The position numbers were made by a program, and so were the translations under genes. Shown piece after piece: positions 1 to 64,000 of a stretch of DNA of 64,000 nucleotides (positions are counted from its first letter, which is position 1; the number at the start of each line of letters is the position of its first letter). A model generated the notes under the pieces. It was not told where the DNA came from. It searched no databases and worked only from the letters and a program-made list of their open reading frames with translations. Source of the stretch: Chloroflexota bacterium. Lineage in GTDB: Bacteria; Chloroflexota; Anaerolineae; Anaerolineales; UBA4823. The stretch lies in the NCBI GenBank assembly GCA_029557965.1, contig JAKQIM010000043.1:1-64000 (forward strand), in the 5' to 3' direction.

Positions 1-1299
1 GGTGCGCTCCACCAGCACATCCAGCAGCTCGGGCAGGTCGATGATCGTGCGCACCTGCTTGGAGAAGCTGGTGAAGGCCTGGCGGAAATCTACCTGCTCG
101 CGATAGAAACGCCGGTCGATGAAGCGCTGGATGCGGTGGTATAGCGGCTGGGTGAGCAGCATGAGCACCACGGTCGAGATGACCACGAAGATGGTGGAGT
201 CGATCTCTGTGAAGCGGCTGAACAAATACTGCAAGCCTAAGATCTCTAGCACAAAGCCCGCCCCAAGCAGGCCGGTCAGCAGGCTGTAAACCAGGGTGCG
301 GTTGATGATGAAATCAATGTCCCACAACTTGTACAAAGAAATGGAAATGGCAAACGATAATGCCACGAGCAGCAAGGCGGCCCGGTAAAGGCTCAGCCCT
401 ATGAATTCGTACAACAGGTGGGCGCCCCCCGGCTGCACCAAAACGGGGAACAGGCGCTGCAAGCCGTAGTACACAACTGCCCCGATGAAGGCAGCGGTGA
501 TGCCCAAAACGATCCATTTGGTTTGCTGTTTTTGAGCCGGGTTAGCATAATGCCGGATGCGGTGGTTTTGGGCCAGGATGCCGCTGCCAAACCAGACAAG
601 CAGCACCACAGCCAGGCTGCCAGCGCGCATATTTTTCTGCATCACCTGGATCATACCGGGGTCTGAGAAGAGCTGGTAAGCCAAGAAACGCAAGAGGGGG
701 TGGGCCTCTTCCAGGTTGAGGGTGGTGGCAGGGATGGCTGCATAGGCCGCCAACCAGAACAGCCAGATCACAGCCAGGATGCGGGTTAGCTTGGGAACAA
801 AATGCCCATCGGGGAAGAGGTAGAGTACGAAGAGGGTGCTAGCAACGCCAATGCCGCGCAGCAGCAAGACCAGCTTGCCCAGGGCGGGGCGGGTGAATTC
901 CAAGGCCCCGAGCGAATTGGTCACCGTAATACCAAAGGTGATCAGGGCCACCGAAACCAGGGCCGCCATCCAATCGTCCGTCTTACTGAAAAAGATGAGA
1001 AACCCGGGGATGGCAAAGCCCAGCAGGGTGATGATATCCAGGAAGAGGGTGAAGTAAATGTAAATTTGAACTGGTAAGTTGTATGCGCTGAACCAGGCCC
1101 GGTCGGGCTGGGGCATATCTGCCAGGCGGCCAAGGGTAGAGGGGATGGATAGGATAAAGATGCCAAATGTCAGCAGGATTACCAAGGCCCAGCCTGTGCG
1201 CATCAGGTGCAGCCTGAATCCGCACAGAGGCGTGTGCTCGGTGGCGGCCCGCGCATTGGGTGAAGCGTGTGAGGTTGGTTGGCCTGTGAAGGATGACAT
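1..1299 (-). CDS. Multi-pass membrane sensor protein, N-terminal part (cut by window edge)
   Basis: Reading leftward from an ATG at 1299 the frame stays open to base 1, so only the first 433 residues are here. They contain about ten hydrophobic membrane segments between residues 36 and 390, followed by a cytoplasmic stretch with the motif FIDRRFYREQ and then TIIDLPELLDVL. In Chloroflexota sensor proteins this type of linker usually leads into a GAF domain and then a histidine kinase or a phosphatase; the output domain lies outside the window, so its identity is inferred. No Shine-Dalgarno sequence precedes the ATG, and no other start codon lies just upstream in frame. The gene starts only 18 bases after the hairpin that ends the upstream gene. 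Confidence 0.75.
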   Translation of the reverse strand, partial: MSSFTGQPTSHASPNARAATEHTPLCGFRLHLMRTGWALVILLTFGIFILSIPSTLGRLADMPQPDRAWFSAYNLPVQIYIYFTLFLDIITLLGFAIPGFLIFFSKTDDWMAALVSVALITFGITVTNSLGALEFTRPALGKLVLLLRGIGVASTLFVLYLFPDGHFVPKLTRILAVIWLFWLAAYAAIPATTLNLEEAHPLLRFLAYQLFSDPGMIQVMQKNMRAGSLAVVLLVWFGSGILAQNHRIRHYANPAQKQQTKWIVLGITAAFIGAVVYYGLQRLFPVLVQPGGAHLLYEFIGLSLYRAALLLVALSFAISISLYKLWDIDFIINRTLVYSLLTGLLGAGFVLEILGLQYLFSRFTEIDSTIFVVISTVVLMLLTQPLYHRIQRFIDRRFYREQVDFRQAFTSFSKQVRTIIDLPELLDVLVERT

Positions 1300-1316
1300 G
1301 CGAATAGGTGTTGGAA

Positions 1317-1345
1317 AACCGCCCTGCCTTGGCAGCAGGGCGGTT
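1317..1345 (-). terminator. Rho-independent terminator after the coiled-coil gene
   Basis: Two perfectly complementary 11-base arms (AACCGCCCTGC and its complement) flank a 7-base loop, 12 bases past the stop codon at 1358. On the minus strand the stem is followed by TTTTCC. It lies just before the ATG of the sensor gene, so it may act as a partial terminator or attenuator. Confidence 0.75.
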
Positions 1346-1357
1346 GTGAGGGTTGTC

Positions 1358-1816
1358 TTACTCGTCCTTGGGTGTTTCCGTCTGCAAGGTGCGGATACCG
1401 TTGCGCACTTGGGTCAGAACACGATCCAGCTCAACCTCCAGGCCGGTCAGGGTATCGTAGACGTAAGAGTCGGCGTCGGCACGGATGGCGTCGCCATCGC
1501 CGTGGGCCTTTTCGATGATCTGCTGGGCCTGCACCTGGGCTGCCTGGACGATGGGGTCGCGCTCGATGAGCTGTTCGCCCTTCTCGCGGGCAATGGCAAT
1601 CGTGCGGTTGGCTTCTTCTTGGGCCTGGGCCAAGAGACGGTCGCGCTGCGCCAAAAACTGCTGCGCTTTCTTCACTTCTTCGGGGATGGAAACGCGCATT
1701 TGATCGATCAGATCGAGCATGCGGTCTTCATCTACAATCACATTGTGGGTGAAAGGCAGGGGGCGGCTTTCGTTCAGCAGCTCCTCTAGCCTGTCAATCA
1801 TCTGTAAAATATCCAT
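1358..1816 (-). CDS. Small coiled-coil protein, ATP-synthase-b/DivIVA-like, function unknown
   Basis: This 152-residue soluble protein begins MDILQMIDRL and is mostly charged helix. Residues about 40-110 are rich in Ala, Gln, Glu and Arg (AQRDRLLAQAQEEANRTIA), the heptad-like pattern seen in F-type ATPase b subunits and DivIVA-like proteins; there is no membrane segment. I chose the ATG at 1816 because GGAGG lies eight bases upstream; a TTG four codons further up has no such site. Genes of this sort are often next to coaD in Chloroflexota, but I cannot assign a function. A sigma-70-type promoter at 1913-1941 and a terminator at 1317-1345 make it look like a single-gene transcript. Confidence 0.8.
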   Translation of the reverse strand: MDILQMIDRLEELLNESRPLPFTHNVIVDEDRMLDLIDQMRVSIPEEVKKAQQFLAQRDRLLAQAQEEANRTIAIAREKGEQLIERDPIVQAAQVQAQQIIEKAHGDGDAIRADADSYVYDTLTGLEVELDRVLTQVRNGIRTLQTETPKDE

Positions 1817-1912
1817 GAGGCCCTCCAATTTTCAACCATCTATGGTGCAAGATTCGTGCTATATCCACATATACAGGGCAACTGCCCAATATAAAGTGGG
1901 TAGATAGAATAA

Positions 1913-1941
1913 AGATTACACGGAAACAGCTAAAACGTCAA
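1913..1941 (-). promoter_or_regulatory. Sigma-70-type promoter for the coiled-coil gene
   Basis: On the minus strand TTGACG (1941-1936) and TAATCT (1918-1913) are separated by 17 bases, about 100 bases upstream of the ATG at 1816. The fit to TTGACA-17-TATAAT is good, and the stretch between this gene and coaD has no other use. Confidence 0.55.
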
Positions 1942-1973
1942 CCTTTTTGGGGGATGTCTTGCCTGGCTCTCCC

Positions 1974-2501
1974 TTAGTCGCGCATCGAGGTGGGGGGGAC
2001 GATCTGTTGGCTTGGGCCAAGCTCGGTGAAGCGCTCTTTCAGGGCGGCCTCGACGTGCGCGGGAACCATGCTGCTGACATCCCCGCCCAGCGAGGCAATC
2101 TCACGCACGGTAGATGATGACAAGAAGGTGTGCTCTTCGTGGGTAATAAATGAAATGACTTCAATCTCAGGCACCAGGCGATTATTGGCCAATGCCATGC
2201 GGAATTCGTACTCGAAGTCTGAGAAGACGCGCAGGCCGCGTACGATGACGCCCACGCCGATTTTCTGGCAAAAGTGGACCGTCAGGCCGCTGTAGCCCAT
2301 CACGCTGATCTTGGGATTGCCTTCAACCGCCTGGCGGGACATGGCGATGCGTTCTTCAGGGGTAAAGACCAGTGATTTAAGCGGGCGGTCATATACGGCG
2401 ATGATGACCTCGTCAAAGATACGCGCCGCGCGGCGCGCGATATCCATGTGGCCGTAATGAATGGGGTCAAATGTTCCTGGGAAAAGTGCTCGAATGGTCA
2501 T
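1974..2501 (-). CDS. coaD: Phosphopantetheine adenylyltransferase
   Basis: CoaD transfers AMP from ATP to 4'-phosphopantetheine, giving dephospho-CoA, the penultimate step of CoA synthesis in the cytoplasm. The 175-residue protein shows the nucleotidyltransferase signature GTFDPIHYGH (residues 9-18) and the C-terminal SSSTVREIASLGGDVSSMVP that binds ATP and pantetheine phosphate. The length is slightly above the usual 160 because of a Ser/Gln/Pro-rich tail. It lies 34 bases after recG on the same strand and is probably cotranscribed with it. CoA supply fits the fatty-acid genes (fakA, fakB) upstream. The start MTIRALFPGTFDP matches the family. Confidence 0.97.
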   Translation of the reverse strand: MTIRALFPGTFDPIHYGHMDIARRAARIFDEVIIAVYDRPLKSLVFTPEERIAMSRQAVEGNPKISVMGYSGLTVHFCQKIGVGVIVRGLRVFSDFEYEFRMALANNRLVPEIEVISFITHEEHTFLSSSTVREIASLGGDVSSMVPAHVEAALKERFTELGPSQQIVPPTSMRD

Positions 2502-2535
2502 GGTCTGTATGCCCTAGAAAATATGGCTTTTGAAC

Positions 2536-5202
2536 TCAACTGATATCACCCTGCCCACGGTTCCAGAAACGCTCCAGCGCCTGCGCCAGCAGGTTGTGCT
2601 CGGGTTTTTCGATCTCGGGATCGATTTCGAATAATTCCTGGGCAAAACGGCGGGCTTTCTCGATCAGGTGGACATCGGTGAGGCTCGCCATGCGCAGGGT
2701 TGAGTAGCCCGCCTGGCGGGTGCCCAAGAATTCGCCCGGGCCGCGCTGTTCGAGGTCGCGCTCGGCCAAGACAAAACCGTCGTTGGTTTCGACCATAGCA
2801 GCCAGGCGCTGATTCTCAGCGGCATCGGGGTTATCTGGGACGAGGAGACAGGTGGATGGGTGCTCGCCCCGCCCTACGCGCCCGCGGAACTGGTGCAGTT
2901 GGGCCAGGCCAAAGCGGTTGGCGCCTTCCACCAGCATCACGGTGGCGTTGGGCACATCCACGCCCACCTCAACGACCGAGGTGGAAACCAGGACGTGAAG
3001 CTGCCCATCACGGAATTGGGTCATCACGGCTTCTTTTTCTTCCGGTTTCATGCGCCCGTGTAGAAGGCCCAGGCGGTACTTGGGGAAGATCTCTTTTTGC
3101 AGCCGGGCATGTTCTTCAACCGCAGCGAGGGCATCGCTGTTCTCGTTCTCTTCGACCAGGGGGTAGATGATGAATGCCTGGCGGCCCTGTTCTACCTGGG
3201 TGCGGATGAAGGCGTAGGCGCGCTCGCGCTCACGCGGCAGCAGCACGTGGGTTTGAATGGGCTGGCGGCCTGGGGGCATCTCATCCATCACCGAGAGGTC
3301 CAGGTCACCATAAACAGTCAGCGCCAAAGAGCGCGGAATGGGGGTGGCGGTCATCACCAACAGGTGGGGATTCTCGCCCTTGGCACGCAGCAAGGCGCGC
3401 TGCTCAACGCCGAAGCGGTGCTGTTCGTCGACCACAATCAACTGCAAATTGGCAAAGCTGACCGGGTCTTCCAGCAGGGCGTGGGTGCCGATGACGAGCT
3501 TGATGCTGCCGTCAGCCAGGCCGGTGCGGATCTGCTCTTTCTCAGCCTCAGGGGTAGCCCCCACCAGCAGGCGGATTTGTTCCGGCTGCAGCAAGGCCTG
3601 GGTGGGCTCGCTTTTTCCGGCGCCAGCCAAGAGCTTGAGGAAACCGCGGTAGTGCTGTTCAGCCAGGATGCTGGTTGGGGCCATCACCGCCGATTGGGCG
3701 GCGTGCTCGACCAGGATGGCTGTTGCCAGGGCTGCAATGACGGTCTTGCCAGAGCCCACGTCGCCCTGCAGCAGGCGGTTCATCGGGCGGCCCGAGGCCA
3801 GGTCGGCGCGCAGGTCAGCCAGGGCGCGCTGCTGTGCGCCGGTGAGGGGAAAGGGCAAGCCGGCGACCTGCTCTGCCAGCCACTCATCGCTGACGGTGAA
3901 GGAGCGGGCAGTGCGTGCCTGCCAGGTGCGCTTCTGGCGCAGTACGCCCAACTGCAGCAAGAAGATCTCGTCGAAGGCCAGGCGGTGCCGTGCAGCCCGC
4001 AGTTGGTTGGCATTTTCGGCAAAATGCGCTTGTTCCAGGGCCAGGCCCAGGTCCATCAGGCCGGCCGAACGGCGGATGCCCTCGGGCAGGGGGTCGGCCA
4101 CGCGCGGCGCCCAATAGGTCACCACCTGGTACATCAGGCGGCGCAGCCAGCGCTGGGTGATGTTGGCGGTGAGGGGATAAACCGGGACGATGCGGTTGGT
4201 GCTCAGGTTTTGCTGTTCGATCGGCTCCCATTCGGGGTTGTTCATGGTCAGGCGGCCCAGGTATTGGTCTACCTTGCCCGAGAGGGTGACCTGCATGCCC
4301 ATGCGCAGGCGCTTGGCGATCCAGGGTTGGTTGAACCAGGTGACACGCAGCGATGCGGTGCCATCGGCTACCACGGCTTCAGAGGCCTGGATACGCCCGC
4401 CGCGGATGGGGCGGGTGATGATGCTGGTGAGGGTGCCAATGATGGTGACTTCTTCGCCATAAGCCAGGCGGTTAATGGGCTTAAGCTGGGTGTAATCGTC
4501 GTAGCGGCGAGGGAAGAAGTACAGCATATCGTTGAGGGTATGCAAGCCCAAACGGGTAAGCGTTTGCCCGTGACGCGGCCCTACACCCGGCAGTACGGTG
4601 ATGGATGCGCTGAGGGCCGCGGGCGGCCCTGAGACGGGCTGCCGGGCGGCTGCCGGCGAGGGCGGCGGAGCAGGGGTGAATTCTTCCTCATCATCGTCAA
4701 TCTCGGGCTGGAGAGCCGGGCGAGCGGCGGGATCTTCCAATAAGTCGTTGGCGTCAGCCGGAGCTTGTTTGGGGGGAAGATCGGCTTTTTCTTTTTGGGT
4801 ATTGGGCCTGGCAGGCGCGGGGTGTTCTTGGGGGGCGGCCTGTTCGGGGCGAGGCGTGCCGGCAGGTTTGGGCGCAAGGGCTGGTCTGACGGCTTTGGGC
4901 TGGGGCTTGTCGCTATGATCGATGGCAGGCTGAAGGGGAGATAGTCCCCCGCCGGCCTCGCGTTGGATGCGCTTCCACAATCCGCCGAGGATCTCGGCCC
5001 GCGAATTGGGGCTGAGGCCTGCGTAATCGCGCAGGCGGGCCACCACAGCCTGTATCAGCTCGTTCGGCAGTTCATCAGCCTGGGCCTCGGCCTGCCAGGT
5101 ATCGAGCATGCGCTCTAACCCGCCAACCACAGCCCGGTTGTCGTAGTTCCGCTCAGCTTCGAGGCGGAAAAATTTTTGAAGTTTCAATAGGGATGGTTTC
5201 AT
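2536..5202 (-). CDS. recG: ATP-dependent DNA helicase RecG
   Basis: RecG remodels stalled replication forks and Holliday junctions. This protein of 888 residues has a Pro/Ala-rich, acidic, probably disordered stretch at about 90-210, then the wedge/OB domain starting VLPGVGPRHGQTLTRLGL, Walker A GDVGSGKT (about 475), the DEQH box (about 590), the TATPIPRSLAL motif and the late motif RGRVGRG (about 774). It is roughly 200 residues longer than E. coli RecG because of an N-terminal helical region plus linker, common in deep-branching bacteria. I start it at the ATG at 5202; an upstream in-frame ATG at 5262 would overlap the DegV gene by 41 bases. TACAAT lies nine bases before the ATG and could be a -10 element. 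Confidence 0.96.
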   Translation of the reverse strand: MKPSLLKLQKFFRLEAERNYDNRAVVGGLERMLDTWQAEAQADELPNELIQAVVARLRDYAGLSPNSRAEILGGLWKRIQREAGGGLSPLQPAIDHSDKPQPKAVRPALAPKPAGTPRPEQAAPQEHPAPARPNTQKEKADLPPKQAPADANDLLEDPAARPALQPEIDDDEEEFTPAPPPSPAAARQPVSGPPAALSASITVLPGVGPRHGQTLTRLGLHTLNDMLYFFPRRYDDYTQLKPINRLAYGEEVTIIGTLTSIITRPIRGGRIQASEAVVADGTASLRVTWFNQPWIAKRLRMGMQVTLSGKVDQYLGRLTMNNPEWEPIEQQNLSTNRIVPVYPLTANITQRWLRRLMYQVVTYWAPRVADPLPEGIRRSAGLMDLGLALEQAHFAENANQLRAARHRLAFDEIFLLQLGVLRQKRTWQARTARSFTVSDEWLAEQVAGLPFPLTGAQQRALADLRADLASGRPMNRLLQGDVGSGKTVIAALATAILVEHAAQSAVMAPTSILAEQHYRGFLKLLAGAGKSEPTQALLQPEQIRLLVGATPEAEKEQIRTGLADGSIKLVIGTHALLEDPVSFANLQLIVVDEQHRFGVEQRALLRAKGENPHLLVMTATPIPRSLALTVYGDLDLSVMDEMPPGRQPIQTHVLLPRERERAYAFIRTQVEQGRQAFIIYPLVEENENSDALAAVEEHARLQKEIFPKYRLGLLHGRMKPEEKEAVMTQFRDGQLHVLVSTSVVEVGVDVPNATVMLVEGANRFGLAQLHQFRGRVGRGEHPSTCLLVPDNPDAAENQRLAAMVETNDGFVLAERDLEQRGPGEFLGTRQAGYSTLRMASLTDVHLIEKARRFAQELFEIDPEIEKPEHNLLAQALERFWNRGQGDIS

Positions 5203-5221
5203 GAGGGTAATATTGTACCAT

Positions 5222-6052
5222 CTAGCGGGTGACTGCTGCGAATCCCACAGCATTTGGCCCAAGATGCGTGCCGATGACCGTGGTGACGCTCAACATGAGA
5301 GGGGGATACTGGCAAGAAGGGGCAAATTCAGCCAGGGCCTGGCGGGCGTCTGCTTCGGCATCGGTATACAAAACGGCCAGGCGTTCGAATGGGCCCAGGG
5401 CGCGCATCATCTGGAGAAAGCGTTCAATCCCTTTGCGATGGGTGCGCGCCTCGCCCAGCCGCGATACGGTGCCATTGGCAATGCTTAAAAAGAGCTTGAT
5501 CTGTAAGAGTGAGCCGATGCTGGCCTTGGCCCAAGAGATGCGCCCACTGCGGCGCACGTATTCGAGCGTGTCGAGCATCGCCATGGCATGCAGCCGGCGG
5601 CGCATGGCATAGACCATAGAGAGCACCTTCTCTAGAGGCAACCCCTGGGCAGCAGCTTCAGCGGCGGCCAGGGCCTGGAACCCTGTGCCCATGGATAAAG
5701 ACCCGCTGTCGAGAACCTGTACCCGGCCCCCGAAGTTGCGGGCGGCAGACTGGGCAACATTGAAGATGCCGCTTAAGCTGGAGGCGATATGAATGGAAAG
5801 CACTTGCGTGGCGCCCTGGCTGAGCAGGGTTTCGTAGGCCTGCTCAAACGTGCCGCTGGCGGGGGCTGCGGTGGTAGGGATCTGCGCCATGGATGGAAGC
5901 TGGCGATAAAAAGCGGCCCGGGTGATGCCGTTGCCATCCAACAGGCTTCGATCCCCGATGGTCAGAATGGCAGGGATGACGGTAATGCAGTGCGCAGCAG
6001 CCAACTCAGGCGGCAGGTCTGAGGTGCTGTCGGTAACAATGGCAACGGTCAT
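5222..6052 (-). CDS. fakB: DegV family fatty-acid-binding protein (FakB-like), canonical copy
   Basis: DegV proteins bind a fatty acid and present it to the kinase FakA, which makes acyl-phosphate. This 276-residue protein has the family marks: N-terminal IVTDSTSDLPPE, the lipid-head loop PTTAAPASGTFEQAY (about 60-75) and the SSLSGIFNVAQSAA segment (about 92-106). It lies one base after its paralogue and two genes after fakA on the same strand, which strongly suggests they form one fatty-acid kinase system. Acyl-phosphate can feed phospholipid synthesis through PlsY or be converted to acyl-ACP; those partner enzymes are not in this window. Confidence 0.92.
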   Translation of the reverse strand: MTVAIVTDSTSDLPPELAAAHCITVIPAILTIGDRSLLDGNGITRAAFYRQLPSMAQIPTTAAPASGTFEQAYETLLSQGATQVLSIHIASSLSGIFNVAQSAARNFGGRVQVLDSGSLSMGTGFQALAAAEAAAQGLPLEKVLSMVYAMRRRLHAMAMLDTLEYVRRSGRISWAKASIGSLLQIKLFLSIANGTVSRLGEARTHRKGIERFLQMMRALGPFERLAVLYTDAEADARQALAEFAPSCQYPPLMLSVTTVIGTHLGPNAVGFAAVTR

Positions 6053-6053
6053 G

Positions 6054-6914
6054 TTAAATCTCTTGAGAGGGGTGCTGCATGGCGATCAATCCAATGCTGT
6101 GCGGGCCCAGCAAGGTGGCTAGAGCCAGGCTGAAGCTTTGCTCAGTCAGGGGCGTGGTGCGCATATTCTGGATGATCCGCTCGCGCAGGTTGCGGCTTTC
6201 TTGTTCGAAGTAAGGAACCCCCTGGACGATTGCCAGGTACTTCAGACGCTCAAATTCCAGGATGAATTCATACATCACATCTACCAGGTGGCGCGGGCTG
6301 CGGATCTTTTGCACATGGATGAACCGGCCATTTTCCATGATAAAAATTGGGATCATGCCGAGCATCTCGCCAACCACGGCTTGCGAGATGTCAACCTGGC
6401 CTGACCTGGATAAGTAGACCAGGTCGGGCAGGCAGTACACGGCATAGATGTGGCGGCTGAGGCCACGCACCAGGCGGTTGATATCGTTTGAAGATGTGCC
6501 GCGCAGTACGGCCTCGGCGGCAGCTTGCACCAGAAAGCCCAGGCCTGCGGCGGTGGTCTGCGAATCGATCACGTGGACGGTGACGGGGCTTTTGAGTGTC
6601 TCGGCGGCCTGACGGGCATTGTCTACGGCTGGGCTCAGGTACGATGAGACCAGGATGGCAATTACCTCTTGGTAGCGCGTGCCCAGGTCGGTGAAGGCCT
6701 GGCGGAAGGCCTCTACACTGGGGGCAGAGGCCTGGGGGCGCTCAAAGCGGTCAGTGGGACTGTACGGCTTATAGATCGATAGGTCAGAATTGTCTTTGAA
6801 GGTTTGCTCACCAAACCGGACCGTGTGCGGGATGACCGTTACGTGATCATGCCCAAGAAAAGTCTGCTTGGTAAAGTGGACGGTGCTGTCGGTGAGAATA
6901 CAGATGCGGGGCAT
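6054..6914 (-). CDS. DegV family protein, divergent second FakB-like copy
   Basis: A 286-residue DegV-fold protein starting MPRICILTDSTVHFTK. The first strand and DST motif are conserved, but the two lipid-contacting loops differ from the neighbouring copy: RPQASAPSVEAF in place of the Thr-Thr-x-x-Pro-x-x-Gly loop, and SSYLSPAVDNARQAA in place of SSLSG. FakB paralogues in other bacteria differ in their preference for saturated or unsaturated chains, so this copy may select a different acyl chain; that is inference. It starts three bases after fakA, in an operon with fakA, the other degV and recG. Confidence 0.88.
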   Translation of the reverse strand: MPRICILTDSTVHFTKQTFLGHDHVTVIPHTVRFGEQTFKDNSDLSIYKPYSPTDRFERPQASAPSVEAFRQAFTDLGTRYQEVIAILVSSYLSPAVDNARQAAETLKSPVTVHVIDSQTTAAGLGFLVQAAAEAVLRGTSSNDINRLVRGLSRHIYAVYCLPDLVYLSRSGQVDISQAVVGEMLGMIPIFIMENGRFIHVQKIRSPRHLVDVMYEFILEFERLKYLAIVQGVPYFEQESRNLRERIIQNMRTTPLTEQSFSLALATLLGPHSIGLIAMQHPSQEI

Positions 6915-6917
6915 AGC

Positions 6918-8597
6918 TTATTCGATGGAAATAATGAAGTTGTAATGAGGCTGCCCGCCATCTTGAACTTCTACTTCTTGGTCAGGGTAAATCTTGCGAA
7001 TTGAATCTACAATGGCATTCACCTCAGGGCGAGGTGTATCGGCGCCGTAGAACATTGTAATCAACTCAAAGTGATCAACATGGGCCTTTTCCAGCAAGCT
7101 GAGGGTGGCGTCTTTTAGGGAAGATGCCGCCAGGATAAGCTTGCCATTGAGCAGGGCAATGAACTGGCCCTCTTGAACTTTTACCCCGTCGATCTCAACG
7201 CTGCGGGTGGCAACGGTGATCTCGCCGGTCTCCACCTCATCCAGGGCAGACTGCATTTCGGCAGCGATTCCTTCGGGGTCGCCATCGGGTGCCAGGCGCA
7301 GCATGGCAGCCATGCCCTGGGGAACCGTGCGGCTGGGGATCACGGTCAGGCGCTTGACCGTGAGCTGTGCGGCAGCCTGGGCTGCCAGGATAATGTTCTT
7401 GTTGTTGGGCAGGATGAAGACCTGGTCGGTGGGCAGGTTTTCAAACGAACGCAGGATCTCTTCGGTGCTGGGGTTCATGGTCTGCCCGCCTTCGATAATG
7501 GCCGATACGCCCAGGCTGGCAAAGACACGCGCCAGCCCTGGCCCTGGGGCAACCGCCACGACGGCAATCTGCCCCGGCTCGACGGGGGTGAGGTTCAGCT
7601 TGGCGCTGCTTTCACGCTCAATCTCTTCCATCTGTGCCACCAGGTTTTCGATGGCCACTTTGGTGACGGTGCCGATCGACTTGGTGTATTCAATGGGCAG
7701 GTACAGGTTTTCGGCGGGGACGTGAATGTGCATGCGGTACATGCGATCGCCCTCGCCAACCTGGATGGAGGTGCCCATCTCTTCCAGGTCTTCGTAAAAG
7801 TGGATCAGATCCAGGTTCTCATGGGGGCGGAAATCCACCACCACCTCATAATCTTGCCCGGGTTCGATCGACTCGGCGGCATTCTCTAGCTTCATAGCAG
7901 AAAGCGGCTGAACGGTAAAGTTAGCTGAATCGAGGGACTGGCCGTTGGCGTAACGGACCATACCCTCTAGCATGAAGTACAGGCCTTTGCCGCCGGCATC
8001 CACAACCCCGGCGTCGCGCAGCACAGAGAGCAGTTCAGGAGTGCGTTTGACTGATTCGTCTGCCGCCTGCACCAGGCGGTCCAGGATATCGTAAGGGTCT
8101 GTGGTCTCGGTAATGGCCTGCTCGGCGGCGGAGGCAATATCTTTGGCAACGGTCAGGATGGTGCCTTCGACCGGGCGCACCACGCCTTTGTAGGCCGTAT
8201 TGCGCCCCTGGTGAAAGGCCGCAACCAAGGCCGGGCCATCTAAGACCTCGCGGTTATCGAGGGCGCGGGCAATGCCGCGCCAAAGCTGAGAAAGGATCAC
8301 GCCTGAGTTGCCGCGAGCGCCCATCAGAGCGCCATGAGCCACGGCGTGGGCCAACTTGCCCACGTTGCGCTCAGCAGAGTTGGCGATCTCGTCGTAGGCG
8401 GCCTGCATGGTGAGTACCATGTTGGTGCCTGTATCCCCATCAGGCACGGGGAAAACGTTAAGCGCATTGACGGTTTGCTGGTTGGTGCGCAGCCAGTTTA
8501 GGGCTGCTTCAACCATGGGCTTAAAAGCCTGCCCGTCAATGGGGTATTTACGGACGTGAGACACAGGTTGATTAGCGACTTGCAAGTCTGAACTCAT
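6918..8597 (-). CDS. fakA: Fatty acid kinase ATP-binding subunit FakA (DAK2/DhaL domain)
   Basis: FakA phosphorylates the fatty acid held by FakB, using ATP. The 559-residue protein has an N-terminal DhaL-type kinase domain with NVFPVPDGDTGTNM (about 47-60) and ARGNSGVILSQLWRG (about 94-108), then the long middle and C-terminal region typical of the YloV/FakA family. I start it at the ATG at 8597, eight bases after CAGGAG; a GTG at 8639 is in frame but lacks a ribosome site. asp23 lies 48 bases upstream and two degV genes directly downstream, giving a complete fatty-acid kinase set. Confidence 0.94.
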   Translation of the reverse strand: MSSDLQVANQPVSHVRKYPIDGQAFKPMVEAALNWLRTNQQTVNALNVFPVPDGDTGTNMVLTMQAAYDEIANSAERNVGKLAHAVAHGALMGARGNSGVILSQLWRGIARALDNREVLDGPALVAAFHQGRNTAYKGVVRPVEGTILTVAKDIASAAEQAITETTDPYDILDRLVQAADESVKRTPELLSVLRDAGVVDAGGKGLYFMLEGMVRYANGQSLDSANFTVQPLSAMKLENAAESIEPGQDYEVVVDFRPHENLDLIHFYEDLEEMGTSIQVGEGDRMYRMHIHVPAENLYLPIEYTKSIGTVTKVAIENLVAQMEEIERESSAKLNLTPVEPGQIAVVAVAPGPGLARVFASLGVSAIIEGGQTMNPSTEEILRSFENLPTDQVFILPNNKNIILAAQAAAQLTVKRLTVIPSRTVPQGMAAMLRLAPDGDPEGIAAEMQSALDEVETGEITVATRSVEIDGVKVQEGQFIALLNGKLILAASSLKDATLSLLEKAHVDHFELITMFYGADTPRPEVNAIVDSIRKIYPDQEVEVQDGGQPHYNFIISIE

Positions 8598-8645
8598 GAA
8601 GTTGGCTCCTGAGGAAATACCGGTATTTTGAGCGTCCACAACAGG

Positions 8646-9002
8646 TTAGTCCGGGTCACTGACGCGCAGACCGCGTACGTGGACATTCACTTCACTGACT
8701 GGCATGCCCAGTGCTTTTTCAACCTGGTAGCGCACAGTATTGCGCACGCTTAAAGCGACCGACTTGATGCGTGTGCCATACTCAATCACAACATAAAGAT
8801 CGATGATGATATTCTGCCCATCATAGGTCACTTCAACACCATATGTGGGGTCTTTGACCAAAACCTGGGTTAGACCGTTCACCAGGTTCTTGGAGGTCAG
8901 ACCAACCACGCCGTAGGATTGGCGGGCGGCATGATAAGCGATGGTGGCGATTGCACCAGGGGAAATCTTGATGCTGCCAATTGGGTTAGATTCATCGGGC
9001 AT
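8646..9002 (-). CDS. Asp23/Gls24 family envelope stress protein (YloU-like)
   Basis: A 118-residue protein with the Asp23 fold: GSIKISPGAIATIAYHAA near the N-terminus, then GVEVTYDGQNIIIDLYVVIEYG and a C-terminal half ending VSEVNVHVRGLRVSD. In Firmicutes the orthologue yloU sits between rpmB and yloV (fakA), exactly as here, so this is the YloU member rather than the membrane-linked stress paralogue. Its biochemical role is unknown; the Staphylococcus relative forms membrane-proximal filaments. It is the first gene of the fakA operon and has a probable -10 element about 110 bases upstream. Confidence 0.92.
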   Translation of the reverse strand: MPDESNPIGSIKISPGAIATIAYHAARQSYGVVGLTSKNLVNGLTQVLVKDPTYGVEVTYDGQNIIIDLYVVIEYGTRIKSVALSVRNTVRYQVEKALGMPVSEVNVHVRGLRVSDPD

Positions 9003-9108
9003 AGCAAACCTCTGAAATAGTTAACAATCTGGCTTGTAAACAGATACGATTTGTGGTAAGATTGGCCCGCTTAACTCAGGCTTTCTAGTCCGGTACACGT
9101 GAAACGTA

Positions 9109-9114
9109 ATTATA
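9109..9114 (-). promoter_or_regulatory. Candidate -10 element for the asp23-fakA operon
   Basis: A perfect TATAAT lies on the minus strand about 107 bases before the asp23 ATG. The only TTGATG upstream is 22 bases away, too far for a standard -35 box, so the promoter is only partly supported. Confidence 0.4.
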
Positions 9115-9202
9115 GCGTGATTTAAGCAAAATCTTACATCAATTTTTTGTCCGAATTCTGGAAAAGCCTCCAGTTTTGGAGTGCAGTGAAAGGAAGTGTA
9201 CG

Positions 9203-9385
9203 ATGGCGAAGTGTGCACATTGTGGAAAAGCGACAACTTTTGGTCGGAATCGCCCCTGGTCCAATAAGGCCACCCGGCGGACCTTCCGCCCCAACCTGCA
9301 GACCGTGACGGTCTACGAGGGCGACCAGAAAGTACGCAAGGTCTTGTGCGCTCGGTGCTTGCGCACCCTGGTAAAGACCTCGTAA
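9203..9385 (+). CDS. rpmB: 50S ribosomal protein L28
   Basis: A 60-residue basic protein starting MAKCAHCGKATTFGRNRPWS and continuing with TRRTFRPNLQTVTV, the L28 family core. It keeps two Cys pairs (CAHC near the start, CARC near the end), so it is the zinc-binding form. I start it at the ATG at 9203, nine bases after AGGAAG; an earlier ATG gives a poor extension. It is divergent from asp23 and convergent with rpe, and a hairpin follows at 9408-9437. The rpmB-yloU-yloV adjacency is a long-conserved order in Firmicutes. Confidence 0.95.
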   Translation: MAKCAHCGKATTFGRNRPWSNKATRRTFRPNLQTVTVYEGDQKVRKVLCARCLRTLVKTS

Positions 9386-9407
9386 TTGACATCGTGTTAT
9401 ACAGCGG

Positions 9408-9437
9408 CGAAAATCGCGGCGCAAGCCGTGATTTTCG
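9408..9437 (+). terminator. Hairpin between convergent rpmB and rpe
   Basis: Two 13-base arms with one mismatch (CGAAAATCGCGGC and GCCGTGATTTTCG) flank a GCAA tetraloop. It ends three bases before the stop of rpe and can serve both convergent genes. Confidence 0.6.
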
Positions 9438-9439
9438 GT

Positions 9440-10102
9440 TTAAATACATCCTCGCAGCGCCTGGATGCCCGCGGTGATGCCCTGAGGATGGTTAAAGATG
9501 GCGTTGGCGGCTACAAAGACCTGCGCCCCAGCGGAGCGGGCCTGGGGTAAGGTGTCGATGTTCATGCCGCCATCAATCTCCAGCAGAGTTTGGGGGTTAA
9601 TGCGCTGGATGGCCTGGCTCAATTCAGTGACCTTGGGTAACACCGCGGGGATGAATTTCTGCCCCGAGTAGCCCGGGTTCACACTCATCACAAGCACCAT
9701 ATCTGCCAGGGGCAGAACAGGAAAGACCGTGCTGGCAGGGGTGCCGGGGTTGAGCACCACCCCGGGCTTACAGCCCAGCTCGCAAATGGCTTGCATGGTG
9801 CGGTAAAGGTTGGGGTTGTTTTCTACATGCACGGTCAGGTAGGTGGCGCCAGCCTGGGCAAAAGCCTGGATCAGGCGTTCGGGGGCTTCCACCATCAAGT
9901 GCACATCCAGCGGTAACTGTGTGGCGCGCCGGCAGGCCTCAACAATGAAGGGCCCCATGGTCAGGTTGGGGACAAAGTGACCATCCATCACGTCGACGTG
10001 GATCCAATCTGCGCCGGCGGCTTCCGCTTCGGCGATCTGTTCACCCAGGCGGGTGAAATCGGCGGAGAGGATAGAGACAGAGATCTTGTGGGGGTCGGGC
10101 AT
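9440..10102 (-). CDS. rpe: Ribulose-phosphate 3-epimerase
   Basis: Rpe interconverts ribulose 5-phosphate and xylulose 5-phosphate in the pentose phosphate pathway. The 220-residue TIM barrel shows ISVSILSADFTRLGEQI, the metal- and acid-base motif HVDVMDGHFVPN (about 34-45), HLMVEAPE, VMSVNPGYSGQKF and EIDGGMN, all in family order. I use the ATG at 10102, directly before the family-typical start; the longer frame upstream overlaps the kinase gene. It follows the kinase gene by eight bases on the same strand, an order also seen as prkC...rpe in Bacillus. Confidence 0.96.
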   Translation of the reverse strand: MPDPHKISVSILSADFTRLGEQIAEAEAAGADWIHVDVMDGHFVPNLTMGPFIVEACRRATQLPLDVHLMVEAPERLIQAFAQAGATYLTVHVENNPNLYRTMQAICELGCKPGVVLNPGTPASTVFPVLPLADMVLVMSVNPGYSGQKFIPAVLPKVTELSQAIQRINPQTLLEIDGGMNIDTLPQARSAGAQVFVAANAIFNHPQGITAGIQALRGCI

Positions 10103-10110
10103 AGAAGTCC

Positions 10111-11235
10111 TTAGCGGCTGTAGAGCAAGATCACCCAGGTCCATAAAGGCACCAGGCCAAGCACTGCCACCGCGGCCAGCAAACCCAGGGCCCAGGTACC
10201 CCAATCAATATCCAGCGGGTCCTCCTGGCGGATTCCTGCGGCGGGTTGTGGGGCCGGGGCCTGGAGCGGCGCAGCGGGCGCTGGCGGCGCAGCCGAAACT
10301 GGCGGTGCGGGGCGCGGTTGGGGTTTTGGCGGAGCTGAATAGCTGGCTGAAGGGTTGGCAGTGGCGGCCGCGGCCGGCGGTTGTGCGGCTTCGACAACCG
10401 GAGAGATGGTGGTGGCGCGATTGAAGGTCATCAAGACGCGCCCGAGCTGGTCAGCGGTGCGGTAGCGGGCGGATGGCTCTTTGGAAAGCACCTTGAGAAT
10501 GATCTGTTCGAGGGCGGGGGGGATATTGGCGTTGAAATGGCTGGGCGGGGGCGTGGGCACACTGCGGTGCATCTGGGCCAGCTCGGCGGCGGTGTTCCCG
10601 GTGAAGGGCAGCCGCCCGCAAAGCATCTCGTACATCACCACACCCAGGGCATACACATCTGAAGCGGGCGAGGGCGCTGCTCCCGTAGCCTGTTCGGGAG
10701 AGAAGTACTGCGGCGAGCCCCAAACGACCTTGGACTGCTCATTGGGGTTGATCGAGCCCAGGGCGCGGGCGATGCCAAAATCAGTCACTTTCAGGCGTTG
10801 GTCGGGGGTGACAAGCATGTTCTGCGGTTTGACATCGCAGTGCACCAGGCCGGCCCGGTGGGCATAACCAATGCCGGCGCAAGCCTGGATGAGCAGAGGC
10901 AGCGCTTCTTCGACGCTGAAGCGGCCGCGGGTTTGCAGCATGGTCTTCAAGTCGGCGCCGGGCACATATTCCATGACGATAAAAAGCTTACCGGCATCCA
11001 GCCCAAAGTCGTGAACTGTGACAATGCTGGGGTGCGAGAGGTTGGCGGCGGCTTTTGCCTCTTGCCTGAAACGCTCTCGAAAGGCAGGATCGTTGGAGTA
11101 ATCTTCGCGCAGCACCTTGACGGCTACTGTGCGTTCCAACATCAGGTCTTTGGCGCGATAGACCACCGCCATCCCCCCGCTGCCGAGGCGGGTTTCAAGT
11201 TGGTATCGATTGTTTAGGAGGGTGTTCTCAGCCAT
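10111..11235 (-). CDS. Membrane-anchored Ser/Thr protein kinase without sensor domain
   Basis: A 374-residue PknB/PrkC-type kinase. It shows the glycine loop GSGGMAVVY (18-26), Lys40 in VAVKVL, the catalytic loop HCDVKPQN (about 131-138), DFGIA and SPEQA of the activation segment. The usual Arg before the catalytic Asp is Cys, so it is a non-RD kinase, which tends not to need activation-loop phosphorylation. A Pro/Ala-rich linker (about 285-345) leads to a single membrane segment near the C-terminus (about 351-371) with almost nothing outside; PASTA repeats are absent. TAAAAT lies seven bases before the ATG, suggesting a leaderless message. Confidence 0.93.
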   Translation of the reverse strand: MAENTLLNNRYQLETRLGSGGMAVVYRAKDLMLERTVAVKVLREDYSNDPAFRERFRQEAKAAANLSHPSIVTVHDFGLDAGKLFIVMEYVPGADLKTMLQTRGRFSVEEALPLLIQACAGIGYAHRAGLVHCDVKPQNMLVTPDQRLKVTDFGIARALGSINPNEQSKVVWGSPQYFSPEQATGAAPSPASDVYALGVVMYEMLCGRLPFTGNTAAELAQMHRSVPTPPPSHFNANIPPALEQIILKVLSKEPSARYRTADQLGRVLMTFNRATTISPVVEAAQPPAAAATANPSASYSAPPKPQPRPAPPVSAAPPAPAAPLQAPAPQPAAGIRQEDPLDIDWGTWALGLLAAVAVLGLVPLWTWVILLYSR

Positions 11236-11405
11236 TGCTATGATTTTAGCACGTTTGGATGATTCTGGGTGTAAGCTGATTGATCAAGAACAGGTTATTG
11301 TAAAGATCATTTGAGGCGACCCCCAGACCCAGGTTTTTGTTTTTTGGGTTAGAATTAGACGGAACAGCGTTAAGAAAATCTTCCGAAGAAAATGGGAGTC
11401 AACCA

Positions 11406-12494
11406 ATGAGCCGGATCTTACGTTTTTTGCGTGCAAACCCAATTTCAATTCTGCTTCTGGCAATTCCCGCGGTGATCCTGGCGGAACTGCTGCATTGGCC
11501 ATCCATTTGGATCTTTGCCCTCTCGGCAGTTGCAATCATCCCACTGGCCAGTTATATCGGCGAGTCCACCGAATCGTTGGCGCATTATACCGGCCCCAAG
11601 TTGGGCGGGTTGTTGAACGCCACGCTGGGCAATGCAGCCGAGCTGATCATCACCATCGTTGCCATCCGAGAAGGCTTGCTCGACCTGGTTAAGGCCTCGA
11701 TTACCGGCTCGATCTTGGGCAACCTGTTGTTGGTGTTGGGCATGTCGATGTTGTTGGGCGGCTTGAAGCACAAGACCCAGAGCTTTGACCGCCGCCAGGC
11801 AAGCAATAACGCCATCCTTTTGGTGCTGACGGTTTTGATCTTGCTGATCCCTTCACTTTTTAGCCACGGCATCGGGCACCTGGACCCACCAGACCCGCGT
11901 GTAGAGGCTTTGAGCCTGGGGGTGGCGGGCGTGATGATCGTGCTCTACGGGCTGGGGCTGCTCTACAGCTTCAAATCTGCGGGTGGGCCCTTATCGCCCG
12001 AACAGCCCGATGAAATTTTGACCCACAAGGCTTGGCCGCTGCGCACGGCCCTGTTGGTGCTGGCCTTCTCGACGGTGGGTGTGGCCTGGATGTCAGAGGT
12101 GCTGGTGGGGGCAATTGAGCCGGTGATCGAAGCGTTGGGAATTTCCGAATTCTTCATCGGTGTGATCTTTATCCCCATCATCGGTAACGTGGCAGAGCAT
12201 CTGGTGGCTGTGCAGATGGCAGCCAAGAACAAGATGACCCTCAGCGTTGAGATCGCCGTGGCTTCGAGCTTGCAGATTGCTTTGTTCGTGGCGCCGGTGC
12301 TGGTCTTCATCAGCCTGCTCATGGGCAACCCGCTGACTCTGGTTTTTGATCAATTTGAACTGCTGGCCCTCATCGCAGGGGTGATGATCGCGGCGTTGGT
12401 CTCGGCAGATGGCGAGTCGAACTGGTTGGAGGGAATCGAGCTGTTAGCCATTTATATCATCGTTGGCCTGGCGTTTTTCCTGCTGCCCGGATAA
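11406..12494 (+). CDS. Calcium/proton antiporter (CaCA family, CAX type)
   Basis: A 362-residue integral membrane protein that should exchange cytoplasmic Ca2+ (or another divalent cation) for protons. About eleven hydrophobic segments are visible, with the two repeat signatures of the CAX family: LGNAAELIITIVAIREG in the first half and IPIIGNVAEHLVAVQMAAK in the second, each with the Glu needed for cation transport. The acidic region between halves is short. The ATG at 11406 is chosen because GGGAG precedes it by about eight bases. It is divergent from the kinase gene and followed 45 bases later by the SH3-like gene. Confidence 0.93.
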   Translation: MSRILRFLRANPISILLLAIPAVILAELLHWPSIWIFALSAVAIIPLASYIGESTESLAHYTGPKLGGLLNATLGNAAELIITIVAIREGLLDLVKASITGSILGNLLLVLGMSMLLGGLKHKTQSFDRRQASNNAILLVLTVLILLIPSLFSHGIGHLDPPDPRVEALSLGVAGVMIVLYGLGLLYSFKSAGGPLSPEQPDEILTHKAWPLRTALLVLAFSTVGVAWMSEVLVGAIEPVIEALGISEFFIGVIFIPIIGNVAEHLVAVQMAAKNKMTLSVEIAVASSLQIALFVAPVLVFISLLMGNPLTLVFDQFELLALIAGVMIAALVSADGESNWLEGIELLAIYIIVGLAFFLLPG

Positions 12495-12539
12495 GTTGCA
12501 CGGGCGCCAGGCATGCGCCGGGATATGGAAATAAGGACC

Positions 12540-13034
12540 ATGAATCGATTAGCGGAGATTTTGGATAAATACTTTACCTGGAAGACCCTGGTGGCAGCCT
12601 TGTTCTTCGCGGCCGGGCTCTTGGCTACCTTGTTGATCTTGTTGTGGCTTTTTGCCCCTCAACGATCAGCGCATGGGCCGGCTACGGCCGTTATGAATAT
12701 CATTCCGGCCCCCACGGCAACGCCTCCGGCCTCTCAGCCTGAGCCGTCTACGCCGCCCACCGCTACCCCTGAGCCGCAGCCCCCCGCAGGTCAATTGGCG
12801 CTTGGGGCATATGTTCAGATCACGGGCACAGGCGGCGATGGCTTGCGCCTGCGTTCATCACCCAGCCTGGATGGGACCGTGCTCTTTGTGGCGATTGATA
12901 GCGAAGTCTTTCAGGTCATTGATGGGCCGCGCGATGCCGATGGCTATACCTGGTGGTATCTTGAGTCGCCTTCAGACAGCACGGTGCAGGGCTGGGGGGT
13001 GGCGAATTACCTGGCAGTGATCCAGAATCCTTAG
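12540..13034 (+). CDS. Single-pass membrane protein with extracellular SH3-like domain
   Basis: A 164-residue protein: a short cytoplasmic start, one membrane segment (about 18-42), a Pro/Thr/Ala-rich spacer (about 52-85), and a C-terminal bacterial SH3-like domain (about 88-160) marked by GDGLRLRSSPSLDGTVLFVA and GYTWWYLESP with a closing VQGWGVANYL. Such domains usually bind peptidoglycan or other wall polymers outside the cell; the ligand here is unknown. AAGGA precedes the ATG at 12540. It lies between the antiporter and a DUF971 gene on the same strand. Confidence 0.82.
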   Translation: MNRLAEILDKYFTWKTLVAALFFAAGLLATLLILLWLFAPQRSAHGPATAVMNIIPAPTATPPASQPEPSTPPTATPEPQPPAGQLALGAYVQITGTGGDGLRLRSSPSLDGTVLFVAIDSEVFQVIDGPRDADGYTWWYLESPSDSTVQGWGVANYLAVIQNP

Positions 13035-13090
13035 TGGGTTTTGTTTGCGTGTTTATCTTTTTCGGTATATAGTTAATGCAGGAGGCTGTG

Positions 13091-13441
13091 TTGAGCGAAC
13101 TGAAACCCACCGGCATCACCGCGAACCGCCAAACAGCTATGATGATGGTAAGCTGGAGCGATGGACATTCCAGCAGCTATCCGTTTTCTCTGTTGCGCCA
13201 TGCCTGCCCCTGCGCCGAGTGCCGGGGAGGGCACGACCAGATGAGCCCTGAGCCCGATCCAGGCGTTTTTTTTATGCCCGACGAAGATAAGCCGGCGACG
13301 CACCTGCGCAGCCTGGAAGGGGTGGGCGGGTATGGCTTGACCATCGAATGGGAAGACGGTCATCATTTCGGCATTTATAACTGGCATTACTTGCGCGCCT
13401 TGTGCCCTTGCCCCTCCTGCCGGAGTGCGGTTCATGGTTGA
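13091..13441 (+). CDS. DUF971 domain protein (gamma-butyrobetaine hydroxylase N-terminal-like)
   Basis: A small protein of about 116 residues matching the DUF971 family: PTGITANRQTAMMMVSWSDG, PFSLLRHACPCAEC, then GGYGLTIEWEDGHHFGIYNWHYLRALC. DUF971 proteins bind metal and are often found with iron-sulfur or cofactor genes; here two Cys clusters (CPCAEC and CPCPSC) suggest zinc. Start choice: AGGAGG at 13080-13085 is ideal for the TTG at 13091, whereas the in-frame ATG at 13076 has no ribosome site. The function is not known. The next gene overlaps it by eight bases. Confidence 0.85.
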   Translation: MSELKPTGITANRQTAMMMVSWSDGHSSSYPFSLLRHACPCAECRGGHDQMSPEPDPGVFFMPDEDKPATHLRSLEGVGGYGLTIEWEDGHHFGIYNWHYLRALCPCPSCRSAVHG

Positions 13442-13949
13442 TAAGCCGCTGGAGACAGTCTTCTCATACGTTGAGCGGGCTTATATGCGTTTGCAAGCCG
13501 GCGATGTGTTGATCACCTGCCTGGAAGATGGCACGCTGGAACCGATCCAAGAGATTGTGCAAGGCCTGGTTTTGGCCGGCCCGCAGAGCCTGGAAGCGCT
13601 GCGAGAGGTGTTGGCTGAAACAGGACAGCGCAAGGCGCAGGTGCAAGACGACTTGCACCAGGTGATCTCTGAGATGCAGGGGGTATTGAGAAGCTACGGC
13701 CTTGAGATGGAACTACAAGATGGCGATCTCTTGCCAGCCCTGACGCCATTTGACCTGCTCTTAGCCATGCGCCAACAGGGTATCTTGGAACAAGAGACCC
13801 AGGCTGCTTGCTTGCAAGTGCTGCACAACAGTCGGGATTTGTTAGGCAACCTGGGGACAAACCTCAGGTTGCTAACAGATATTGAGATCTATCTGCGCGA
13901 CTGGTTGTGGGCTTTGGCTTACGAAGCCATCCACCAGAAAGACTTATAA
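13434..13949 (+). CDS. Hypothetical soluble helical protein
   Basis: A 171-residue protein that I do not recognise. It starts at an ATG overlapping the end of the DUF971 gene, with GGAG nine bases upstream, so the two are probably translated together. The sequence is largely helical and acidic ([24 protein letters not shown] in the middle), with no membrane segment, Cys pair or known motif. Its last six bases overlap the end of the convergent response-regulator gene. The coupling to DUF971 is the only clue to its role. Confidence 0.72.
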
Positions 13950-14600
13950 ATAATCTTTAAGGTTGTGTTCCACCGCATAGGCGGCGGCTTCGGCGCGGTT
14001 GCTGACGCCCAGCTTTGAAAGGATGCTGCTGACGTAGTTGCGCACCGTTCCCTCGCCTAAGAAGAGGGCCTTGGCGATCTCGCGGTTGGTTTTGCCCTCA
14101 GAGACAAGCTGTAGAACATGCCGTTCTTGATGGGTGAGGGCTGAGAAAGCCGAAGCTTCTTCCTCGCGAGCCGCTTTGCGCACTTCTTGGAAGATGCGCT
14201 GGGTAACAGCCGGGTCGAGCAGGGCTTCGCCTCGCCCAACGGTTTCAATCGCATGCACCAGGTCTTCGCCGCCAATCTGCTTGAGCACATACCCTGCGGC
14301 ACCGGCGCGGATGGCTGAGAAGAGCATCTCATCTTCGGCGTAAGAGGTGAGCATGATCACCTTGGTATCGGGGTATTTCTCGGCGATCTCTTGGCAGGCT
14401 TCGATCCCCGACCCGCCCGGCAGGCGAATGTCCATCACCACTACCTCAGGCGTATATGTGGCTACCCGCTCAACCGCCTCGCGGGCAGTGCTGGCTTCGG
14501 CAATCACCTCAAAATTCGGATGCCGTTCGAGGAGGGCTTTCAGGCCCAGTCGAACCACTTCATGGTCGTCCACCAAAAGAATGCGTTGTTTGTTCGTCAT
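13944..14600 (-). CDS. NarL/LuxR-type response regulator
   Basis: A 218-residue two-component regulator. The receiver domain has DD (about 11-12), the phospho-acceptor Asp in [12 protein letters not shown] (about 56), Thr in MLTSYAEDE and Lys in GYVLKQIGG. The C-terminal GerE helix-turn-helix reads [20 protein letters not shown] followed by [19 protein letters not shown]. No histidine kinase gene is nearby. It lies 36 bases after the OmpR-type regulator and is the last gene of the signalling operon that starts at 20526. DNA targets are unknown. Confidence 0.93.
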
Positions 14601-14636
14601 GCGATAACCTTTTTCGAGAATATACGCGAATACCGG

Positions 14637-15395
14637 TCAGTCAGATACAGGTTCGGCCGGGGGGCCTTCGCCGGCCTTCTCGCGTTTGAAATCTACAAAA
14701 CGGTAGCCAATGCCGCGCTCTGTGAGGATATACTTTGGGTTGGCAGGATCCAACTCGAGCTTCTGGCGCAGGTAGTTAATGTAGAGACGTACATAGTGCG
14801 GCTGGTCTTGATACTCGTAACCCCAGACGTTGGTCAAGATCTGATCGTGCGATACAACCCAACCGGCGTTTTGCACCAGGTAGTAGAGCAAGCGATACTC
14901 GGTGGGCCGCAGGCTGACCAGCTTGCCTTCGACCCAGATCTCATGGCGGTCAAAATCAATTTTCAGCCGTTCATCCACATCAATAACGCCGTGTGCGCTT
15001 TCGGTGCTGAGCTCTGAACGCCGCAGCACTGCTCGGACGCGGCTGACCAGCTCGCGGGGGCTGAATGGCTTGGTGACGTAGTCGTCGGCGCCCAATTCCA
15101 GGCCGCGGATGCGCTCGTCTTCCTCGCTCTTGGCAGTGACCATGATGACCGGCACTGGGCTCATCTTGCGGATGGTCCTGAGCACTTCAAAACCATCAAA
15201 GTCTGGCAGCATCACATCCAGCAGCATTAAATCTGGCAGGCTTGTGCGCAGCTTGTCCAGCGCCTGGGTGCCGTTGTAGGCCTCGGTGACCCGAAAGCCA
15301 TCTTGCTCCAGGTTCAGCCGGATGAAGCGCGCCATACGTTGTTCGTCATCAACAACGAGGATGCGGTAATTCTTGAAGCGGTTGTCGGGCAGCAT
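14637..15395 (-). CDS. OmpR/PhoB-type response regulator
   Basis: A 252-residue regulator. The receiver domain carries VVDDEQ, the acceptor Asp in [17 protein letters not shown], Thr in [10 protein letters not shown] and Lys in [10 protein letters not shown]. After a linker, the winged-helix DNA-binding domain reads [20 protein letters not shown] and ends [12 protein letters not shown] 17-residue charged tail follows. It starts three bases after the small unknown gene. As no histidine kinase is encoded in the operon, input may come from an unlinked kinase or, speculatively, from the Ser/Thr kinase of the same operon. Confidence 0.94.
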
Positions 15396-15398
15396 AGC

Positions 15399-15641
15399 TT
15401 AATCGCGAACAAAGCCGATGATATGTTCTTCCTCTTTCGACGGCATCACTTCAATGAAATTCAAGCGGGTGATTGGCCAGTACACGGTGGTCACATCTTC
15501 TGCCAGGTAATGCAGGTCTTTCCCATCAATGCGGCGAGGATTGTTGACGGCAATGACTTGATCGATGGGCTTCGGTAATTCATCCACTTCTCCAACCACG
15601 GGTTCTTCTCCGGCCAGGTGCAAGATAATTGAATAGGGCAT
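15399..15641 (-). CDS. Small conserved-looking protein of unknown function
   Basis: An 80-residue soluble protein starting MPYSIILHLAGEEPVVGEVD. It has alternating hydrophobic residues suggesting a small beta-rich fold, a run RRIDGKDLHYLAEDVTTVYW, and an acidic tail. I do not recognise the family. Spacing of 16 bases from the FHA gene and three bases to the OmpR regulator, together with an A/G-rich ribosome site (AAGAGG) before the ATG, support it as a real gene of the operon. It could be an adaptor between the FHA protein and the regulators, but nothing in the sequence proves that. Confidence 0.75.
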   Translation of the reverse strand: MPYSIILHLAGEEPVVGEVDELPKPIDQVIAVNNPRRIDGKDLHYLAEDVTTVYWPITRLNFIEVMPSKEEEHIIGFVRD

Positions 15642-15657
15642 GGCAACCTCTTAGATA

Positions 15658-16173
15658 TTAACGTCGAATCAAAAGTTGGATTTTTAGCTTACCCAGGGTA
15701 AGCACATCGCCGTGCTTGATCTGGTAGGGTTTGTGCGGCGGAATCTTCTGTCCATTCAAGCGAGTGCCGTTGGCAGAGCCCAGGTCGGTGGCCAGGGCCT
15801 GCTGTTTACCGAGAGATATCGAGGCGTGCAGGCGCGAAACGCCCTGCTCGTATGCCCGGTAAGGGGCCAGGTCAATATCTGGCAAGATCGGCTGGCCTTC
15901 TGCAGAACGCCCGATGGTGAATTCTGTGCGCCCCTCCAGAGGGAGGATTTCGCCAGTCTCCATGATGAATAACGAAACGGCCACATCGGCCGGAGCCTGG
16001 GGAGGAATGGGCACCTGGGGGATGCTTTGGAATGTCTGGGCAAGCTTATCGGTAGAGCCTCCGTTGATGGACTGGGTAGCCAGGCGGGTGGCATCTACCA
16101 ACTGTGTGCCGCACTCATGACAAAAGAGCGCACCGGGCATTTCTTTGTTGTGGCAATTAGGACACTCGATCAT
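15658..16173 (-). CDS. Zinc-ribbon plus FHA domain phosphothreonine-binding protein
   Basis: A 171-residue adaptor. The N-terminus is a zinc ribbon (IECPNCHNKEMPGALFCHEC, two Cys pairs), then a linker, then a Forkhead-associated domain (about 75-171) with FTIGRS, GVSRLHASISL and DLGSANGTRLNGQKI, the residues that grip phosphothreonine. It therefore should read phosphorylation made by the kinase encoded upstream. The ATG at 16173 follows AAGGAA by nine bases and overlaps the end of the VWA gene by 17 bases, which indicates translational coupling. It is cytoplasmic, with no membrane segment. Confidence 0.9.
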   Translation of the reverse strand: MIECPNCHNKEMPGALFCHECGTQLVDATRLATQSINGGSTDKLAQTFQSIPQVPIPPQAPADVAVSLFIMETGEILPLEGRTEFTIGRSAEGQPILPDIDLAPYRAYEQGVSRLHASISLGKQQALATDLGSANGTRLNGQKIPPHKPYQIKHGDVLTLGKLKIQLLIRR

Positions 16174-17650
16174 GCTGTTTTTCCTTTGTACCAGGCGGTA
16201 GCAGCAGGGCGCGGGTGCCATATTTGATACGCTTGTCGCCCTCTTCGCTGAAGGTCTGGTTTTGTTGAATGTGGGCCACCTCGCCCAAAACAGAACGCGC
16301 CAGATCCCTTTGCCCCTGGGCCAGCAAGTGGGTGGCCAGGTTTTGCAGACGCCGGGTGGCGTCGCGCATATTGCCATCGCCAATATCTTCACGGGCGCGC
16401 TCTTGCATGCGGTAAAGCGTGAGGCGTGACATGGCTTGCATCAGGTTCGGCGGCGGCGGTTCAAGGTCGAATTCATCTGTGATCATGGTGGCAATATCCA
16501 GCCGGTGGACAAACTTGCGCTTTTTGGTGCTGGATGGGACCTCGTAAGTAAGCCGCCCTTTGCATAAAGTCAGGTGGTCGGCCTTGGGTGGCACATCATT
16601 GGCCAGGAATTCTAACAGCAGGTTATGGTTGGAATCGCGCGGGATAGACCCCAAGACAAGGGGCGACCCCGTTACCAGAGGCGACGTATCTGGGTGCAGC
16701 CGGAAGGCATAATTCAAGAAAACGTTCTCTGGCGTGCTGAAGGTGTACGTGGCGTTCTCGGCAAAGCTGTGCTCAAATCCGTTGATCTTTTCGAGGATAA
16801 ACCGGCGGATATCCTCAGCCCGAGAGACATATTTACAGTTGCCACCAGTGCGCGAGACCATTTCGTCGAGAAATTTATCGTTCCATTGGCTGCCAATGCC
16901 CAGCGCGCTGATGCTAATGCCGTAGCTGCTGGCCTGGTCGGCCAACCTGATACAGGCCTCTTCGTCACCGTAAGTGCGGCCATCGGTGATGAGGATGATG
17001 TGGCTGATGCGGTTCGAGCTGCAGTAACGGCGAATTTCCTCAAAGCCAAGCGCCAGGCCTTGCAAGATCTCGGTGCCGCCGCCGGCTTGCAAAACCTGGA
17101 TACGCGTCTCAACCGAGCGCCGGTCGGCGCGGCTGCCGGCTGGTACGATCACTTCGGCCCGGTCGGAAAATTTTACAATCGAAAGGATGTCCTCTGATTG
17201 AAGCTGGCGCACCAGGTCAATTGCAGTGGACTTGACCGTATCCAGGCGCACGCCTTGCATCGAAGTGGAACAGTCCAGCACCAGGCAGAGGTTAATGGGT
17301 GATGTAGGGGGGTGTTCAGCATCCGCGTGGACGCGCAGCTCAACCATGGCATAAAAAAGCTGCGGCTCAGACATGCGTGCCAGCGAGTTCCGGCTGTACG
17401 TGATCTGAACTGAGATCGGCGGGATCATCAGCGGTTCAGGGGGCAAACCCAGGTCGTAATTTTTTTTGCGATCGGGATCGGATAGAACTTCAAAAGCTTC
17501 TTGAACGCCAATGAACAGCTCAGTTTCACCCAAATTTACGTTGTGATCTGGGTGCAGGCGGCGTGCCATATCGCGGTAGGAATGGCGAATTTCCTCCGGC
17601 GTGGCATCTCGGGGCAGTCCCAGGACATCGTAAAGGGTTTCTTCAGCCAT
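16157..17650 (-). CDS. DnaJ-domain plus von Willebrand A domain fusion protein
   Basis: A 497-residue cytoplasmic protein. Residues 1-68 are a J domain with the HPD motif at 33-35, which in this family stimulates Hsp70 ATPase activity. A VWA domain follows with the metal-site motif DCSTS (126-130), a conserved Thr in GGGTEIL and Asp in ITDGRTYG, so divalent metal-dependent binding should be intact. The C-terminal third is a beta-rich segment and then helices (SRLTLYRMQERAREDIGDGN), resembling the tail of VWA proteins linked to kinases. The J-VWA combination in one chain is uncommon in my knowledge. It starts six bases after the phosphatase gene. Confidence 0.9.
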   Translation of the reverse strand: MAEETLYDVLGLPRDATPEEIRHSYRDMARRLHPDHNVNLGETELFIGVQEAFEVLSDPDRKKNYDLGLPPEPLMIPPISVQITYSRNSLARMSEPQLFYAMVELRVHADAEHPPTSPINLCLVLDCSTSMQGVRLDTVKSTAIDLVRQLQSEDILSIVKFSDRAEVIVPAGSRADRRSVETRIQVLQAGGGTEILQGLALGFEEIRRYCSSNRISHIILITDGRTYGDEEACIRLADQASSYGISISALGIGSQWNDKFLDEMVSRTGGNCKYVSRAEDIRRFILEKINGFEHSFAENATYTFSTPENVFLNYAFRLHPDTSPLVTGSPLVLGSIPRDSNHNLLLEFLANDVPPKADHLTLCKGRLTYEVPSSTKKRKFVHRLDIATMITDEFDLEPPPPNLMQAMSRLTLYRMQERAREDIGDGNMRDATRRLQNLATHLLAQGQRDLARSVLGEVAHIQQNQTFSEEGDKRIKYGTRALLLPPGTKEKQHDRVS

Positions 17651-17656
17651 AAAGCA

Positions 17657-18610
17657 TCAATCGGGCAGCTTAACCAAGATGGCAGAAATATTATCAGGCC
17701 CACCCGCTTCGTTGGCGGCATCAATCATGGTCTGGCAGGCCATTTGCGGGTTGGGGGCAGTGGTAATGATGTTGAAGAGCTCGCGTTCTGGCACCACTCC
17801 CCATAAGCCGTCTGAGCAGATCAACAGATAGCCCGAGCGAGGAACCGGGAATGTGTTGACATCCGGCTCGAAAGGTTCTCCCTGCCCAAGGGCGCGGTAC
17901 AAGACATTACGCTGGGGGTGGATGGCAGCTTCTTCTGCGGTGATCTGGCCAAGCTCTTGCAAGCGCTTGACCAGCGAATGATCGTGGGTGAGGATTTCCA
18001 TGCGCCCATCAGGGTAAATGGCGTAGGCGCGGCTGTCGCCAACATGGGTCACGGTCATCTGGTTGCCCATCAGCAAGACGGCAGTGAGGGTGGTGCCGCC
18101 GCCCATGGCATCTTTGATGATGGCGCGATGCGCCTCCAGCACACCGGCTTGCATGATCTCTTGGAGCGATTCTTCACCCTGTTCGCCAGAGAGGCCAAAC
18201 AAGGGCATGTAAAGCTTTTTGACCACATGGGTCGCCATGGCGCGCACCGAGACGCCGCTGGCGATCTCACCATGTTGGTGACCACCCATGCCATCCGCGA
18301 TGATGTAAAGCCCAAAAGGCAGTTGGGTGGTATCGCTGATCAGGTTGGTGGTAAGGGTGTAAAGGGCATCCTCATTATGGTCACGTTGTTTGCCAACCGA
18401 TTGGCCGCAGCCTACGATAAATTGAGGTAGATCTAGGTGCTTTTCGGTTGGATGCGGGGTGGGGGCGTCAGGCCCAACAATATCCGCATTCAATTCTTCC
18501 GTATCCATATGGAGCGGTGCTGTGGTCACAGCCGATTGCGATACCGGCTGCTGGGCCGGCGCTGACGGCTGTGATTTCTTGCCAAATAGTTTGTCCAATA
18601 GTGAGCTCAC
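17657..18610 (-). CDS. PP2C-family protein Ser/Thr phosphatase
   Basis: A 317-residue cytoplasmic phosphatase that should reverse kinase phosphorylation. After a Gln/Pro/Ser-rich N-terminus (about 1-60) the PPM core shows KQRDHNEDALYTL, the metal-binding YIIADGMGGHQHG, VTHVGDSRAYA, LICSDGLWGVV and GGPDNISAILV at the C-terminus. All metal-coordinating Asp residues seen in PrpC/PstP are present. It lies 29 bases after the kinase-PQQ gene and six bases before the J-VWA gene, completing a kinase-phosphatase-FHA set. Confidence 0.95.
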   Translation of the reverse strand: MSSLLDKLFGKKSQPSAPAQQPVSQSAVTTAPLHMDTEELNADIVGPDAPTPHPTEKHLDLPQFIVGCGQSVGKQRDHNEDALYTLTTNLISDTTQLPFGLYIIADGMGGHQHGEIASGVSVRAMATHVVKKLYMPLFGLSGEQGEESLQEIMQAGVLEAHRAIIKDAMGGGTTLTAVLLMGNQMTVTHVGDSRAYAIYPDGRMEILTHDHSLVKRLQELGQITAEEAAIHPQRNVLYRALGQGEPFEPDVNTFPVPRSGYLLICSDGLWGVVPERELFNIITTAPNPQMACQTMIDAANEAGGPDNISAILVKLPD

Positions 18611-18639
18611 AAAAGTTTTCCTCCGGTATCGCCGGGTTG

Positions 18640-20526
18640 TCAGACGGCAATAGCGTAAACGCAGTGATCTGTAGAACCGAAGAACAAGGTATCGTTATAG
18701 ACGATTGGGGTACCTGTGATTGGCTGTTGGGTCGGGAACTTCCAGCGCAAACGGCCAGTGCGGTATTCCAGGCAGTACATGGTGCCATCTACTGAGCCAC
18801 AAAAGAGACTGTCTTTATGAACAACCGGGCTTCCAGTGACCTGGTTCTCAGTCGTGAAGTGCCAGACTTCTTTAGAGGAGTGCATGTCAATGCAGTAAAT
18901 GTTCGCATCCACCGAGCCGCTAAAAATGTAGTTCTCAAAGATGCACGGCGTTGATATTGTAGCCTTTGCCATGCGAAAACGCCAGATGATCAAGCCGGAT
19001 TTCGCATCCAGCGCATACAATTGCGAATCGACAGAACCGAAGAAAATGATCCCATCGGCATAGACAGGCGATGAGGTGACCGCGCGCTTGGCCTTGTAGC
19101 GCCATTTGGTGACCCCGCGCAAGGTGACGCAGAAGAAATCTCCGTTTTCATTGCCAAAGTAAACATTGTCGCCAATCACGATAGGGGTTGAGCGAACAGG
19201 ATCGCCGGCATCTACGTGCCAGGCGCGCCGCCCACTCATACCGTTGATCACGTGTAGATAGCCGTCATCTGCGCCGATGAAAATGTGCCCTTCTGCAATG
19301 CGGGGAGATGAACGGATGGGGGCGCTGGCGCTGTAGGTCCACATCAAGCGTCCGCTGCGGGCCGAGATGGCATAGAGGTTTTTGTCTGCCGAGCCAAAGA
19401 AGAGGTTGCCCTCAAAAATGGCCGGCTTGCTGACAATGCCCCCTTGGGTGGCATACTTCCACAGAAACTCACCTGAGGCGGCCTGCAGGGCATACATGTT
19501 GTTGTCGTAGGCGCCTACATATAAGATGCCATCTTGGGCATGGGGTGTGCCGCGGATCTCGTCTTCACATTCGAATTTCCACAAAGCGGTGACGCCCCCC
19601 GTCGATGCCTTGGCTGGGGCGGCGGCGCTGGGCGCCTCTGATAAGATGCCGGTCTTGCGTGCCGCGGCCACCAGGGCTTCTTTCATAGCCTGGGCGGTGG
19701 GGAAGCGCTCGGCAGGCGTATAGCGCAATGCAGTATAGATCACCGCTTCGACCTCGGGTGACACAGCCGGGTTGACAGAGCGGATCATGCGCTCGTTGAA
19801 GGAGAAGGGGGGTTCCAGGCGGGGGTCGCGGCGCGTGAGCATATGGTGCAAGGTTGCACCCATGGCGTAGATATCTGCCACTGGGCTGGCCTCGCCTTTG
19901 TACTGCTCGGGCGGCGAATAGCCCTCGGTGCCGATCATGGTGCCCTTTTGGCCGCTTTGGAAGGTTTTGGCAATGCCAAAGTCGACCAGCATGATATGCC
20001 CAGTGCTGTTCACCATCACGTTAGAAGGTTTCATGTCTCGGAAGATGACCGGCTCAGGCTTGATGTTGTGCAGGTAATTGAGCACATCGCACAGTTCAAT
20101 GGCCCAATGAACGACCTGCACCTCAGGCAAGAAACCGGGGGTCTCGTTGATGAGCGTTTCCAGGTCTTTGCCATCCACGAATTCCAGGATCAGATAAGAG
20201 CGCTCATTGTGAGAGAAATAGTCGTAGATGCGGGGAATGGAGGGGTGGTCTAGCGTGGCAAGGATATTGGCTTCGCGCTCGAAGTTGCGCACGATGGTCT
20301 CTTGAACCGCCGGGTCGCGCGCCAGGTTGATCATTTCTTTGACTGCCACCCGCTTGACCACGTTGGGGAAGTGCAGATCACGGGCACGGTAAACCGCCCC
20401 CATGCCGCCAACCCCTACAATACCCTGGATCAGGTAACGATTGGTGAGGGTAGTGCCAGGTTGAAGGTGCTCAGAGGTCTTCGAATCTGAGCTATCCAGG
20501 CTTTGGGTAATACGATGCGTATCCAG
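18640..20526 (-). CDS. Ser/Thr kinase with C-terminal PQQ-type beta-propeller, apparent CTG start
   Basis: The kinase domain (about 37-300) has IVGVGGMGAVYRA, Lys in VAVKEMI, the RD-type catalytic loop FRDMKPSN, DFGIA and SPPEQY. After a short linker, seven or so repeats of the PQQ/YVTN type follow (DGILYVGAYDNNMYAL, IFEGNLFFGSADKNLYAI and so on), forming a propeller. There is no membrane segment or signal peptide, so the propeller should be cytoplasmic. The first ATG (20403) lies inside the ATP-binding loop, so it cannot be the true start. Upstream, before an in-frame TGA, the only plausible initiator is CTG at 20526, seven bases after GGAGG, giving 628 residues. Confidence 0.88.
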   Translation of the reverse strand: MDTHRITQSLDSSDSKTSEHLQPGTTLTNRYLIQGIVGVGGMGAVYRARDLHFPNVVKRVAVKEMINLARDPAVQETIVRNFEREANILATLDHPSIPRIYDYFSHNERSYLILEFVDGKDLETLINETPGFLPEVQVVHWAIELCDVLNYLHNIKPEPVIFRDMKPSNVMVNSTGHIMLVDFGIAKTFQSGQKGTMIGTEGYSPPEQYKGEASPVADIYAMGATLHHMLTRRDPRLEPPFSFNERMIRSVNPAVSPEVEAVIYTALRYTPAERFPTAQAMKEALVAAARKTGILSEAPSAAAPAKASTGGVTALWKFECEDEIRGTPHAQDGILYVGAYDNNMYALQAASGEFLWKYATQGGIVSKPAIFEGNLFFGSADKNLYAISARSGRLMWTYSASAPIRSSPRIAEGHIFIGADDGYLHVINGMSGRRAWHVDAGDPVRSTPIVIGDNVYFGNENGDFFCVTLRGVTKWRYKAKRAVTSSPVYADGIIFFGSVDSQLYALDAKSGLIIWRFRMAKATISTPCIFENYIFSGSVDANIYCIDMHSSKEVWHFTTENQVTGSPVVHKDSLFCGSVDGTMYCLEYRTGRLRWKFPTQQPITGTPIVYNDTLFFGSTDHCVYAIAV

Positions 20527-20716
20527 TGTTCATCCTCCGTATCCCTTACCGGAAAACCATGCTATCAGCCTTGGCTCGGGCTACGATGTGGAAGATGCCA
20601 GAAAAAGGATGATGCCGTACAAACAACAAACACGGGTATTGGCCATCTTCACGATCGGCAACCCGAACAGAGATCAAGGCAACTTGTCCCTCTAAGCCGC
20701 CAGCCGAATTACATGT

Positions 20717-20746
20717 ATTATAGCCAGCAATGCCCGAAAATGTAAA
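20717..20746 (-). promoter_or_regulatory. Sigma-70-type promoter of the kinase/phosphatase/FHA operon
   Basis: On the minus strand TTTACA (20746-20741) and a perfect TATAAT (20722-20717) are 18 bases apart. It faces the kinase-PQQ gene and is the first good promoter upstream of the operon. The predicted leader is about 184 bases. Confidence 0.65.
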
Positions 20747-20792
20747 TAGGGAAATGGTTCTTTTTGATCGTTTAAGAAAACTGGATGTAGGG

Positions 20793-20821
20793 TTGACAGA
20801 CTGTGTCAATTGTGATATTCT
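20793..20821 (+). promoter_or_regulatory. Sigma-70-type promoter of padR
   Basis: TTGACA at 20793-20798 and TATTCT at 20816-20821 are separated by exactly 17 bases. The -35 box is also the left half of a palindrome (TTGACA, five bases, TGTCAA) covering 20793-20809. The predicted transcript would start near 20828, only about ten bases before the first ATG. Confidence 0.75.
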
Positions 20822-20834
20822 AATATAAGAATAT
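20815..20834 (+). promoter_or_regulatory. Candidate PadR operator over the -10 box
   Basis: ATATTCT and AGAATAT form a perfect inverted repeat with a six-base AT spacer, covering the -10 box and the expected transcription start. PadR proteins usually repress their own promoter through AT-rich dyads, so autorepression through this site is likely. The dyad at 20793-20809 is a second possible site. Confidence 0.5.
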
Positions 20835-20837
20835 TAT

Positions 20838-21380
20838 ATGACTATAATAATGACAATGACCAATGTTGAGCTGGCAATACTGGGTCTGGTGGTTGAATGT
20901 CCGCGACATGGCTACGAGATCGAACAGGTGATCGCGGGGCGCGGGATGAGGAACTGGACTGAGATCGGTTTTTCTTCGATCTACCATGTGCTGAACAAGC
21001 TGGAACGGGCCGGCTTGGTAGAAGCCCATGATGAGCGGGCCAGAGGGCGGGGACCAGCGCGCAAAGTATACGCTGCGGCCGATATTGGGCGGCAGTTCTT
21101 GCGTGAGCAATTGATCAAGGCTTTGGACCAGCCATCGGTTTCGCAGCAAGAGTTTTTGCTGTGGCTTTCAAACCTGCCGGTCTATACACCAGACGAGCAG
21201 CGTATGGCGTTGGCGTGTTATCGCCAGCAGTTGTTGAACCGCCAGCAAGCCTTGCAGTTTCAGGCGGCTGGGCCTTTGCCAGACCATGTGCGGGCCATGT
21301 TTACATACAGCCTAACCCTTGTGACCGCCGAGCTGAGCTGGTTGGATGAATGGATGCTTTCTATGGAGGTGGAAAAATGA
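20838..21380 (+). CDS. PadR-family transcriptional regulator
   Basis: A 180-residue PadR repressor. The N-terminal winged helix reads VELAILGLVVECPRHGYEIE, then SSIYHVLNKLERAGLVEAHD and a wing GPARKVYAA; the C-terminal half is the helical dimerisation and ligand domain. ATG codons at 20838, 20850 and 20856 are all possible; none has a ribosome site, and the promoter position suggests a very short leader. The gene ends in an ATGA overlap with the GyrI-like gene, so the pair is translated together, and the small-molecule partner probably relates to the regulator's signal. Confidence 0.92.
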   Translation: MTIIMTMTNVELAILGLVVECPRHGYEIEQVIAGRGMRNWTEIGFSSIYHVLNKLERAGLVEAHDERARGRGPARKVYAAADIGRQFLREQLIKALDQPSVSQQEFLLWLSNLPVYTPDEQRMALACYRQQLLNRQQALQFQAAGPLPDHVRAMFTYSLTLVTAELSWLDEWMLSMEVEK

Positions 21381-21997
21381 CGAAATTTGATTACAAAAAG
21401 GAGTTGAAGCACCTGTACTTCCCGCCGCAGGGGAAGTTCACGGTGGTGGATGTGCCGCCGATGAACTTCTTGATGATCGACGGGCACGGGGACCCCAATC
21501 ATGCTCCAGAGTACCAACAGGCTGTGAATGCCTTGTATTCGGTGGCTTATACGTTGAAATTTTCCCTCAAGCCGCATGGCGTGGAATACAGCGTGCCGCC
21601 TTTGGAAGGCCTATGGTGGATGGAGGATATGGGCGAGTTCAGCTTGCAGGTCAAAGACCGCTGGGATTGGTGCATGATGATCATGCAGCCGCCGGCGGTG
21701 ACGGCTGATCTGGTGGAGCAGGCCGTGGCAGAGGCCGGGCGCAAGAAAGACCTGCCCGCTTTGCCAGGGCTGCGCTTCGGCGCATATGCTGAAGGGCTGG
21801 CGGCACAGACCCTGTACCTGGGGGCCTACGCCGATGAGGGGCCAACGATCGCCCGCCTGCACGCTTTCATCGATGAGCAGGGCTTTGCGCGGTCAGGCAA
21901 ACACCACGAAATCTACCTGGGCGATCCGCGCCGTACTGCCCCCGAAAAGCTGCGTACGGTCATCCGCCAGCCGATGGTGAAAAAAGAGCCTGCCTGA
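21377..21997 (+). CDS. GyrI-like small-molecule-binding domain protein
   Basis: A 206-residue protein starting at an ATG that overlaps the padR stop, with GGAGG ahead of it. It has the GyrI/SOUL-type fold marks VDVPPMNFLMIDGHGDPN at about 24-41, a Trp-rich segment GLWWMEDMGEF, and a repeat-like second half ending HHEIYLGDPRRTAPEKLRTV. Relatives bind or hydrolyse cyclic aromatic compounds, or act as ligand sensors. Coupling with a PadR regulator, with no transporter next door, suggests drug or toxin sensing or detoxification; that is inference. Confidence 0.88.
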   Translation: MTKFDYKKELKHLYFPPQGKFTVVDVPPMNFLMIDGHGDPNHAPEYQQAVNALYSVAYTLKFSLKPHGVEYSVPPLEGLWWMEDMGEFSLQVKDRWDWCMMIMQPPAVTADLVEQAVAEAGRKKDLPALPGLRFGAYAEGLAAQTLYLGAYADEGPTIARLHAFIDEQGFARSGKHHEIYLGDPRRTAPEKLRTVIRQPMVKKEPA

Positions 21998-22040
21998 TGC
22001 CCCCTGTTTGAATCTTTCAGGAGTGCGTCATGCAGAAATT

Positions 22041-22182
22041 CCGAAACCGATGGGGCTGTCTGAAAAGTGGGGCTCGGGGAGTGGCAACCCCAATACCTGG
22101 GGGTTGCCACTCCCCGAAAACCCTCTATATGGTGATGAGGCTGTCCCAAAAGTACCTTTTGGGACAGCCTCATCGGTTTCGG
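22041..22182. repeat. Nested palindromic element with alternative stems
   Basis: Between two convergent genes there are three related segments: A (22041-22067), B (22134-22152) and C (22156-22182). C is complementary to A over 27 bases with three mismatches and to B over 19 bases without mismatch, so A-C and B-C pairing exclude each other. A separate perfect 17-base stem with an eight-base loop sits at 22075-22116. The element could end both convergent transcripts or be a small mobile palindromic repeat. No transposase is near. Confidence 0.75.
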
Positions 22183-22208
22183 TCACAAATGTGTTGCGTA
22201 TGCTGCGT

Positions 22209-23201
22209 TTAACGAAAATCTGATTCTGGCTCTGGTTTGTTCTGTAAAATGGCTTCGATGCGTTCCATCACGGCTGGGGTGAGTTTTTCGACCACATCCA
22301 GGGCCTTCATGTTGGCAGAGACCTGCTCGGCACGTGATGCGCCGGTGATGACGGTGCTGACCTGGGGGTTCTTCAGGCACCAGGCCAGGGCTAACTGAGC
22401 CAGCGTGCAGCCCAGTTCTTCTGCCAGGGGGGCTAACTGCTTGACCTTGGCGAGGCGCTGTTGGCCTTCCTCGCTTTTAAGCATATCGCGCAGCCAGCCG
22501 TAATTTTCCATGGCCATGCGGCTGCCCTCGGGGATGCCATCGTTGTACTTGCCGGTCAGCAGCCCGCTTGCCAGGGGGCTCCAGATGGTAGTGCCCAGGC
22601 CGATCTCTTTATACAGGTGCGCATATTCTTTTTCGACGCGTTCGCGCTCGAACATGTTGTACTGCGGCTGTTCCATGATGGGCGGGATGAGGTGCTCGCG
22701 ACGGGCAATGCCGTAGGCTTCTATGATCTGGCGGGCGCTCCATTCGCTGGTGCCCCAGTAGAAGGCCATACCCTGGTCGATGAGAAAGTTCATTGCGCGC
22801 ACGGTTTCTTCGATGGGGGTGTAGATGTCGGGCCGGTGGCAGAAGACCAGGTCTACATAGTCCATTTGCAGGCGGGCCAGCGAGGCGTCCATGCCCTCGA
22901 TAATGTGCTTGCGCGACAGGCCGGTAGCATTGGGAACGCGCCCGCCCCAAAAGATCTTGGTTGATATGACCAGGTCAGAGCGTTTCCAGCCCATCTTCTT
23001 GATCACGCTGCCCATCACGGTCTCGGCGTTGCCGCGCCCATAGGCTTCGGCATTGTCGAAGAAGTTCACGCCCTCTTTGTAAGCGGCCTCCATACAAGTC
23101 AGCGCCACTTCTTCACCCACCTGCTCACCATAGGTGACCCAGGCTCCCAAAGAAAGGGCTGAAACTTGCAGCCCAGATGCTCCAAGATACCGATACTCCA
23201 T
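22209..23201 (-). CDS. Aldo/keto reductase, AKR6 (Kv-beta-like) family
   Basis: A 330-residue NADPH-dependent oxidoreductase. It starts [19 protein letters not shown] and has the catalytic tetrad in order: Asp and Tyr in [15 protein letters not shown] (about 47-61), Lys in [10 protein letters not shown], His in [12 protein letters not shown]. The NADP-binding end reads [12 protein letters not shown], and [11 protein letters not shown] is typical of potassium-channel beta-subunit and YghZ relatives. The natural substrate cannot be told; relatives reduce aldehydes such as methylglyoxal. The gene is alone in its transcript, with a -10 box about 65 bases upstream and a palindrome between them. 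Confidence 0.94.
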
Positions 23202-23235
23202 TTTTCCCTTCTCCTTATTCTGTTGGTTGGTGAAT

Positions 23236-23270
23236 GCGTGGGTACACCCACGCCCGAGGGTTGTATTATA
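23236..23270 (-). promoter_or_regulatory. -10 box and palindrome in the leader of the aldo/keto reductase gene
   Basis: On the minus strand a perfect TATAAT (23270-23265) is followed by the palindrome GCGTGGGT-AC-ACCCACGC at 23236-23253, just after the expected transcription start. A convincing -35 box is not visible. The palindrome could be a repressor site or a small leader hairpin. Confidence 0.4.
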
Positions 23271-23304
23271 AGGGCTTTTGGGGTTGTTTTGGGGAATTTA
23301 TCAG

Positions 23305-24093
23305 TTAATGTTTATTTTTGGGCCAGATCTGGCTGCGTGCTACCTGGGCCAACTCAGCACTGGCGGCAGCCAGAGTAGGAAAGCTGCTGCGGCTGTAATC
23401 GGAGGCGGGCAGCAGGGGGAAGGGGCTGGAGCCATCCAGGGTGGTGATGGTTCCGCCGGCTTCATGGATCACCAACCAGGCCGCAGCCAGGTCCCAGATC
23501 TTGGGGGTGGCTTCTAAGGCCAACAATGCCGGCCCGCGCGCCACCAGGCAGAGGTGATAGGCGGTTGAACCCATGATGCGGGTTTTATAAGGGATGCTGA
23601 TCTTATACCGGCGGTGGGCGCGCGAGCAGCAGGCCAGGAATCCATTGGGCTGCCCAGGGCCGGGCTGGCGGGTATAGGTGCGCTGGCCGTTGATAAAGGC
23701 CCCTTTGCCGCGCTGAGCGGTGTAGAGTTCATCAATGATGGGGAAGTAAATGGCGGCGGTATCGGGCCAGCCATCTACCAGGCGGGCAATGGATACCCCC
23801 CACACGTGCAGGCCCAGGCTGTAGTTGGTGGTGCCATCCAGGGGGTCAATGATCCAGACGGCAGGCGCAGCAGCGGGCGAGCTGGTTTGCATCTCTTCGC
23901 TCAAGATCATGTCTTGGGGGTAGTGCTGGCGCACCGCGGCGCTGATCATTTGATCGGCAGCCAGGTCTGAAGCGGTGACAAAGCTGTGATCGGGCTTAAG
24001 GTTGGCCAGGGTGCCGCCCAGGCTGAAGCGCTGGCGCAGCATCTCGCCGGCCTGGCGGGCAAGCTGTGAAGCAAATTCGAGAGCAGTAGGCAT
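23305..24093 (-). CDS. Inositol monophosphatase family phosphatase
   Basis: A 262-residue metal-dependent sugar-phosphate phosphatase. The metal-binding motifs are ILSEEM (about 70), WIIDPLDGTTNY (about 90-101) and WDLAAAWLVIHEAGG (about 205-219), so the fold and active site look complete. Substrates in the family include inositol phosphate, fructose 1,6-bisphosphate and PAP; sequence alone does not decide. It begins four bases after the MFS gene on the same strand, so both are probably made from one message. Confidence 0.93.
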   Translation of the reverse strand: MPTALEFASQLARQAGEMLRQRFSLGGTLANLKPDHSFVTASDLAADQMISAAVRQHYPQDMILSEEMQTSSPAAAPAVWIIDPLDGTTNYSLGLHVWGVSIARLVDGWPDTAAIYFPIIDELYTAQRGKGAFINGQRTYTRQPGPGQPNGFLACCSRAHRRYKISIPYKTRIMGSTAYHLCLVARGPALLALEATPKIWDLAAAWLVIHEAGGTITTLDGSSPFPLLPASDYSRSSFPTLAAASAELAQVARSQIWPKNKH

Positions 24094-24097
24094 CGGT

Positions 24098-25261
24098 TTA
24101 TCTCTTTGTCGGCATTAAGAGCACTGCGGGTATGGCTGCCAGGCCGATGATGGCAGACCAGTAAAAGGCTTGCTGCATGCCAAAGTGATCGGCCAGCACG
24201 CCGATCAAAATGGATGCGGCTGAAAGGGCCACGAAGCTGACGGCCATGTACAGGCTATTGCCAATCGAGCGGTGTTGGGGCAGGTAATCTTGAACCCAGG
24301 CCATGATGATGGGCTGGCCGGCCAGGCTGAGCAAGCCGGTAAGGATCAACACCAGCACCATCAGCCAGCCCTGGGTGCGGAGAAAGGCCAGCACCAGCAG
24401 GGGGGCGATCAGGCTGACGGCGAGCAGCACCGGCTTACGCCCTAGCCGGTCGCTGACCGTGCCGCCGCCCAGGGCGCCGGCTACCCCGGCCATTTGATAG
24501 ATTGTCAGGGCGCCGCTGGCAAGCCAAATATCTGCTCCCTGGCCCTTGAGCAGGGTGGGAATATAGATCCCCATGCTGTTGATGATGAAGCTGCGGGCAA
24601 AAACAAGGAGAGTCATGGGGATGAAAAGCCGGAGCGCCGCGGGCAGCACCTGGCGGAAGCCGCTGACCGCACTTGGTTTGGAACTGTGCAGGGGGATGTT
24701 CCGAAAACGCAAATACATGACCAGCGAAAAGACCCATCCCAGCAAGAGCAAGCGCGCCATGCCTTCCAACGCCCAGGTGGTGAAAGCCCAGGTGGCGATC
24801 AGGGGGCCCAGGGTGCGGCCCAGCTCGCCGCCGGCCATGAAGAAGCTCATCCCTTTCCCAACCTGGCGGCCTGAGATGCGGGCTGCCAGCGCCGGGGCTG
24901 TGGCGTGGAAGATGCCGCTGCTGAGGCCGGTGATGATCAAAAGCAGGGCCAGGGCGCTGTAGGTGGGGGCCAGGCCCATCAGCGACATCGTGCTGGCGGT
25001 GATGGCTGGCGCCAGGATCAGCAGCAGGCGCAGGTTCACCCGGTCGTCCAGGTAGCCGATCAGCGGTGTGATCACGGCTGGCATTTGCATGAAGGCAGAA
25101 AGCGAGCCGGCCTGAGAGAAGTTCAGTGAGAGTTTTTCGATCAGCGCGGGCAAGAGGGGGGCTAAAAAGGCGGTAAAGGTATCATGGGTGAAGTGACCGC
25201 CGGTGATGGTGACGACATGCGAGGTCTGGAATTCTTCGCTGGGTGAGGGTTGAGAAGTCAT
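24098..25261 (-). CDS. Major facilitator superfamily transporter
   Basis: A 387-residue membrane protein with twelve probable membrane segments. The loop between segments 2 and 3 reads GYLDDRVNLRLLL and that between 8 and 9 GGTVSDRLGRKPVLL, the two MFS motif-A copies. The shape resembles drug and fosmidomycin-resistance type exporters (TFHDTFTAFLAPLLPALIEK near the N-terminus). The substrate is unknown. ATG at 25261 follows a palindrome at 25284-25334, and the next gene on the strand is the inositol-phosphatase-like enzyme. Confidence 0.93.
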   Translation of the reverse strand: MTSQPSPSEEFQTSHVVTITGGHFTHDTFTAFLAPLLPALIEKLSLNFSQAGSLSAFMQMPAVITPLIGYLDDRVNLRLLLILAPAITASTMSLMGLAPTYSALALLLIITGLSSGIFHATAPALAARISGRQVGKGMSFFMAGGELGRTLGPLIATWAFTTWALEGMARLLLLGWVFSLVMYLRFRNIPLHSSKPSAVSGFRQVLPAALRLFIPMTLLVFARSFIINSMGIYIPTLLKGQGADIWLASGALTIYQMAGVAGALGGGTVSDRLGRKPVLLAVSLIAPLLVLAFLRTQGWLMVLVLILTGLLSLAGQPIIMAWVQDYLPQHRSIGNSLYMAVSFVALSAASILIGVLADHFGMQQAFYWSAIIGLAAIPAVLLMPTKR

Positions 25262-25283
25262 AAATGAGTGGTTTGGTTAATAC

Positions 25284-25334
25284 ATCTTGGGGGAGCGATG
25301 GGCCCCGGGTTGGGGCTCATCGCTCCCCCAAGAT
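25284..25334. repeat. Long near-perfect palindrome between deaminase and MFS genes
   Basis: Two 23-base arms with one mismatch flank a five-base loop. It lies after the stop of the deaminase-CYTH gene and before the MFS gene on the same strand, so it may end the first transcript. There is no U tract, which is unlike a standard terminator. Confidence 0.7.
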
Positions 25335-25368
25335 CATCCTTTCACCAGATACAGTCCGGCTGCGGTTT

Positions 25369-27351
25369 TTAGTGCCTGGCCTCAACGATCTCAACGTAAT
25401 CTTGAGAGACGGTTTCCTCAGGGATTGCACCCAAGAATTCGATCAACTGGCGGGTGAGGACGGCTTTGTGCTCGGCATCTCGGCGGCTCCAGGTGCGGCT
25501 CTTGATCTCTAAGAAATAACCCAGGCTGGGCTGTTTGACCTCGTCGAGGTTGATATAGAACTCGGTGCCCCGGAAGAGAACACGCCAGCGGCGGCGATCT
25601 TTTTCGATGATCGTCTCTTTGGCAGGCTTGAAGTACTCGCGGTAGAAGCGCAGGCTGTGGGTGGCAGGGGCAATAAAGCGGCTGCGTGAGAGCAGTACAT
25701 CGCTGGCGAAGCTGCCTTCGCGGGCCGGGCCGACCAGGGTCAGGCGGTAGCGCACATTGGAGACCTGCCCCTTCTTGTCGATGTATTCGTCTTCGCGATA
25801 GCGCAGGTGGCCCTGCTTGGGATCGGCAAAAGAGAAGTACGTGTCGAATTCGTGATAGTGGCGTTCGTGGAGGATTTCAAGGCCAGGGGTCTTCAGCGCG
25901 GCAATCACAGAGCTGGGATCGGCCAGGCGCACTTTGGACTGGACTTCGTAGCTTTCCTCTTCTGTGGCCCCGCCGATGGCAATCAGCTTTGAGAGCACAG
26001 ACTGCTCGCGCCCGGCCAAGAACTGGTCGATGCGCTGGGCATATTGGGCTGCTTCGGTTTGCAGGATGCTTTCATCCAGGGTGAGAAGCTGGTGCTGGCG
26101 CATCAGCCAGCGGCCGTTGACCATCACATCGGTCACATCGGTGGCGTGGCCGGCATAGATGACTTGTGCATACAGGCTATCGGGCTCGCGCCGGAAGCGC
26201 GGGGTCTGGTGCAAACGGCCAATATCCACCAAGATCAGGTCGGCGCGCTTGCCGGGTTGGATGGACCCCGTGATATCGCCAATGTGCAAGGCCCGGGCGC
26301 CCAGGCGGGTGCCCATGAGCAAGGCCTGAGTAGCGGGCAGGGCGGTTGGGTCGCCTGTGTGGCCCTTGGCGATGAAAGCTGCCAGGCGCATCTCTTCAAA
26401 CATGTCCAGGTCGTTATTGGATGCAGGGCCATCTGTGCCAATCCCCACGTTCAACTCGGCAGACTGCATCTCGCTGATGGGTGCAAAGCCAGATGCCAGC
26501 TTGAGGTTGGATGAAGGGTTGTGGGCAACGCCGGCATTGTGATGTTTGAGGGTCTTGATCTCACCGTCATCCACGTGAACGCAGTGGGCGGCGAGCACTT
26601 TGGCGTTGAATATGGTTTGCTTCTTGACATAAGGCACCACGGGCATATCATGCTCCTGGCGCGAGGTTTCAACTTCTTGAGCGGTCTCAGCAATGTGGAT
26701 CTGTAGTGGAATATCGAATTCAACCGCCAGGGCCGAGGCAGCCTGCAAGATCTCTTTGGTGCAGGTGTAAGGGGCGTGCGGGGCGATGGATGGGACGATG
26801 AGGGGGTGGCCCTTCCAACGTTGGATGAACCCACGGGCATATTCGAGCGATTCTTCATAATCGCGCGCGTCGGGGGTGGGGAATTTGAGGATGCTTTCGC
26901 CGCAGACGGCGCGCAAACCGGCTTCAGCAGTGGCTGCGGCAACATCGTCTTCAAAGTAATACATGTCTGCAAAGCAGGTGACGCCGCTGCGGATCATTTC
27001 GGCGCAGGCCAGCTTGGTGCCCAGGCGGACAAACTCTGGTGAAACAAATTCGCGTTCAACCGGCATCATGTAGCCCATCAGCCAGACGTCCAGGCGCAGA
27101 TCATCTGCCAGGCCGCGCAGCAGGGTCATGGGGACGTGGGTGTGAGCGTTGATCAGCCCGGGCATCAAGATCTTGCCGCCGCAGTCCATTCTTTCGACAT
27201 CCGGAAACTGTTCGAGCATCGCAGCTTCAGGGCCCAGGTCGGCAATGTGATCGCCCTGGATAGCAACAGCGCCCGGCTCGAAGATGGTCATTTTCTCATC
27301 CATGGTCAGGATGATGGCATTGGTGAGAAGCAGGTCAACGGTAGGGGGCAT
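25369..27351 (-). CDS. Amidohydrolase (MTA/SAH deaminase-like) fused to a CYTH-like domain
   Basis: A 660-residue fusion. Residues 1-435 form an amidohydrolase of the 5-methylthioadenosine/S-adenosylhomocysteine deaminase group: zinc motif NAHTHVPMTLLRGL, IAPHAPYTC, HIAETAQEVE, AAHCVHVDDGE and GTDGPASNNDLDMFEEMRL, followed by the metal-sheet tail ITGSIQPGKRADLILVD. Residues about 470-660 resemble a CYTH triphosphate-tunnel domain (SYEVQSKVRLADPSSVIAAL, then alternating charged strands such as RRRWRVLFRGTEFYINLDEV and GYFLEIKSRT). CYTH enzymes act on triphosphates or make cAMP. The ATG at 27351 follows AGGAG. A frameshift joining two genes is unlikely, as one frame runs through. Confidence 0.9.
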   Translation of the reverse strand: MPPTVDLLLTNAIILTMDEKMTIFEPGAVAIQGDHIADLGPEAAMLEQFPDVERMDCGGKILMPGLINAHTHVPMTLLRGLADDLRLDVWLMGYMMPVEREFVSPEFVRLGTKLACAEMIRSGVTCFADMYYFEDDVAAATAEAGLRAVCGESILKFPTPDARDYEESLEYARGFIQRWKGHPLIVPSIAPHAPYTCTKEILQAASALAVEFDIPLQIHIAETAQEVETSRQEHDMPVVPYVKKQTIFNAKVLAAHCVHVDDGEIKTLKHHNAGVAHNPSSNLKLASGFAPISEMQSAELNVGIGTDGPASNNDLDMFEEMRLAAFIAKGHTGDPTALPATQALLMGTRLGARALHIGDITGSIQPGKRADLILVDIGRLHQTPRFRREPDSLYAQVIYAGHATDVTDVMVNGRWLMRQHQLLTLDESILQTEAAQYAQRIDQFLAGREQSVLSKLIAIGGATEEESYEVQSKVRLADPSSVIAALKTPGLEILHERHYHEFDTYFSFADPKQGHLRYREDEYIDKKGQVSNVRYRLTLVGPAREGSFASDVLLSRSRFIAPATHSLRFYREYFKPAKETIIEKDRRRWRVLFRGTEFYINLDEVKQPSLGYFLEIKSRTWSRRDAEHKAVLTRQLIEFLGAIPEETVSQDYVEIVEARH

Positions 27352-27383
27352 CAATCTCTCCTAAGGTGGTGAATTGGGTGGGT

Positions 27384-28547
27384 TTAAAGTTTGCGGATGA
27401 CATCCAGGCTGCTGTTCAAAGCCCAGCGTGTCCCATACTCAGGTGGCCCGCCGTAGGGGCGTGTGTACTGCTGTTGGCCTTCAGGGGTGATGAGGGTAAT
27501 ATAAACATCCTGCTTTTCATGCCCGGGGTGAAGCACCACACCCAGCCCAACATCAGCGCCGAGCTCCTGGCGGTAGGCTTCGGTGAGGGAGGCTAGTTCT
27601 TGTGGGGCCGGGCGTTCGGTGATCATCTGCCCGCCCAAGAAAGTGCCCTGGGTAGCAGGCGCAGGCTGCTGCGCAGAGGCCAGTTGGCGGATCAAATCGC
27701 CGCCCAACCCGGCCTCTACCACTGCCAGTGACCAGCCATTGCGCCTGACGGCTTCGAGGGCCACGGCTTCGAGCGTATCTTGATCGGCGCCGTAGATCCA
27801 ATGCCCCAGGCGTTTGCGCAGATCAGTCTCTACCGGGCGGATCAGATCATCGGCGGCGGCTTCGGTTTCGGCTTTGGCGGTAATGCGTACATCTACCTGC
27901 CCTGAGTGTGCTGACAGGCCCACGGTGGGGTTGCTCAGCTCTTCCAGGTCGCCGATCAGGTCGTCAATGGCTGATTCTCCGGCTCCGGCAGTGCGCAGGA
28001 CGCGGGCTTTGATCTTGCTGTGGATATTGAAGCGTTGGCGCAAGAAAGGAATGATCGATTCGACCATCAGGTGTTCCATCTCGCGCGGCACGCCCGGCAG
28101 CGAGATGATGACATGCCCATCCTTCTCGACGATGAAAACCGGGGCCGTGCCGACCGGATTTTCGATGGCTGTAGCCCCTTTGGGGATGTAGGCCTGGCGT
28201 TTGTTGTTTTCGGTCGGTTGGCGGGCGGCGCGCTTGAAGCGCTCTTGAATTTGCTCCCACAGCTCGGGGCGGTACTCGGTCTCAACGCCTACTGCCAGGG
28301 CCACCGCCTCGCGGGTGGGGTCATCGACGGTGGGGCCCAGGCCGCCGGTGGTGATGATGATGTCGCAGCGTTCCAGCGACTGCTGGATGGCCTGGGCGAT
28401 GCGCTTGGCATTATCGCCAACGGTTGTCTTGCGATATACGTCAATCCCGGCATCGCGCAGTTGGCGTGCCACGTAGCGAGCGTTGGTATCGACGATCTCG
28501 CCTAACAATATTTCTGTTCCAATGGTAATGATCTCTGCACTTGGCAT
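27384..28547 (-). CDS. cinA: CinA-like protein with MoCF domain and degenerate amidase domain
   Basis: A 387-residue protein. The N-terminal molybdopterin-binding-like domain is clear: AEIITIGTEILLGEIVDTNA, TTVGDN, ITTGGLGPTVDDPTRE and SLPGVPREMEHLM. The C-terminal domain aligns with nicotinamide-mononucleotide deamidase PncC by position, but the usual ESCTGG reads EAGLGG, so the nucleophile region is lost. It probably keeps ADP-ribose pyrophosphatase activity while lacking deamidase activity; that is inference. ATG at 28547 follows AAGGAG. It lies between a terminator and the deaminase gene, 32 bases away. Confidence 0.9.
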   Translation of the reverse strand: MPSAEIITIGTEILLGEIVDTNARYVARQLRDAGIDVYRKTTVGDNAKRIAQAIQQSLERCDIIITTGGLGPTVDDPTREAVALAVGVETEYRPELWEQIQERFKRAARQPTENNKRQAYIPKGATAIENPVGTAPVFIVEKDGHVIISLPGVPREMEHLMVESIIPFLRQRFNIHSKIKARVLRTAGAGESAIDDLIGDLEELSNPTVGLSAHSGQVDVRITAKAETEAAADDLIRPVETDLRKRLGHWIYGADQDTLEAVALEAVRRNGWSLAVVEAGLGGDLIRQLASAQQPAPATQGTFLGGQMITERPAPQELASLTEAYRQELGADVGLGVVLHPGHEKQDVYITLITPEGQQQYTRPYGGPPEYGTRWALNSSLDVIRKL

Positions 28548-28566
28548 ACTTATCTCCTTAAAAATG

Positions 28567-28602
28567 ATAGCGCATGGGTTGATTTTACCACCCATGCGCT
28601 AT
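28567..28602 (-). terminator. Rho-independent terminator of the LIV operon
   Basis: Perfect 13-base arms (ATAGCGCATGGGT and its complement) flank a ten-base loop; on the minus strand the stem is followed by CATTTTT. It sits 25 bases past the stop of the small membrane-protein gene and just before cinA. Confidence 0.75.
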
Positions 28603-28627
28603 TGTTGGACAACTTTGTTTGAAATGC

Positions 28628-29014
28628 CTACTTCGTCATCGTCACCCTGACGTCGCTGCGGTCTAAGCGCAGCATCAAGAACATCGAGATTCCCAACCCC
28701 AGGAGACTGAAGAAGATATACAGCCAATTGACGATGATCGAATCGCCGACGCTCTTGGCCGCATTGGGGAAGAACATCATGATGCGGATGATGACATTAA
28801 AACCCTGCACAAAGATGCCGAAGGTGAGCGCCTGGCTGCGACCAGATTGGAGCAAAAAGCCCAACCCGATGAAGAGCGCCACCACAATCACCAACATGCC
28901 GATCAGGGTGGTTGGCGAGCTTTTTAAGCCATCCTGGTAGAAGCGCGGCGGGTAAGAAAGCACCGCAATGATGGGCAGTACGAAGAACAACAACACACGT
29001 TGGTATGTTTTCAT
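28628..29014 (-). CDS. Small four-segment membrane protein of the LIV operon
   Basis: A 128-residue protein, almost wholly hydrophobic, with four membrane segments (about 6-22, 38-58, 64-85, 95-115) and a charged C-terminus RLDRSDVRVTMTK. I do not recognise the family. It starts two bases after the livF gene and the operon terminator follows it, so it is the last gene of the branched-chain amino-acid transporter operon. Similar tail genes exist in Chloroflexota LIV operons as far as I recall, but their role is not established. Confidence 0.78.
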   Translation of the reverse strand: MKTYQRVLLFFVLPIIAVLSYPPRFYQDGLKSSPTTLIGMLVIVVALFIGLGFLLQSGRSQALTFGIFVQGFNVIIRIMMFFPNAAKSVGDSIIVNWLYIFFSLLGLGISMFLMLRLDRSDVRVTMTK

Positions 29015-29016
29015 GG

Positions 29017-29742
29017 TTAGTGCCCTCCTCCCAGGTAAGCCTCGACGATGCTGGGGTCGTGGAGCATCTCTTGGGCATCTCCCGACATCACGATGCGGCC
29101 GGTTTCTAGCACGTAAGCCCTGTCAGAAATTGAGAGGGCCATCTGGGCATTCTGCTCGACCAGCAGAATGCTGGTGCCGTCTTCATTGATATCATGGATG
29201 ATGTCGAAGATTTGCTCGACCAGGATTGGCGAGAGGCCCATCGAAGGCTCATCCAGCAGCAGCAGCGCAGGGCGGGCCATCATGGCGCGAGCGATGGCGA
29301 GCATTTGCTGTTCTCCACCCGAAAGCGTGCCGCCGAGCTGTTTGCGGCGTTCGTCCAGGCGGGGGAAGCGTTTGAAAACCTCAGCCAGCCCATCTTGGAT
29401 CTCAGCCTTATTGCTGCGGGTATAGGCGCCCATTTCCAGGTTTTCCATGACGGTGAGGGTGGCAAAGATGCGCCGCCCTTCGGGCGACTGGACGATCCCC
29501 AGGCGCACGATCTGTTCAGATGGCGCCATGGTAATGTCTTTGCCTTCGAAGATGATACTGCCCTGGCGCGGACGGATGAGCCCAGAGATAGTTGACAGCG
29601 TGGTAGATTTGCCTGCCCCGTTAGCGCCAATCAGGGCAACGATCTCGCCCTTTTTAAGCTCAAACGAGATACCTTTCAGGGCGTGGATAGCGCCGTAATA
29701 GACGTTCAGATCTTGGACCGTGAGCATGGTATCAGTCTGCAT
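29017..29742 (-). CDS. livF: Branched-chain amino-acid ABC transporter, ATP-binding subunit LivF
   Basis: A 241-residue ATPase for the LivFGMH importer. It has Walker A ALIGANGAGKST, the Q-loop region SPEGRRIFATLTVMENL, the signature GGTLSGGEQQMLAIARAMM, Walker B LLLLDEPSMGLSP and the switch His region QNAQMALSISDRA. The ATG at 29742 overlaps the end of livG by 11 bases and follows GGAAG; upstream in-frame residues lie inside livG. The pattern MGLSP is typical of LivF rather than LivG. Confidence 0.95.
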   Translation of the reverse strand: MQTDTMLTVQDLNVYYGAIHALKGISFELKKGEIVALIGANGAGKSTTLSTISGLIRPRQGSIIFEGKDITMAPSEQIVRLGIVQSPEGRRIFATLTVMENLEMGAYTRSNKAEIQDGLAEVFKRFPRLDERRKQLGGTLSGGEQQMLAIARAMMARPALLLLDEPSMGLSPILVEQIFDIIHDINEDGTSILLVEQNAQMALSISDRAYVLETGRIVMSGDAQEMLHDPSIVEAYLGGGH

Positions 29743-30586
29743 GGGGTTTCTTCCGTCGATACTTTTGAGAGAGCGCCGCAGCGCCTGGGCCCAGGTACGC
29801 CTCGATGACGCGCGGGTTAGATTGGATCTCTTGGGGGGTGCCGCGGGCAATCACCTCACCGAAGTCGACCACGGTGATCCATTCGCAAATACCCATCACC
29901 ACGCGCATTTGATGCTCGATCAGCAAGATGGTCAGGTTGAAGCGCTCGCGGATGAAATGGATCAGGTCCATCAGCGCCATGCTCTCGGCTGGGTTCATGC
30001 CGGCGGCGGGTTCATCCAGGAGCAGCAGCTTGGGATAAGCTGCCAGGGCACGGGCGATCTCTAAGCGCCGTTGTTCGCCGTAGGGCAAGTTCTTGGCGAT
30101 CTCGCCCTGGCGGTCTTGTAGATTGAACACACCCAAAAATTCCTGAGCCCGCTCGGTGAGCTCTTTCTCTTTCTGGTTGAAATGCGCATTGTGCAAAATG
30201 GCATCAGACATGCTGTAACCGGCGTGTGGGTGGTAGGCAATGCGCACGTTATCCAGCACGGTCAGGTTGGGGAAGAGACGGATGTTCTGGAATGTGCGAG
30301 CAATCCCCAACTGGTTGATCTCGTGCGGGGCAATGCCGGTGATATCCTGGTTGTTGAAGATGACGCTCCCACTGGTGGGAACGTAAACGCCGGTGATCAT
30401 GTTGAAGATCGTGGTTTTACCGGCGCCGTTGGGGCCGATCAGCCCGACCAACTCACCTGTGTGGATGGTCTTTTCGAAGTTGTGAACGGCGCGTAAGCCG
30501 CCAAACTCCTTGGTCAGGTTTTGGGCCGTCAACAAGGGTGGCGCGTCGGCGGGGGGTGCGGGGCGGGGCGGTATGGCGTCGCTCAT
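29732..30586 (-). CDS. livG: Branched-chain amino-acid ABC transporter, ATP-binding subunit LivG
   Basis: A 284-residue ATPase. It shows GLIGPNGAGKTTIFNMITG (Walker A), TFQNIRLFPNLTVLDNV, the atypical signature LPYGEQRRLEIARAL and Walker B LLLLDEPAAGMNP. The extended stretch after the signature region and IEHQMRVVMGICEWI are features of LivG. It overlaps the end of livM by four bases. The substrate set is inferred to be Leu, Ile, Val or related compounds such as amides or urea, which this family also carries. Confidence 0.95.
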   Translation of the reverse strand: MSDAIPPRPAPPADAPPLLTAQNLTKEFGGLRAVHNFEKTIHTGELVGLIGPNGAGKTTIFNMITGVYVPTSGSVIFNNQDITGIAPHEINQLGIARTFQNIRLFPNLTVLDNVRIAYHPHAGYSMSDAILHNAHFNQKEKELTERAQEFLGVFNLQDRQGEIAKNLPYGEQRRLEIARALAAYPKLLLLDEPAAGMNPAESMALMDLIHFIRERFNLTILLIEHQMRVVMGICEWITVVDFGEVIARGTPQEIQSNPRVIEAYLGPGAAALSQKYRRKKPHAD

Positions 30587-31827
30587 GGTTTCACCTCGGC
30601 CTGGGTTTCTTCAGGTTGGGCTTTGGGTTTTAGCGGTGGTAAGACCTGGCGCAAGAAGGGCAGTTCGATTTCGCCCATCAGGCCTTTGGGCCGCAGCAGC
30701 ATGATCAATAGCAGTATTAGGGGGTAGACCACAAAGCGCCAGGTTTCAGTGCCCTGCGGCAAGATCACGCGCAGCAAGCCTTCGAGGATGAAGGCCCAGG
30801 CAAAGGATGCGCCCAGCGTGCCGGTGATGCTGCCCAGGCCCCCCATCACGATGATGATCATGGGGTCGAAAGATTTGATGAAGTTGAAGGTGTTAGGGTG
30901 CAAGAAGCCATTAATGTGGGCATACAGCCCGCCAGCCAAGCCGGCGAACAGGCTGCCCAGCACAAAGCTCAGGTTCTTGTAGTGGGCGATGTCGATGCCC
31001 ATGGCTTTGGCGGCAATCTCGTCTTCGCGGACTGAGATGATGGCCCGGCCGTAAGAGGAATGCAAGAGATTGCGCACCACGATCACAATCACTAACAAGA
31101 AGGCAAAGGCCCAAAACCAGTTGGTTACCTCAGGGATGCCAACCATGCCGCGGGCGCCTTTCATCTCGGGGAAGGGCAAGAGGGTGTCTGAGTTGTCGAG
31201 TAGTACTTTGACGATGATCGTCAGACCCAGGGTGGCAATGCCGAAGTAGTCCGAACCGAGGGTGAGTACAGGCAGGCCAAACAAGAAGCTGATCTCTGCC
31301 GCCATCAGGCCGGCGATCAGCACTGCCAGGAAGAAAACGATCTGCAGGCTCAGCCCATCGGGCAGCAGACTCAAAAGCCCAGAAACAGCCGGGCTTAAGG
31401 CCTGGCCCAATTGGATTGCTATAAAGACGAGGAAAATGACCACCACCAGGTACAGGGTGAAGGCCGAAAGCGCATCCACGCCGCGCACCCGGCTGAGCAG
31501 CTTGCGCAGCAGCAGAATAGCCGCACCGCAAAATAACACCGCCAGCAGGGCAATCATCAGCGCATGAGCGCTTTTGTCCAAAGTCCACCAATAGGTGATG
31601 TCACCGGCGGCGTAAGCGCCGATGGCGTAGAAGCCCCATTGGCCAAGTGAGAACTGGCCGTTGAAGCCGTAGATCAGGTTCAGCCCCAAGCCGACGATGG
31701 CATAGACACTGGCAAGCAAGAGAATGTTGACGTAAAAGTCATTTAGCAAGCCAAAACTGATCATGGCCTGGACGATCACGAAGATCAGTGCGGCCCCGCC
31801 TAAGAAGAAGAGAGTTGTTCTTTGCAT
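30583..31827 (-). CDS. livM: Branched-chain amino-acid ABC transporter permease LivM
   Basis: A 414-residue permease with about ten membrane segments. Family marks are GLGLNLIYGFNGQFSLGQWG near the N-terminus, FGIATLGLTIIVKVLL, and the cytoplasmic loop VREDEIAAKAMGIDIAHYK followed by AGGLYAHINGFLHPNTF. The insertion between segments three and four, around the sequence SRVRGVDALSAF, makes it about 60 residues longer than most LivM proteins. The ATG at 31827 has AGGAGG at seven bases. It follows livH by nine bases. Confidence 0.94.
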   Translation of the reverse strand: MQRTTLFFLGGAALIFVIVQAMISFGLLNDFYVNILLLASVYAIVGLGLNLIYGFNGQFSLGQWGFYAIGAYAAGDITYWWTLDKSAHALMIALLAVLFCGAAILLLRKLLSRVRGVDALSAFTLYLVVVIFLVFIAIQLGQALSPAVSGLLSLLPDGLSLQIVFFLAVLIAGLMAAEISFLFGLPVLTLGSDYFGIATLGLTIIVKVLLDNSDTLLPFPEMKGARGMVGIPEVTNWFWAFAFLLVIVIVVRNLLHSSYGRAIISVREDEIAAKAMGIDIAHYKNLSFVLGSLFAGLAGGLYAHINGFLHPNTFNFIKSFDPMIIIVMGGLGSITGTLGASFAWAFILEGLLRVILPQGTETWRFVVYPLILLLIMLLRPKGLMGEIELPFLRQVLPPLKPKAQPEETQAEVKP

Positions 31828-31836
31828 GACCGCCTC

Positions 31837-32964
31837 CTAGGCTTTCTCGCGCTCTGGCTCGCCGAAGATGCCGGTGGGGCGGACGAGCAAGACGATGACA
31901 AGGATGCTGAAGGCCACGGCGTCGCGCATGGGGGTTGAGATGTAGGCTGCGCTCAACACTTCAGCCTGGCCCATGATCAGGGCACCTACCACAGCCCCTG
32001 GGATGCTGCCAATGCCTCCCAGCACCGCGGCCACAAAGGCCTTCAGGCCGGGGATAATGCCCATCACAAAATAGACCTGGGGGAAGGCCGTGGCATATAA
32101 AATGCCTGCTGCCCCAGCCAGGGCAGCGCCAATGGCGAAGGTAATTGAAATGATTCCATCGACATTAATGCCCATCAAGCGGGCAGTTTGTTTATCGTAG
32201 GCAACGGCGCGCATCGCTTTGCCTACCCGTGTCCCTTGTACAATGAACTGCAGCAGCAGAAGCAGCAAAATCGAGGCCAAGACGATGATCAGGGCGATAT
32301 TGGAGATAATAATGCTGTTATCGGCTGGCGACTGGCCCGAGGGGAGGGCTTGAATCCCCAGGTTGTTGATCTGCCAGTTTTGTACACTGAACGGGCGCTC
32401 AAAGGTGACAAAATTGGGGGTAAAGACGAACTGCAGCGCACCGAAATATTCTAAGAAGAAAGAGACGCCAATGGCGGTGATCAGGGCTGAGATGCGCGGG
32501 GCATTGCGCAAAGGCTTGTAAGCCACGCGTTCAATCGTAAATGCCAGCAGGGCGCAGATTGCCATCGAGATCAAGACAACTGTAACGGTCCCCACCCCCA
32601 AGACAAGCCATTGGGGCAAGCCAGGGAAGAGACGCTCGGGCCAGGTGTGGAACTGGAAACGTGCAATGGTATAGAAACCTACAAATGCACCAACCATGAA
32701 AACATCACCGTGGGCAAAGTTGATCAGGCGCACAATACCGTAGACCATCGTATAGCCTAAAGCAATCAGCGCGTATACGAAGCCAAGCTGGAGACCGTTA
32801 ATAACCTGCTGTAAGAACAGAACCGGGTTATCTGCCAGGGAGACGCCCAATTTCCACAGGGCGGCAAGGCCAATCAGGATCAGGAAAACTTTTCCAAGCC
32901 AACCTTTGCGCAGCGATTGGATGAATAGGGTATCCTTGGAATTAGGAGTGCCGTTAGGTGTCAT
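31837..32964 (-). CDS. livH: Branched-chain amino-acid ABC transporter permease LivH
   Basis: A 375-residue permease with eight or nine membrane segments. The N-terminal extension of about 50 residues includes one extra segment; the core starts INGLQLGFVYALIALGYTMV and continues with FAHGDVFMVGAF, the EAA-like loop RALRAVAYDKQTARLMGINV and the conserved AVLGGIGSIPGAVVGALIMG. It is the first complete gene of the LIV operon after the damaged livJ, separated from it by a hairpin at 32984-33013. Confidence 0.94.
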   Translation of the reverse strand: MTPNGTPNSKDTLFIQSLRKGWLGKVFLILIGLAALWKLGVSLADNPVLFLQQVINGLQLGFVYALIALGYTMVYGIVRLINFAHGDVFMVGAFVGFYTIARFQFHTWPERLFPGLPQWLVLGVGTVTVVLISMAICALLAFTIERVAYKPLRNAPRISALITAIGVSFFLEYFGALQFVFTPNFVTFERPFSVQNWQINNLGIQALPSGQSPADNSIIISNIALIIVLASILLLLLLQFIVQGTRVGKAMRAVAYDKQTARLMGINVDGIISITFAIGAALAGAAGILYATAFPQVYFVMGIIPGLKAFVAAVLGGIGSIPGAVVGALIMGQAEVLSAAYISTPMRDAVAFSILVIVLLVRPTGIFGEPEREKA

Positions 32965-32983
32965 AGATCACCCTGAAGAGAAG

Positions 32984-33013
32984 GCAGGGGGCGGCCTGAA
33001 GGCCACCCCCTGC
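32984..33013 (-). terminator. Hairpin between livJ remnant and livH
   Basis: Two 13-base arms (GCAGGGGGCGGCC, one mismatch) flank a TGAA loop, 12 bases past the livJ stop. Hairpins at this spot in binding-protein operons commonly raise the level of the first gene's message relative to the permease genes. Confidence 0.6.
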
Positions 33014-33024
33014 TGTATGTGCCC

Positions 33025-33741
33025 TTACGGGTTGACCGTGCCGATGTATTCTTTCTTGCCATCGCTCACGCCAATGACTGCGGCGCTTTTGATGGGGTTG
33101 TGGAATTCATCGAAGGTGATCGTGCCAGAGACGCCTTCTACATTGATGCTGGCGAGCGCATCTTTTACTTTGGCGGGATCATCCACGCCGGCTTTCTCGA
33201 TGGCAGCCAGGAGCAGGTTGGTGGCGTCGTAAGCAAGGGTCGCTAGAGCGTCTGGGACCTTGGGATTGCCCTGGTCGTCTTTGTACTCGGCGCCGTAGGC
33301 AACCAGCCATTGCTGGACGATGGGGCGGGTATCACCCGGGTCATAGTGGTTAGAGTAGAAACCACCATCGGCTGCGGCGACATCCAGGTCGGCAGAGTCC
33401 CAACCATCACCACCCATCATGACGGCGGTGACACCCTTGTCCTTGGCCTGAGCACCCACCAGGTTGACGATTGGATAGTAATCGGGCAGGAAGAGGACTT
33501 CGGCTTTGCTTTCGGCAACCTTCGTCAAGATGGCAGAGAAGTCGGTGTCGGTCGAGATGTAGCTTTCTTTGCCGACGATGGTACCGCCGCCTTCTACAAA
33601 GGCCGCTTCAAAGAACTCAGCCAGGCCGCGCACGTAGTCGTTGCCCTGGTCGTACATGATGAAGGCGGTCTTGTGACCCTGGCTGGCCGCGAACTTGGCC
33701 ATCACGGTGCCCTGGAAGGGGTCAATGAAGCAAGCTCTGTA
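33025..33741 (-). pseudogene. livJ: livJ, branched-chain amino-acid binding protein, 5' part deleted
   Basis: From about 33741 leftward the frame reads as the second part of a LivJ/AmiC-type binding protein: CFIDPFQGTVMAKFAASQGH, then VVGAQAKDKGVTAVMMGGDGW, DALATLAYDATNLLLAAI and IKSAAVIGVSDGKKEYIG. About 237 residues remain; the signal peptide and first lobe, some 160-180 residues, are missing. Upstream of 33741 this frame is only the shadow of the cyclic-nucleotide-binding gene, which is in another frame, so no fusion protein results. Either a real deletion joined the two genes or the assembly is chimeric here. The downstream permease and ATPase genes are intact. Confidence 0.88.
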
Positions 33742-34193
33742 CTGCGCATTTTTAGGGCCAGGTCTGCGGCTAGGTTGTACATCAACCGATAACCAAGCTG
33801 AGGGCGCGCATCGCACAACTGCATGAGCTTGTCGCGGGCGATGATGAGCAGACGGGTCTTGTCTTGGGATGCGCGGGCTGTGGCAGAGCGCAGGCCCTTA
33901 TCTACTAAGGCAATTTCGCCAAAAGACTGGCCGCGCCTGAGGGTGGCGATGGTGATGGATGCGAAGTTGTTTTGGGGCTGGTCGCTGACCAGGGCAGGGT
34001 TGACCTGGATGTCGACTTCGCCTTCGATGATGATATACAGTTCGTCACTGTCGGTGCCTTCAGGGAAGATGACCTCGCCAGCCTGGAAAGACCGCTCCAG
34101 GCAGAGGCTGCTGATCATTTCCATCTCGGTAGGCGTCACCTTATAGAAGATATCGGCTTGCTTCAGGACTTTGACGAAGCTGGTGGTACTCAT
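33702..34193 (-). CDS. Cyclic-nucleotide-binding domain protein, altered C-terminus
   Basis: A 163-residue protein with a single cNMP-binding (CRP-like) domain: FQAGEVIFPEGTDSDELYII, then the phosphate-binding cassette FGEIALVDKGLRSATARA with the Glu and Arg that hold cyclic nucleotide. There is no DNA-binding domain. Helices after the domain end at about ALKMRSTEL; the last nine residues (ASLTPSRAP) come from livJ sequence read in another frame, so the true end was lost in the joining event. GGAGG lies 11 bases before the ATG at 34193. Probably cytoplasmic and still foldable. Confidence 0.85.
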   Translation of the reverse strand: MSTTSFVKVLKQADIFYKVTPTEMEMISSLCLERSFQAGEVIFPEGTDSDELYIIIEGEVDIQVNPALVSDQPQNNFASITIATLRRGQSFGEIALVDKGLRSATARASQDKTRLLIIARDKLMQLCDARPQLGYRLMYNLAADLALKMRSTELASLTPSRAP

Positions 34194-34285
34194 CAGAACA
34201 GCATCCTCCTTTACCCTGCAAAGTGTAGCATAGAAATACAAAAGATAAAAGGGAAATGAGTGCAGACCTGAACCCTGCCAGGCTG

Positions 34286-35836
34286 CTATCTTGCCAAGAC
34301 GGCCATGTTGCGCAGGGCAGACCAGGAATCCAAAAACTGGTTCAATGGGACGGTCACAAAGGAATTGCCATTCAACACGATGACACTGGTTTCTGTATAG
34401 CCCACTGCGATCACGGTGTGTTCGTAGGCCGCCACGATGGTGGTATGGTGATTTGAGTTGGCGGTGTAAACGCGGGGTATACCGTTCACAAGGGTTTTGT
34501 TGGACCCGCCCACGATCCAGACGATCACAGGGCGCCCGGCAGCAATCTCAGCCCGCAGCTCATCATACGTCACAGAGCGGTATGCAAAGGCGGCAACGCC
34601 ATAGCTGCGTAAGACCCCGGCGATGGGCTGGGCATGTACGCCGTAATCGTTGGGGGGGATCTGCCCCCAACTGCCATAGACGTTGCCCACGAAACCAGAA
34701 TCGGGATCGTCTGACTTGGGCAAGTTGTTGAAAAAGGCGGTTTCACCGATCGGGCGATCAAAATAAGCCGCCCAATCTACGGCTGAGCGAATTTCGCAGT
34801 CTAAGGGCATGGCCTGGTTAGCGCCTGAGATATCCCAGATGCGAGCGCTGGCAGGCAGGTTGGCGGGGGTGGCCGTTGGGGTGGGGGCGGGGAGGGTATC
34901 TACCAGGGTGGTCTCAAGGCACCAGCCTCGCAGAGAGCCGGTGTCATAGGCATAGTTGTCTGATACGGTCAACACCCACGGGCCGGCCGCGCTGGAGCCT
35001 GCAAAGGTGCTGAGCGGCTGGACGGGCAGGTAAGTGCCCGATATGCCGGCAGGGGATGATGCACATTTGTTCTCGGTGGCCTGGGTGGCGCGGTCTTCAA
35101 ACAAAGCGATGACGTGATCGTATTGGCAGCCGATGTTGGATGCCGGTACGCCGGGCCGGTCTAAGATGACGATCGATTGGCCGGTCTGTTGGTGGCTGAG
35201 GGTGACGCGCAGGTCGCCGACCCAAGAATGCCTGATATCCAGGTACAGGCTCAGCCCGGCAACCTGGCGGCCATCTGAGATGGTGATCGAATCGCTGATC
35301 CCCGCGGCAACATTATCGGGAATAGCCAGGGAACCATCCAGGCTGTCGCAGTACCAATTGGTCGCTGGCGGGCGCCCGGTGGGTGTGACGGTGGGAGTGG
35401 GTGTGATGGTGGCAGAGGGGCTGGGGCTGGGTGTAGGAGAGGCAACAAGCCAATTCTTGAACAGCACCGGCAAGAACAGCCGGTGCAGGGAGGGTTTTTC
35501 AGTGGCTGTGGGGGTGGCTGTAGCGGTCAGGGTGACGGTGAGCGCCTGGGTAGGCGTGGGCGTGGTTGTTTCGGTTGAGGTGAGGGTTGCGGTGGGGAAA
35601 AGGGTTTCGGTGGGGGTGGCGGTCAGGGTGTTGGTGAGGGTGCTGCTCAGCGGCATGGACCATGCGTAGGTGGCAGTGGCAACAGGATCAAAAGTGGCAG
35701 AGGGGGTGACCGTCTCTGCCAGCCCCTGGGCGCGCGCTGAGGCAACAGGTCGTGTGGGCGCTCCAGCCAGGGTGGCTAAAAGCAAACCCAGGCAAAGTGC
35801 AGCCAAGAAGAGCGGTGGGCGTGGTGGGGATGCCAT
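34286..35836 (-). CDS. Secreted protein with P-domain-like module and C39-like peptidase domain
   Basis: A 516-residue exported protein. Residues 1-37 form a signal peptide (hydrophobic LFLAALCLGLLLATLAGA). Thr/Pro/Ser-rich stretches follow at about 40-110 and 130-160. Residues about 160-310 resemble the P/Homo B domain of proprotein convertases (SLYLDIRHSWVGDLRVTL, SDNYAYDTGSLRGWCLE). The C-terminal 180 residues look like a C39-type papain-fold domain: Cys in MPLDCEIRSAVDWAAYF, a later IVAAYEHTVIAVGYT with His, and VLNGN with a polar residue. Active-site residues fit, but cleavage activity is not proven. A promoter at 35852-35879 precedes it. Confidence 0.82.
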   Translation of the reverse strand: MASPPRPPLFLAALCLGLLLATLAGAPTRPVASARAQGLAETVTPSATFDPVATATYAWSMPLSSTLTNTLTATPTETLFPTATLTSTETTTPTPTQALTVTLTATATPTATEKPSLHRLFLPVLFKNWLVASPTPSPSPSATITPTPTVTPTGRPPATNWYCDSLDGSLAIPDNVAAGISDSITISDGRQVAGLSLYLDIRHSWVGDLRVTLSHQQTGQSIVILDRPGVPASNIGCQYDHVIALFEDRATQATENKCASSPAGISGTYLPVQPLSTFAGSSAAGPWVLTVSDNYAYDTGSLRGWCLETTLVDTLPAPTPTATPANLPASARIWDISGANQAMPLDCEIRSAVDWAAYFDRPIGETAFFNNLPKSDDPDSGFVGNVYGSWGQIPPNDYGVHAQPIAGVLRSYGVAAFAYRSVTYDELRAEIAAGRPVIVWIVGGSNKTLVNGIPRVYTANSNHHTTIVAAYEHTVIAVGYTETSVIVLNGNSFVTVPLNQFLDSWSALRNMAVLAR

Positions 35837-35851
35837 TTTCGATGTAAGAAG

Positions 35852-35879
35852 ATTATACTAAACTTCTGCCTATGGTAAA
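35852..35879 (-). promoter_or_regulatory. Promoter of the secreted C39-like gene
   Basis: On the minus strand TTTACC (35879-35874) and TATAAT (35857-35852) lie 16 bases apart, 16 bases before the ATG at 35836. On the plus strand TAAAAT at 35876-35881 overlaps it and could be the -10 box of the divergent membrane-protein gene. Confidence 0.6.
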
Positions 35880-35891
35880 ATGATAGATTGT

Positions 35892-38812
<2,921 letters not shown>

Positions 38813-38843
38813 CTTCTCTCTAGGATGGTAGAAATGTGATTGA

Positions 38844-38889
38844 TTGTGGGCTATTTGAGACCGGCAAAGCCGCTCAAAATAGCCCACAA
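38844..38889. terminator. Bidirectional hairpin between gyrB and the deacetylase gene
   Basis: Arms TTGTGGGCTATTTGAG and CTCAAAATAGCCCACAA pair with one bulge around a GC-rich loop, 31 bases past the gyrB stop and 21 bases before the convergent deacetylase stop. On the plus strand GTTTTAATC follows, so it can end gyrB transcription. Confidence 0.65.
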
Positions 38890-38910
38890 AGTTTTAATCC
38901 CGAATTGGTG

Positions 38911-40038
38911 TTATGCCAGGTTATGGGCTTTGCCCCGGTAGGCGGGGGTCAGGTGCCAGTGGAATTGGGCCAGGGTCAGGTTTGACCAAACAGCCAGGCG
39001 GGGGAGCAGGATTTTGCCTGACGCCAGGTGGGCGCGTCCTTCTACCATTGTAAAAACCAGCTTGAAGCCTTCGGTGCTCAAGAAGTTGACCAGCTCGGCT
39101 GTGTAAGCCTGCGGCTTGCCATCTGGGAAGGCGAAGACCGGCAGGGCGGTGCCGATTTCTTCCTGCACCATTTGTTGGGATGTGTGAATCTCGAAGATGG
39201 CATCTTCTAATGAAACGCGGCTGAGGATGGGATGTGTATGGGTGTGCGCGGCGATCGATGCGCCTGCCCGGGCGAGGGCGCGCAGTTCATCCCAGTTCAG
39301 GGTTGAGCGCTCAATTTGGGGGATGACAGGGGCAAGCTCGGTGTAGATGCGTTCGATCTCTTGCCGAGCGTGTGCAAAGGGAAGCCCTTTGAAGTGGTTG
39401 ACGATCGTCTTAATGGCATGCCGTTTTTCAGCCGGGGTCTTGAGTGATAGTCTGATATCCGGCGGTGTAGGCTCTTTTTGAGGAGCTTCAACGGGGGCGT
39501 GGAAAAACACAACCGTTGGGCCTGGCTTTGCCGCGGCGGGTGGGTTGGATGTGGCGCCTGCACGGGTGATGATCAATTCGCTGGCGGGGGCGAAATTGAT
39601 CGCCTGGTAGATGCGGTCCCACCAAAAGACCCCATTCTCATGGCATGTGGTTGGAACAAACAGTACAGGATAGATGCCCTGGCGGCTGGCAGTGGGGAAA
39701 ATGACCTCGGCAAAGTCGCGGTAACCATCATCTACGGTGACCAACACAGCTTGGGGCGGCAGAGGCGGGCCGCCTTGGACGGCTGCCAGGACCTGGGGCA
39801 GGGTCACGGGGTTGTACCAGCGCGCCAGGAGGGCCATTTGGGCTGCGAACTGCTCAGGTGAGGCGCTGATCAGGCCGGGATCCAGCCAGGGACGGTGCTC
39901 GGGATGATCCACACGGTGATAGGCCAGCACATATAAGCCGTTTGTGCTGGTTGAGTCCATGCGCTGGAGCAGGCGCATCAAGCCGGCGCTTTGGGCGAGC
40001 TGCATACTGGATGTCTTCAGAGAACGGAGCATGGGCAT
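38911..40038 (-). CDS. Polysaccharide deacetylase family protein
   Basis: A 375-residue NodB-type carbohydrate esterase. The motifs are VLAYHRVDHPE at the start, the catalytic base and metal Asp in VTVDDGYRDFAEV (about 100), the metal His pair in ASIAAHTHTHPILSRV (about 260-275), and FAFPDGKPQAYT. Between the first and second motifs lies an insertion of about 100 residues, partly Pro-rich. No signal peptide is obvious. It is the last gene of the exopolysaccharide locus and probably removes N-acetyl groups from a surface sugar polymer or lipid-linked precursor. Confidence 0.9.
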   Translation of the reverse strand: MPMLRSLKTSSMQLAQSAGLMRLLQRMDSTSTNGLYVLAYHRVDHPEHRPWLDPGLISASPEQFAAQMALLARWYNPVTLPQVLAAVQGGPPLPPQAVLVTVDDGYRDFAEVIFPTASRQGIYPVLFVPTTCHENGVFWWDRIYQAINFAPASELIITRAGATSNPPAAAKPGPTVVFFHAPVEAPQKEPTPPDIRLSLKTPAEKRHAIKTIVNHFKGLPFAHARQEIERIYTELAPVIPQIERSTLNWDELRALARAGASIAAHTHTHPILSRVSLEDAIFEIHTSQQMVQEEIGTALPVFAFPDGKPQAYTAELVNFLSTEGFKLVFTMVEGRAHLASGKILLPRLAVWSNLTLAQFHWHLTPAYRGKAHNLA

Positions 40039-40079
40039 TCTACCGGACTGTTGGCATCAGGTTCGGATGGATATTCGGG

Positions 40080-42353
40080 TCAGCGCTTGCGAATGGCAGA
40101 GATCACTGCGATCACCACGACCACGGCGATGAGCACCCCCGAAGCCACGATGGCAGGCAAGAGCCAGCCGGGGCGTTCGACCACCACCGGCTGCGAGACA
40201 TAAGGGGTGGGCACCAAGGTGGTGGCAGGGGCGGCGGTGGCGCCCAGGTTGCCGCTGCCCAGCCCCAGGCGGGTATCGGCGGTGAGGATCTGTTCGCCGT
40301 TGATGACGGCAAAATCGCCCGCCAGCTTGCTAGACAGGCTGGGTGTGGTCAACGCCTGGCTGACCCAGGCTAGGCCCTGGTCTGTGCTGCCCAGCGCAGC
40401 CAGGATGGAGCGCTGGCTTTCCCAGGGGGAGAGCAGGTATTCCAGGTAACCCAGGCTGGTGCCGGCTGGCAGGCGGTAAGTGACCTGGAAGCTGCTTTCA
40501 TTCGCCAAATCGCTGCCGGGATCAAAGGAGGCGGGTAAAGCATCGTGGATGGTTTGCAAGATCGGCAGGCTGCTGGCGCGTCCAACGATCAGCCAATCGA
40601 CATTGGCTGGTAAAGCATCGACCGGCTGGTCTGCAAAGGTTGCCTGCAGGGCCACCAGGGCGCCGTTGGATTTCTGACCCAGGTCGGCGGCAATTTGGGC
40701 TGCCGTATTCCAGGCGACCGCATCTTGCAGGGGCAGGATGAACCCCAACTGCTCGAGGGTTGGGCTGTTGACAAAGGGGAAGGGGTAGGTGTTCAACCCC
40801 TGGACCCGTGCCAGCAGGTCTGATGCCGGCACCAGGGGCAGGTGCAGCAGCGATGTGGGGCTGTATGAGACCCACAGGTTGTTCAGCACCAGTTCTGAGC
40901 AGTAATCCAGGGGCACCAGCTCAGAGACGAGCATCAGGCTGTTGTAGCCAGAACGGACGCTGAAGGCGGGAACCTGGATGCGCTGGGTGGTGACCTGGGT
41001 CGTTTCATCGGTGAAGCGCAGGCTGCCGATGATCTGGTCGTTGAGGTAAACCACGAGCCCCGATCGATCGTAGTTCAGCATGGCTGAGCTGGCGAAGACC
41101 AGGTCGAAGAAGGCTTCGTCGGTGGTTACCTGGCCTGGAGGAATGAAGAAGACAAACTCAGTGTAATGTAGGCTGTAGCCGGTCTCGGTGACGGCATCAT
41201 AGCCAAGATCGGCAAAGGTGCGGTCCTCAGCTACGGCAGGGATGGCGATGCTTTTCTCAACATCAGCCACAATGGCCAGGTTGGGGAGCGCCCCCGGGCG
41301 GACGTAGGAAGAGCTGAGCGCCTGGGCGGCTTTGATCACGCCTTCATCGCTGTTGCCGCTGACCACAAGGGCCACATAGGCACGGTTCCAGGTTGAGACC
41401 GCCATTTGTAAGATGCCATCACTGGGAAGGGCCTCTAGGATCGAAAAGCCTGCCGGGCTCCAGGGAGCAGGTAGGTCCAAAGAGCTGAGGATGGGCAGGC
41501 CCTCAGGTCTTCCGACAAAGACCAGGTGGGCGTTGGCTTGCAGTTCAGGGGTGAGCTGGCTGAGCGACAGCAGTTGAATGGGCATGTTGCCGGCAGTGAT
41601 GCGCCCGAATCCGGCGGCGATGGTGAGCGCGGCTTGCAGTTCGGCCGCGCTGGGCTGGTCTGGCACAATGAGCAAGGTGGTGCTGGGCATTAAGGGATTG
41701 GCCTGGTACAGCGGGCGCGGCAAGAGGCGCAGGTCGGCAGGGGCATCGGCCAGGGCATGGGGTAAGATGAAGATCGAGTCGGCATCTATGCCCAGGGTGG
41801 TCTTGTGGTCAAGCTCGCAGTCAATGGCGGCGTCTAGAAAGATGTACAGCTCATGCCGCCCGTCTGTGCGCGCGGGGGTCAGCGCTTCGGCTGGGATTGG
41901 GATAGAGATGACCCGGGGGCCGCTCCAATCCAGGATGATGGTGGTCAGCAGTTCATCGTTGAAGGTGACATCCAGGGCGCCACCGGTAGCCACGTCGACT
42001 TCGTGGCCGCCTTCTCCCAGGGCATTGGTAAAGAAGGGATTCAGGTGAAGCTGGATCTCTGCGCCTTCAGACAGCGACCAGTTCATGGGCAGGCTGAACC
42101 GCACGCGGTAAGAATCGTAAGGGCCGTGCATCAGGCGGTCGGTGAGCCCTAAGGTGGTGAAAGAAAAGGCATTTGTCGTATCCGAAATATCGCCTGGCCC
42201 TACGGTTGGCTGAGGGGCTGGGGTGGCTTGCTGAGGCGGTTGGGCCTGTGCTGGGCTGGGCAGGCAAAATAAGGCCAACAGGGTGAGGCAGGCAGCGGCG
42301 ATGGTTGTGGCCGTTAGGGCAAATGTCCTGGATTTGGATGAGATGGATTTCAT
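40080..42353 (-). CDS. BcsB-like cellulose-synthase regulatory subunit homologue
   Basis: A 757-residue exported membrane protein. A signal peptide (about 10-40, ALTATTIAAACLTLLALF) is followed by a Pro/Gln-rich stretch and two copies of the carbohydrate-binding plus flavodoxin-like arrangement of BcsB: first copy with DSYRVRFSLPMNWSLSEGAE and RHELYIFLDAAIDCELDH, second with EFVFFIPPGQ and NSLMLVSELVPLDYCSEL. One C-terminal membrane segment (about 725-750) ends with a short basic tail. BcsB guides glucan across the membrane with BcsA. No clear BcsA lies next to it; the nearest GT2 is two genes upstream. Confidence 0.87.
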   Translation of the reverse strand: MKSISSKSRTFALTATTIAAACLTLLALFCLPSPAQAQPPQQATPAPQPTVGPGDISDTTNAFSFTTLGLTDRLMHGPYDSYRVRFSLPMNWSLSEGAEIQLHLNPFFTNALGEGGHEVDVATGGALDVTFNDELLTTIILDWSGPRVISIPIPAEALTPARTDGRHELYIFLDAAIDCELDHKTTLGIDADSIFILPHALADAPADLRLLPRPLYQANPLMPSTTLLIVPDQPSAAELQAALTIAAGFGRITAGNMPIQLLSLSQLTPELQANAHLVFVGRPEGLPILSSLDLPAPWSPAGFSILEALPSDGILQMAVSTWNRAYVALVVSGNSDEGVIKAAQALSSSYVRPGALPNLAIVADVEKSIAIPAVAEDRTFADLGYDAVTETGYSLHYTEFVFFIPPGQVTTDEAFFDLVFASSAMLNYDRSGLVVYLNDQIIGSLRFTDETTQVTTQRIQVPAFSVRSGYNSLMLVSELVPLDYCSELVLNNLWVSYSPTSLLHLPLVPASDLLARVQGLNTYPFPFVNSPTLEQLGFILPLQDAVAWNTAAQIAADLGQKSNGALVALQATFADQPVDALPANVDWLIVGRASSLPILQTIHDALPASFDPGSDLANESSFQVTYRLPAGTSLGYLEYLLSPWESQRSILAALGSTDQGLAWVSQALTTPSLSSKLAGDFAVINGEQILTADTRLGLGSGNLGATAAPATTLVPTPYVSQPVVVERPGWLLPAIVASGVLIAVVVVIAVISAIRKR

Positions 42354-42435
42354 TTTGTATACCTCTTCAACCAGTGGTGCTGGTTTGTGTTTGATCCTGG
42401 CAGGGCGGTCCAGATGATGGGCAGGATGGATCGGT

Positions 42436-43587
42436 TCATCCTGCCAGGCCCTGTAAGAATGGGAGCATTTTTTGGACGACGGCCTCCCAGGTGTAGGCGG
42501 TTTCGACACGCTGGCGAGCGGCCTGGCCCATTTGCTGCCTGCGGGCGGGGTCTTTGAGCAAGCCTAGCATGGCAGATGCCAGGGCCTCGGGCTGGGGGGC
42601 AACAACCAGGCCGGTGGTATCGTGGGCGATAATCTCAGACATGGCATCACCGGTGACGCCAATGCAGGGCAGGCCGTAAGCCATGGCTTCTAACAGAACA
42701 TCGCCCCAGGTTTCTTCGCGGGATGGCAAGACGAAAAGATCAGCCTGCTGGTAAAGGGCGGCAATGGCAGCGCGATCCCAGGTGGGGGCGATGATATCGA
42801 CCATCTCTTGGGAGAAGGCGTGCGGAATCGGGCCGCTGGTGACCATGTTGAGATGGGCACGTGGATAAACCTGGCGCACCTGCGCAAAGGCGTGCAGCAA
42901 GATATCCCCACCTTTGCGTAGAAAATCTTTGCCGATGAATAAGATCTGCGGGCCGGGGATATCGTCTGACCGGGTGGCTGGATCGGGCAGGGTGGCAAAA
43001 TTGACCCCGCCGCCCACTGCGACGACACGCTGCGGGGCAATGCCGTAATCTTGGATGATAGAACGGCGCACGAACTGCCCGCGGGTGAAGATGAGGCTGG
43101 CGCGGGCGAAGGCCTGTTTTTCAAGGGCAATCCACTGTTGGCCCTGTTTCTCGTCAAAGGGGAAGCGCTGGCTGGCGTGTTTACGCTGCGAGAGCACCGC
43201 AGTGTAATCGGTGTAGATGACACCCGGCAGGGATGGGGCAGCCTGGAGGGCATCAAAGAGCACGCCAACCTGAAAGATGAGACATGGAGCTGGCTTTTCA
43301 ACAGCGGCTTGCTGGCGCAGGATGCGCGCGGCACGCTGTGAGCGCAGGTGGAAAGCAGGCAGGTTTTTGTAGAAACGCTCTTTCCAGGTCTGTGGATGGG
43401 GATGAAAGGCTTGGGCCAGGTTGAGCCAGCGGGCCGGGCCGCGCAGGGTGAGGTCGTGGATGGCTTCAACCTGGCAGGCGCGGCTGAGGGCTTCAAAGAG
43501 CAGCCCGTATTTGGTGCGCGCTCCGGCTTCGTTCAGCACGTCGCCAACCAAGAAGCAGGACAGGCATGGGCGCGGTTGGGCGTTCAT
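42436..43587 (-). CDS. Glycosyltransferase family 4 protein
   Basis: A 383-residue GT-B fold glycosyltransferase. The N-terminal half binds the acceptor; the C-terminal half shows the nucleotide-sugar motifs IPGPQILFIGKDFLRKGGDI, LPSREETWGDVLLEAMAYGL and EIIAHDTTGLVV with the ExE-type Glu pair. The sugar and linkage cannot be predicted. It overlaps the preceding GT2 gene by four bases (ATGA), part of an uninterrupted run of polysaccharide genes. Confidence 0.93.
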   Translation of the reverse strand: MNAQPRPCLSCFLVGDVLNEAGARTKYGLLFEALSRACQVEAIHDLTLRGPARWLNLAQAFHPHPQTWKERFYKNLPAFHLRSQRAARILRQQAAVEKPAPCLIFQVGVLFDALQAAPSLPGVIYTDYTAVLSQRKHASQRFPFDEKQGQQWIALEKQAFARASLIFTRGQFVRRSIIQDYGIAPQRVVAVGGGVNFATLPDPATRSDDIPGPQILFIGKDFLRKGGDILLHAFAQVRQVYPRAHLNMVTSGPIPHAFSQEMVDIIAPTWDRAAIAALYQQADLFVLPSREETWGDVLLEAMAYGLPCIGVTGDAMSEIIAHDTTGLVVAPQPEALASAMLGLLKDPARRQQMGQAARQRVETAYTWEAVVQKMLPFLQGLAG

Positions 43588-44792
43588 GCGTTATCCTCGC
43601 GGCGGGCCACGCGCTGCCAGAGGGCGGTCTGCTGCCCACTCAAGAAGCGGTAGAGCCCGCTGACGGCTGACAGGTTGCTGTTGACCAAAAATGCAGGCAG
43701 GTAGAGCAGCTTGCCAATCTTCGAGCGACTGAGGCTGTCATTGCGGTGGATGATGCCGCCAAGCCAGGCCAGGGCATAAAAGATGGCTTGCAGGGCCAGC
43801 AGGATCCAGCCGAATGGCGCGCTGAGGGCCCACAAGCCAGGTTGGGTCGGCCGAGTGGGAAAAAGCAGGACGCCCAGGTTGCCGATCAGCGCGCCCAGCA
43901 TGGCAAAAGGCACCAAAGGGCGAAGGAACTTGTGTGACACCACCTGCCAGATGACGAGGGGGTTGCGCCAGGGCAAGAGCTGGGGAGCAAGCATGGCCTG
44001 GTAACGCCCGGCGATCATGCGGCTGCGGCGGATGGCCTCGTCTTTGGCGCTGGCTGAAACGCGCTCAAACGATCGGGCAGGCGCGGCATACACCACCCGG
44101 TAACCCTGGCGGATGGTCTGCATGGCCAGGCAAAAATCATCGTTGATGATCCGCTCAGGGGGTGGGGCGTAGAGCGCGCGGCGGATGGCGAGGATCTCAC
44201 CAGAAACTCCGGTGCAGTTCCCCAGCCGGGTTTCTTGTTTCTTGATGAAGGATTCGTATTTCCAGTATAAACCTTCTGACTCGCCCAGGGCGCCATCGCC
44301 TTTTTGGATGGTCTTGGCGCCGCTGACCGCGCCAACACCTGGATCGGCAAAGGGGGCCACCAGGTGCCGCAGGGTGTCGGGGGCATAGGTGTTGTTGGCA
44401 TCTGAGAAGACCACCACCTCGCCGTGAGCCTGTTGGATGGAGCGGTTGATGGCAGCCATTTTGCCGCGCCGCTCAGGTTGGTAAACAAGCGTGACGGGGA
44501 AGGATGGCGAGGCAAAGTTCCTGACGATGGCAGGGGTCTGATCGTCAGAGCCATCGGCCGCTACGATGATCTCCAGCCGCTCGGGGGGATAATCGAGGGC
44601 CAGGCTGTTCTCAAGCTTCGAGGCAATGACGGTTTGTTCGTTATAAGCCGCGATGAGCAGGGTGACGCTGGGGGTATGCTGGGGCAAGGGCCTGGGTGAT
44701 GGGCGCAGGCGCGCCAGCACAGCCAACAAAGCCGGGTAGCCCAGGTAGGTGTACAAAATGAGCGCCACACTCAGCCAGAATAAGACAGCCAT
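43584..44792 (-). CDS. Membrane-bound GT2 glycosyltransferase (COG1215-like)
   Basis: A 402-residue protein with an N-terminal membrane segment, a GT-A catalytic domain and C-terminal membrane segments (about 295-365). The catalytic motifs are TLLIAAYNEQ, VAADGSDD, VVVFSDANNTYAP and the base region RIINDDFCLAM, followed by RRSRMIAGRYQ in the position of the QxxRW motif of processive synthases. So it may be a polymerising synthase, possibly the partner of the BcsB-like protein two genes downstream, though the canonical QxxRW is not exact. The ATG at 44792 follows GAGG. Confidence 0.9.
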   Translation of the reverse strand: MAVLFWLSVALILYTYLGYPALLAVLARLRPSPRPLPQHTPSVTLLIAAYNEQTVIASKLENSLALDYPPERLEIIVAADGSDDQTPAIVRNFASPSFPVTLVYQPERRGKMAAINRSIQQAHGEVVVFSDANNTYAPDTLRHLVAPFADPGVGAVSGAKTIQKGDGALGESEGLYWKYESFIKKQETRLGNCTGVSGEILAIRRALYAPPPERIINDDFCLAMQTIRQGYRVVYAAPARSFERVSASAKDEAIRRSRMIAGRYQAMLAPQLLPWRNPLVIWQVVSHKFLRPLVPFAMLGALIGNLGVLLFPTRPTQPGLWALSAPFGWILLALQAIFYALAWLGGIIHRNDSLSRSKIGKLLYLPAFLVNSNLSAVSGLYRFLSGQQTALWQRVARREDNA

Positions 44793-44793
44793 T

Positions 44794-46035
44794 TTAGACC
44801 TCTGCTCCAGCCGGTTGGGCAGGGCGGTTTGCCAGGCGCCGGTACAGCGCTTCAAGCTGTTGGACGACGACCGGCAAAGCGTAGGTGGTTTCAATCTTCA
44901 GGCGGGCCTGGGCACCCAGCCGGGCTCGCAGGGGTGGGTCGCCCAGCAGGGTCAGCAAGGCCTGGGTTAACTGCTCAGGAGCATCAGGCGAGATGAGCCA
45001 GCCGTTTTCGGCGTGGGTGATCACGTCTGATGCGCCGCCCACGTTGGTCACCAGGGCGGGCAGGCCGGTGGACATGGCTTCAAGCATGGCCACCGAAAGC
45101 CCCTCGGCAGTCGATGGCAGGACGAAGAGGTCAGCGGCTTGCAAGTAAGGGGCCACGTCTTCTTGGGGGCCGGCAAAGTGAACGCCCGGACCCGCGGCGG
45201 CCTTCAGGCTGGCCTCCAGCTCGCCAGTGCCCAATATCAACAATAGGGCGCCCGGCAGGGCGCTGCGGACAGCCGGCCAGGCGCTGATAAGCTGGTCAAC
45301 GCGTTTTTCGGCTGCCAGGCGGCCGGTGAAGATGGCGATGGGGTCTCCAGTCAAACCCAGGCGTTGGCGCAGGGCCAGGGCGGCCTCGCCAGCCAGGGGG
45401 GCAAAATGCACGGCATCAACGCCGTTGGGGATGGGGCAGCGCTGGCTGGCGGAGATGCCGGCGGCATCCATTTCATCCGCAATTTCCTGGCTGATAGGGA
45501 TGAAGGCATCTACCGCACGGCGAAAGGCGGCCAGGCGTGCCCCGCCCATGAATTTCTGCTGCAAGCGGTGAAAATCGCCCAGGGGGCCGCTGCGGTGAGC
45601 GGTGACCACCACGGGGGTGCCAAGCATGCGTTTGGCGGCTACGGCGGTGGTGGCCGGAGAGAAAACTTCGTGGGCGTGCAAGACGTGCGGCCGGAGACGG
45701 GCCAAGAGTGGCAGGGCCGCCAGGGTAAAGCTGAGCGAAGCCGTCACTTTGGGCCCGGGGATGGGCAGGCGGTATACCGGAACGCCACCGATGGTCTCAA
45801 AAGCTGATAGGCCGGCATACCGGCGCGTCAGGATGGATACTTGAACGCCGCGGGATTGCAAATGCTCAGCCACGGCGCGGATCTGGCGCTCGGCCCCTCC
45901 AATGAGGGGATGGTAGCGCTGAATCAGCATGGCAACCTTGAGGGGAGCGCTTGTTGGGGCGTGCGGCCTGGGCATGGGCGAGCCATCAGGGCGTGGATCG
46001 ACCCATGGTGATGCGGCGAGCGCGGGGGTGGGCAT
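44794..46035 (-). CDS. Glycosyltransferase family 4 protein
   Basis: A 413-residue GT4 enzyme. After an N-terminal extension of about 30 residues, the acceptor domain starts KVAMLIQRYHPLIGGAERQI; the donor domain has AIFTGRLAAEKRVDQLISAW, the catalytic LPSTAEGLSVAMLEAMSTGL and ITHAENGWLISP. GGAER/IRAVAEHL is typical of capsule and exopolysaccharide enzymes that act on lipid-linked sugars. The donor sugar cannot be told. It starts two bases after the preceding GT4 gene and ends next to the GT2 start. Confidence 0.94.
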   Translation of the reverse strand: MPTPALAASPWVDPRPDGSPMPRPHAPTSAPLKVAMLIQRYHPLIGGAERQIRAVAEHLQSRGVQVSILTRRYAGLSAFETIGGVPVYRLPIPGPKVTASLSFTLAALPLLARLRPHVLHAHEVFSPATTAVAAKRMLGTPVVVTAHRSGPLGDFHRLQQKFMGGARLAAFRRAVDAFIPISQEIADEMDAAGISASQRCPIPNGVDAVHFAPLAGEAALALRQRLGLTGDPIAIFTGRLAAEKRVDQLISAWPAVRSALPGALLLILGTGELEASLKAAAGPGVHFAGPQEDVAPYLQAADLFVLPSTAEGLSVAMLEAMSTGLPALVTNVGGASDVITHAENGWLISPDAPEQLTQALLTLLGDPPLRARLGAQARLKIETTYALPVVVQQLEALYRRLANRPAQPAGAEV

Positions 46036-46036
46036 C

Positions 46037-47164
46037 TTAGAGACACTCCTGGTACAGTGAAAGGAGGCGCTCGAACCACGGGCGGGTGTGGTAGTGGGCT
46101 TCGGCGTGCTGCCGGGCTGCCTGGCCCAGGCGAGCGCGCTGCTCAGGGTCGTGCAGCAAATCGATCACCGCGGCAGCAAGTTGATCGGGCTGGTGCGGAG
46201 GAACAAGCCGGCCTGTGCCGGGCGAGAGTACGAGGGGGTTTTCGCCCACGCTGGTCACCACGCAGGGCAGGCCGGCCATCATTGCCTCTAACAGGGCCAG
46301 GGGCAGGCCCTCCCAATGGGAGGCGCTGACGAAGAGGTCGCTGGCTGCCAACAAGGCCGGCACATCTGTGCGCGCGCCCAATAAAATTACGCTGCTGCCC
46401 AGCCCCAGGGCTTCGGCCTGGGCTTGCAGGTCGGTGCGCAGCGGGCCATCGCCCGCAATGACCAGGGCCACGCCTGGGCAGGCCGAGCGCACCACAGCCA
46501 GGGCATCTAACAAGTCGGCATAGCCCTTGGGAATCGAGAGCCGCCCTACGGCGATCATCAATGGGCGTTCGGCATTGCCGGCGGCATTACCGGTGATGCT
46601 TTGGCGCAGGGCCAGGCGCTCGGCAGCAGATAGGGCGGCAGGGGCGGGCACAGCGTTGGGGATGACCGTGATGGGCTTGTTCCCCAGGCGAGGCTGGTGG
46701 GCCTGGGCCACGCTGTGCCCAACCGCAATCACGCGCCGTGCGCCCAGGCGCAGCCCCCAGGCTTCCAGGCGCTGGCGCCCGGCATGATAATGGCGGGCCT
46801 CCTGGCTGACGGAGTGCAGGGTGCCGATCACCGGCAAGCCCGCCAGGCGGCCTGCCAATACCCCGATGATGTTGGCGTAGGTGAGGTGAGTGTGCAGGAT
46901 GTCAAACTGCCCCTGGCGCAAGAAGCGGGCAATCCGCAGGATGCGGCCCGGTGAGAGCAGGCCTTGGCCCGTGAAATAGACCACCTGGGCTTGCAAGCTG
47001 CGTAGCTCAGCCTCCACCGGCGAGGCAGGGATTTGTTTCAGGCCGATCACAGCCAGGGGCAGGTCGTGTGCCTGGGCCTCGGCTGCAAAGTTGACCAACA
47101 GCTTTTCGGCGCCGCCAACTTTGATCGAGTCGATCATCTGTACGATGCGCAGGGGCTGGTTCAC
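46037..47164 (-). CDS. Glycosyltransferase family 4 protein
   Basis: A 375-residue GT4 enzyme. RIVQMIDSIKVGGAEKLLVN opens the acceptor domain, HTHLTYANIIGVLAG follows, and the donor domain shows AVGRLSIPKGYADLLDALAV, VSASHWEGLPLALLEAMMAG and LVLSPGTGRLVPP. This is the layout of glycosyltransferases extending undecaprenyl-linked repeat units. It overlaps the flippase gene by four bases. Specificity unknown. Confidence 0.94.
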   Translation of the reverse strand: MNQPLRIVQMIDSIKVGGAEKLLVNFAAEAQAHDLPLAVIGLKQIPASPVEAELRSLQAQVVYFTGQGLLSPGRILRIARFLRQGQFDILHTHLTYANIIGVLAGRLAGLPVIGTLHSVSQEARHYHAGRQRLEAWGLRLGARRVIAVGHSVAQAHQPRLGNKPITVIPNAVPAPAALSAAERLALRQSITGNAAGNAERPLMIAVGRLSIPKGYADLLDALAVVRSACPGVALVIAGDGPLRTDLQAQAEALGLGSSVILLGARTDVPALLAASDLFVSASHWEGLPLALLEAMMAGLPCVVTSVGENPLVLSPGTGRLVPPHQPDQLAAAVIDLLHDPEQRARLGQAARQHAEAHYHTRPWFERLLSLYQECL

Positions 47165-48642
47165 AGGGCGGCTCCGGTACTTTTACGTTTGAAGGCGGCC
47201 TTGAGGGTCTCAATGGCGCCTTGCAGCAAGGGGCGGTGGAAGAGCCACAGCGCGCCGCTGTAGATAGCCATGCCAACGCTGACGCTCGCAATCAACTGTG
47301 CCCAATGGTTGGCGGTGTTCAATACCGTTAAGGTTGCCAAAACGCCGGCAGACATCAGGGCGCCGTTCACGAATGCGGGGCGCAGCGTAGCAAGGATGGT
47401 CTGGAAAGGGGTGTGCAGCATGCGGCTGGCAATGTACAGCTCGAAGATGCCCGAGACAAAGGCCACCGCAGCATGCGTCCAGCCGACGGCGGTGATGGTG
47501 CCGGGCCCCAAGATAGCCCAGAGCAGGGCGGGGATCAAGACGATGGCGCGCAGGATGGAGATTTGGGTCAAAACGATGGGCCGGCCCTGGGCTTTGTAAA
47601 CATCGCCAGCATTGTAGGCCAGCGAAAGCATGACAGAATAAATGGAGATAGCCTGCATGACCGGGATGGCTTCGATCCACTTTTCGGTGAAGAAGGCCAA
47701 CACCAGGGGGCGCGCCACCAGGGCCATGCCCAGGCCCATTGGCACCGTCACCAGCGAGACGTAACGGGTGGTGGTTAAGAAGCCGCGCTGCAGGGCCTGG
47801 GGATCTTCGCGCATGCGGGCATAGACCGGGAAGATGACTTTGCTGATGACATCGCAGAACTGCATCACCAACAGATCGGGGAAGCGGAAGGCCACGGTGT
47901 ACACACCCAGGGCCGCAGCGCCCAAGAAACGCCCCACCAGCAGGTAGTCGGCATTGTTCAAGGTGATGCCCAAGGCATCTACCGAGACGATGTTCAGCCC
48001 GTAAGACAGCAAGGGCCGGACGAGGGATTTGGCAAATTGGAAGGATGGCCGCCAGGGCATGATGCGCCACAGCACCACCACCGATAAGGCGCGCCCCACG
48101 ATCTGCCCGATGATCAGGCTCCAGGCGCCAAAGCCCAAGAGGGCTAAGATGATGGATGCCAGCCCTTTGCTGATGGCTTTGACGAAATCGGGGATGAATT
48201 TGCGTCCGAAGGAGAGCTCTTTGCGCAGCAGGGTATCGTGGATGCTGCCCAGGGCTGAGATGGGGAAGACCAATGCCAGGGCACGCGTGACCGGCACGGC
48301 GCGCGGGTCTTGGAAGAAGCTGCCAACCAGCGGCGCGCCAAAGAAGGTGACCAGAAATAAAAGAATGCCAATGCCAATATTCAGCCAGAAGGCTGTGATC
48401 CGCGCCTTGGGATTGTCGCGGTGGTAGATCAACGCCGGGCCAATGCCCAGGTCACTGAGTACTTCGAGGAAGCTGATCACCACCGTGGCATAGCCAGCTA
48501 CCCCAAATTCCTCTTCAACCAGCAGGCGCGCCAGGATAACAGTGCTCAAGAAAACCATCAGCTTGCCGCTGTAGAAAGACGCGTACGTCCAAAACGTGCC
48601 GCGCAGGGTGGCTTTCGCCAGGTCGGGGGAGGAATCAGGCAT
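47161..48642 (-). CDS. Oligosaccharide flippase (Wzx-type, MOP superfamily)
   Basis: A 493-residue membrane protein with 12-14 hydrophobic segments that should move lipid-linked repeat units across the cytoplasmic membrane. It begins with a soluble helix then TLRGTFWTYASFYSGKLMVF, and includes LLVEEEFGVAGYATVVISFL, LNNADYLLVGRFLGAAALGV and KVIFPVYARMREDP, segments typical of the lipopolysaccharide/Wzx-like MOP exporters. It overlaps the polymerase gene by eight bases. Its presence makes the locus a Wzx/Wzy-type system rather than an ABC- or synthase-type one. Confidence 0.92.
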   Translation of the reverse strand: MPDSSPDLAKATLRGTFWTYASFYSGKLMVFLSTVILARLLVEEEFGVAGYATVVISFLEVLSDLGIGPALIYHRDNPKARITAFWLNIGIGILLFLVTFFGAPLVGSFFQDPRAVPVTRALALVFPISALGSIHDTLLRKELSFGRKFIPDFVKAISKGLASIILALLGFGAWSLIIGQIVGRALSVVVLWRIMPWRPSFQFAKSLVRPLLSYGLNIVSVDALGITLNNADYLLVGRFLGAAALGVYTVAFRFPDLLVMQFCDVISKVIFPVYARMREDPQALQRGFLTTTRYVSLVTVPMGLGMALVARPLVLAFFTEKWIEAIPVMQAISIYSVMLSLAYNAGDVYKAQGRPIVLTQISILRAIVLIPALLWAILGPGTITAVGWTHAAVAFVSGIFELYIASRMLHTPFQTILATLRPAFVNGALMSAGVLATLTVLNTANHWAQLIASVSVGMAIYSGALWLFHRPLLQGAIETLKAAFKRKSTGAAL

Positions 48643-50167
48643 AAGAAGAGCCCGGGTTCACCCTGGCAAGGGTATTCTTGGCGATCTGGGGCAAGGATAA
48701 TGCGATGCCGATCAAGAGATAAAAGAAGCGTGGATAAGCGCCGTGGATGAAGAAAGCCGCACTCAGGTAACCGATCATGGCGATGATCAATGATGCTACC
48801 AGGTCTGCCTCGGGATGCAGGCCTGCCTTGAGGAAGGCCAGGCGAGATTTGTGCATGCAAGAGAAGACTGACCACAGGATGGCGCTGAAGATCAAGATGC
48901 CAGCCATGCCGTTCTCAGCCGCTACTTCAAGGAACAGGTTATGCGGCTCGCGAGCTTCGGTGCGCGGATCGTAGCCGATGCGGCGCGAGTATTCCTGGTA
49001 TAAGGTGGGGTAATTGCCCACACCTACACCCAATACGGGATGATCGGCAAACATTTGGATGCCCACCAACAGTTCACTGGCCCGGCCGCGAAAAGAGACC
49101 TCAGAGCGCACGTCATTTTGGCCAGAAAACAGATCGGCAACGGAGAGCAGGCGTTCGGTATAGGTGGCGGGGATCAGGCGCAGCAAGCCGGCGCCCATCA
49201 CGAGGATCAGGGCTACCTCAATGGGGCGGGGCGGGCGAAAGACTGCCATGGCAACCAGCATGATCAGCAAGGCCACAAAGGCGCCGCGCGAATAGCTGAA
49301 CATGACGGTGAGGGCGCAGACGGCAAAGGCCCAAAGAGCCAGGAGGCGCAGTGGCACAGATTTCTCTGCACCGGCGCGCATCACTGCCAGGGGGATGAGA
49401 ACCAGCATGATCTGGGCAAAGAAGTTGGGGTCTCCAATTGGCCCTCCGACCCGGCCTCCTTCGGTGGTGCCCACCAGGTTCAATACAGGGGCCTGCCCAA
49501 ACCCCCAAAAGGCATTATTCCAGTCGCTGGTCAAGAATTGGTACACGCTGATGCTGCCCATCAAGATACCCGCCACCAACAGCATCCAAACAGCCCCCCG
49601 CAAGGTGGCAATGTTTTGCATTAATACGACGATGATGACGGTGATGATGGCATCTTTGATGAAATCGCTAAGCGCCTCGCGGGCGGCCCAAAAATCTGAG
49701 GCATAGAGGAGGGAGGTAAAGATCACCAGGCCGTACACGCCCATCAGCACTGTCGGGCGTACCCATCCCTGGGGCTGTTCTTGATATAAGGCCCAGCGCA
49801 CCAGGATGGCGGCAATGAGCAGGGCTACCAGGGGCTTGGCGATGGAGGGGGCGCCGTGATACTCGATCAGCACGTCTGAGAGCCGGGTGTAGGTGGCAAA
49901 AATGAACGCTAATAGACCCAGGTCCGGGCGAATGATGGTCAGGATGGCTACGATCACACCTGCAATGGCGGCCGCGGTGACCAGCGGCCCCAAGAAGCGC
50001 GAGACAGCCAGGGCTGTGCCAGTGCCGGTGATGAAAGCCAGGAAGGCAAAACCCAGCGAGAGCCAGCTCACATGGAATGATTTGGCCTGGCGGGCAAGGG
50101 GTGGGTGCCTATTGCTCTGCCCTGTAGATTGCCAGGCAGGCAAGGCTTTGAACAGAACAGCTTTCAA
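48635..50167 (-). CDS. O-antigen ligase/polymerase-like membrane protein (Wzy/WaaL type)
   Basis: A 510-residue protein with about twelve membrane segments and a large outer loop (around 340-410) containing ELLVGIQMFADHPVLGVGVG and REPHNLFLEVAAENGMAGIL. The HN and GVG patterns of this loop mark the Wzy_C/WaaL family. In a Wzx/Wzy locus it should join repeat units into the chain; transfer to a protein or wall acceptor is the other possibility. It starts three bases after the chain-length protein gene, which regulates polymerases of this type. Confidence 0.92.
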   Translation of the reverse strand: MKAVLFKALPAWQSTGQSNRHPPLARQAKSFHVSWLSLGFAFLAFITGTGTALAVSRFLGPLVTAAAIAGVIVAILTIIRPDLGLLAFIFATYTRLSDVLIEYHGAPSIAKPLVALLIAAILVRWALYQEQPQGWVRPTVLMGVYGLVIFTSLLYASDFWAAREALSDFIKDAIITVIIVVLMQNIATLRGAVWMLLVAGILMGSISVYQFLTSDWNNAFWGFGQAPVLNLVGTTEGGRVGGPIGDPNFFAQIMLVLIPLAVMRAGAEKSVPLRLLALWAFAVCALTVMFSYSRGAFVALLIMLVAMAVFRPPRPIEVALILVMGAGLLRLIPATYTERLLSVADLFSGQNDVRSEVSFRGRASELLVGIQMFADHPVLGVGVGNYPTLYQEYSRRIGYDPRTEAREPHNLFLEVAAENGMAGILIFSAILWSVFSCMHKSRLAFLKAGLHPEADLVASLIIAMIGYLSAAFFIHGAYPRFFYLLIGIALSLPQIAKNTLARVNPGSSYA

Positions 50168-50170
50168 AGC

Positions 50171-51301
50171 TTAAGCTTCCTCTGCCAGCACCACTGGGCA
50201 CTGCGTGCCCCTTTTGTCACGCCCTTGCAGGAGTGCGGTTTCTAGTGCTTTGGTGGTGCGCTCGACCAGGCTTTGAACGGAGCTATTGTTTTCATAGGTG
50301 GCAACCCCAACATAAGGCTCAAGGTTGAGGGTTTCATTGGCGTTAAAAACACCGTTTTCTAGAATGATGGGGGTAGAGAGAGCCTGGCAAATGCGTTTGA
50401 GCGTTCGGATTGCGGCCGTGCCGGGCGTGGCAGGCAGCAAAATGGCGAAGCAGAGATCATCCCAGCGCCCAACGATGTCACCGCCGCGCAGCTCTTTGCG
50501 CAGGATGGTTGCCACCTGGCGCAGCAGGGGCTGCATCAGCGGCTGGGGCAGGGTATCGATCAGGTCTTTCAGGCCGTTCATCTGGATCATCGCCAGTGAA
50601 AGCACCCCCTCAGGACGCTGCGCTACCTCATCCTCCAGTACATGTTGGAAATGACGGCGGTTATAAGCCCCTGATGCGCCGTCGAGGTTGCGGCGTTGGC
50701 GGTAGGCATCCAGGGGAATGCGGATCTGTTCGCTCAAGATGGCTAACCCAACTCCCACAACAGCCCCCAATACCAATGACAGCCCGGCATCGCGAATGGG
50801 TTGAGGGCTGGTGGGCTCGGTGGGCGCGGCGGCTGGGTCGAGCAGGTTGATATCGTAGATCTGGTAATAGGTTTTGATGTAATCAATGCCGCGCTGGCCC
50901 ACGCTGTTGGCCAATAGGGCTGTGAGTTGGGGATCTGGGCCTTCTACTGAAAGCTCGAGGATGTTGGCATCGGGCAGGACTACCGCAGAGATCTCGTAAC
51001 TGCTCAAGTCATCGGCGTTCAATCCCAGTGCCACGCTGGTCTCTTGAAAGATGCGCGAGCTTTGCATAAACTCGGCATAGGTCGAGACCACCGACCGTTT
51101 GTCGAGTGTGTCCAGGCTGTTTAGAACATCGGCGGCTTTGATTAACTCGGGGTTAGGGCTGACCACGAAGCGGGCGCTGGCCTGGTAAATGGGTGTGGCA
51201 AGGTAGGCCGATATCAGGGCCACATTCAAAGCTGCCAGGGCCGTGATGGCAATGATCCACCATCCGCGCTGCAGCATGCGTAAATAATACCGTAATTCCA
51301 T
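50171..51301 (-). CDS. Wzz-type chain-length determinant fused to a degenerate GGDEF domain
   Basis: A 376-residue membrane protein. Residues 1-190 are a Wzz-like module: first membrane segment (about 15-35) after MELRYYLRMLQRGWWII, periplasm-side domain with YQASARFVVSPNPELI, and the second segment (about 170-190) preceded by a Pro-rich turn. No Wzc-type tyrosine kinase follows. Instead residues about 205-370 form a GGDEF fold: DGASGAYNRRHF, KELRGGDIVGRW and LEPYVGVATYEN. The catalytic GGDEF reads DDLCF, so it cannot make c-di-GMP, yet RGGD sits where the RxxD inhibitory site binds that nucleotide. I infer a PelD-like c-di-GMP receptor controlling chain length. Confidence 0.88.
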   Translation of the reverse strand: MELRYYLRMLQRGWWIIAITALAALNVALISAYLATPIYQASARFVVSPNPELIKAADVLNSLDTLDKRSVVSTYAEFMQSSRIFQETSVALGLNADDLSSYEISAVVLPDANILELSVEGPDPQLTALLANSVGQRGIDYIKTYYQIYDINLLDPAAAPTEPTSPQPIRDAGLSLVLGAVVGVGLAILSEQIRIPLDAYRQRRNLDGASGAYNRRHFQHVLEDEVAQRPEGVLSLAMIQMNGLKDLIDTLPQPLMQPLLRQVATILRKELRGGDIVGRWDDLCFAILLPATPGTAAIRTLKRICQALSTPIILENGVFNANETLNLEPYVGVATYENNSSVQSLVERTTKALETALLQGRDKRGTQCPVVLAEEA

Positions 51302-51334
51302 TGTGGTTATTCTCCTTGGCTGGCCTTGTCAATT

Positions 51335-52585
51335 TCATCCGCCGGTCACCGTGCGGAACAGGGCTGCCAGTTGTCGAACATTGGCTTGCAGCTCGAATTC
51401 TTGCAATACCAAAGAACGCCCAGCAGCAGCCAGGTTAGAGGCCGCCGCGGGCTGCTGGTACACTTCAATCATTGCATCAGCCAGGGCCTGTGCATCACCA
51501 GGTGGAACAAGGTAGCCGGTTTTGCCAGGCTGGATCAACTCAGGGATACCCGAGATCGATGTGGCAATGCAGGGCACCTGACAAGCCAGGGCTTCCATCA
51601 ACGAGACCGGAATCCCCTCCATCTTACCTGAGGCGGTGATGATGCTGGGCTGAACGTAGCAATCGGCCTGCGAAAGCCGCTTGGCAACCTGAGATTGCAC
51701 GAGAGGACCCGTTAACTCAACGTGGTCTGCCAACCCCAAATCGTTGATCTGTTTCTCAAGCCTGGGCCGTTCCTCGCCGCCGCCGATGATCTGGCAGTGG
51801 AAGGGGATGCCGCGTTGGGCCAGGTACTGGCAGGCCTGGATGAGGTGTTTTTGACCTTTATAGGGTTGGAGACTGCCAATCGATAGGATCCGCAGGGGTG
51901 TAGAACGCTCGAGAACAATGGGCCGCGCCGGGTAAAGGTTTGGCTCGATACCGCAGTGGATCACGTGGATCTTCGGTTGTATCCATTCGCCCAATAAATT
52001 GGTTAAATATTGCCGATTATACTCTGATATAGCAACTATGAAAGAAGCAGAGCGCAGCTTGGTGGAGAGCATGGCTGTGCGCACGAAGATATCGTGGGCG
52101 TGTACCGTGACACTGTAACTCAGGCCGGTCAGGCGGTGAATGAGCCAGGCCATCAGGGCGGGGTGGCTGCCATAGTGGGCATGGACGTGGCTGACATTCT
52201 CCTTTTTCATTGCGTGCGCCATCCAGACGGCCTGAGGTAAGATGGCAACTGCGCGCAGCAAAAAATTGGGGCTGGAGCGGTTTTCGCGCAGCACTTGAGC
52301 CCACAGACCGGCATAGGCGCGCGGGTGGCGAAAGCATAAGCGGCTATTATCGCGCAAGACGGGCAAAGAGAGGATGGGCGTCCAGCGAACGCGTTCCAGC
52401 CAGGGGCGGGCCTCCGGATGGATGACGGCTTGTTTTTGATAGATCAGGGGATATAAGGCTACTTCCCAGCTCTGTGCGCCGTCTGCTTCGCCGCGCTGCT
52501 GCTCTAAGGCAATCATCTCCCGCAAGATGAAGGTCTCGGGCAGATGGGGAAAACGTGACATTACATAAGCGATCTTAGGGGGCAT
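51335..52585 (-). CDS. Glycosyltransferase family 4 protein
   Basis: A 416-residue GT4 enzyme of the exopolysaccharide type. It opens with KIAYVMSRFPHLPETFILRE, has VSHVHAHYGSHPALMAWLIH and the donor-site motifs ILSIGSLQPYKGQKHLIQAC, VQPSIITASGKMEGIPVSLM and LIQPGKTGYLVPPGDAQALA. Enzymes with this start (PETFILRE) often add colanic-acid-like or EPS side sugars. It lies three bases after the initiating sugar transferase gene, so it may add the second or third sugar. Confidence 0.94.
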   Translation of the reverse strand: MPPKIAYVMSRFPHLPETFILREMIALEQQRGEADGAQSWEVALYPLIYQKQAVIHPEARPWLERVRWTPILSLPVLRDNSRLCFRHPRAYAGLWAQVLRENRSSPNFLLRAVAILPQAVWMAHAMKKENVSHVHAHYGSHPALMAWLIHRLTGLSYSVTVHAHDIFVRTAMLSTKLRSASFIVAISEYNRQYLTNLLGEWIQPKIHVIHCGIEPNLYPARPIVLERSTPLRILSIGSLQPYKGQKHLIQACQYLAQRGIPFHCQIIGGGEERPRLEKQINDLGLADHVELTGPLVQSQVAKRLSQADCYVQPSIITASGKMEGIPVSLMEALACQVPCIATSISGIPELIQPGKTGYLVPPGDAQALADAMIEVYQQPAAASNLAAAGRSLVLQEFELQANVRQLAALFRTVTGG

Positions 52586-52588
52586 GGT

Positions 52589-53302
52589 TCAGTGCGCGCC
52601 GCGCTGTTTGAGGGCGGCAAAAACCGTCAGGAACAAGATAACGATATCGAGAGAGATACAGCGGTGTTCAATGTATGCGATATCCATCCGCAGGCGGTCG
52701 TCGAACTCGCTCTCGCCGCGCCCAATGATCTGCCACAAGCCAGTCAGCCCAGGTTGCACATCCAGGCGCTCGGTGTGCCAGAGATCGTAGGTTTCTGTGC
52801 CGAAGGAAGTGGGGCGGGGGCCAACCAGGCTCATTTCGCCTTTGAGCACATTGAACAACTGGGGGAGTTCATCCAGGCTGGTTTTGCGCAGAATGCGCCC
52901 AACGCGTGTGATGCGCGGGTCGTTGGTGATCTTGAAATCGGGCCACTGCAGTTCATTCAGGTGGGCATACTTGAGCTTTAGTTCCTCAGCATTCATCACC
53001 ATGCTGCGGAACTTGTACATCTTGAAACGTTTGCCCCCTTTGCCCGTGCGCAGTTGGTGGAATATGACCGTGCCGCGCGGCTCTTGTATTTTGATCAGCA
53101 GGGTAATCAATCCCATCAGTGGCAGCCAGGCAGGCGACAGCAGCAGCACAATGGCAATATCCATGAAACGCTTGGCTGCCAGGTAGGCTGGTATGTTCAG
53201 CAGGCTTTTGGCAGGGTCAAAGTGTTCCAGCCAGGTATAGCTGGCATCAGAAAGCCTGGCGTGGGCATCAGAAATCTTGGGAGTGGTTGAAATACTTGAC
53301 AT
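52589..53302 (-). CDS. Undecaprenyl-phosphate sugar-phosphotransferase (initiating transferase)
   Basis: A 237-residue monotopic membrane enzyme that starts the repeat unit by moving a sugar-1-phosphate to undecaprenyl phosphate. The re-entrant membrane helix (about 46-66, AIVLLLSPAWLPLMGLITLL) precedes KMYKFRSMVMNAEE, the catalytic Asp-Glu in KTSLDELPQLFNVLKGEMSL, and VGPRPTSFGTETYDLW plus VQPGLTGLWQIIGRGE. Only the short C-terminal domain form is present, as in PglC/PssY types. It is the second gene of the locus, 23 bases after the TM-GGDEF gene. Confidence 0.96.
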   Translation of the reverse strand: MSSISTTPKISDAHARLSDASYTWLEHFDPAKSLLNIPAYLAAKRFMDIAIVLLLSPAWLPLMGLITLLIKIQEPRGTVIFHQLRTGKGGKRFKMYKFRSMVMNAEELKLKYAHLNELQWPDFKITNDPRITRVGRILRKTSLDELPQLFNVLKGEMSLVGPRPTSFGTETYDLWHTERLDVQPGLTGLWQIIGRGESEFDDRLRMDIAYIEHRCISLDIVILFLTVFAALKQRGAH

Positions 53303-53325
53303 AGGCAGACCTCAGGCGTGCACGG

Positions 53326-54159
53326 TTAGGTGATGGGGGCTTCCATTTGCAGCTCAGCCTGCTGGAGCATTTCTTCAAAGGTTAGGGCATCGTCGGGAAA
53401 GTTGGAAGCACCGATCTTTAAGGTCAGGTTCAAGTTCTGCCCGGCAGTTTCTTTGATCCGGCTTGTCAAAGCCTGGATGCCATCCCGGGTTGTTTCTGGG
53501 CAAATGACCACAAACCAGCCGTTCTGATCGTGTTCGAGCACCAGGTCTGTGCGGCGTGCTTCATTCATTATCAGGCGTGCCAGGCTGGTGGATAGATAGC
53601 GGTTGAGCATGTTATTCTGAATCTCTTGGACGGTCTGCTGTAGCCGCCTTTGGAATGAGCTGGCAGTCGGCTGGACAAGGAGGATAGAGAGCGGGCGGTT
53701 GTAGCGGCGGCTGCGGATGAACTCCGTCTTGATATCTTCTAACGCTTCAGACATTCTAAGGACGCGCTGTTGAGAGGATGGAAAGGTCACGCGCTCGACG
53801 ACGGCTTCCAACTCGCCCAAGAACTTGAGCAGTTCATAAGTGGCGTAGATCGAGACGATGAGCAAGAACAGCTCCGTCATGGTCAGGTAGGTGTTCAGCC
53901 CGCCTATCAAAGGAACACTCCTGAAGACCAGCAGCCGCAAGGCAAAATAGATGGCGATCCAAAATGCCAGGATGGCATAGATTGAAAAGCGGCGTGTGAT
54001 GGGAATGGCAATCATCGTTACAACAGCTACCAGCAGTTGAACATAGACAAATGATTGGATGTCAATTAAGTTCTCTTGTCCAAAATCCAGACGTTCAATA
54101 TTATAAGCAAACGCCATGAACAAGATCAGGATCAGGAGTGATTTCCGCAGACTGGTCAT
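53326..54159 (-). CDS. Membrane protein with degenerate GGDEF-like domain at the head of the EPS locus
   Basis: A 277-residue protein: four or five membrane segments (to about residue 120), a coiled linker (ELEAVVERVTFPSSQQ) and a GGDEF-like domain (about 150-270). The domain has FIRSRRYNRPLSILLVQP, ARRTDLVLEHDQNGWFVVIC and LKIGASNFPDDALTFEEM, the last typical of the GGDEF C-terminal end. The GGDEF signature itself reads DQNGW, so it should not be catalytic; RRTD keeps the RxxD pattern of the inhibitory site. The start is uncertain: ATG 54159 is chosen because a possible -10 box lies upstream, while the frame extends to 54288. Confidence 0.8.
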   Translation of the reverse strand: MTSLRKSLLILILFMAFAYNIERLDFGQENLIDIQSFVYVQLLVAVVTMIAIPITRRFSIYAILAFWIAIYFALRLLVFRSVPLIGGLNTYLTMTELFLLIVSIYATYELLKFLGELEAVVERVTFPSSQQRVLRMSEALEDIKTEFIRSRRYNRPLSILLVQPTASSFQRRLQQTVQEIQNNMLNRYLSTSLARLIMNEARRTDLVLEHDQNGWFVVICPETTRDGIQALTSRIKETAGQNLNLTLKIGASNFPDDALTFEEMLQQAELQMEAPIT

Positions 54160-54235
54160 AACCCAATACACACATTCTAAATTGGTTGATGTGGGGGTAT
54201 CGACGATTCCCCCCGATGAATTGTTTGATGAAATA

Positions 54236-54241
54236 AGTATA
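54236..54241 (-). promoter_or_regulatory. Weak candidate -10 box for the EPS locus
   Basis: TATACT on the minus strand lies about 75 bases before the ATG at 54159, but no good -35 box accompanies it. The start of the first EPS gene depends on it: if it is real, the longer reading frame to 54288 is not translated. Confidence 0.3.
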
Positions 54242-54305
54242 ACACCTGAATCAGCGATAATCCCTCTCAGAGTGGTAAGGATGTGCAAGAATTCATGTTA
54301 ATTAT

Positions 54306-54334
54306 GTGTCAAGATGCTTGCTTTGAGATATAAT
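54306..54334 (+). promoter_or_regulatory. Promoter of the duplicated GRAM-like gene
   Basis: GTGTCA at 54306-54311 and a perfect TATAAT at 54329-54334 are 17 bases apart. The gene's ribosome site AAGGAGG and ATG at 54388 follow at a suitable distance (about 47 bases of leader). Confidence 0.6.
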
Positions 54335-54387
54335 CTTTCTGATCAAATGACGAATGTCCAGCAGTCAGCTTTAAGAAGGAGGAATGC

Positions 54388-57003
54388 ATGGGTAAGCTAA
54401 AACCGATGAAGTCTGGCGGTGGGGGTGGCTTGAAAGGGATGTCGAAACCGCCTATGCCGGCCCGCCCGGCAATGCCAGTTCGTCCACAAATCAACATTTC
54501 TCGTCCACAGGCAGCGCCCCGCCCGGCCGCGGTGCAGTTGCCGCGTGGCGCAAACACCAACCGTATCGTTGCGCGCGAGGTCAAGCGCGAGGCTTTTCAA
54601 CAGCAGGTAGCGAAACAGCAGGCGCAAACACCGCGCTTTGGGGTACGCCCCGCTTCTCAGCCGCAGAAGATCATGCCCAAACAGCCGGCGCCCGCATCCC
54701 GTCCTTTGAACACCTTGCGCCCTCAAAACGCCGCGCGCCCACAGGGCATGGTGCGCCCGAATGCGTTTTCGTTTGGGCAGGGGCAGAACGTGTTAGCCCA
54801 GGCCGCGAAGCCGGCTGCCAAGCCCGCCGCCCAGCACCAGGGCATCCAGGGCGTTCAAAAGCAGAGACCCGGCGCAGTGCGCCCGCCTAGTTCGCCCAGC
54901 GCGTCGGGCCTGAAGAGCCTGCCCAAGCGTCCTACTGCCCAGGCTCCACAAGCCCCCCAGGTTCCTCAGGGTGTGGTCCGCCCTCCGATGCCCCAAAGTG
55001 TGGTCCGGCCGGGCTATCCCTCGGCTGGGGCTGCTGCCGGTGCGGCGCTCTTGAGCTCGCTCATCTTGAACAGCGGGGCAGCCCACCCGCAGATCTCGAC
55101 CGAGGTTTCTTCGCTGGATTATTCCCTGTCTGATCTGCGCGATCGCAGTACCTTGAGCCAGGTGCAGGCTGATGTGGCCCAGATCGATTCGGCCATTAAC
55201 CATGCCGTCAGCCTGTTAGAAAGCGCTCGCAGCAAGGGCTATGTTTATCAGAAGGACCTGGATGATATTGCTTACCAGGCCATGGGGCGCTGGCAGCCAG
55301 TGCGCGACCAGGTGCTGCAGAGCATTTCGCAGCAGTCAACCAGCTTTCAGAGCCGCCTGGGTGGCTTGAGCAGCCAGGTTTCGAGCTTGAATGCCGTCTT
55401 GGGCAATCCTCAGGCGGCTTCTTACCAACTGGGGAACACCGCCTCACAGGTCAACACCCTGCTCGGTGAGCTGAGCCAGATCGAGAGCACACTGCAAGCC
55501 AGCTATGCCGACATTGAAGGCGCCGTCTCAACCCTGACCTCGCGCCTGAACGGTGTTCACTGGGGCTTGAGCCAGCTTGGCGAATCCAAGTTTAAGCTGG
55601 CGAATGGGGAAAACCTGGTGACGGTTGTGCAGGCGCGTTGGGACCAGGTGGGCGACGATGACCCTGAAGGCCTCTTGTTCCTGACCAACAAGCGCTTGAT
55701 CTTTGAACGCAAAGAGAAAGTGGCGACCAAGAAGATCCTTTTCTTCACCACCACGACCGAATTGGTGCATGAAGTGATGATCGACCAGCCCATGGCAAAC
55801 ATCAAAGATACCAAGGCGATCAACAAGGGCCTCTTTGGGCACCAGGACTTCTTAGAAGTGGCATTCAGCGATCCTAAGTTGGGTTCGGTACCTTTCCATC
55901 TTAATGGTCAAGACTGCAAGGATTGGACGGTTTTGGTCCAGCGTTGCAAATCTGGCGATATCGAAAACGACCGTACCTCAGGCAGCGGCCTGTCATTCTC
56001 GGATCTGACCGGCACGCTTTCTGCGGCCGACCTGGTGAACCTGCAAAGTGAAGTGAATGCTTTGCAGGATGTGGTGACACTCAAAGCCGTGCGTGAAGAG
56101 TTGGGTGCGATCGAAAACGATATGCGCTCGCTGGAACGCGACCTGGCGGGCTTACGCTCGCGCGGCTACGTGATCGAGAAGAGCCTTGAAGCTGACGTGG
56201 TGGTGCTGGCAACGCAGTGGGACCGCATCAAAACCAACGCCGTCACCTCGCTCGAGAATCAAACCCGCCTGTTGGGCGATCAGATGTCTGAGATCCAGAA
56301 GAACATGGCTACGTTGGCGGGCCAATCGAACAACCTGAATGCCGCGCGTCCCTTGTTCATGCAGGTCAAGTCGGCGGTGGCTTCTGCTGAAGCCCAGGCT
56401 GATGCTGCCGACGACGCAGTGATTGCTCAATATGACCAATATGCCGATGAGGTAGAGTCGTTGACGGCGCACCTGGCCTGGGTAGGCTGGATGTTGGATG
56501 CACTGGCAACCGCCTCCTTCCAGCTTTTGGCTACCGAGAGCGGCGTGGCTGCCACTGAGGCAATGTTCGCCCGGCCGAGCGCCGAGTTGGAAAACGGCAT
56601 TCTCTTCCTCACCGATCAGCGTTTATTGTGGGAAGATCGGGTTGAGACCTTTGAGCTGAAGCTTGATGTGCCGCTTTCTCAGGTGACGGACGTGCAGAAG
56701 ACGGTAGACGAAGCCACCGGGCAGGAGTTCTTGAACTTCAGCTTTGCGGGCGGCGGGCTTTATTCTGCGGCCCAATTCCACCTATCACTGCCGGTGGGCG
56801 ATGCCTGGTTGAAAATGGTGGGCCGGGCGCGCTCAGGCGATTATGCCAAGGATCGGGCAGTTGAAATTGACCAGGCAGAGCTGGAGCGCATTCGCAATGC
56901 CCCCAAGCAGTGCTCGAACTGCGGCGCAGGCCTGACGGCCCCGATCTTGCGTGGGCAAACCGAAATTACTTGCGAATACTGTGGGCAGGTGATCCGTTTC
57001 TAA
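54388..57003 (+). CDS. Large duplicated protein with GRAM/PH-like modules and C-terminal zinc ribbon
   Basis: An 871-residue cytoplasmic protein of unknown function. Residues 1-225 are a Pro/Arg/Gln/Ala-rich, probably disordered tail. Two similar modules follow (about 240-530 and 545-825), each made of long helices then a beta-rich unit: GYVYQKDL/GYVIEKSL, a Trp segment (VHWGLSQLGESKF and VGWMLDALATASF), LLFLTNKRLIFE/ILFLTDQRLLWE, and a closing SGDIENDR/SGDYAKDR. The beta unit resembles GRAM or bacterial PH domains, which bind lipids or peptides. A zinc ribbon (CSNCGAGL and CEYCGQ) ends the chain. AAGGAGG sits eight bases before the ATG. It precedes a kinase gene by 100 bases. Confidence 0.88.
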   Translation: MGKLKPMKSGGGGGLKGMSKPPMPARPAMPVRPQINISRPQAAPRPAAVQLPRGANTNRIVAREVKREAFQQQVAKQQAQTPRFGVRPASQPQKIMPKQPAPASRPLNTLRPQNAARPQGMVRPNAFSFGQGQNVLAQAAKPAAKPAAQHQGIQGVQKQRPGAVRPPSSPSASGLKSLPKRPTAQAPQAPQVPQGVVRPPMPQSVVRPGYPSAGAAAGAALLSSLILNSGAAHPQISTEVSSLDYSLSDLRDRSTLSQVQADVAQIDSAINHAVSLLESARSKGYVYQKDLDDIAYQAMGRWQPVRDQVLQSISQQSTSFQSRLGGLSSQVSSLNAVLGNPQAASYQLGNTASQVNTLLGELSQIESTLQASYADIEGAVSTLTSRLNGVHWGLSQLGESKFKLANGENLVTVVQARWDQVGDDDPEGLLFLTNKRLIFERKEKVATKKILFFTTTTELVHEVMIDQPMANIKDTKAINKGLFGHQDFLEVAFSDPKLGSVPFHLNGQDCKDWTVLVQRCKSGDIENDRTSGSGLSFSDLTGTLSAADLVNLQSEVNALQDVVTLKAVREELGAIENDMRSLERDLAGLRSRGYVIEKSLEADVVVLATQWDRIKTNAVTSLENQTRLLGDQMSEIQKNMATLAGQSNNLNAARPLFMQVKSAVASAEAQADAADDAVIAQYDQYADEVESLTAHLAWVGWMLDALATASFQLLATESGVAATEAMFARPSAELENGILFLTDQRLLWEDRVETFELKLDVPLSQVTDVQKTVDEATGQEFLNFSFAGGGLYSAAQFHLSLPVGDAWLKMVGRARSGDYAKDRAVEIDQAELERIRNAPKQCSNCGAGLTAPILRGQTEITCEYCGQVIRF

Positions 57004-57011
57004 GCGCTTGG

Positions 57012-57048
57012 TTGGTGCCTGGTCGTTTTGATTACGGCCAGGCACCAA
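57012..57048 (+). terminator. Hairpin after the duplicated GRAM-like gene
   Basis: Arms TTGGTGCCTGG and CCAGGCACCAA pair perfectly around a 15-base loop, eight bases past the stop. The following sequence is A/T-rich rather than a clean U run, so termination may be partial. Confidence 0.5.
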
Positions 57049-57089
57049 AGTCTCATTAAATTTGGTGTGTGAAAAGAGATTGCATCACG

Positions 57090-57095
57090 TATAAT
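57090..57095 (+). promoter_or_regulatory. -10 box of the TolB-propeller kinase gene
   Basis: A perfect TATAAT ends eight bases before the ATG at 57104, so transcription should begin at or next to the start codon and the message would be leaderless. The -35 region (GTGTGA) is weak. Confidence 0.5.
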
Positions 57096-57103
57096 ATACA
57101 GTT

Positions 57104-59239
57104 ATGACAATGGAACGCGGCTCGCTGCTCAATAAACGTTATCGTATCGTCGAAATCCTGGGGCAGGGGGGGATGGCGGCTGTTTATCGCGCCATAGATG
57201 AGAACCTTGGGGTAGAGGTGGCGGTTAAAGAAAACCTCTTTACCACCGAAGAATACGCGCGCCAGTTCCGTTTAGAAGCCACCATCCTGGCGAATATGCG
57301 CCATCCCAACCTGCCGCGCGTAACCGATCACTTTGTGATCGAACAGCAAGGCCAGTACCTGGTGATGGATTATATTGAAGGAGAAGATCTGCGCCAGCGG
57401 ATGGACCGCCTGGGGGCGCTGCCCGAGCAAGAAGTGATCGTGATTGGGGTGGCATTGTGCGATGCGTTGACCTACATGCACACCCGTAAGCCCATGGTGC
57501 TGCACCGCGATATCAAGCCTGGCAATGTGCGCATCACCCCACACGGCCACATCTACCTGGTGGATTTTGGCCTGGCCAAGGTTGTCCAGGGGCGTGAGGC
57601 CACCAGCACCGGTGCGCGCGCCATGACGCCAGGATATTCGCCGCCCGAGCAATACGGCACGGCGCGCACCGACCACCGTTCAGACGTTTATTCGCTGGGG
57701 GCAACGCTCTTCTCGGCGTTGACCGATGCCCTGCCAGAAGATGGGTTGGCACGGGCGATGGAACAGGCCGATTTGACCCCTTTGGCTACCCACAACCCCA
57801 AAGTGTCGCGGCGGCTGGCGACCGTGCTGGAAAAATGTCTTGAAGTGCGGCCCGATAATCGCTACCAAAGCGCTGAAGAGTTGAAGGCAGACCTGCTCAA
57901 CGCACAGACCACCACGCGTCGCAAGCTGCCGATTGACCTGGTCTTACCGCCGCCGCCAGTGGTCTTGGGCCAGGCAGTGCCCAATGGCACCGACGATTTG
58001 GTGGATGATGATGGCGAGATGCGCTCTGATGGTGGTGACCGCTCTGGCGATGATCTGTTTTCGAACGGCGGCGCATCTGCCAGGCCGCCCTCTAAACCTA
58101 AGAAGAAGACCATTGGGGGGCTGGGGGTGTTCTTTACAATCTTAATGCTGCTCTTGGCCGGAGCGGTGGCGGCTTACCTGATCAACCCCAACCTGCCTAC
58201 CCAGGCATTAACCTGGATGGGCCTTGCAACCCCAATCCCTACCCGCGAACCCACGACCACCCTGGTGGCCTTGTCTAGCGAGACGCCCACTGCCCCAGCC
58301 CGCCCCACCCAAACCCTGACCCCCACTGCCCCCGATACGGCGGTTCCCACAACGACACCTACACCCACGTTAACTGCCACTGCCAGTCCTATGCCTACCC
58401 CCATGGGTGGAGGCCTAACGGGGCAGATTGCATTCGCTTCAGATCGCACTGGCTCCCCCGATATTTACCTGGTTGACCTGGATGGGACGAACTTGCAGCG
58501 CCTGACCAATGTGACAGAAGGCGCTTGCCAGCCCGATTGGTCGCCAGACGGGCAGCGGATTGTGTTCATCTCGCCCTGTAAGAAGAATCAAGAAATATAT
58601 TATGGCTCGGCAATGTTCATTATGAATGCCGATGGCAGCAATATTTTGCCGCTGCCGAGCGTTCCTGGCGGGGATTATGACCCGGCCTGGTCGCCGGATG
58701 GCAAATACATCGCCTTCACCTCGCTGCGGGTGAACAACCAGCCGAGCATTCACATCCTGAACCTGGAAGATAATTCGGTGGTCTCGCTGGCCGAACCGGG
58801 TGGCAAGATCAACTCTCGACCCTCCTGGTCGCCGGATGGGAAGCACCTCGTTTACATTAACAATGATGGTCGGGTGTGGGTGATGGATGTGGATGGGGAA
58901 AACCGGCGGCGTCTGACGATTGGCGAAGGCGATGCTTCTAGCAATGATCCGGTCTGGTCATTGGATGGGAAGACGATCCTCTTCACCCGTTTGCAGGCCA
59001 ATGGCGCTACCCTGCTGTTGGCTGTGCCTTATACCGATGAGGCAGTGGTGCCTACATACATATCGGATATCACCATGTTGGCAGAGTTATCCTTCTCGCC
59101 AGATGGTTATTGGCTGGCTTACCGCAGTTGGGCCATAGGGAACCATGATCTGTTTATCATGCGCCCGAATGGGGTAGATGTCAGGCCTGTGGTAACCGAA
59201 GAGACAGCTTACGATTTCGACCCGAGCTGGAGACCATAA
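57104..59239 (+). CDS. Membrane Ser/Thr kinase with extracellular TolB-type propeller
   Basis: A 711-residue transmembrane kinase. Residues about 10-275 are the kinase: LGQGGMAAVYRA, Lys in VAVKENLF, catalytic loop LHRDIKPGN, DFGLA and YSPPEQYG. A Pro/Asp-rich linker leads to one membrane segment (about 340-362, GVFFTILMLLLAGAVAAYLI), then a Thr/Pro linker outside, then five or six PD40/TolB repeats (WSPDGQRIVFIS, WSPDGKYIAFTS, WSPDGKHLVYIN), the usual sugar- or protein-binding propeller. It should sense an external polymer or protein and signal inside. An ATG at 57110 is an alternative start. It has its own promoter. Confidence 0.94.
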   Translation: MTMERGSLLNKRYRIVEILGQGGMAAVYRAIDENLGVEVAVKENLFTTEEYARQFRLEATILANMRHPNLPRVTDHFVIEQQGQYLVMDYIEGEDLRQRMDRLGALPEQEVIVIGVALCDALTYMHTRKPMVLHRDIKPGNVRITPHGHIYLVDFGLAKVVQGREATSTGARAMTPGYSPPEQYGTARTDHRSDVYSLGATLFSALTDALPEDGLARAMEQADLTPLATHNPKVSRRLATVLEKCLEVRPDNRYQSAEELKADLLNAQTTTRRKLPIDLVLPPPPVVLGQAVPNGTDDLVDDDGEMRSDGGDRSGDDLFSNGGASARPPSKPKKKTIGGLGVFFTILMLLLAGAVAAYLINPNLPTQALTWMGLATPIPTREPTTTLVALSSETPTAPARPTQTLTPTAPDTAVPTTTPTPTLTATASPMPTPMGGGLTGQIAFASDRTGSPDIYLVDLDGTNLQRLTNVTEGACQPDWSPDGQRIVFISPCKKNQEIYYGSAMFIMNADGSNILPLPSVPGGDYDPAWSPDGKYIAFTSLRVNNQPSIHILNLEDNSVVSLAEPGGKINSRPSWSPDGKHLVYINNDGRVWVMDVDGENRRRLTIGEGDASSNDPVWSLDGKTILFTRLQANGATLLLAVPYTDEAVVPTYISDITMLAELSFSPDGYWLAYRSWAIGNHDLFIMRPNGVDVRPVVTEETAYDFDPSWRP

Positions 59240-59250
59240 CAGCAGGCGAG

Positions 59251-59294
59251 GTCTATAAAAGCAAAAAGCGGTGCATCGACACCGCTTTTTGCTT

Positions 59295-59302
<8 letters not shown>
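59251..59302. terminator. Perfect bidirectional terminator between kinase and acyl-AMP ligase genes
   Basis: Two perfectly complementary 23-base arms flank the loop CATCGA. Runs of A and T at both ends of the arms give a U tract in each direction, and the ligase stop codon lies inside the right arm. It should end both convergent transcripts. Confidence 0.85.
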
Positions 59303-61034
<1,732 letters not shown>

Positions 61035-61038
61035 GGGG

Positions 61039-61284
61039 TTATTGGCGCTGGGTGATCAGGCCGGCAAGCTGGGCCAGGGTGTCGAAGGTTTCGGGGTTCA
61101 ACTCGGTATCGGCAATGCGCACGCCAAAATGCTCTTCAATGAAGATCGACAGATCGACCAGGCTGAACGAATCGATCAGCCCGCTGGAGAGGATCTTTTC
61201 GTCGGGGGTGATCACCCGCTTGGGCTGTTTGATGATGTGGGTGGCAATGTGAGCCGCGAGAACTTGGATGGTTTCGTTGTTCAT
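61039..61284 (-). CDS. Acyl carrier protein
   Basis: An 81-residue acyl carrier protein. Ser in GLIDSFSLVDLS (about 36) is the expected phosphopantetheine site, followed by IFIEEHFGVRIADTELNPET with the acidic helix 2 face. I start it at the ATG at 61284 (AAGGAA ahead); a longer frame runs into the lipoprotein gene. It differs from a general AcpP by being in an operon with the acyl-AMP ligase and MBOAT genes, so it should be the dedicated carrier, playing the part DltC plays in D-alanylation. Confidence 0.93.
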   Translation of the reverse strand: MNNETIQVLAAHIATHIIKQPKRVITPDEKILSSGLIDSFSLVDLSIFIEEHFGVRIADTELNPETFDTLAQLAGLITQRQ

Positions 61285-61312
61285 AAGGATTCCTTTATCT
61301 GTACAAAGTGTG

Positions 61313-62374
61313 TCAGGGCTGTGAAACGCCGCGCCATACGGCATCCAGCACCTGCAAGGCGGTCAGGTTGCGCATCGTCCAGCCGCTGCGGGCGGATTCG
61401 GGCGCACTAAAGTAATAAAAGTTGCCATAGGTCAGGTGGAATAGATCGGGGGTGCCATCTGAGGTGGTGAGCTGAACGCCATGATCCTTCAGCGGTTGAA
61501 CAGCCAGCCAGAAATTCCACAGCGGGATGTCGTACTCCAGGGCAATGCGGGCAACCGTCTCGTTGATGCTGTGATCGCCCTCCAGGTTGTCGGCTTTGGT
61601 GCCCAGGATGGGAACAACGCCATTGCGGATGCAAACCTCAACGATCTGGCGCATGTACTTCTCGTTCTTTTCTAGGTCGCTGCCCCACCATTTTTCCAGG
61701 CTGATGATGGCAATGCTGGGGTTATGCAGGCGGATCTCGCAGGCCAGGGGCGTTTCGCCCGACCTGCATAGTTCCGGATCGGCGCGCAAGGGGCTGAAGA
61801 CAGCCGCGGCGTTGAAGCCGTCACCGATGGTCAGGTTCCAGCGTCCGAAGGAGCCGGCAAACCAATCGATCGTCTCTTGTAAGTAGGCGTACTCGCCCAG
61901 TTCGTAATCTCCGGGGCGTTCAAAGTTCACAAAAAACAGGTCGGTCGAACACTGGCAGTCTCCGATCTTCGAAAAGGCGTGCGGGTCGCGGCCCAAGACC
62001 TGGCCCTGCTGGTAAATTTGGCGCGCGGTATCACTGATGGTTGGGATGATGGGGAAATCGCGCCAATTGACCGGGTCAGCGGTAGCTTGCTGAGGCGTCT
62101 CTGGCGCGGCAGCGGGCGTGACTGGGATGGGGGTGGTTTCTGCCGCGGGGGCGGCTTGTGCCGCATCTGTGATGCCGATTGTGGGCGCTGGAAGGGCTGG
62201 CGTGCTCTCATCCGTTGGGGCAAGGGTGGTCAAAGCCGGTTGGCCTGCTTCTGCCGTGAGGGTAGGGAGTGCAGGGGTCGCTTCTGCCGGCTGAGGGGTG
62301 GTGCAGGCTGGCAGCAGGAGGGCAGCAAACAGGAGGGTGGCAAACAGGAATAAGTAAGCGCGAAAGCGGATCAT
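61313..62374 (-). CDS. Lipoprotein with SGNH/GDSL-like domain
   Basis: A 353-residue exported lipoprotein: signal peptide with lipobox LLPACT (Cys24), then a Thr/Ala/Pro linker to about residue 100, then a hydrolase-like domain. Visible pieces are HAFSKIGDCQCSTD (block I with GDC in place of GDS), IAIISLEKWWGSDL, VVPILGTKADNLEGDHSINE and VPLWNFW-like IPLWNFWLAVQPL. Such domains bind or cleave acyl or acetyl esters; Cys in the nucleophile place is notable. It overlaps the downstream anchored SGNH gene by four bases. Confidence 0.85.
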   Translation of the reverse strand: MIRFRAYLFLFATLLFAALLLPACTTPQPAEATPALPTLTAEAGQPALTTLAPTDESTPALPAPTIGITDAAQAAPAAETTPIPVTPAAAPETPQQATADPVNWRDFPIIPTISDTARQIYQQGQVLGRDPHAFSKIGDCQCSTDLFFVNFERPGDYELGEYAYLQETIDWFAGSFGRWNLTIGDGFNAAAVFSPLRADPELCRSGETPLACEIRLHNPSIAIISLEKWWGSDLEKNEKYMRQIVEVCIRNGVVPILGTKADNLEGDHSINETVARIALEYDIPLWNFWLAVQPLKDHGVQLTTSDGTPDLFHLTYGNFYYFSAPESARSGWTMRNLTALQVLDAVWRGVSQP

Positions 62375-63486
62375 TTTTTGAAGGTAACCTGGCTGATCTG
62401 ATCGGCGAGCAGCTTCTCGCCGGCAGGGGTCAGGTGTATGGCAGAGTTGGTATATTCGCCCAGAGAGACCAGGTCCCAGGCGTCAAGGCAGTCCCAATCT
62501 TTTTGCTGGCAGGTTTCCAAAAGAACCTGGCGGTATTGGTCATAAGCCCAGCGTGGGTAGAAGAAATTATACCGGATATTACTGTTCTGGCCCTGGCTGA
62601 TGTAGATGGGCTCATTGACGAACAACACCGGCACTTCTCCAGCCATTTGTACCCCGGCCTGGAGTACATCCAGGGCCAGGTCAGAGGCTTGCAAGGTGGG
62701 CGGCAGCAGGCCGTGGAAGCTGTCATCCGCCTCAAGGTCAGATTGGGGCGAGTCGTAGCTGGGAGGGTAGTATTGGTCTATGCTGGTGGCAGCCCACATT
62801 ACGCCGTACATCTGCAGGCGCAAGAAATCGGCCAGCGGGCGGCGCTGGCCCACCAGCGTGCGCTGCCAGAAAGATGGATTCTCCAGGGCCGGGTCGGCGG
62901 GGTCAAGGTCAAGGGCATAGGTTTCGATGAGGGTGCGAACAGGAACAGGGTTGTGCTGGACGATGGGCGAGCTGAGCTGTTTATCACGCGGCAGCGATTC
63001 GAGCGTGACCAACCAGATAATCAGGTCGGGCTGGTAGGCCAGGGCGTGTTCCAAGAGGAGCAGGTCTTTGGTGACCGACATGGTGGGGTAGCCCAGGTTG
63101 TAGAAGGTCACCTGCCGCCCAGCAAGAGAAAGACCGGCCGCGTTCAGATAGGCGCTGAGGGTATCTTGCGGTTCGAGCAAGAAGCCCCAAACAGAAGAAT
63201 CGCCGAGCAAAACGACGCGGTATTCATCCTCGGCTTTGGGTGCGGCGATGATGTGCGAGGCGAACATGGCATCCAGGTCGAAGAGGCTGAGGTTATATGC
63301 CAGGTCGGGCTGGTCGCCATAAGGCAGGCGCTGCCGCCCGGGGAAGACGAAGTTGTAGAGCGATGGAGAAGCTTTGGGCTCTGCGCCTTTTCCAGGTGAG
63401 CTAGAGAAGACAGGAAAAAGCAGGTTGGCTGCCAGGAAGATCAGCAGGGCTTTGATGAGCACGCGGCGGGCGGAAACATTCTGCAT
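62371..63486 (-). CDS. Membrane-anchored SGNH-like protein (DltD/AlgX-like position)
   Basis: A 371-residue protein with an N-terminal membrane anchor (about 8-26, VLIKALLIFLAANLLFPVF) and an outer SGNH-like domain: YRVVLLGDSSVWGFLLEP (block I with the GDS nucleophile), FYNLGYPTMSVTKDLLLLEH, LIIWLVTLESLP and AIHLTPAGEKLLADQI near the end. The usual Asp three residues before that His is Ser, so esterase chemistry may be altered. I start it at the ATG at 63486. It follows the MBOAT gene by four bases, as DltD and AlgJ/AlgX do. Confidence 0.88.
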   Translation of the reverse strand: MQNVSARRVLIKALLIFLAANLLFPVFSSSPGKGAEPKASPSLYNFVFPGRQRLPYGDQPDLAYNLSLFDLDAMFASHIIAAPKAEDEYRVVLLGDSSVWGFLLEPQDTLSAYLNAAGLSLAGRQVTFYNLGYPTMSVTKDLLLLEHALAYQPDLIIWLVTLESLPRDKQLSSPIVQHNPVPVRTLIETYALDLDPADPALENPSFWQRTLVGQRRPLADFLRLQMYGVMWAATSIDQYYPPSYDSPQSDLEADDSFHGLLPPTLQASDLALDVLQAGVQMAGEVPVLFVNEPIYISQGQNSNIRYNFFYPRWAYDQYRQVLLETCQQKDWDCLDAWDLVSLGEYTNSAIHLTPAGEKLLADQISQVTFKK

Positions 63487-63490
63487 GGCC

Positions 63491-64000
63491 TTAGCCTCCA
63501 AAAAGTTTGAGCAGGGTTTGCCAGGCCAGGGCCGGGGTAGGCAGGGCAAACCAGACCCAGCCCAAGGTGACGAAATGGAAGTTGAGCAGCACACTCCCCA
63601 GCTCAGACAGGCGCTTTAAGCCCGGCCTTTCGTCCAGCCAGGCCAGGCGCGGCCGGCTCCAATCGGCGTAACGGTTGTGGATGAAGAGTCCCAGGCCGTG
63701 CCAAAGCCCCCAAATGGCAAAGTTCCAGGTCAGGCCGTGCCAAAGGCCGATAAAGAGCATGGTGGTCACCTGGCCGATGAAGATGATCAGCGGCAGCGGC
63801 AGGAGCGAACTCTGCCCCTGCTTGATCATTCGCAGGCTGCGGGTGAGGGGATTGAAGTAGTACCCTCGCAGCCATTGGGCCAGGGTCATGTGCCATGAAT
63901 TCCAGAACAGGGTGGGGTTGGGTTTCTGGTAAGGGTGGTCAAAGTTTTCGGGCAGTCGGATGCCCAGCAGGCCGCCCAGCCCAATGGCGATATCGGTGTA
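63491..64000 (-). CDS. MBOAT family O-acyltransferase, C-terminal part (cut by window edge)
   Basis: The frame is open to the right edge, so only the last 169 residues are present. They show the MBOAT core: YTDIAIGLGGLLGIRLPENF, WNSWHMTLAQWLRGYYFNPL and IGLWHGLTWNFAIWGLWHGL with the catalytic His in LWHG, plus membrane segments to the C-terminus. This is the DltB/AlgI group, which moves acyl groups from an inner carrier to an outer polymer. The inner ATG at 63889 is internal, not the start. It is the first gene seen of the acylation operon. Confidence 0.93.
   Translation of the reverse strand, partial: YTDIAIGLGGLLGIRLPENFDHPYQKPNPTLFWNSWHMTLAQWLRGYYFNPLTRSLRMIKQGQSSLLPLPLIIFIGQVTTMLFIGLWHGLTWNFAIWGLWHGLGLFIHNRYADWSRPRLAWLDERPGLKRLSELGSVLLNFHFVTLGWVWFALPTPALAWQTLLKLFGG

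Follow-up and report, generated by a model that had tools for sequence, protein, structure and literature searches.

Direct control by c-di-GMP is established for synthase-dependent polymers, namely cellulose, alginate and Pel. Chain length in Wzy-dependent pathways has been described as being set by PCP-2 proteins that cycle through tyrosine autophosphorylation, their kinases acting through phosphorylation-dependent ring assembly (PMC12220298). Several described proteins resemble in part the one reported here, a Wzz protein joined to a degenerate GGDEF domain, which we designate WzzG. The PCP-2a protein Wzc (solved structures 7nhr and 9xgv) shares with WzzG a Wzz module of two TM segments, followed immediately after TM2 by a regulatory domain in the cytoplasm; however, WzzG has a degenerate GGDEF domain where Wzc has the kinase domain and tyrosine tail, and its extracytoplasmic part is much shorter. 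PelD of Pseudomonas and Bacillus cereus is, like WzzG, a membrane protein encoded in an exopolysaccharide operon, and its degenerate GGDEF domain has RxxD and a downstream arginine, but it differs in having four TM segments and a GAF domain and in serving a synthase-dependent system in which it is not a co-polymerase. The PelD triad is R367/D370/R402 in P. aeruginosa and R363/D366/R395 in B. cereus, and in the latter organism all three residues are needed for c-di-GMP binding (PMC7112168). Alg44 of the alginate system combines a co-polymerase and a c-di-GMP receptor domain in one protein, as we propose for WzzG, and BcsE of the cellulose secretion system has a degenerate GGDEF-like domain without catalytic residues and serves polysaccharide export (PMC8461298). 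Unlike WzzG, Alg44 uses a PilZ domain, is not a Wzz protein and belongs to a synthase-dependent pathway instead of a Wzx/Wzy pathway, whereas BcsE is an accessory protein of cellulose synthase with no co-polymerase fusion. Dead-GGDEF I-site receptors (PelD) and a PilZ co-polymerase (Alg44) are already known; the Wzz-GGDEF co-polymerase is new as far as the open-access literature goes, in which no description of such a fusion was found. EPS273-A/EPS273-O of P. stutzeri do not form one, as the GGDEF protein and the Wzz tyrosine kinase are two separate chains.

The window analyzed here is a 64,000-nucleotide stretch of a contig (JAKQIM010000043.1) from the Chloroflexota, a group of bacteria that form filaments and biofilms and have received little study. 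WzzG is located in an operon with the gene order TMdGG - PGT - GT4d - WzzG - Wzy - Wzx - GT4c - GT4b - GT2 - (GT4a) - BcsB (Table 1), in which TMdGG is a second degenerate GGDEF protein and PGT a small phosphoglycosyl transferase. All of these genes are read from the minus strand; from TMdGG through Wzy they are 3-33 bp apart, and Wzy starts 3 bp downstream of the WzzG stop. In loci from over 20 genomes, some of them of another class, the order is the same apart from small changes, and the locus is therefore a Wzx/Wzy-dependent exopolysaccharide operon. In several lineages, the BcsB-like gene directly adjoins WzzG; none of the operon genes that were scanned was recognized as a BcsA with a PilZ domain. 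A c-di-GMP riboswitch in the window was rejected, as no Rfam family reached its gathering score there, and promoter and terminator scans gave results near shuffle expectation and were set aside.

Table 1. Features of the WzzG operon in the window, with the evidence for each assignment
Feature	Position	Strand	Evidence
WzzG, Wzz (PCP) module (residues 1-195) and degenerate GGDEF domain (about 200-363), 376 aa	50171..51301	minus	Pfam, AlphaFold, family searches
Wzz/co-polymerase part of WzzG: TM1, small extracytoplasmic domain, Pro-Gly-rich motif, TM2	50717..51301	minus	Pfam Wzz, profile match
Degenerate GGDEF domain of WzzG, residues 200-363	50213..50704	minus	Pfam GGDEF, fold comparison
RGGD, I-site RxxD motif (R272-D275)	50477..50488	minus	family conservation
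DDLCF replacing GG[DE]EF, residues 281-285	50447..50461	minus	motif-free in 62 full-length members
R303, third I-site arginine (PleD R390/PelD R402 equivalent)	50393..50395	minus	family conservation
TMdGG, 277 aa: four predicted TM segments, degenerate GGDEF domain at the C-terminus, RRTD I-site (R202-D205)	53326..54159	minus	fold, co-occurrence, PGT adjacency
Small initiating phosphoglycosyl transferase (PGT, Bac_transf), TMdGG partner	52589..53302	minus	Pfam E 3.7e-62
Glycosyltransferase GT4d, conserved neighbor	51335..52585	minus	Pfam, locus comparison
Wzy-type polymerase/ligase (Wzy_C)	48635..50167	minus	Pfam E 8.3e-22; adjoins WzzG in most loci
Wzx-type flippase (Polysacc_synt_3)	47161..48642	minus	Pfam, locus comparison
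Four more glycosyltransferases (GT4c, GT4b, GT2, GT4a)	42436..47164	minus	locus comparison
BcsB-like protein, conserved in WzzG loci	40080..42509	minus	Pfam BcsB E 2.8e-45

An earlier note, made from the DNA sequence alone, had given the exact coordinates of WzzG; its reading frame is on the minus strand, the plus strand of the same interval being interrupted by stops. The Wzz module with two membrane segments described in that note is borne out by Pfam and by the helices of the structural model. The Pfam Wzz domain covers residues 2-89 (E 3.5e-13, above cut-off), GNVR gives a weak match under its cut-off at residues 146-189, around TM2, and in the AlphaFold model helices 14-34 and 168-205 bound the Wzz part. 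When a profile built from the N-terminal 195 residues of seven relatives was compared with solved structures, the only matches with good E values were Wzc tyrosine kinases (E 2.5e-6). Residues P163, P166, P168, G179 and G183 of the Wzz part are invariant. As in other PCP proteins, TM1 and TM2 flank an extracytoplasmic domain, and Wzx and Wzy are encoded alongside. The feature that defines PCP-2a proteins, a C-terminal BY-kinase with Walker motifs and a tyrosine-rich tail, is not present; the C-terminal part of WzzG gave no match to a BY-kinase domain and has a GGDEF fold instead.

Pfam assigns residues 205-362 to GGDEF (E 9e-19, above cut-off), and the domain is complete in the AlphaFold model (pLDDT 81 for the protein, with block values mostly 77-89 in the domain and one loop lower). 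Comparison of the model with solved structures of GGDEF domains gave Z 23.0 (rmsd 1.9, 161 residues), and that with PleD (9g85) gave Z 22.9 (rmsd 2.0, 162 residues), so the structure prediction that the earlier note had called for agrees with the fold it proposed. Structures of PelD were absent among the structural matches listed, which we do not count against similarity. The two motifs claimed in the note, DDLCF at the catalytic five residues and RGGD at the RxxD position, both read as described.

The note had also called for a family search for Wzz-GGDEF fusions, and this search gave 62 full-length relatives, 37 of them below 80% identity; because so many could be extracted, WzzG is not a chance product. 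A GG[DE]EF-like motif was found in none of the 62. For comparison, 38 canonical GGDEF domains of related genomes were aligned with the 37 non-redundant members (below 80% identity). The catalytic columns, which are 97-100% conserved in these canonical domains of the same order, have all drifted in WzzG, at the equivalents of D240, D242, K245, N248, D249, G252, H253, G256 and D257 as well as G281, G282, E284 and K357. WzzG thus lacks the GG[DE]EF motif and the metal- and GTP-binding residues of an active diguanylate cyclase, and the alignment supports a catalytically dead domain.

The range of WzzG was read from Chloroflexota genomes and plasmid records. Full-length homologs had identities from 61% down to 32%. 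Of 301 genomes sampled in the order, 70 matched the WzzG profile at E below 1e-32 and 68 carry the fusion; the two other matches are a Wzz-BY-kinase (genome G003) and a gene cut by a contig end (G195). WzzG is present in genomes of other Chloroflexota classes too, and the cultured Levilinea saccharolytica carries it. Plasmid records yielded one further full-length homolog, from Leptolinea, while the other matches listed cover the GGDEF part only. In Leptolinea sp. HRD-7, WzzG is plasmid-encoded, annotated as a hypothetical protein and has RSND as its I-site motif; the plasmid of this isolate that holds the WzzG operon is circular and 212 kb in size (AP024711.1). An unusual variant was observed in genome G521 (positions 711-2273), a WzzG of 520 aa in which the degenerate GGDEF domain is followed by an additional acidic stretch of ~150 residues at the C-terminus.

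TMdGG, a candidate PelD-like receptor which was absent from the earlier note, is encoded three genes from WzzG in the same operon. The longer ORF listed for it begins too early. The C-terminal domain barely registers against Pfam GGDEF (E 0.009), but it folds as GGDEF (Z 17.8, 139 residues), with model confidence that is moderate there and low in the membrane part. With its four TM segments, degenerate GGDEF domain and no GAF domain found, TMdGG is closer to PelD than WzzG is. It has no GGDEF motif. RxxD is kept in most of its relatives and lost in several, and therefore RxxD is not required by the fold in this lineage. We considered whether loss of the TMdGG I-site is tied to kinase-tailed Wzz, as suggested by G003 (two loci) and G031. 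This correlation was rejected, as two other genomes (G276 and G238) have a Wzz-BY-kinase in the locus with the RxxD of TMdGG intact.

TMdGG was found within two ORFs of PGT in 32 of the 41 loci read, including a fusion in which both form one 595-aa chain (G521, contig C143, about 8179-9966). In this fused chain the I-site arginine is lost (YATD). WzzG and TMdGG co-occur in the order sample, where 47 genomes had both, 21 WzzG only, 13 TMdGG only and 220 neither; as genomes are not independent, the Fisher value for this is no more than indicative. The locus of Leptolinea HRD-7 has WzzG but not TMdGG, so a scheme with two receptors is not universal; the transferase there is an ordinary large WbaP-type enzyme with a membrane part and, in our reading of its sequence, a Rossmann-like part of its own. 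TMdGG may correspond to the regulatory half of such a large transferase that has been split in two, and it probably gives c-di-GMP control of chain initiation. Direct control of an initiating PGT by a signaling protein has one experimental precedent, EpsW-EpsZ of Myxococcus, which resembles the proposed TMdGG-PGT pair in the post-translational control of the transferase (PMC12802240); in that case, however, the regulator is a phosphorylated response regulator and not a degenerate GGDEF protein.

In WzzG, RGGD is located five residues upstream of DDLCF, which is the canonical RxxD-5-GGDEF spacing. The I-site of PleD, as given in a review, consists of R359, D362 and R390, and WzzG has RxxD and a downstream arginine at the corresponding positions, with an arginine-to-arginine spacing of 31 residues as in PleD R359/R390. 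The same three WzzG residues match R367, D370 and R402 of PelD in position and spacing. The presence of RxxD is by itself weak evidence, because 37 of the 38 canonical GGDEF domains also carry it, as expected by descent, and we rejected it as a sole argument for a receptor. The argument, which is one from sequence, rests on the retention of the I-site after loss of every catalytic residue. Among the 37 non-redundant members, R272 is retained in 37 (100%), D275 in 36 (97%) and R303 in 35 (95%). R272 is the sole column at 100%, and all three residues are among the nine of 157 columns with at least 94% conservation; the chance of three columns named beforehand falling among those nine is about 1e-4. 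At the position of R303, the canonical controls have arginine in 28 of 38 (74%), a lower share than in WzzG. In G031, WzzG has RQGE in place of RxxD and TMdGG is without an I-site.

It could be argued that the dead GGDEF domain is a pseudo-enzyme scaffold, used only for dimerization or as a docking site for TMdGG, PGT, Wzy or a BY-kinase acting in trans, and that it binds no nucleotide. RxxD would then be inherited and help the fold, which would agree with its presence in nearly all canonical controls, and other non-catalytic residues (D207, R279 and F285) are retained in WzzG as well. However, the higher retention of R303 than in the controls and the unique invariance of R272 speak against this explanation, and since relatives of TMdGG tolerate the loss of RxxD, the fold does not demand it. 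We consider a scaffold without ligand unlikely. The data instead support a PelD-like I-site logic in a Wzz-joined dead GGDEF domain at a Wzx/Wzy locus. The earlier note had called the domain PelD-like, which holds for the I-site triad kept after catalytic loss; it does not hold for architecture or context, as WzzG has two TM segments and a Wzz domain, no GAF domain was found in it and it is located outside a pel locus, with no pel synthase seen at the Wzx/Wzy locus. Altogether, we think it reasonably probable that WzzG is a co-polymerase whose cytoplasmic dead diguanylate cyclase acts as a c-di-GMP I-site receptor.

No tyrosine kinase gene had been seen in the earlier reading, and indeed no BY-kinase was detectable in the window and none above the family cut-off in the source genome (56% complete). 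That reading had further placed c-di-GMP control in place of tyrosine phosphorylation by Wzc/Wzb, a claim that is sustained at the locus. In G003, which belongs to the same family, the Wzz protein at the equivalent locus carries a BY-kinase and is encoded between the polysaccharide genes and PGT-TMdGG, and this Wzc-type protein thus occupies the position of WzzG. Four other genomes (G453, G597, G438 and G179) have at the locus a Wzz without a cytoplasmic domain. A tree built from Wzz parts placed the protein of G003 inside the group of WzzG and Wzz-only proteins, apart from the seven ordinary Wzz-BY-kinases of these genomes, although several inner branches are weak and the tree is compatible with multiple origins of the fusion. 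The kinase tail in G003, the Wzz-only genomes and the tree therefore indicate that tails of three kinds have been joined to a single Wzz scaffold. For the cell as a whole, the claim of the note does not hold generally. BY-kinases above the family cut-off occur elsewhere in 14 of the 20 WzzG genomes tested, and so the kinase has been replaced at the locus but not generally in the cell.

These kinases would also be available if WzzG were a PCP-2b-like membrane adaptor for a separate BY-kinase, with c-di-GMP tuning the partnership. However, four genomes that are 95-98% complete (G057, G060, G210 and G249) have WzzG and no BY-kinase above the cut-off, no separate kinase was found beside WzzG in the loci read, and ordinary BY-kinases carry a Wzz part of their own, all of which makes a kinase partner in trans quite improbable. 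There is next to no probability that the domain works at the export machine through a non-standard motif, either as an active diguanylate cyclase that makes nucleotide or as a GTP-binding protein that senses it. The Pfam GGDEF score is above cut-off and cyclases with AGDEF-type variants exist (PMC3974145), but the losses across the family go beyond a single motif residue and take in the two glycines, the acidic residue, the aspartate that binds metal, and the N and D positions that contact guanine.

Our best reading is that, at this locus, an I-site receptor of the PelD kind stands in for the tyrosine kinase and that c-di-GMP has an input both at chain initiation and at chain length. In such a mechanism, c-di-GMP would bind WzzG at R272/D275/R303, probably as an intercalated dimer bridging neighboring subunits, as in PleD and PelD. 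Binding might alter the packing of the cytoplasmic ring of the Wzz oligomer and, through it, the hold of this ring on Wzy, and the altered hold could set chain length or switch polymerization on, the direction and the target of the effect being purely inferred. The initiating sugar-phosphate transferase would receive this signal too, by way of TMdGG, and the locus would thus have c-di-GMP inputs at initiation and at polymerization. The broader proposal of a third kind of co-polymerase control, in which c-di-GMP in many Chloroflexota directly governs Wzx/Wzy assembly at WzzG and at TMdGG-PGT and the Wzz scaffold exchanges kinase and receptor tails in evolution, is plausible but tentative.

If WzzG functions in this way, having an I-site receptor at the kinase position of a co-polymerase, it would join the fields of c-di-GMP signaling and Wzy-dependent chain length. 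It would also make testable the long-standing question of how Wzy receives its instructions from the cytoplasmic part of a Wzz/Wzc ring, because a WzzG system would respond to a small ligand, which could be supplied or withdrawn freely, and not to a pattern of phosphorylation. The mechanism would be relevant to the formation of biofilms, granules and filaments by Anaerolineae in sludge and sediments.

Several other genes were observed beside the operon in the window. Divergent from it is a gene (54388-57003, plus strand) whose 871-aa product matches GRAM domains and has a C-terminus resembling a zinc ribbon; next comes a gene for a Ser/Thr kinase that has a PD40 propeller (57104-59239). Further on, the minus-strand region 59295-63889 contains genes for an acyl-AMP ligase, a small acyl-carrier-protein-like ORF and SGNH/GDSL- and MBOAT-like proteins, and it is possible that these form a polymer acylation cassette adjoining the operon.
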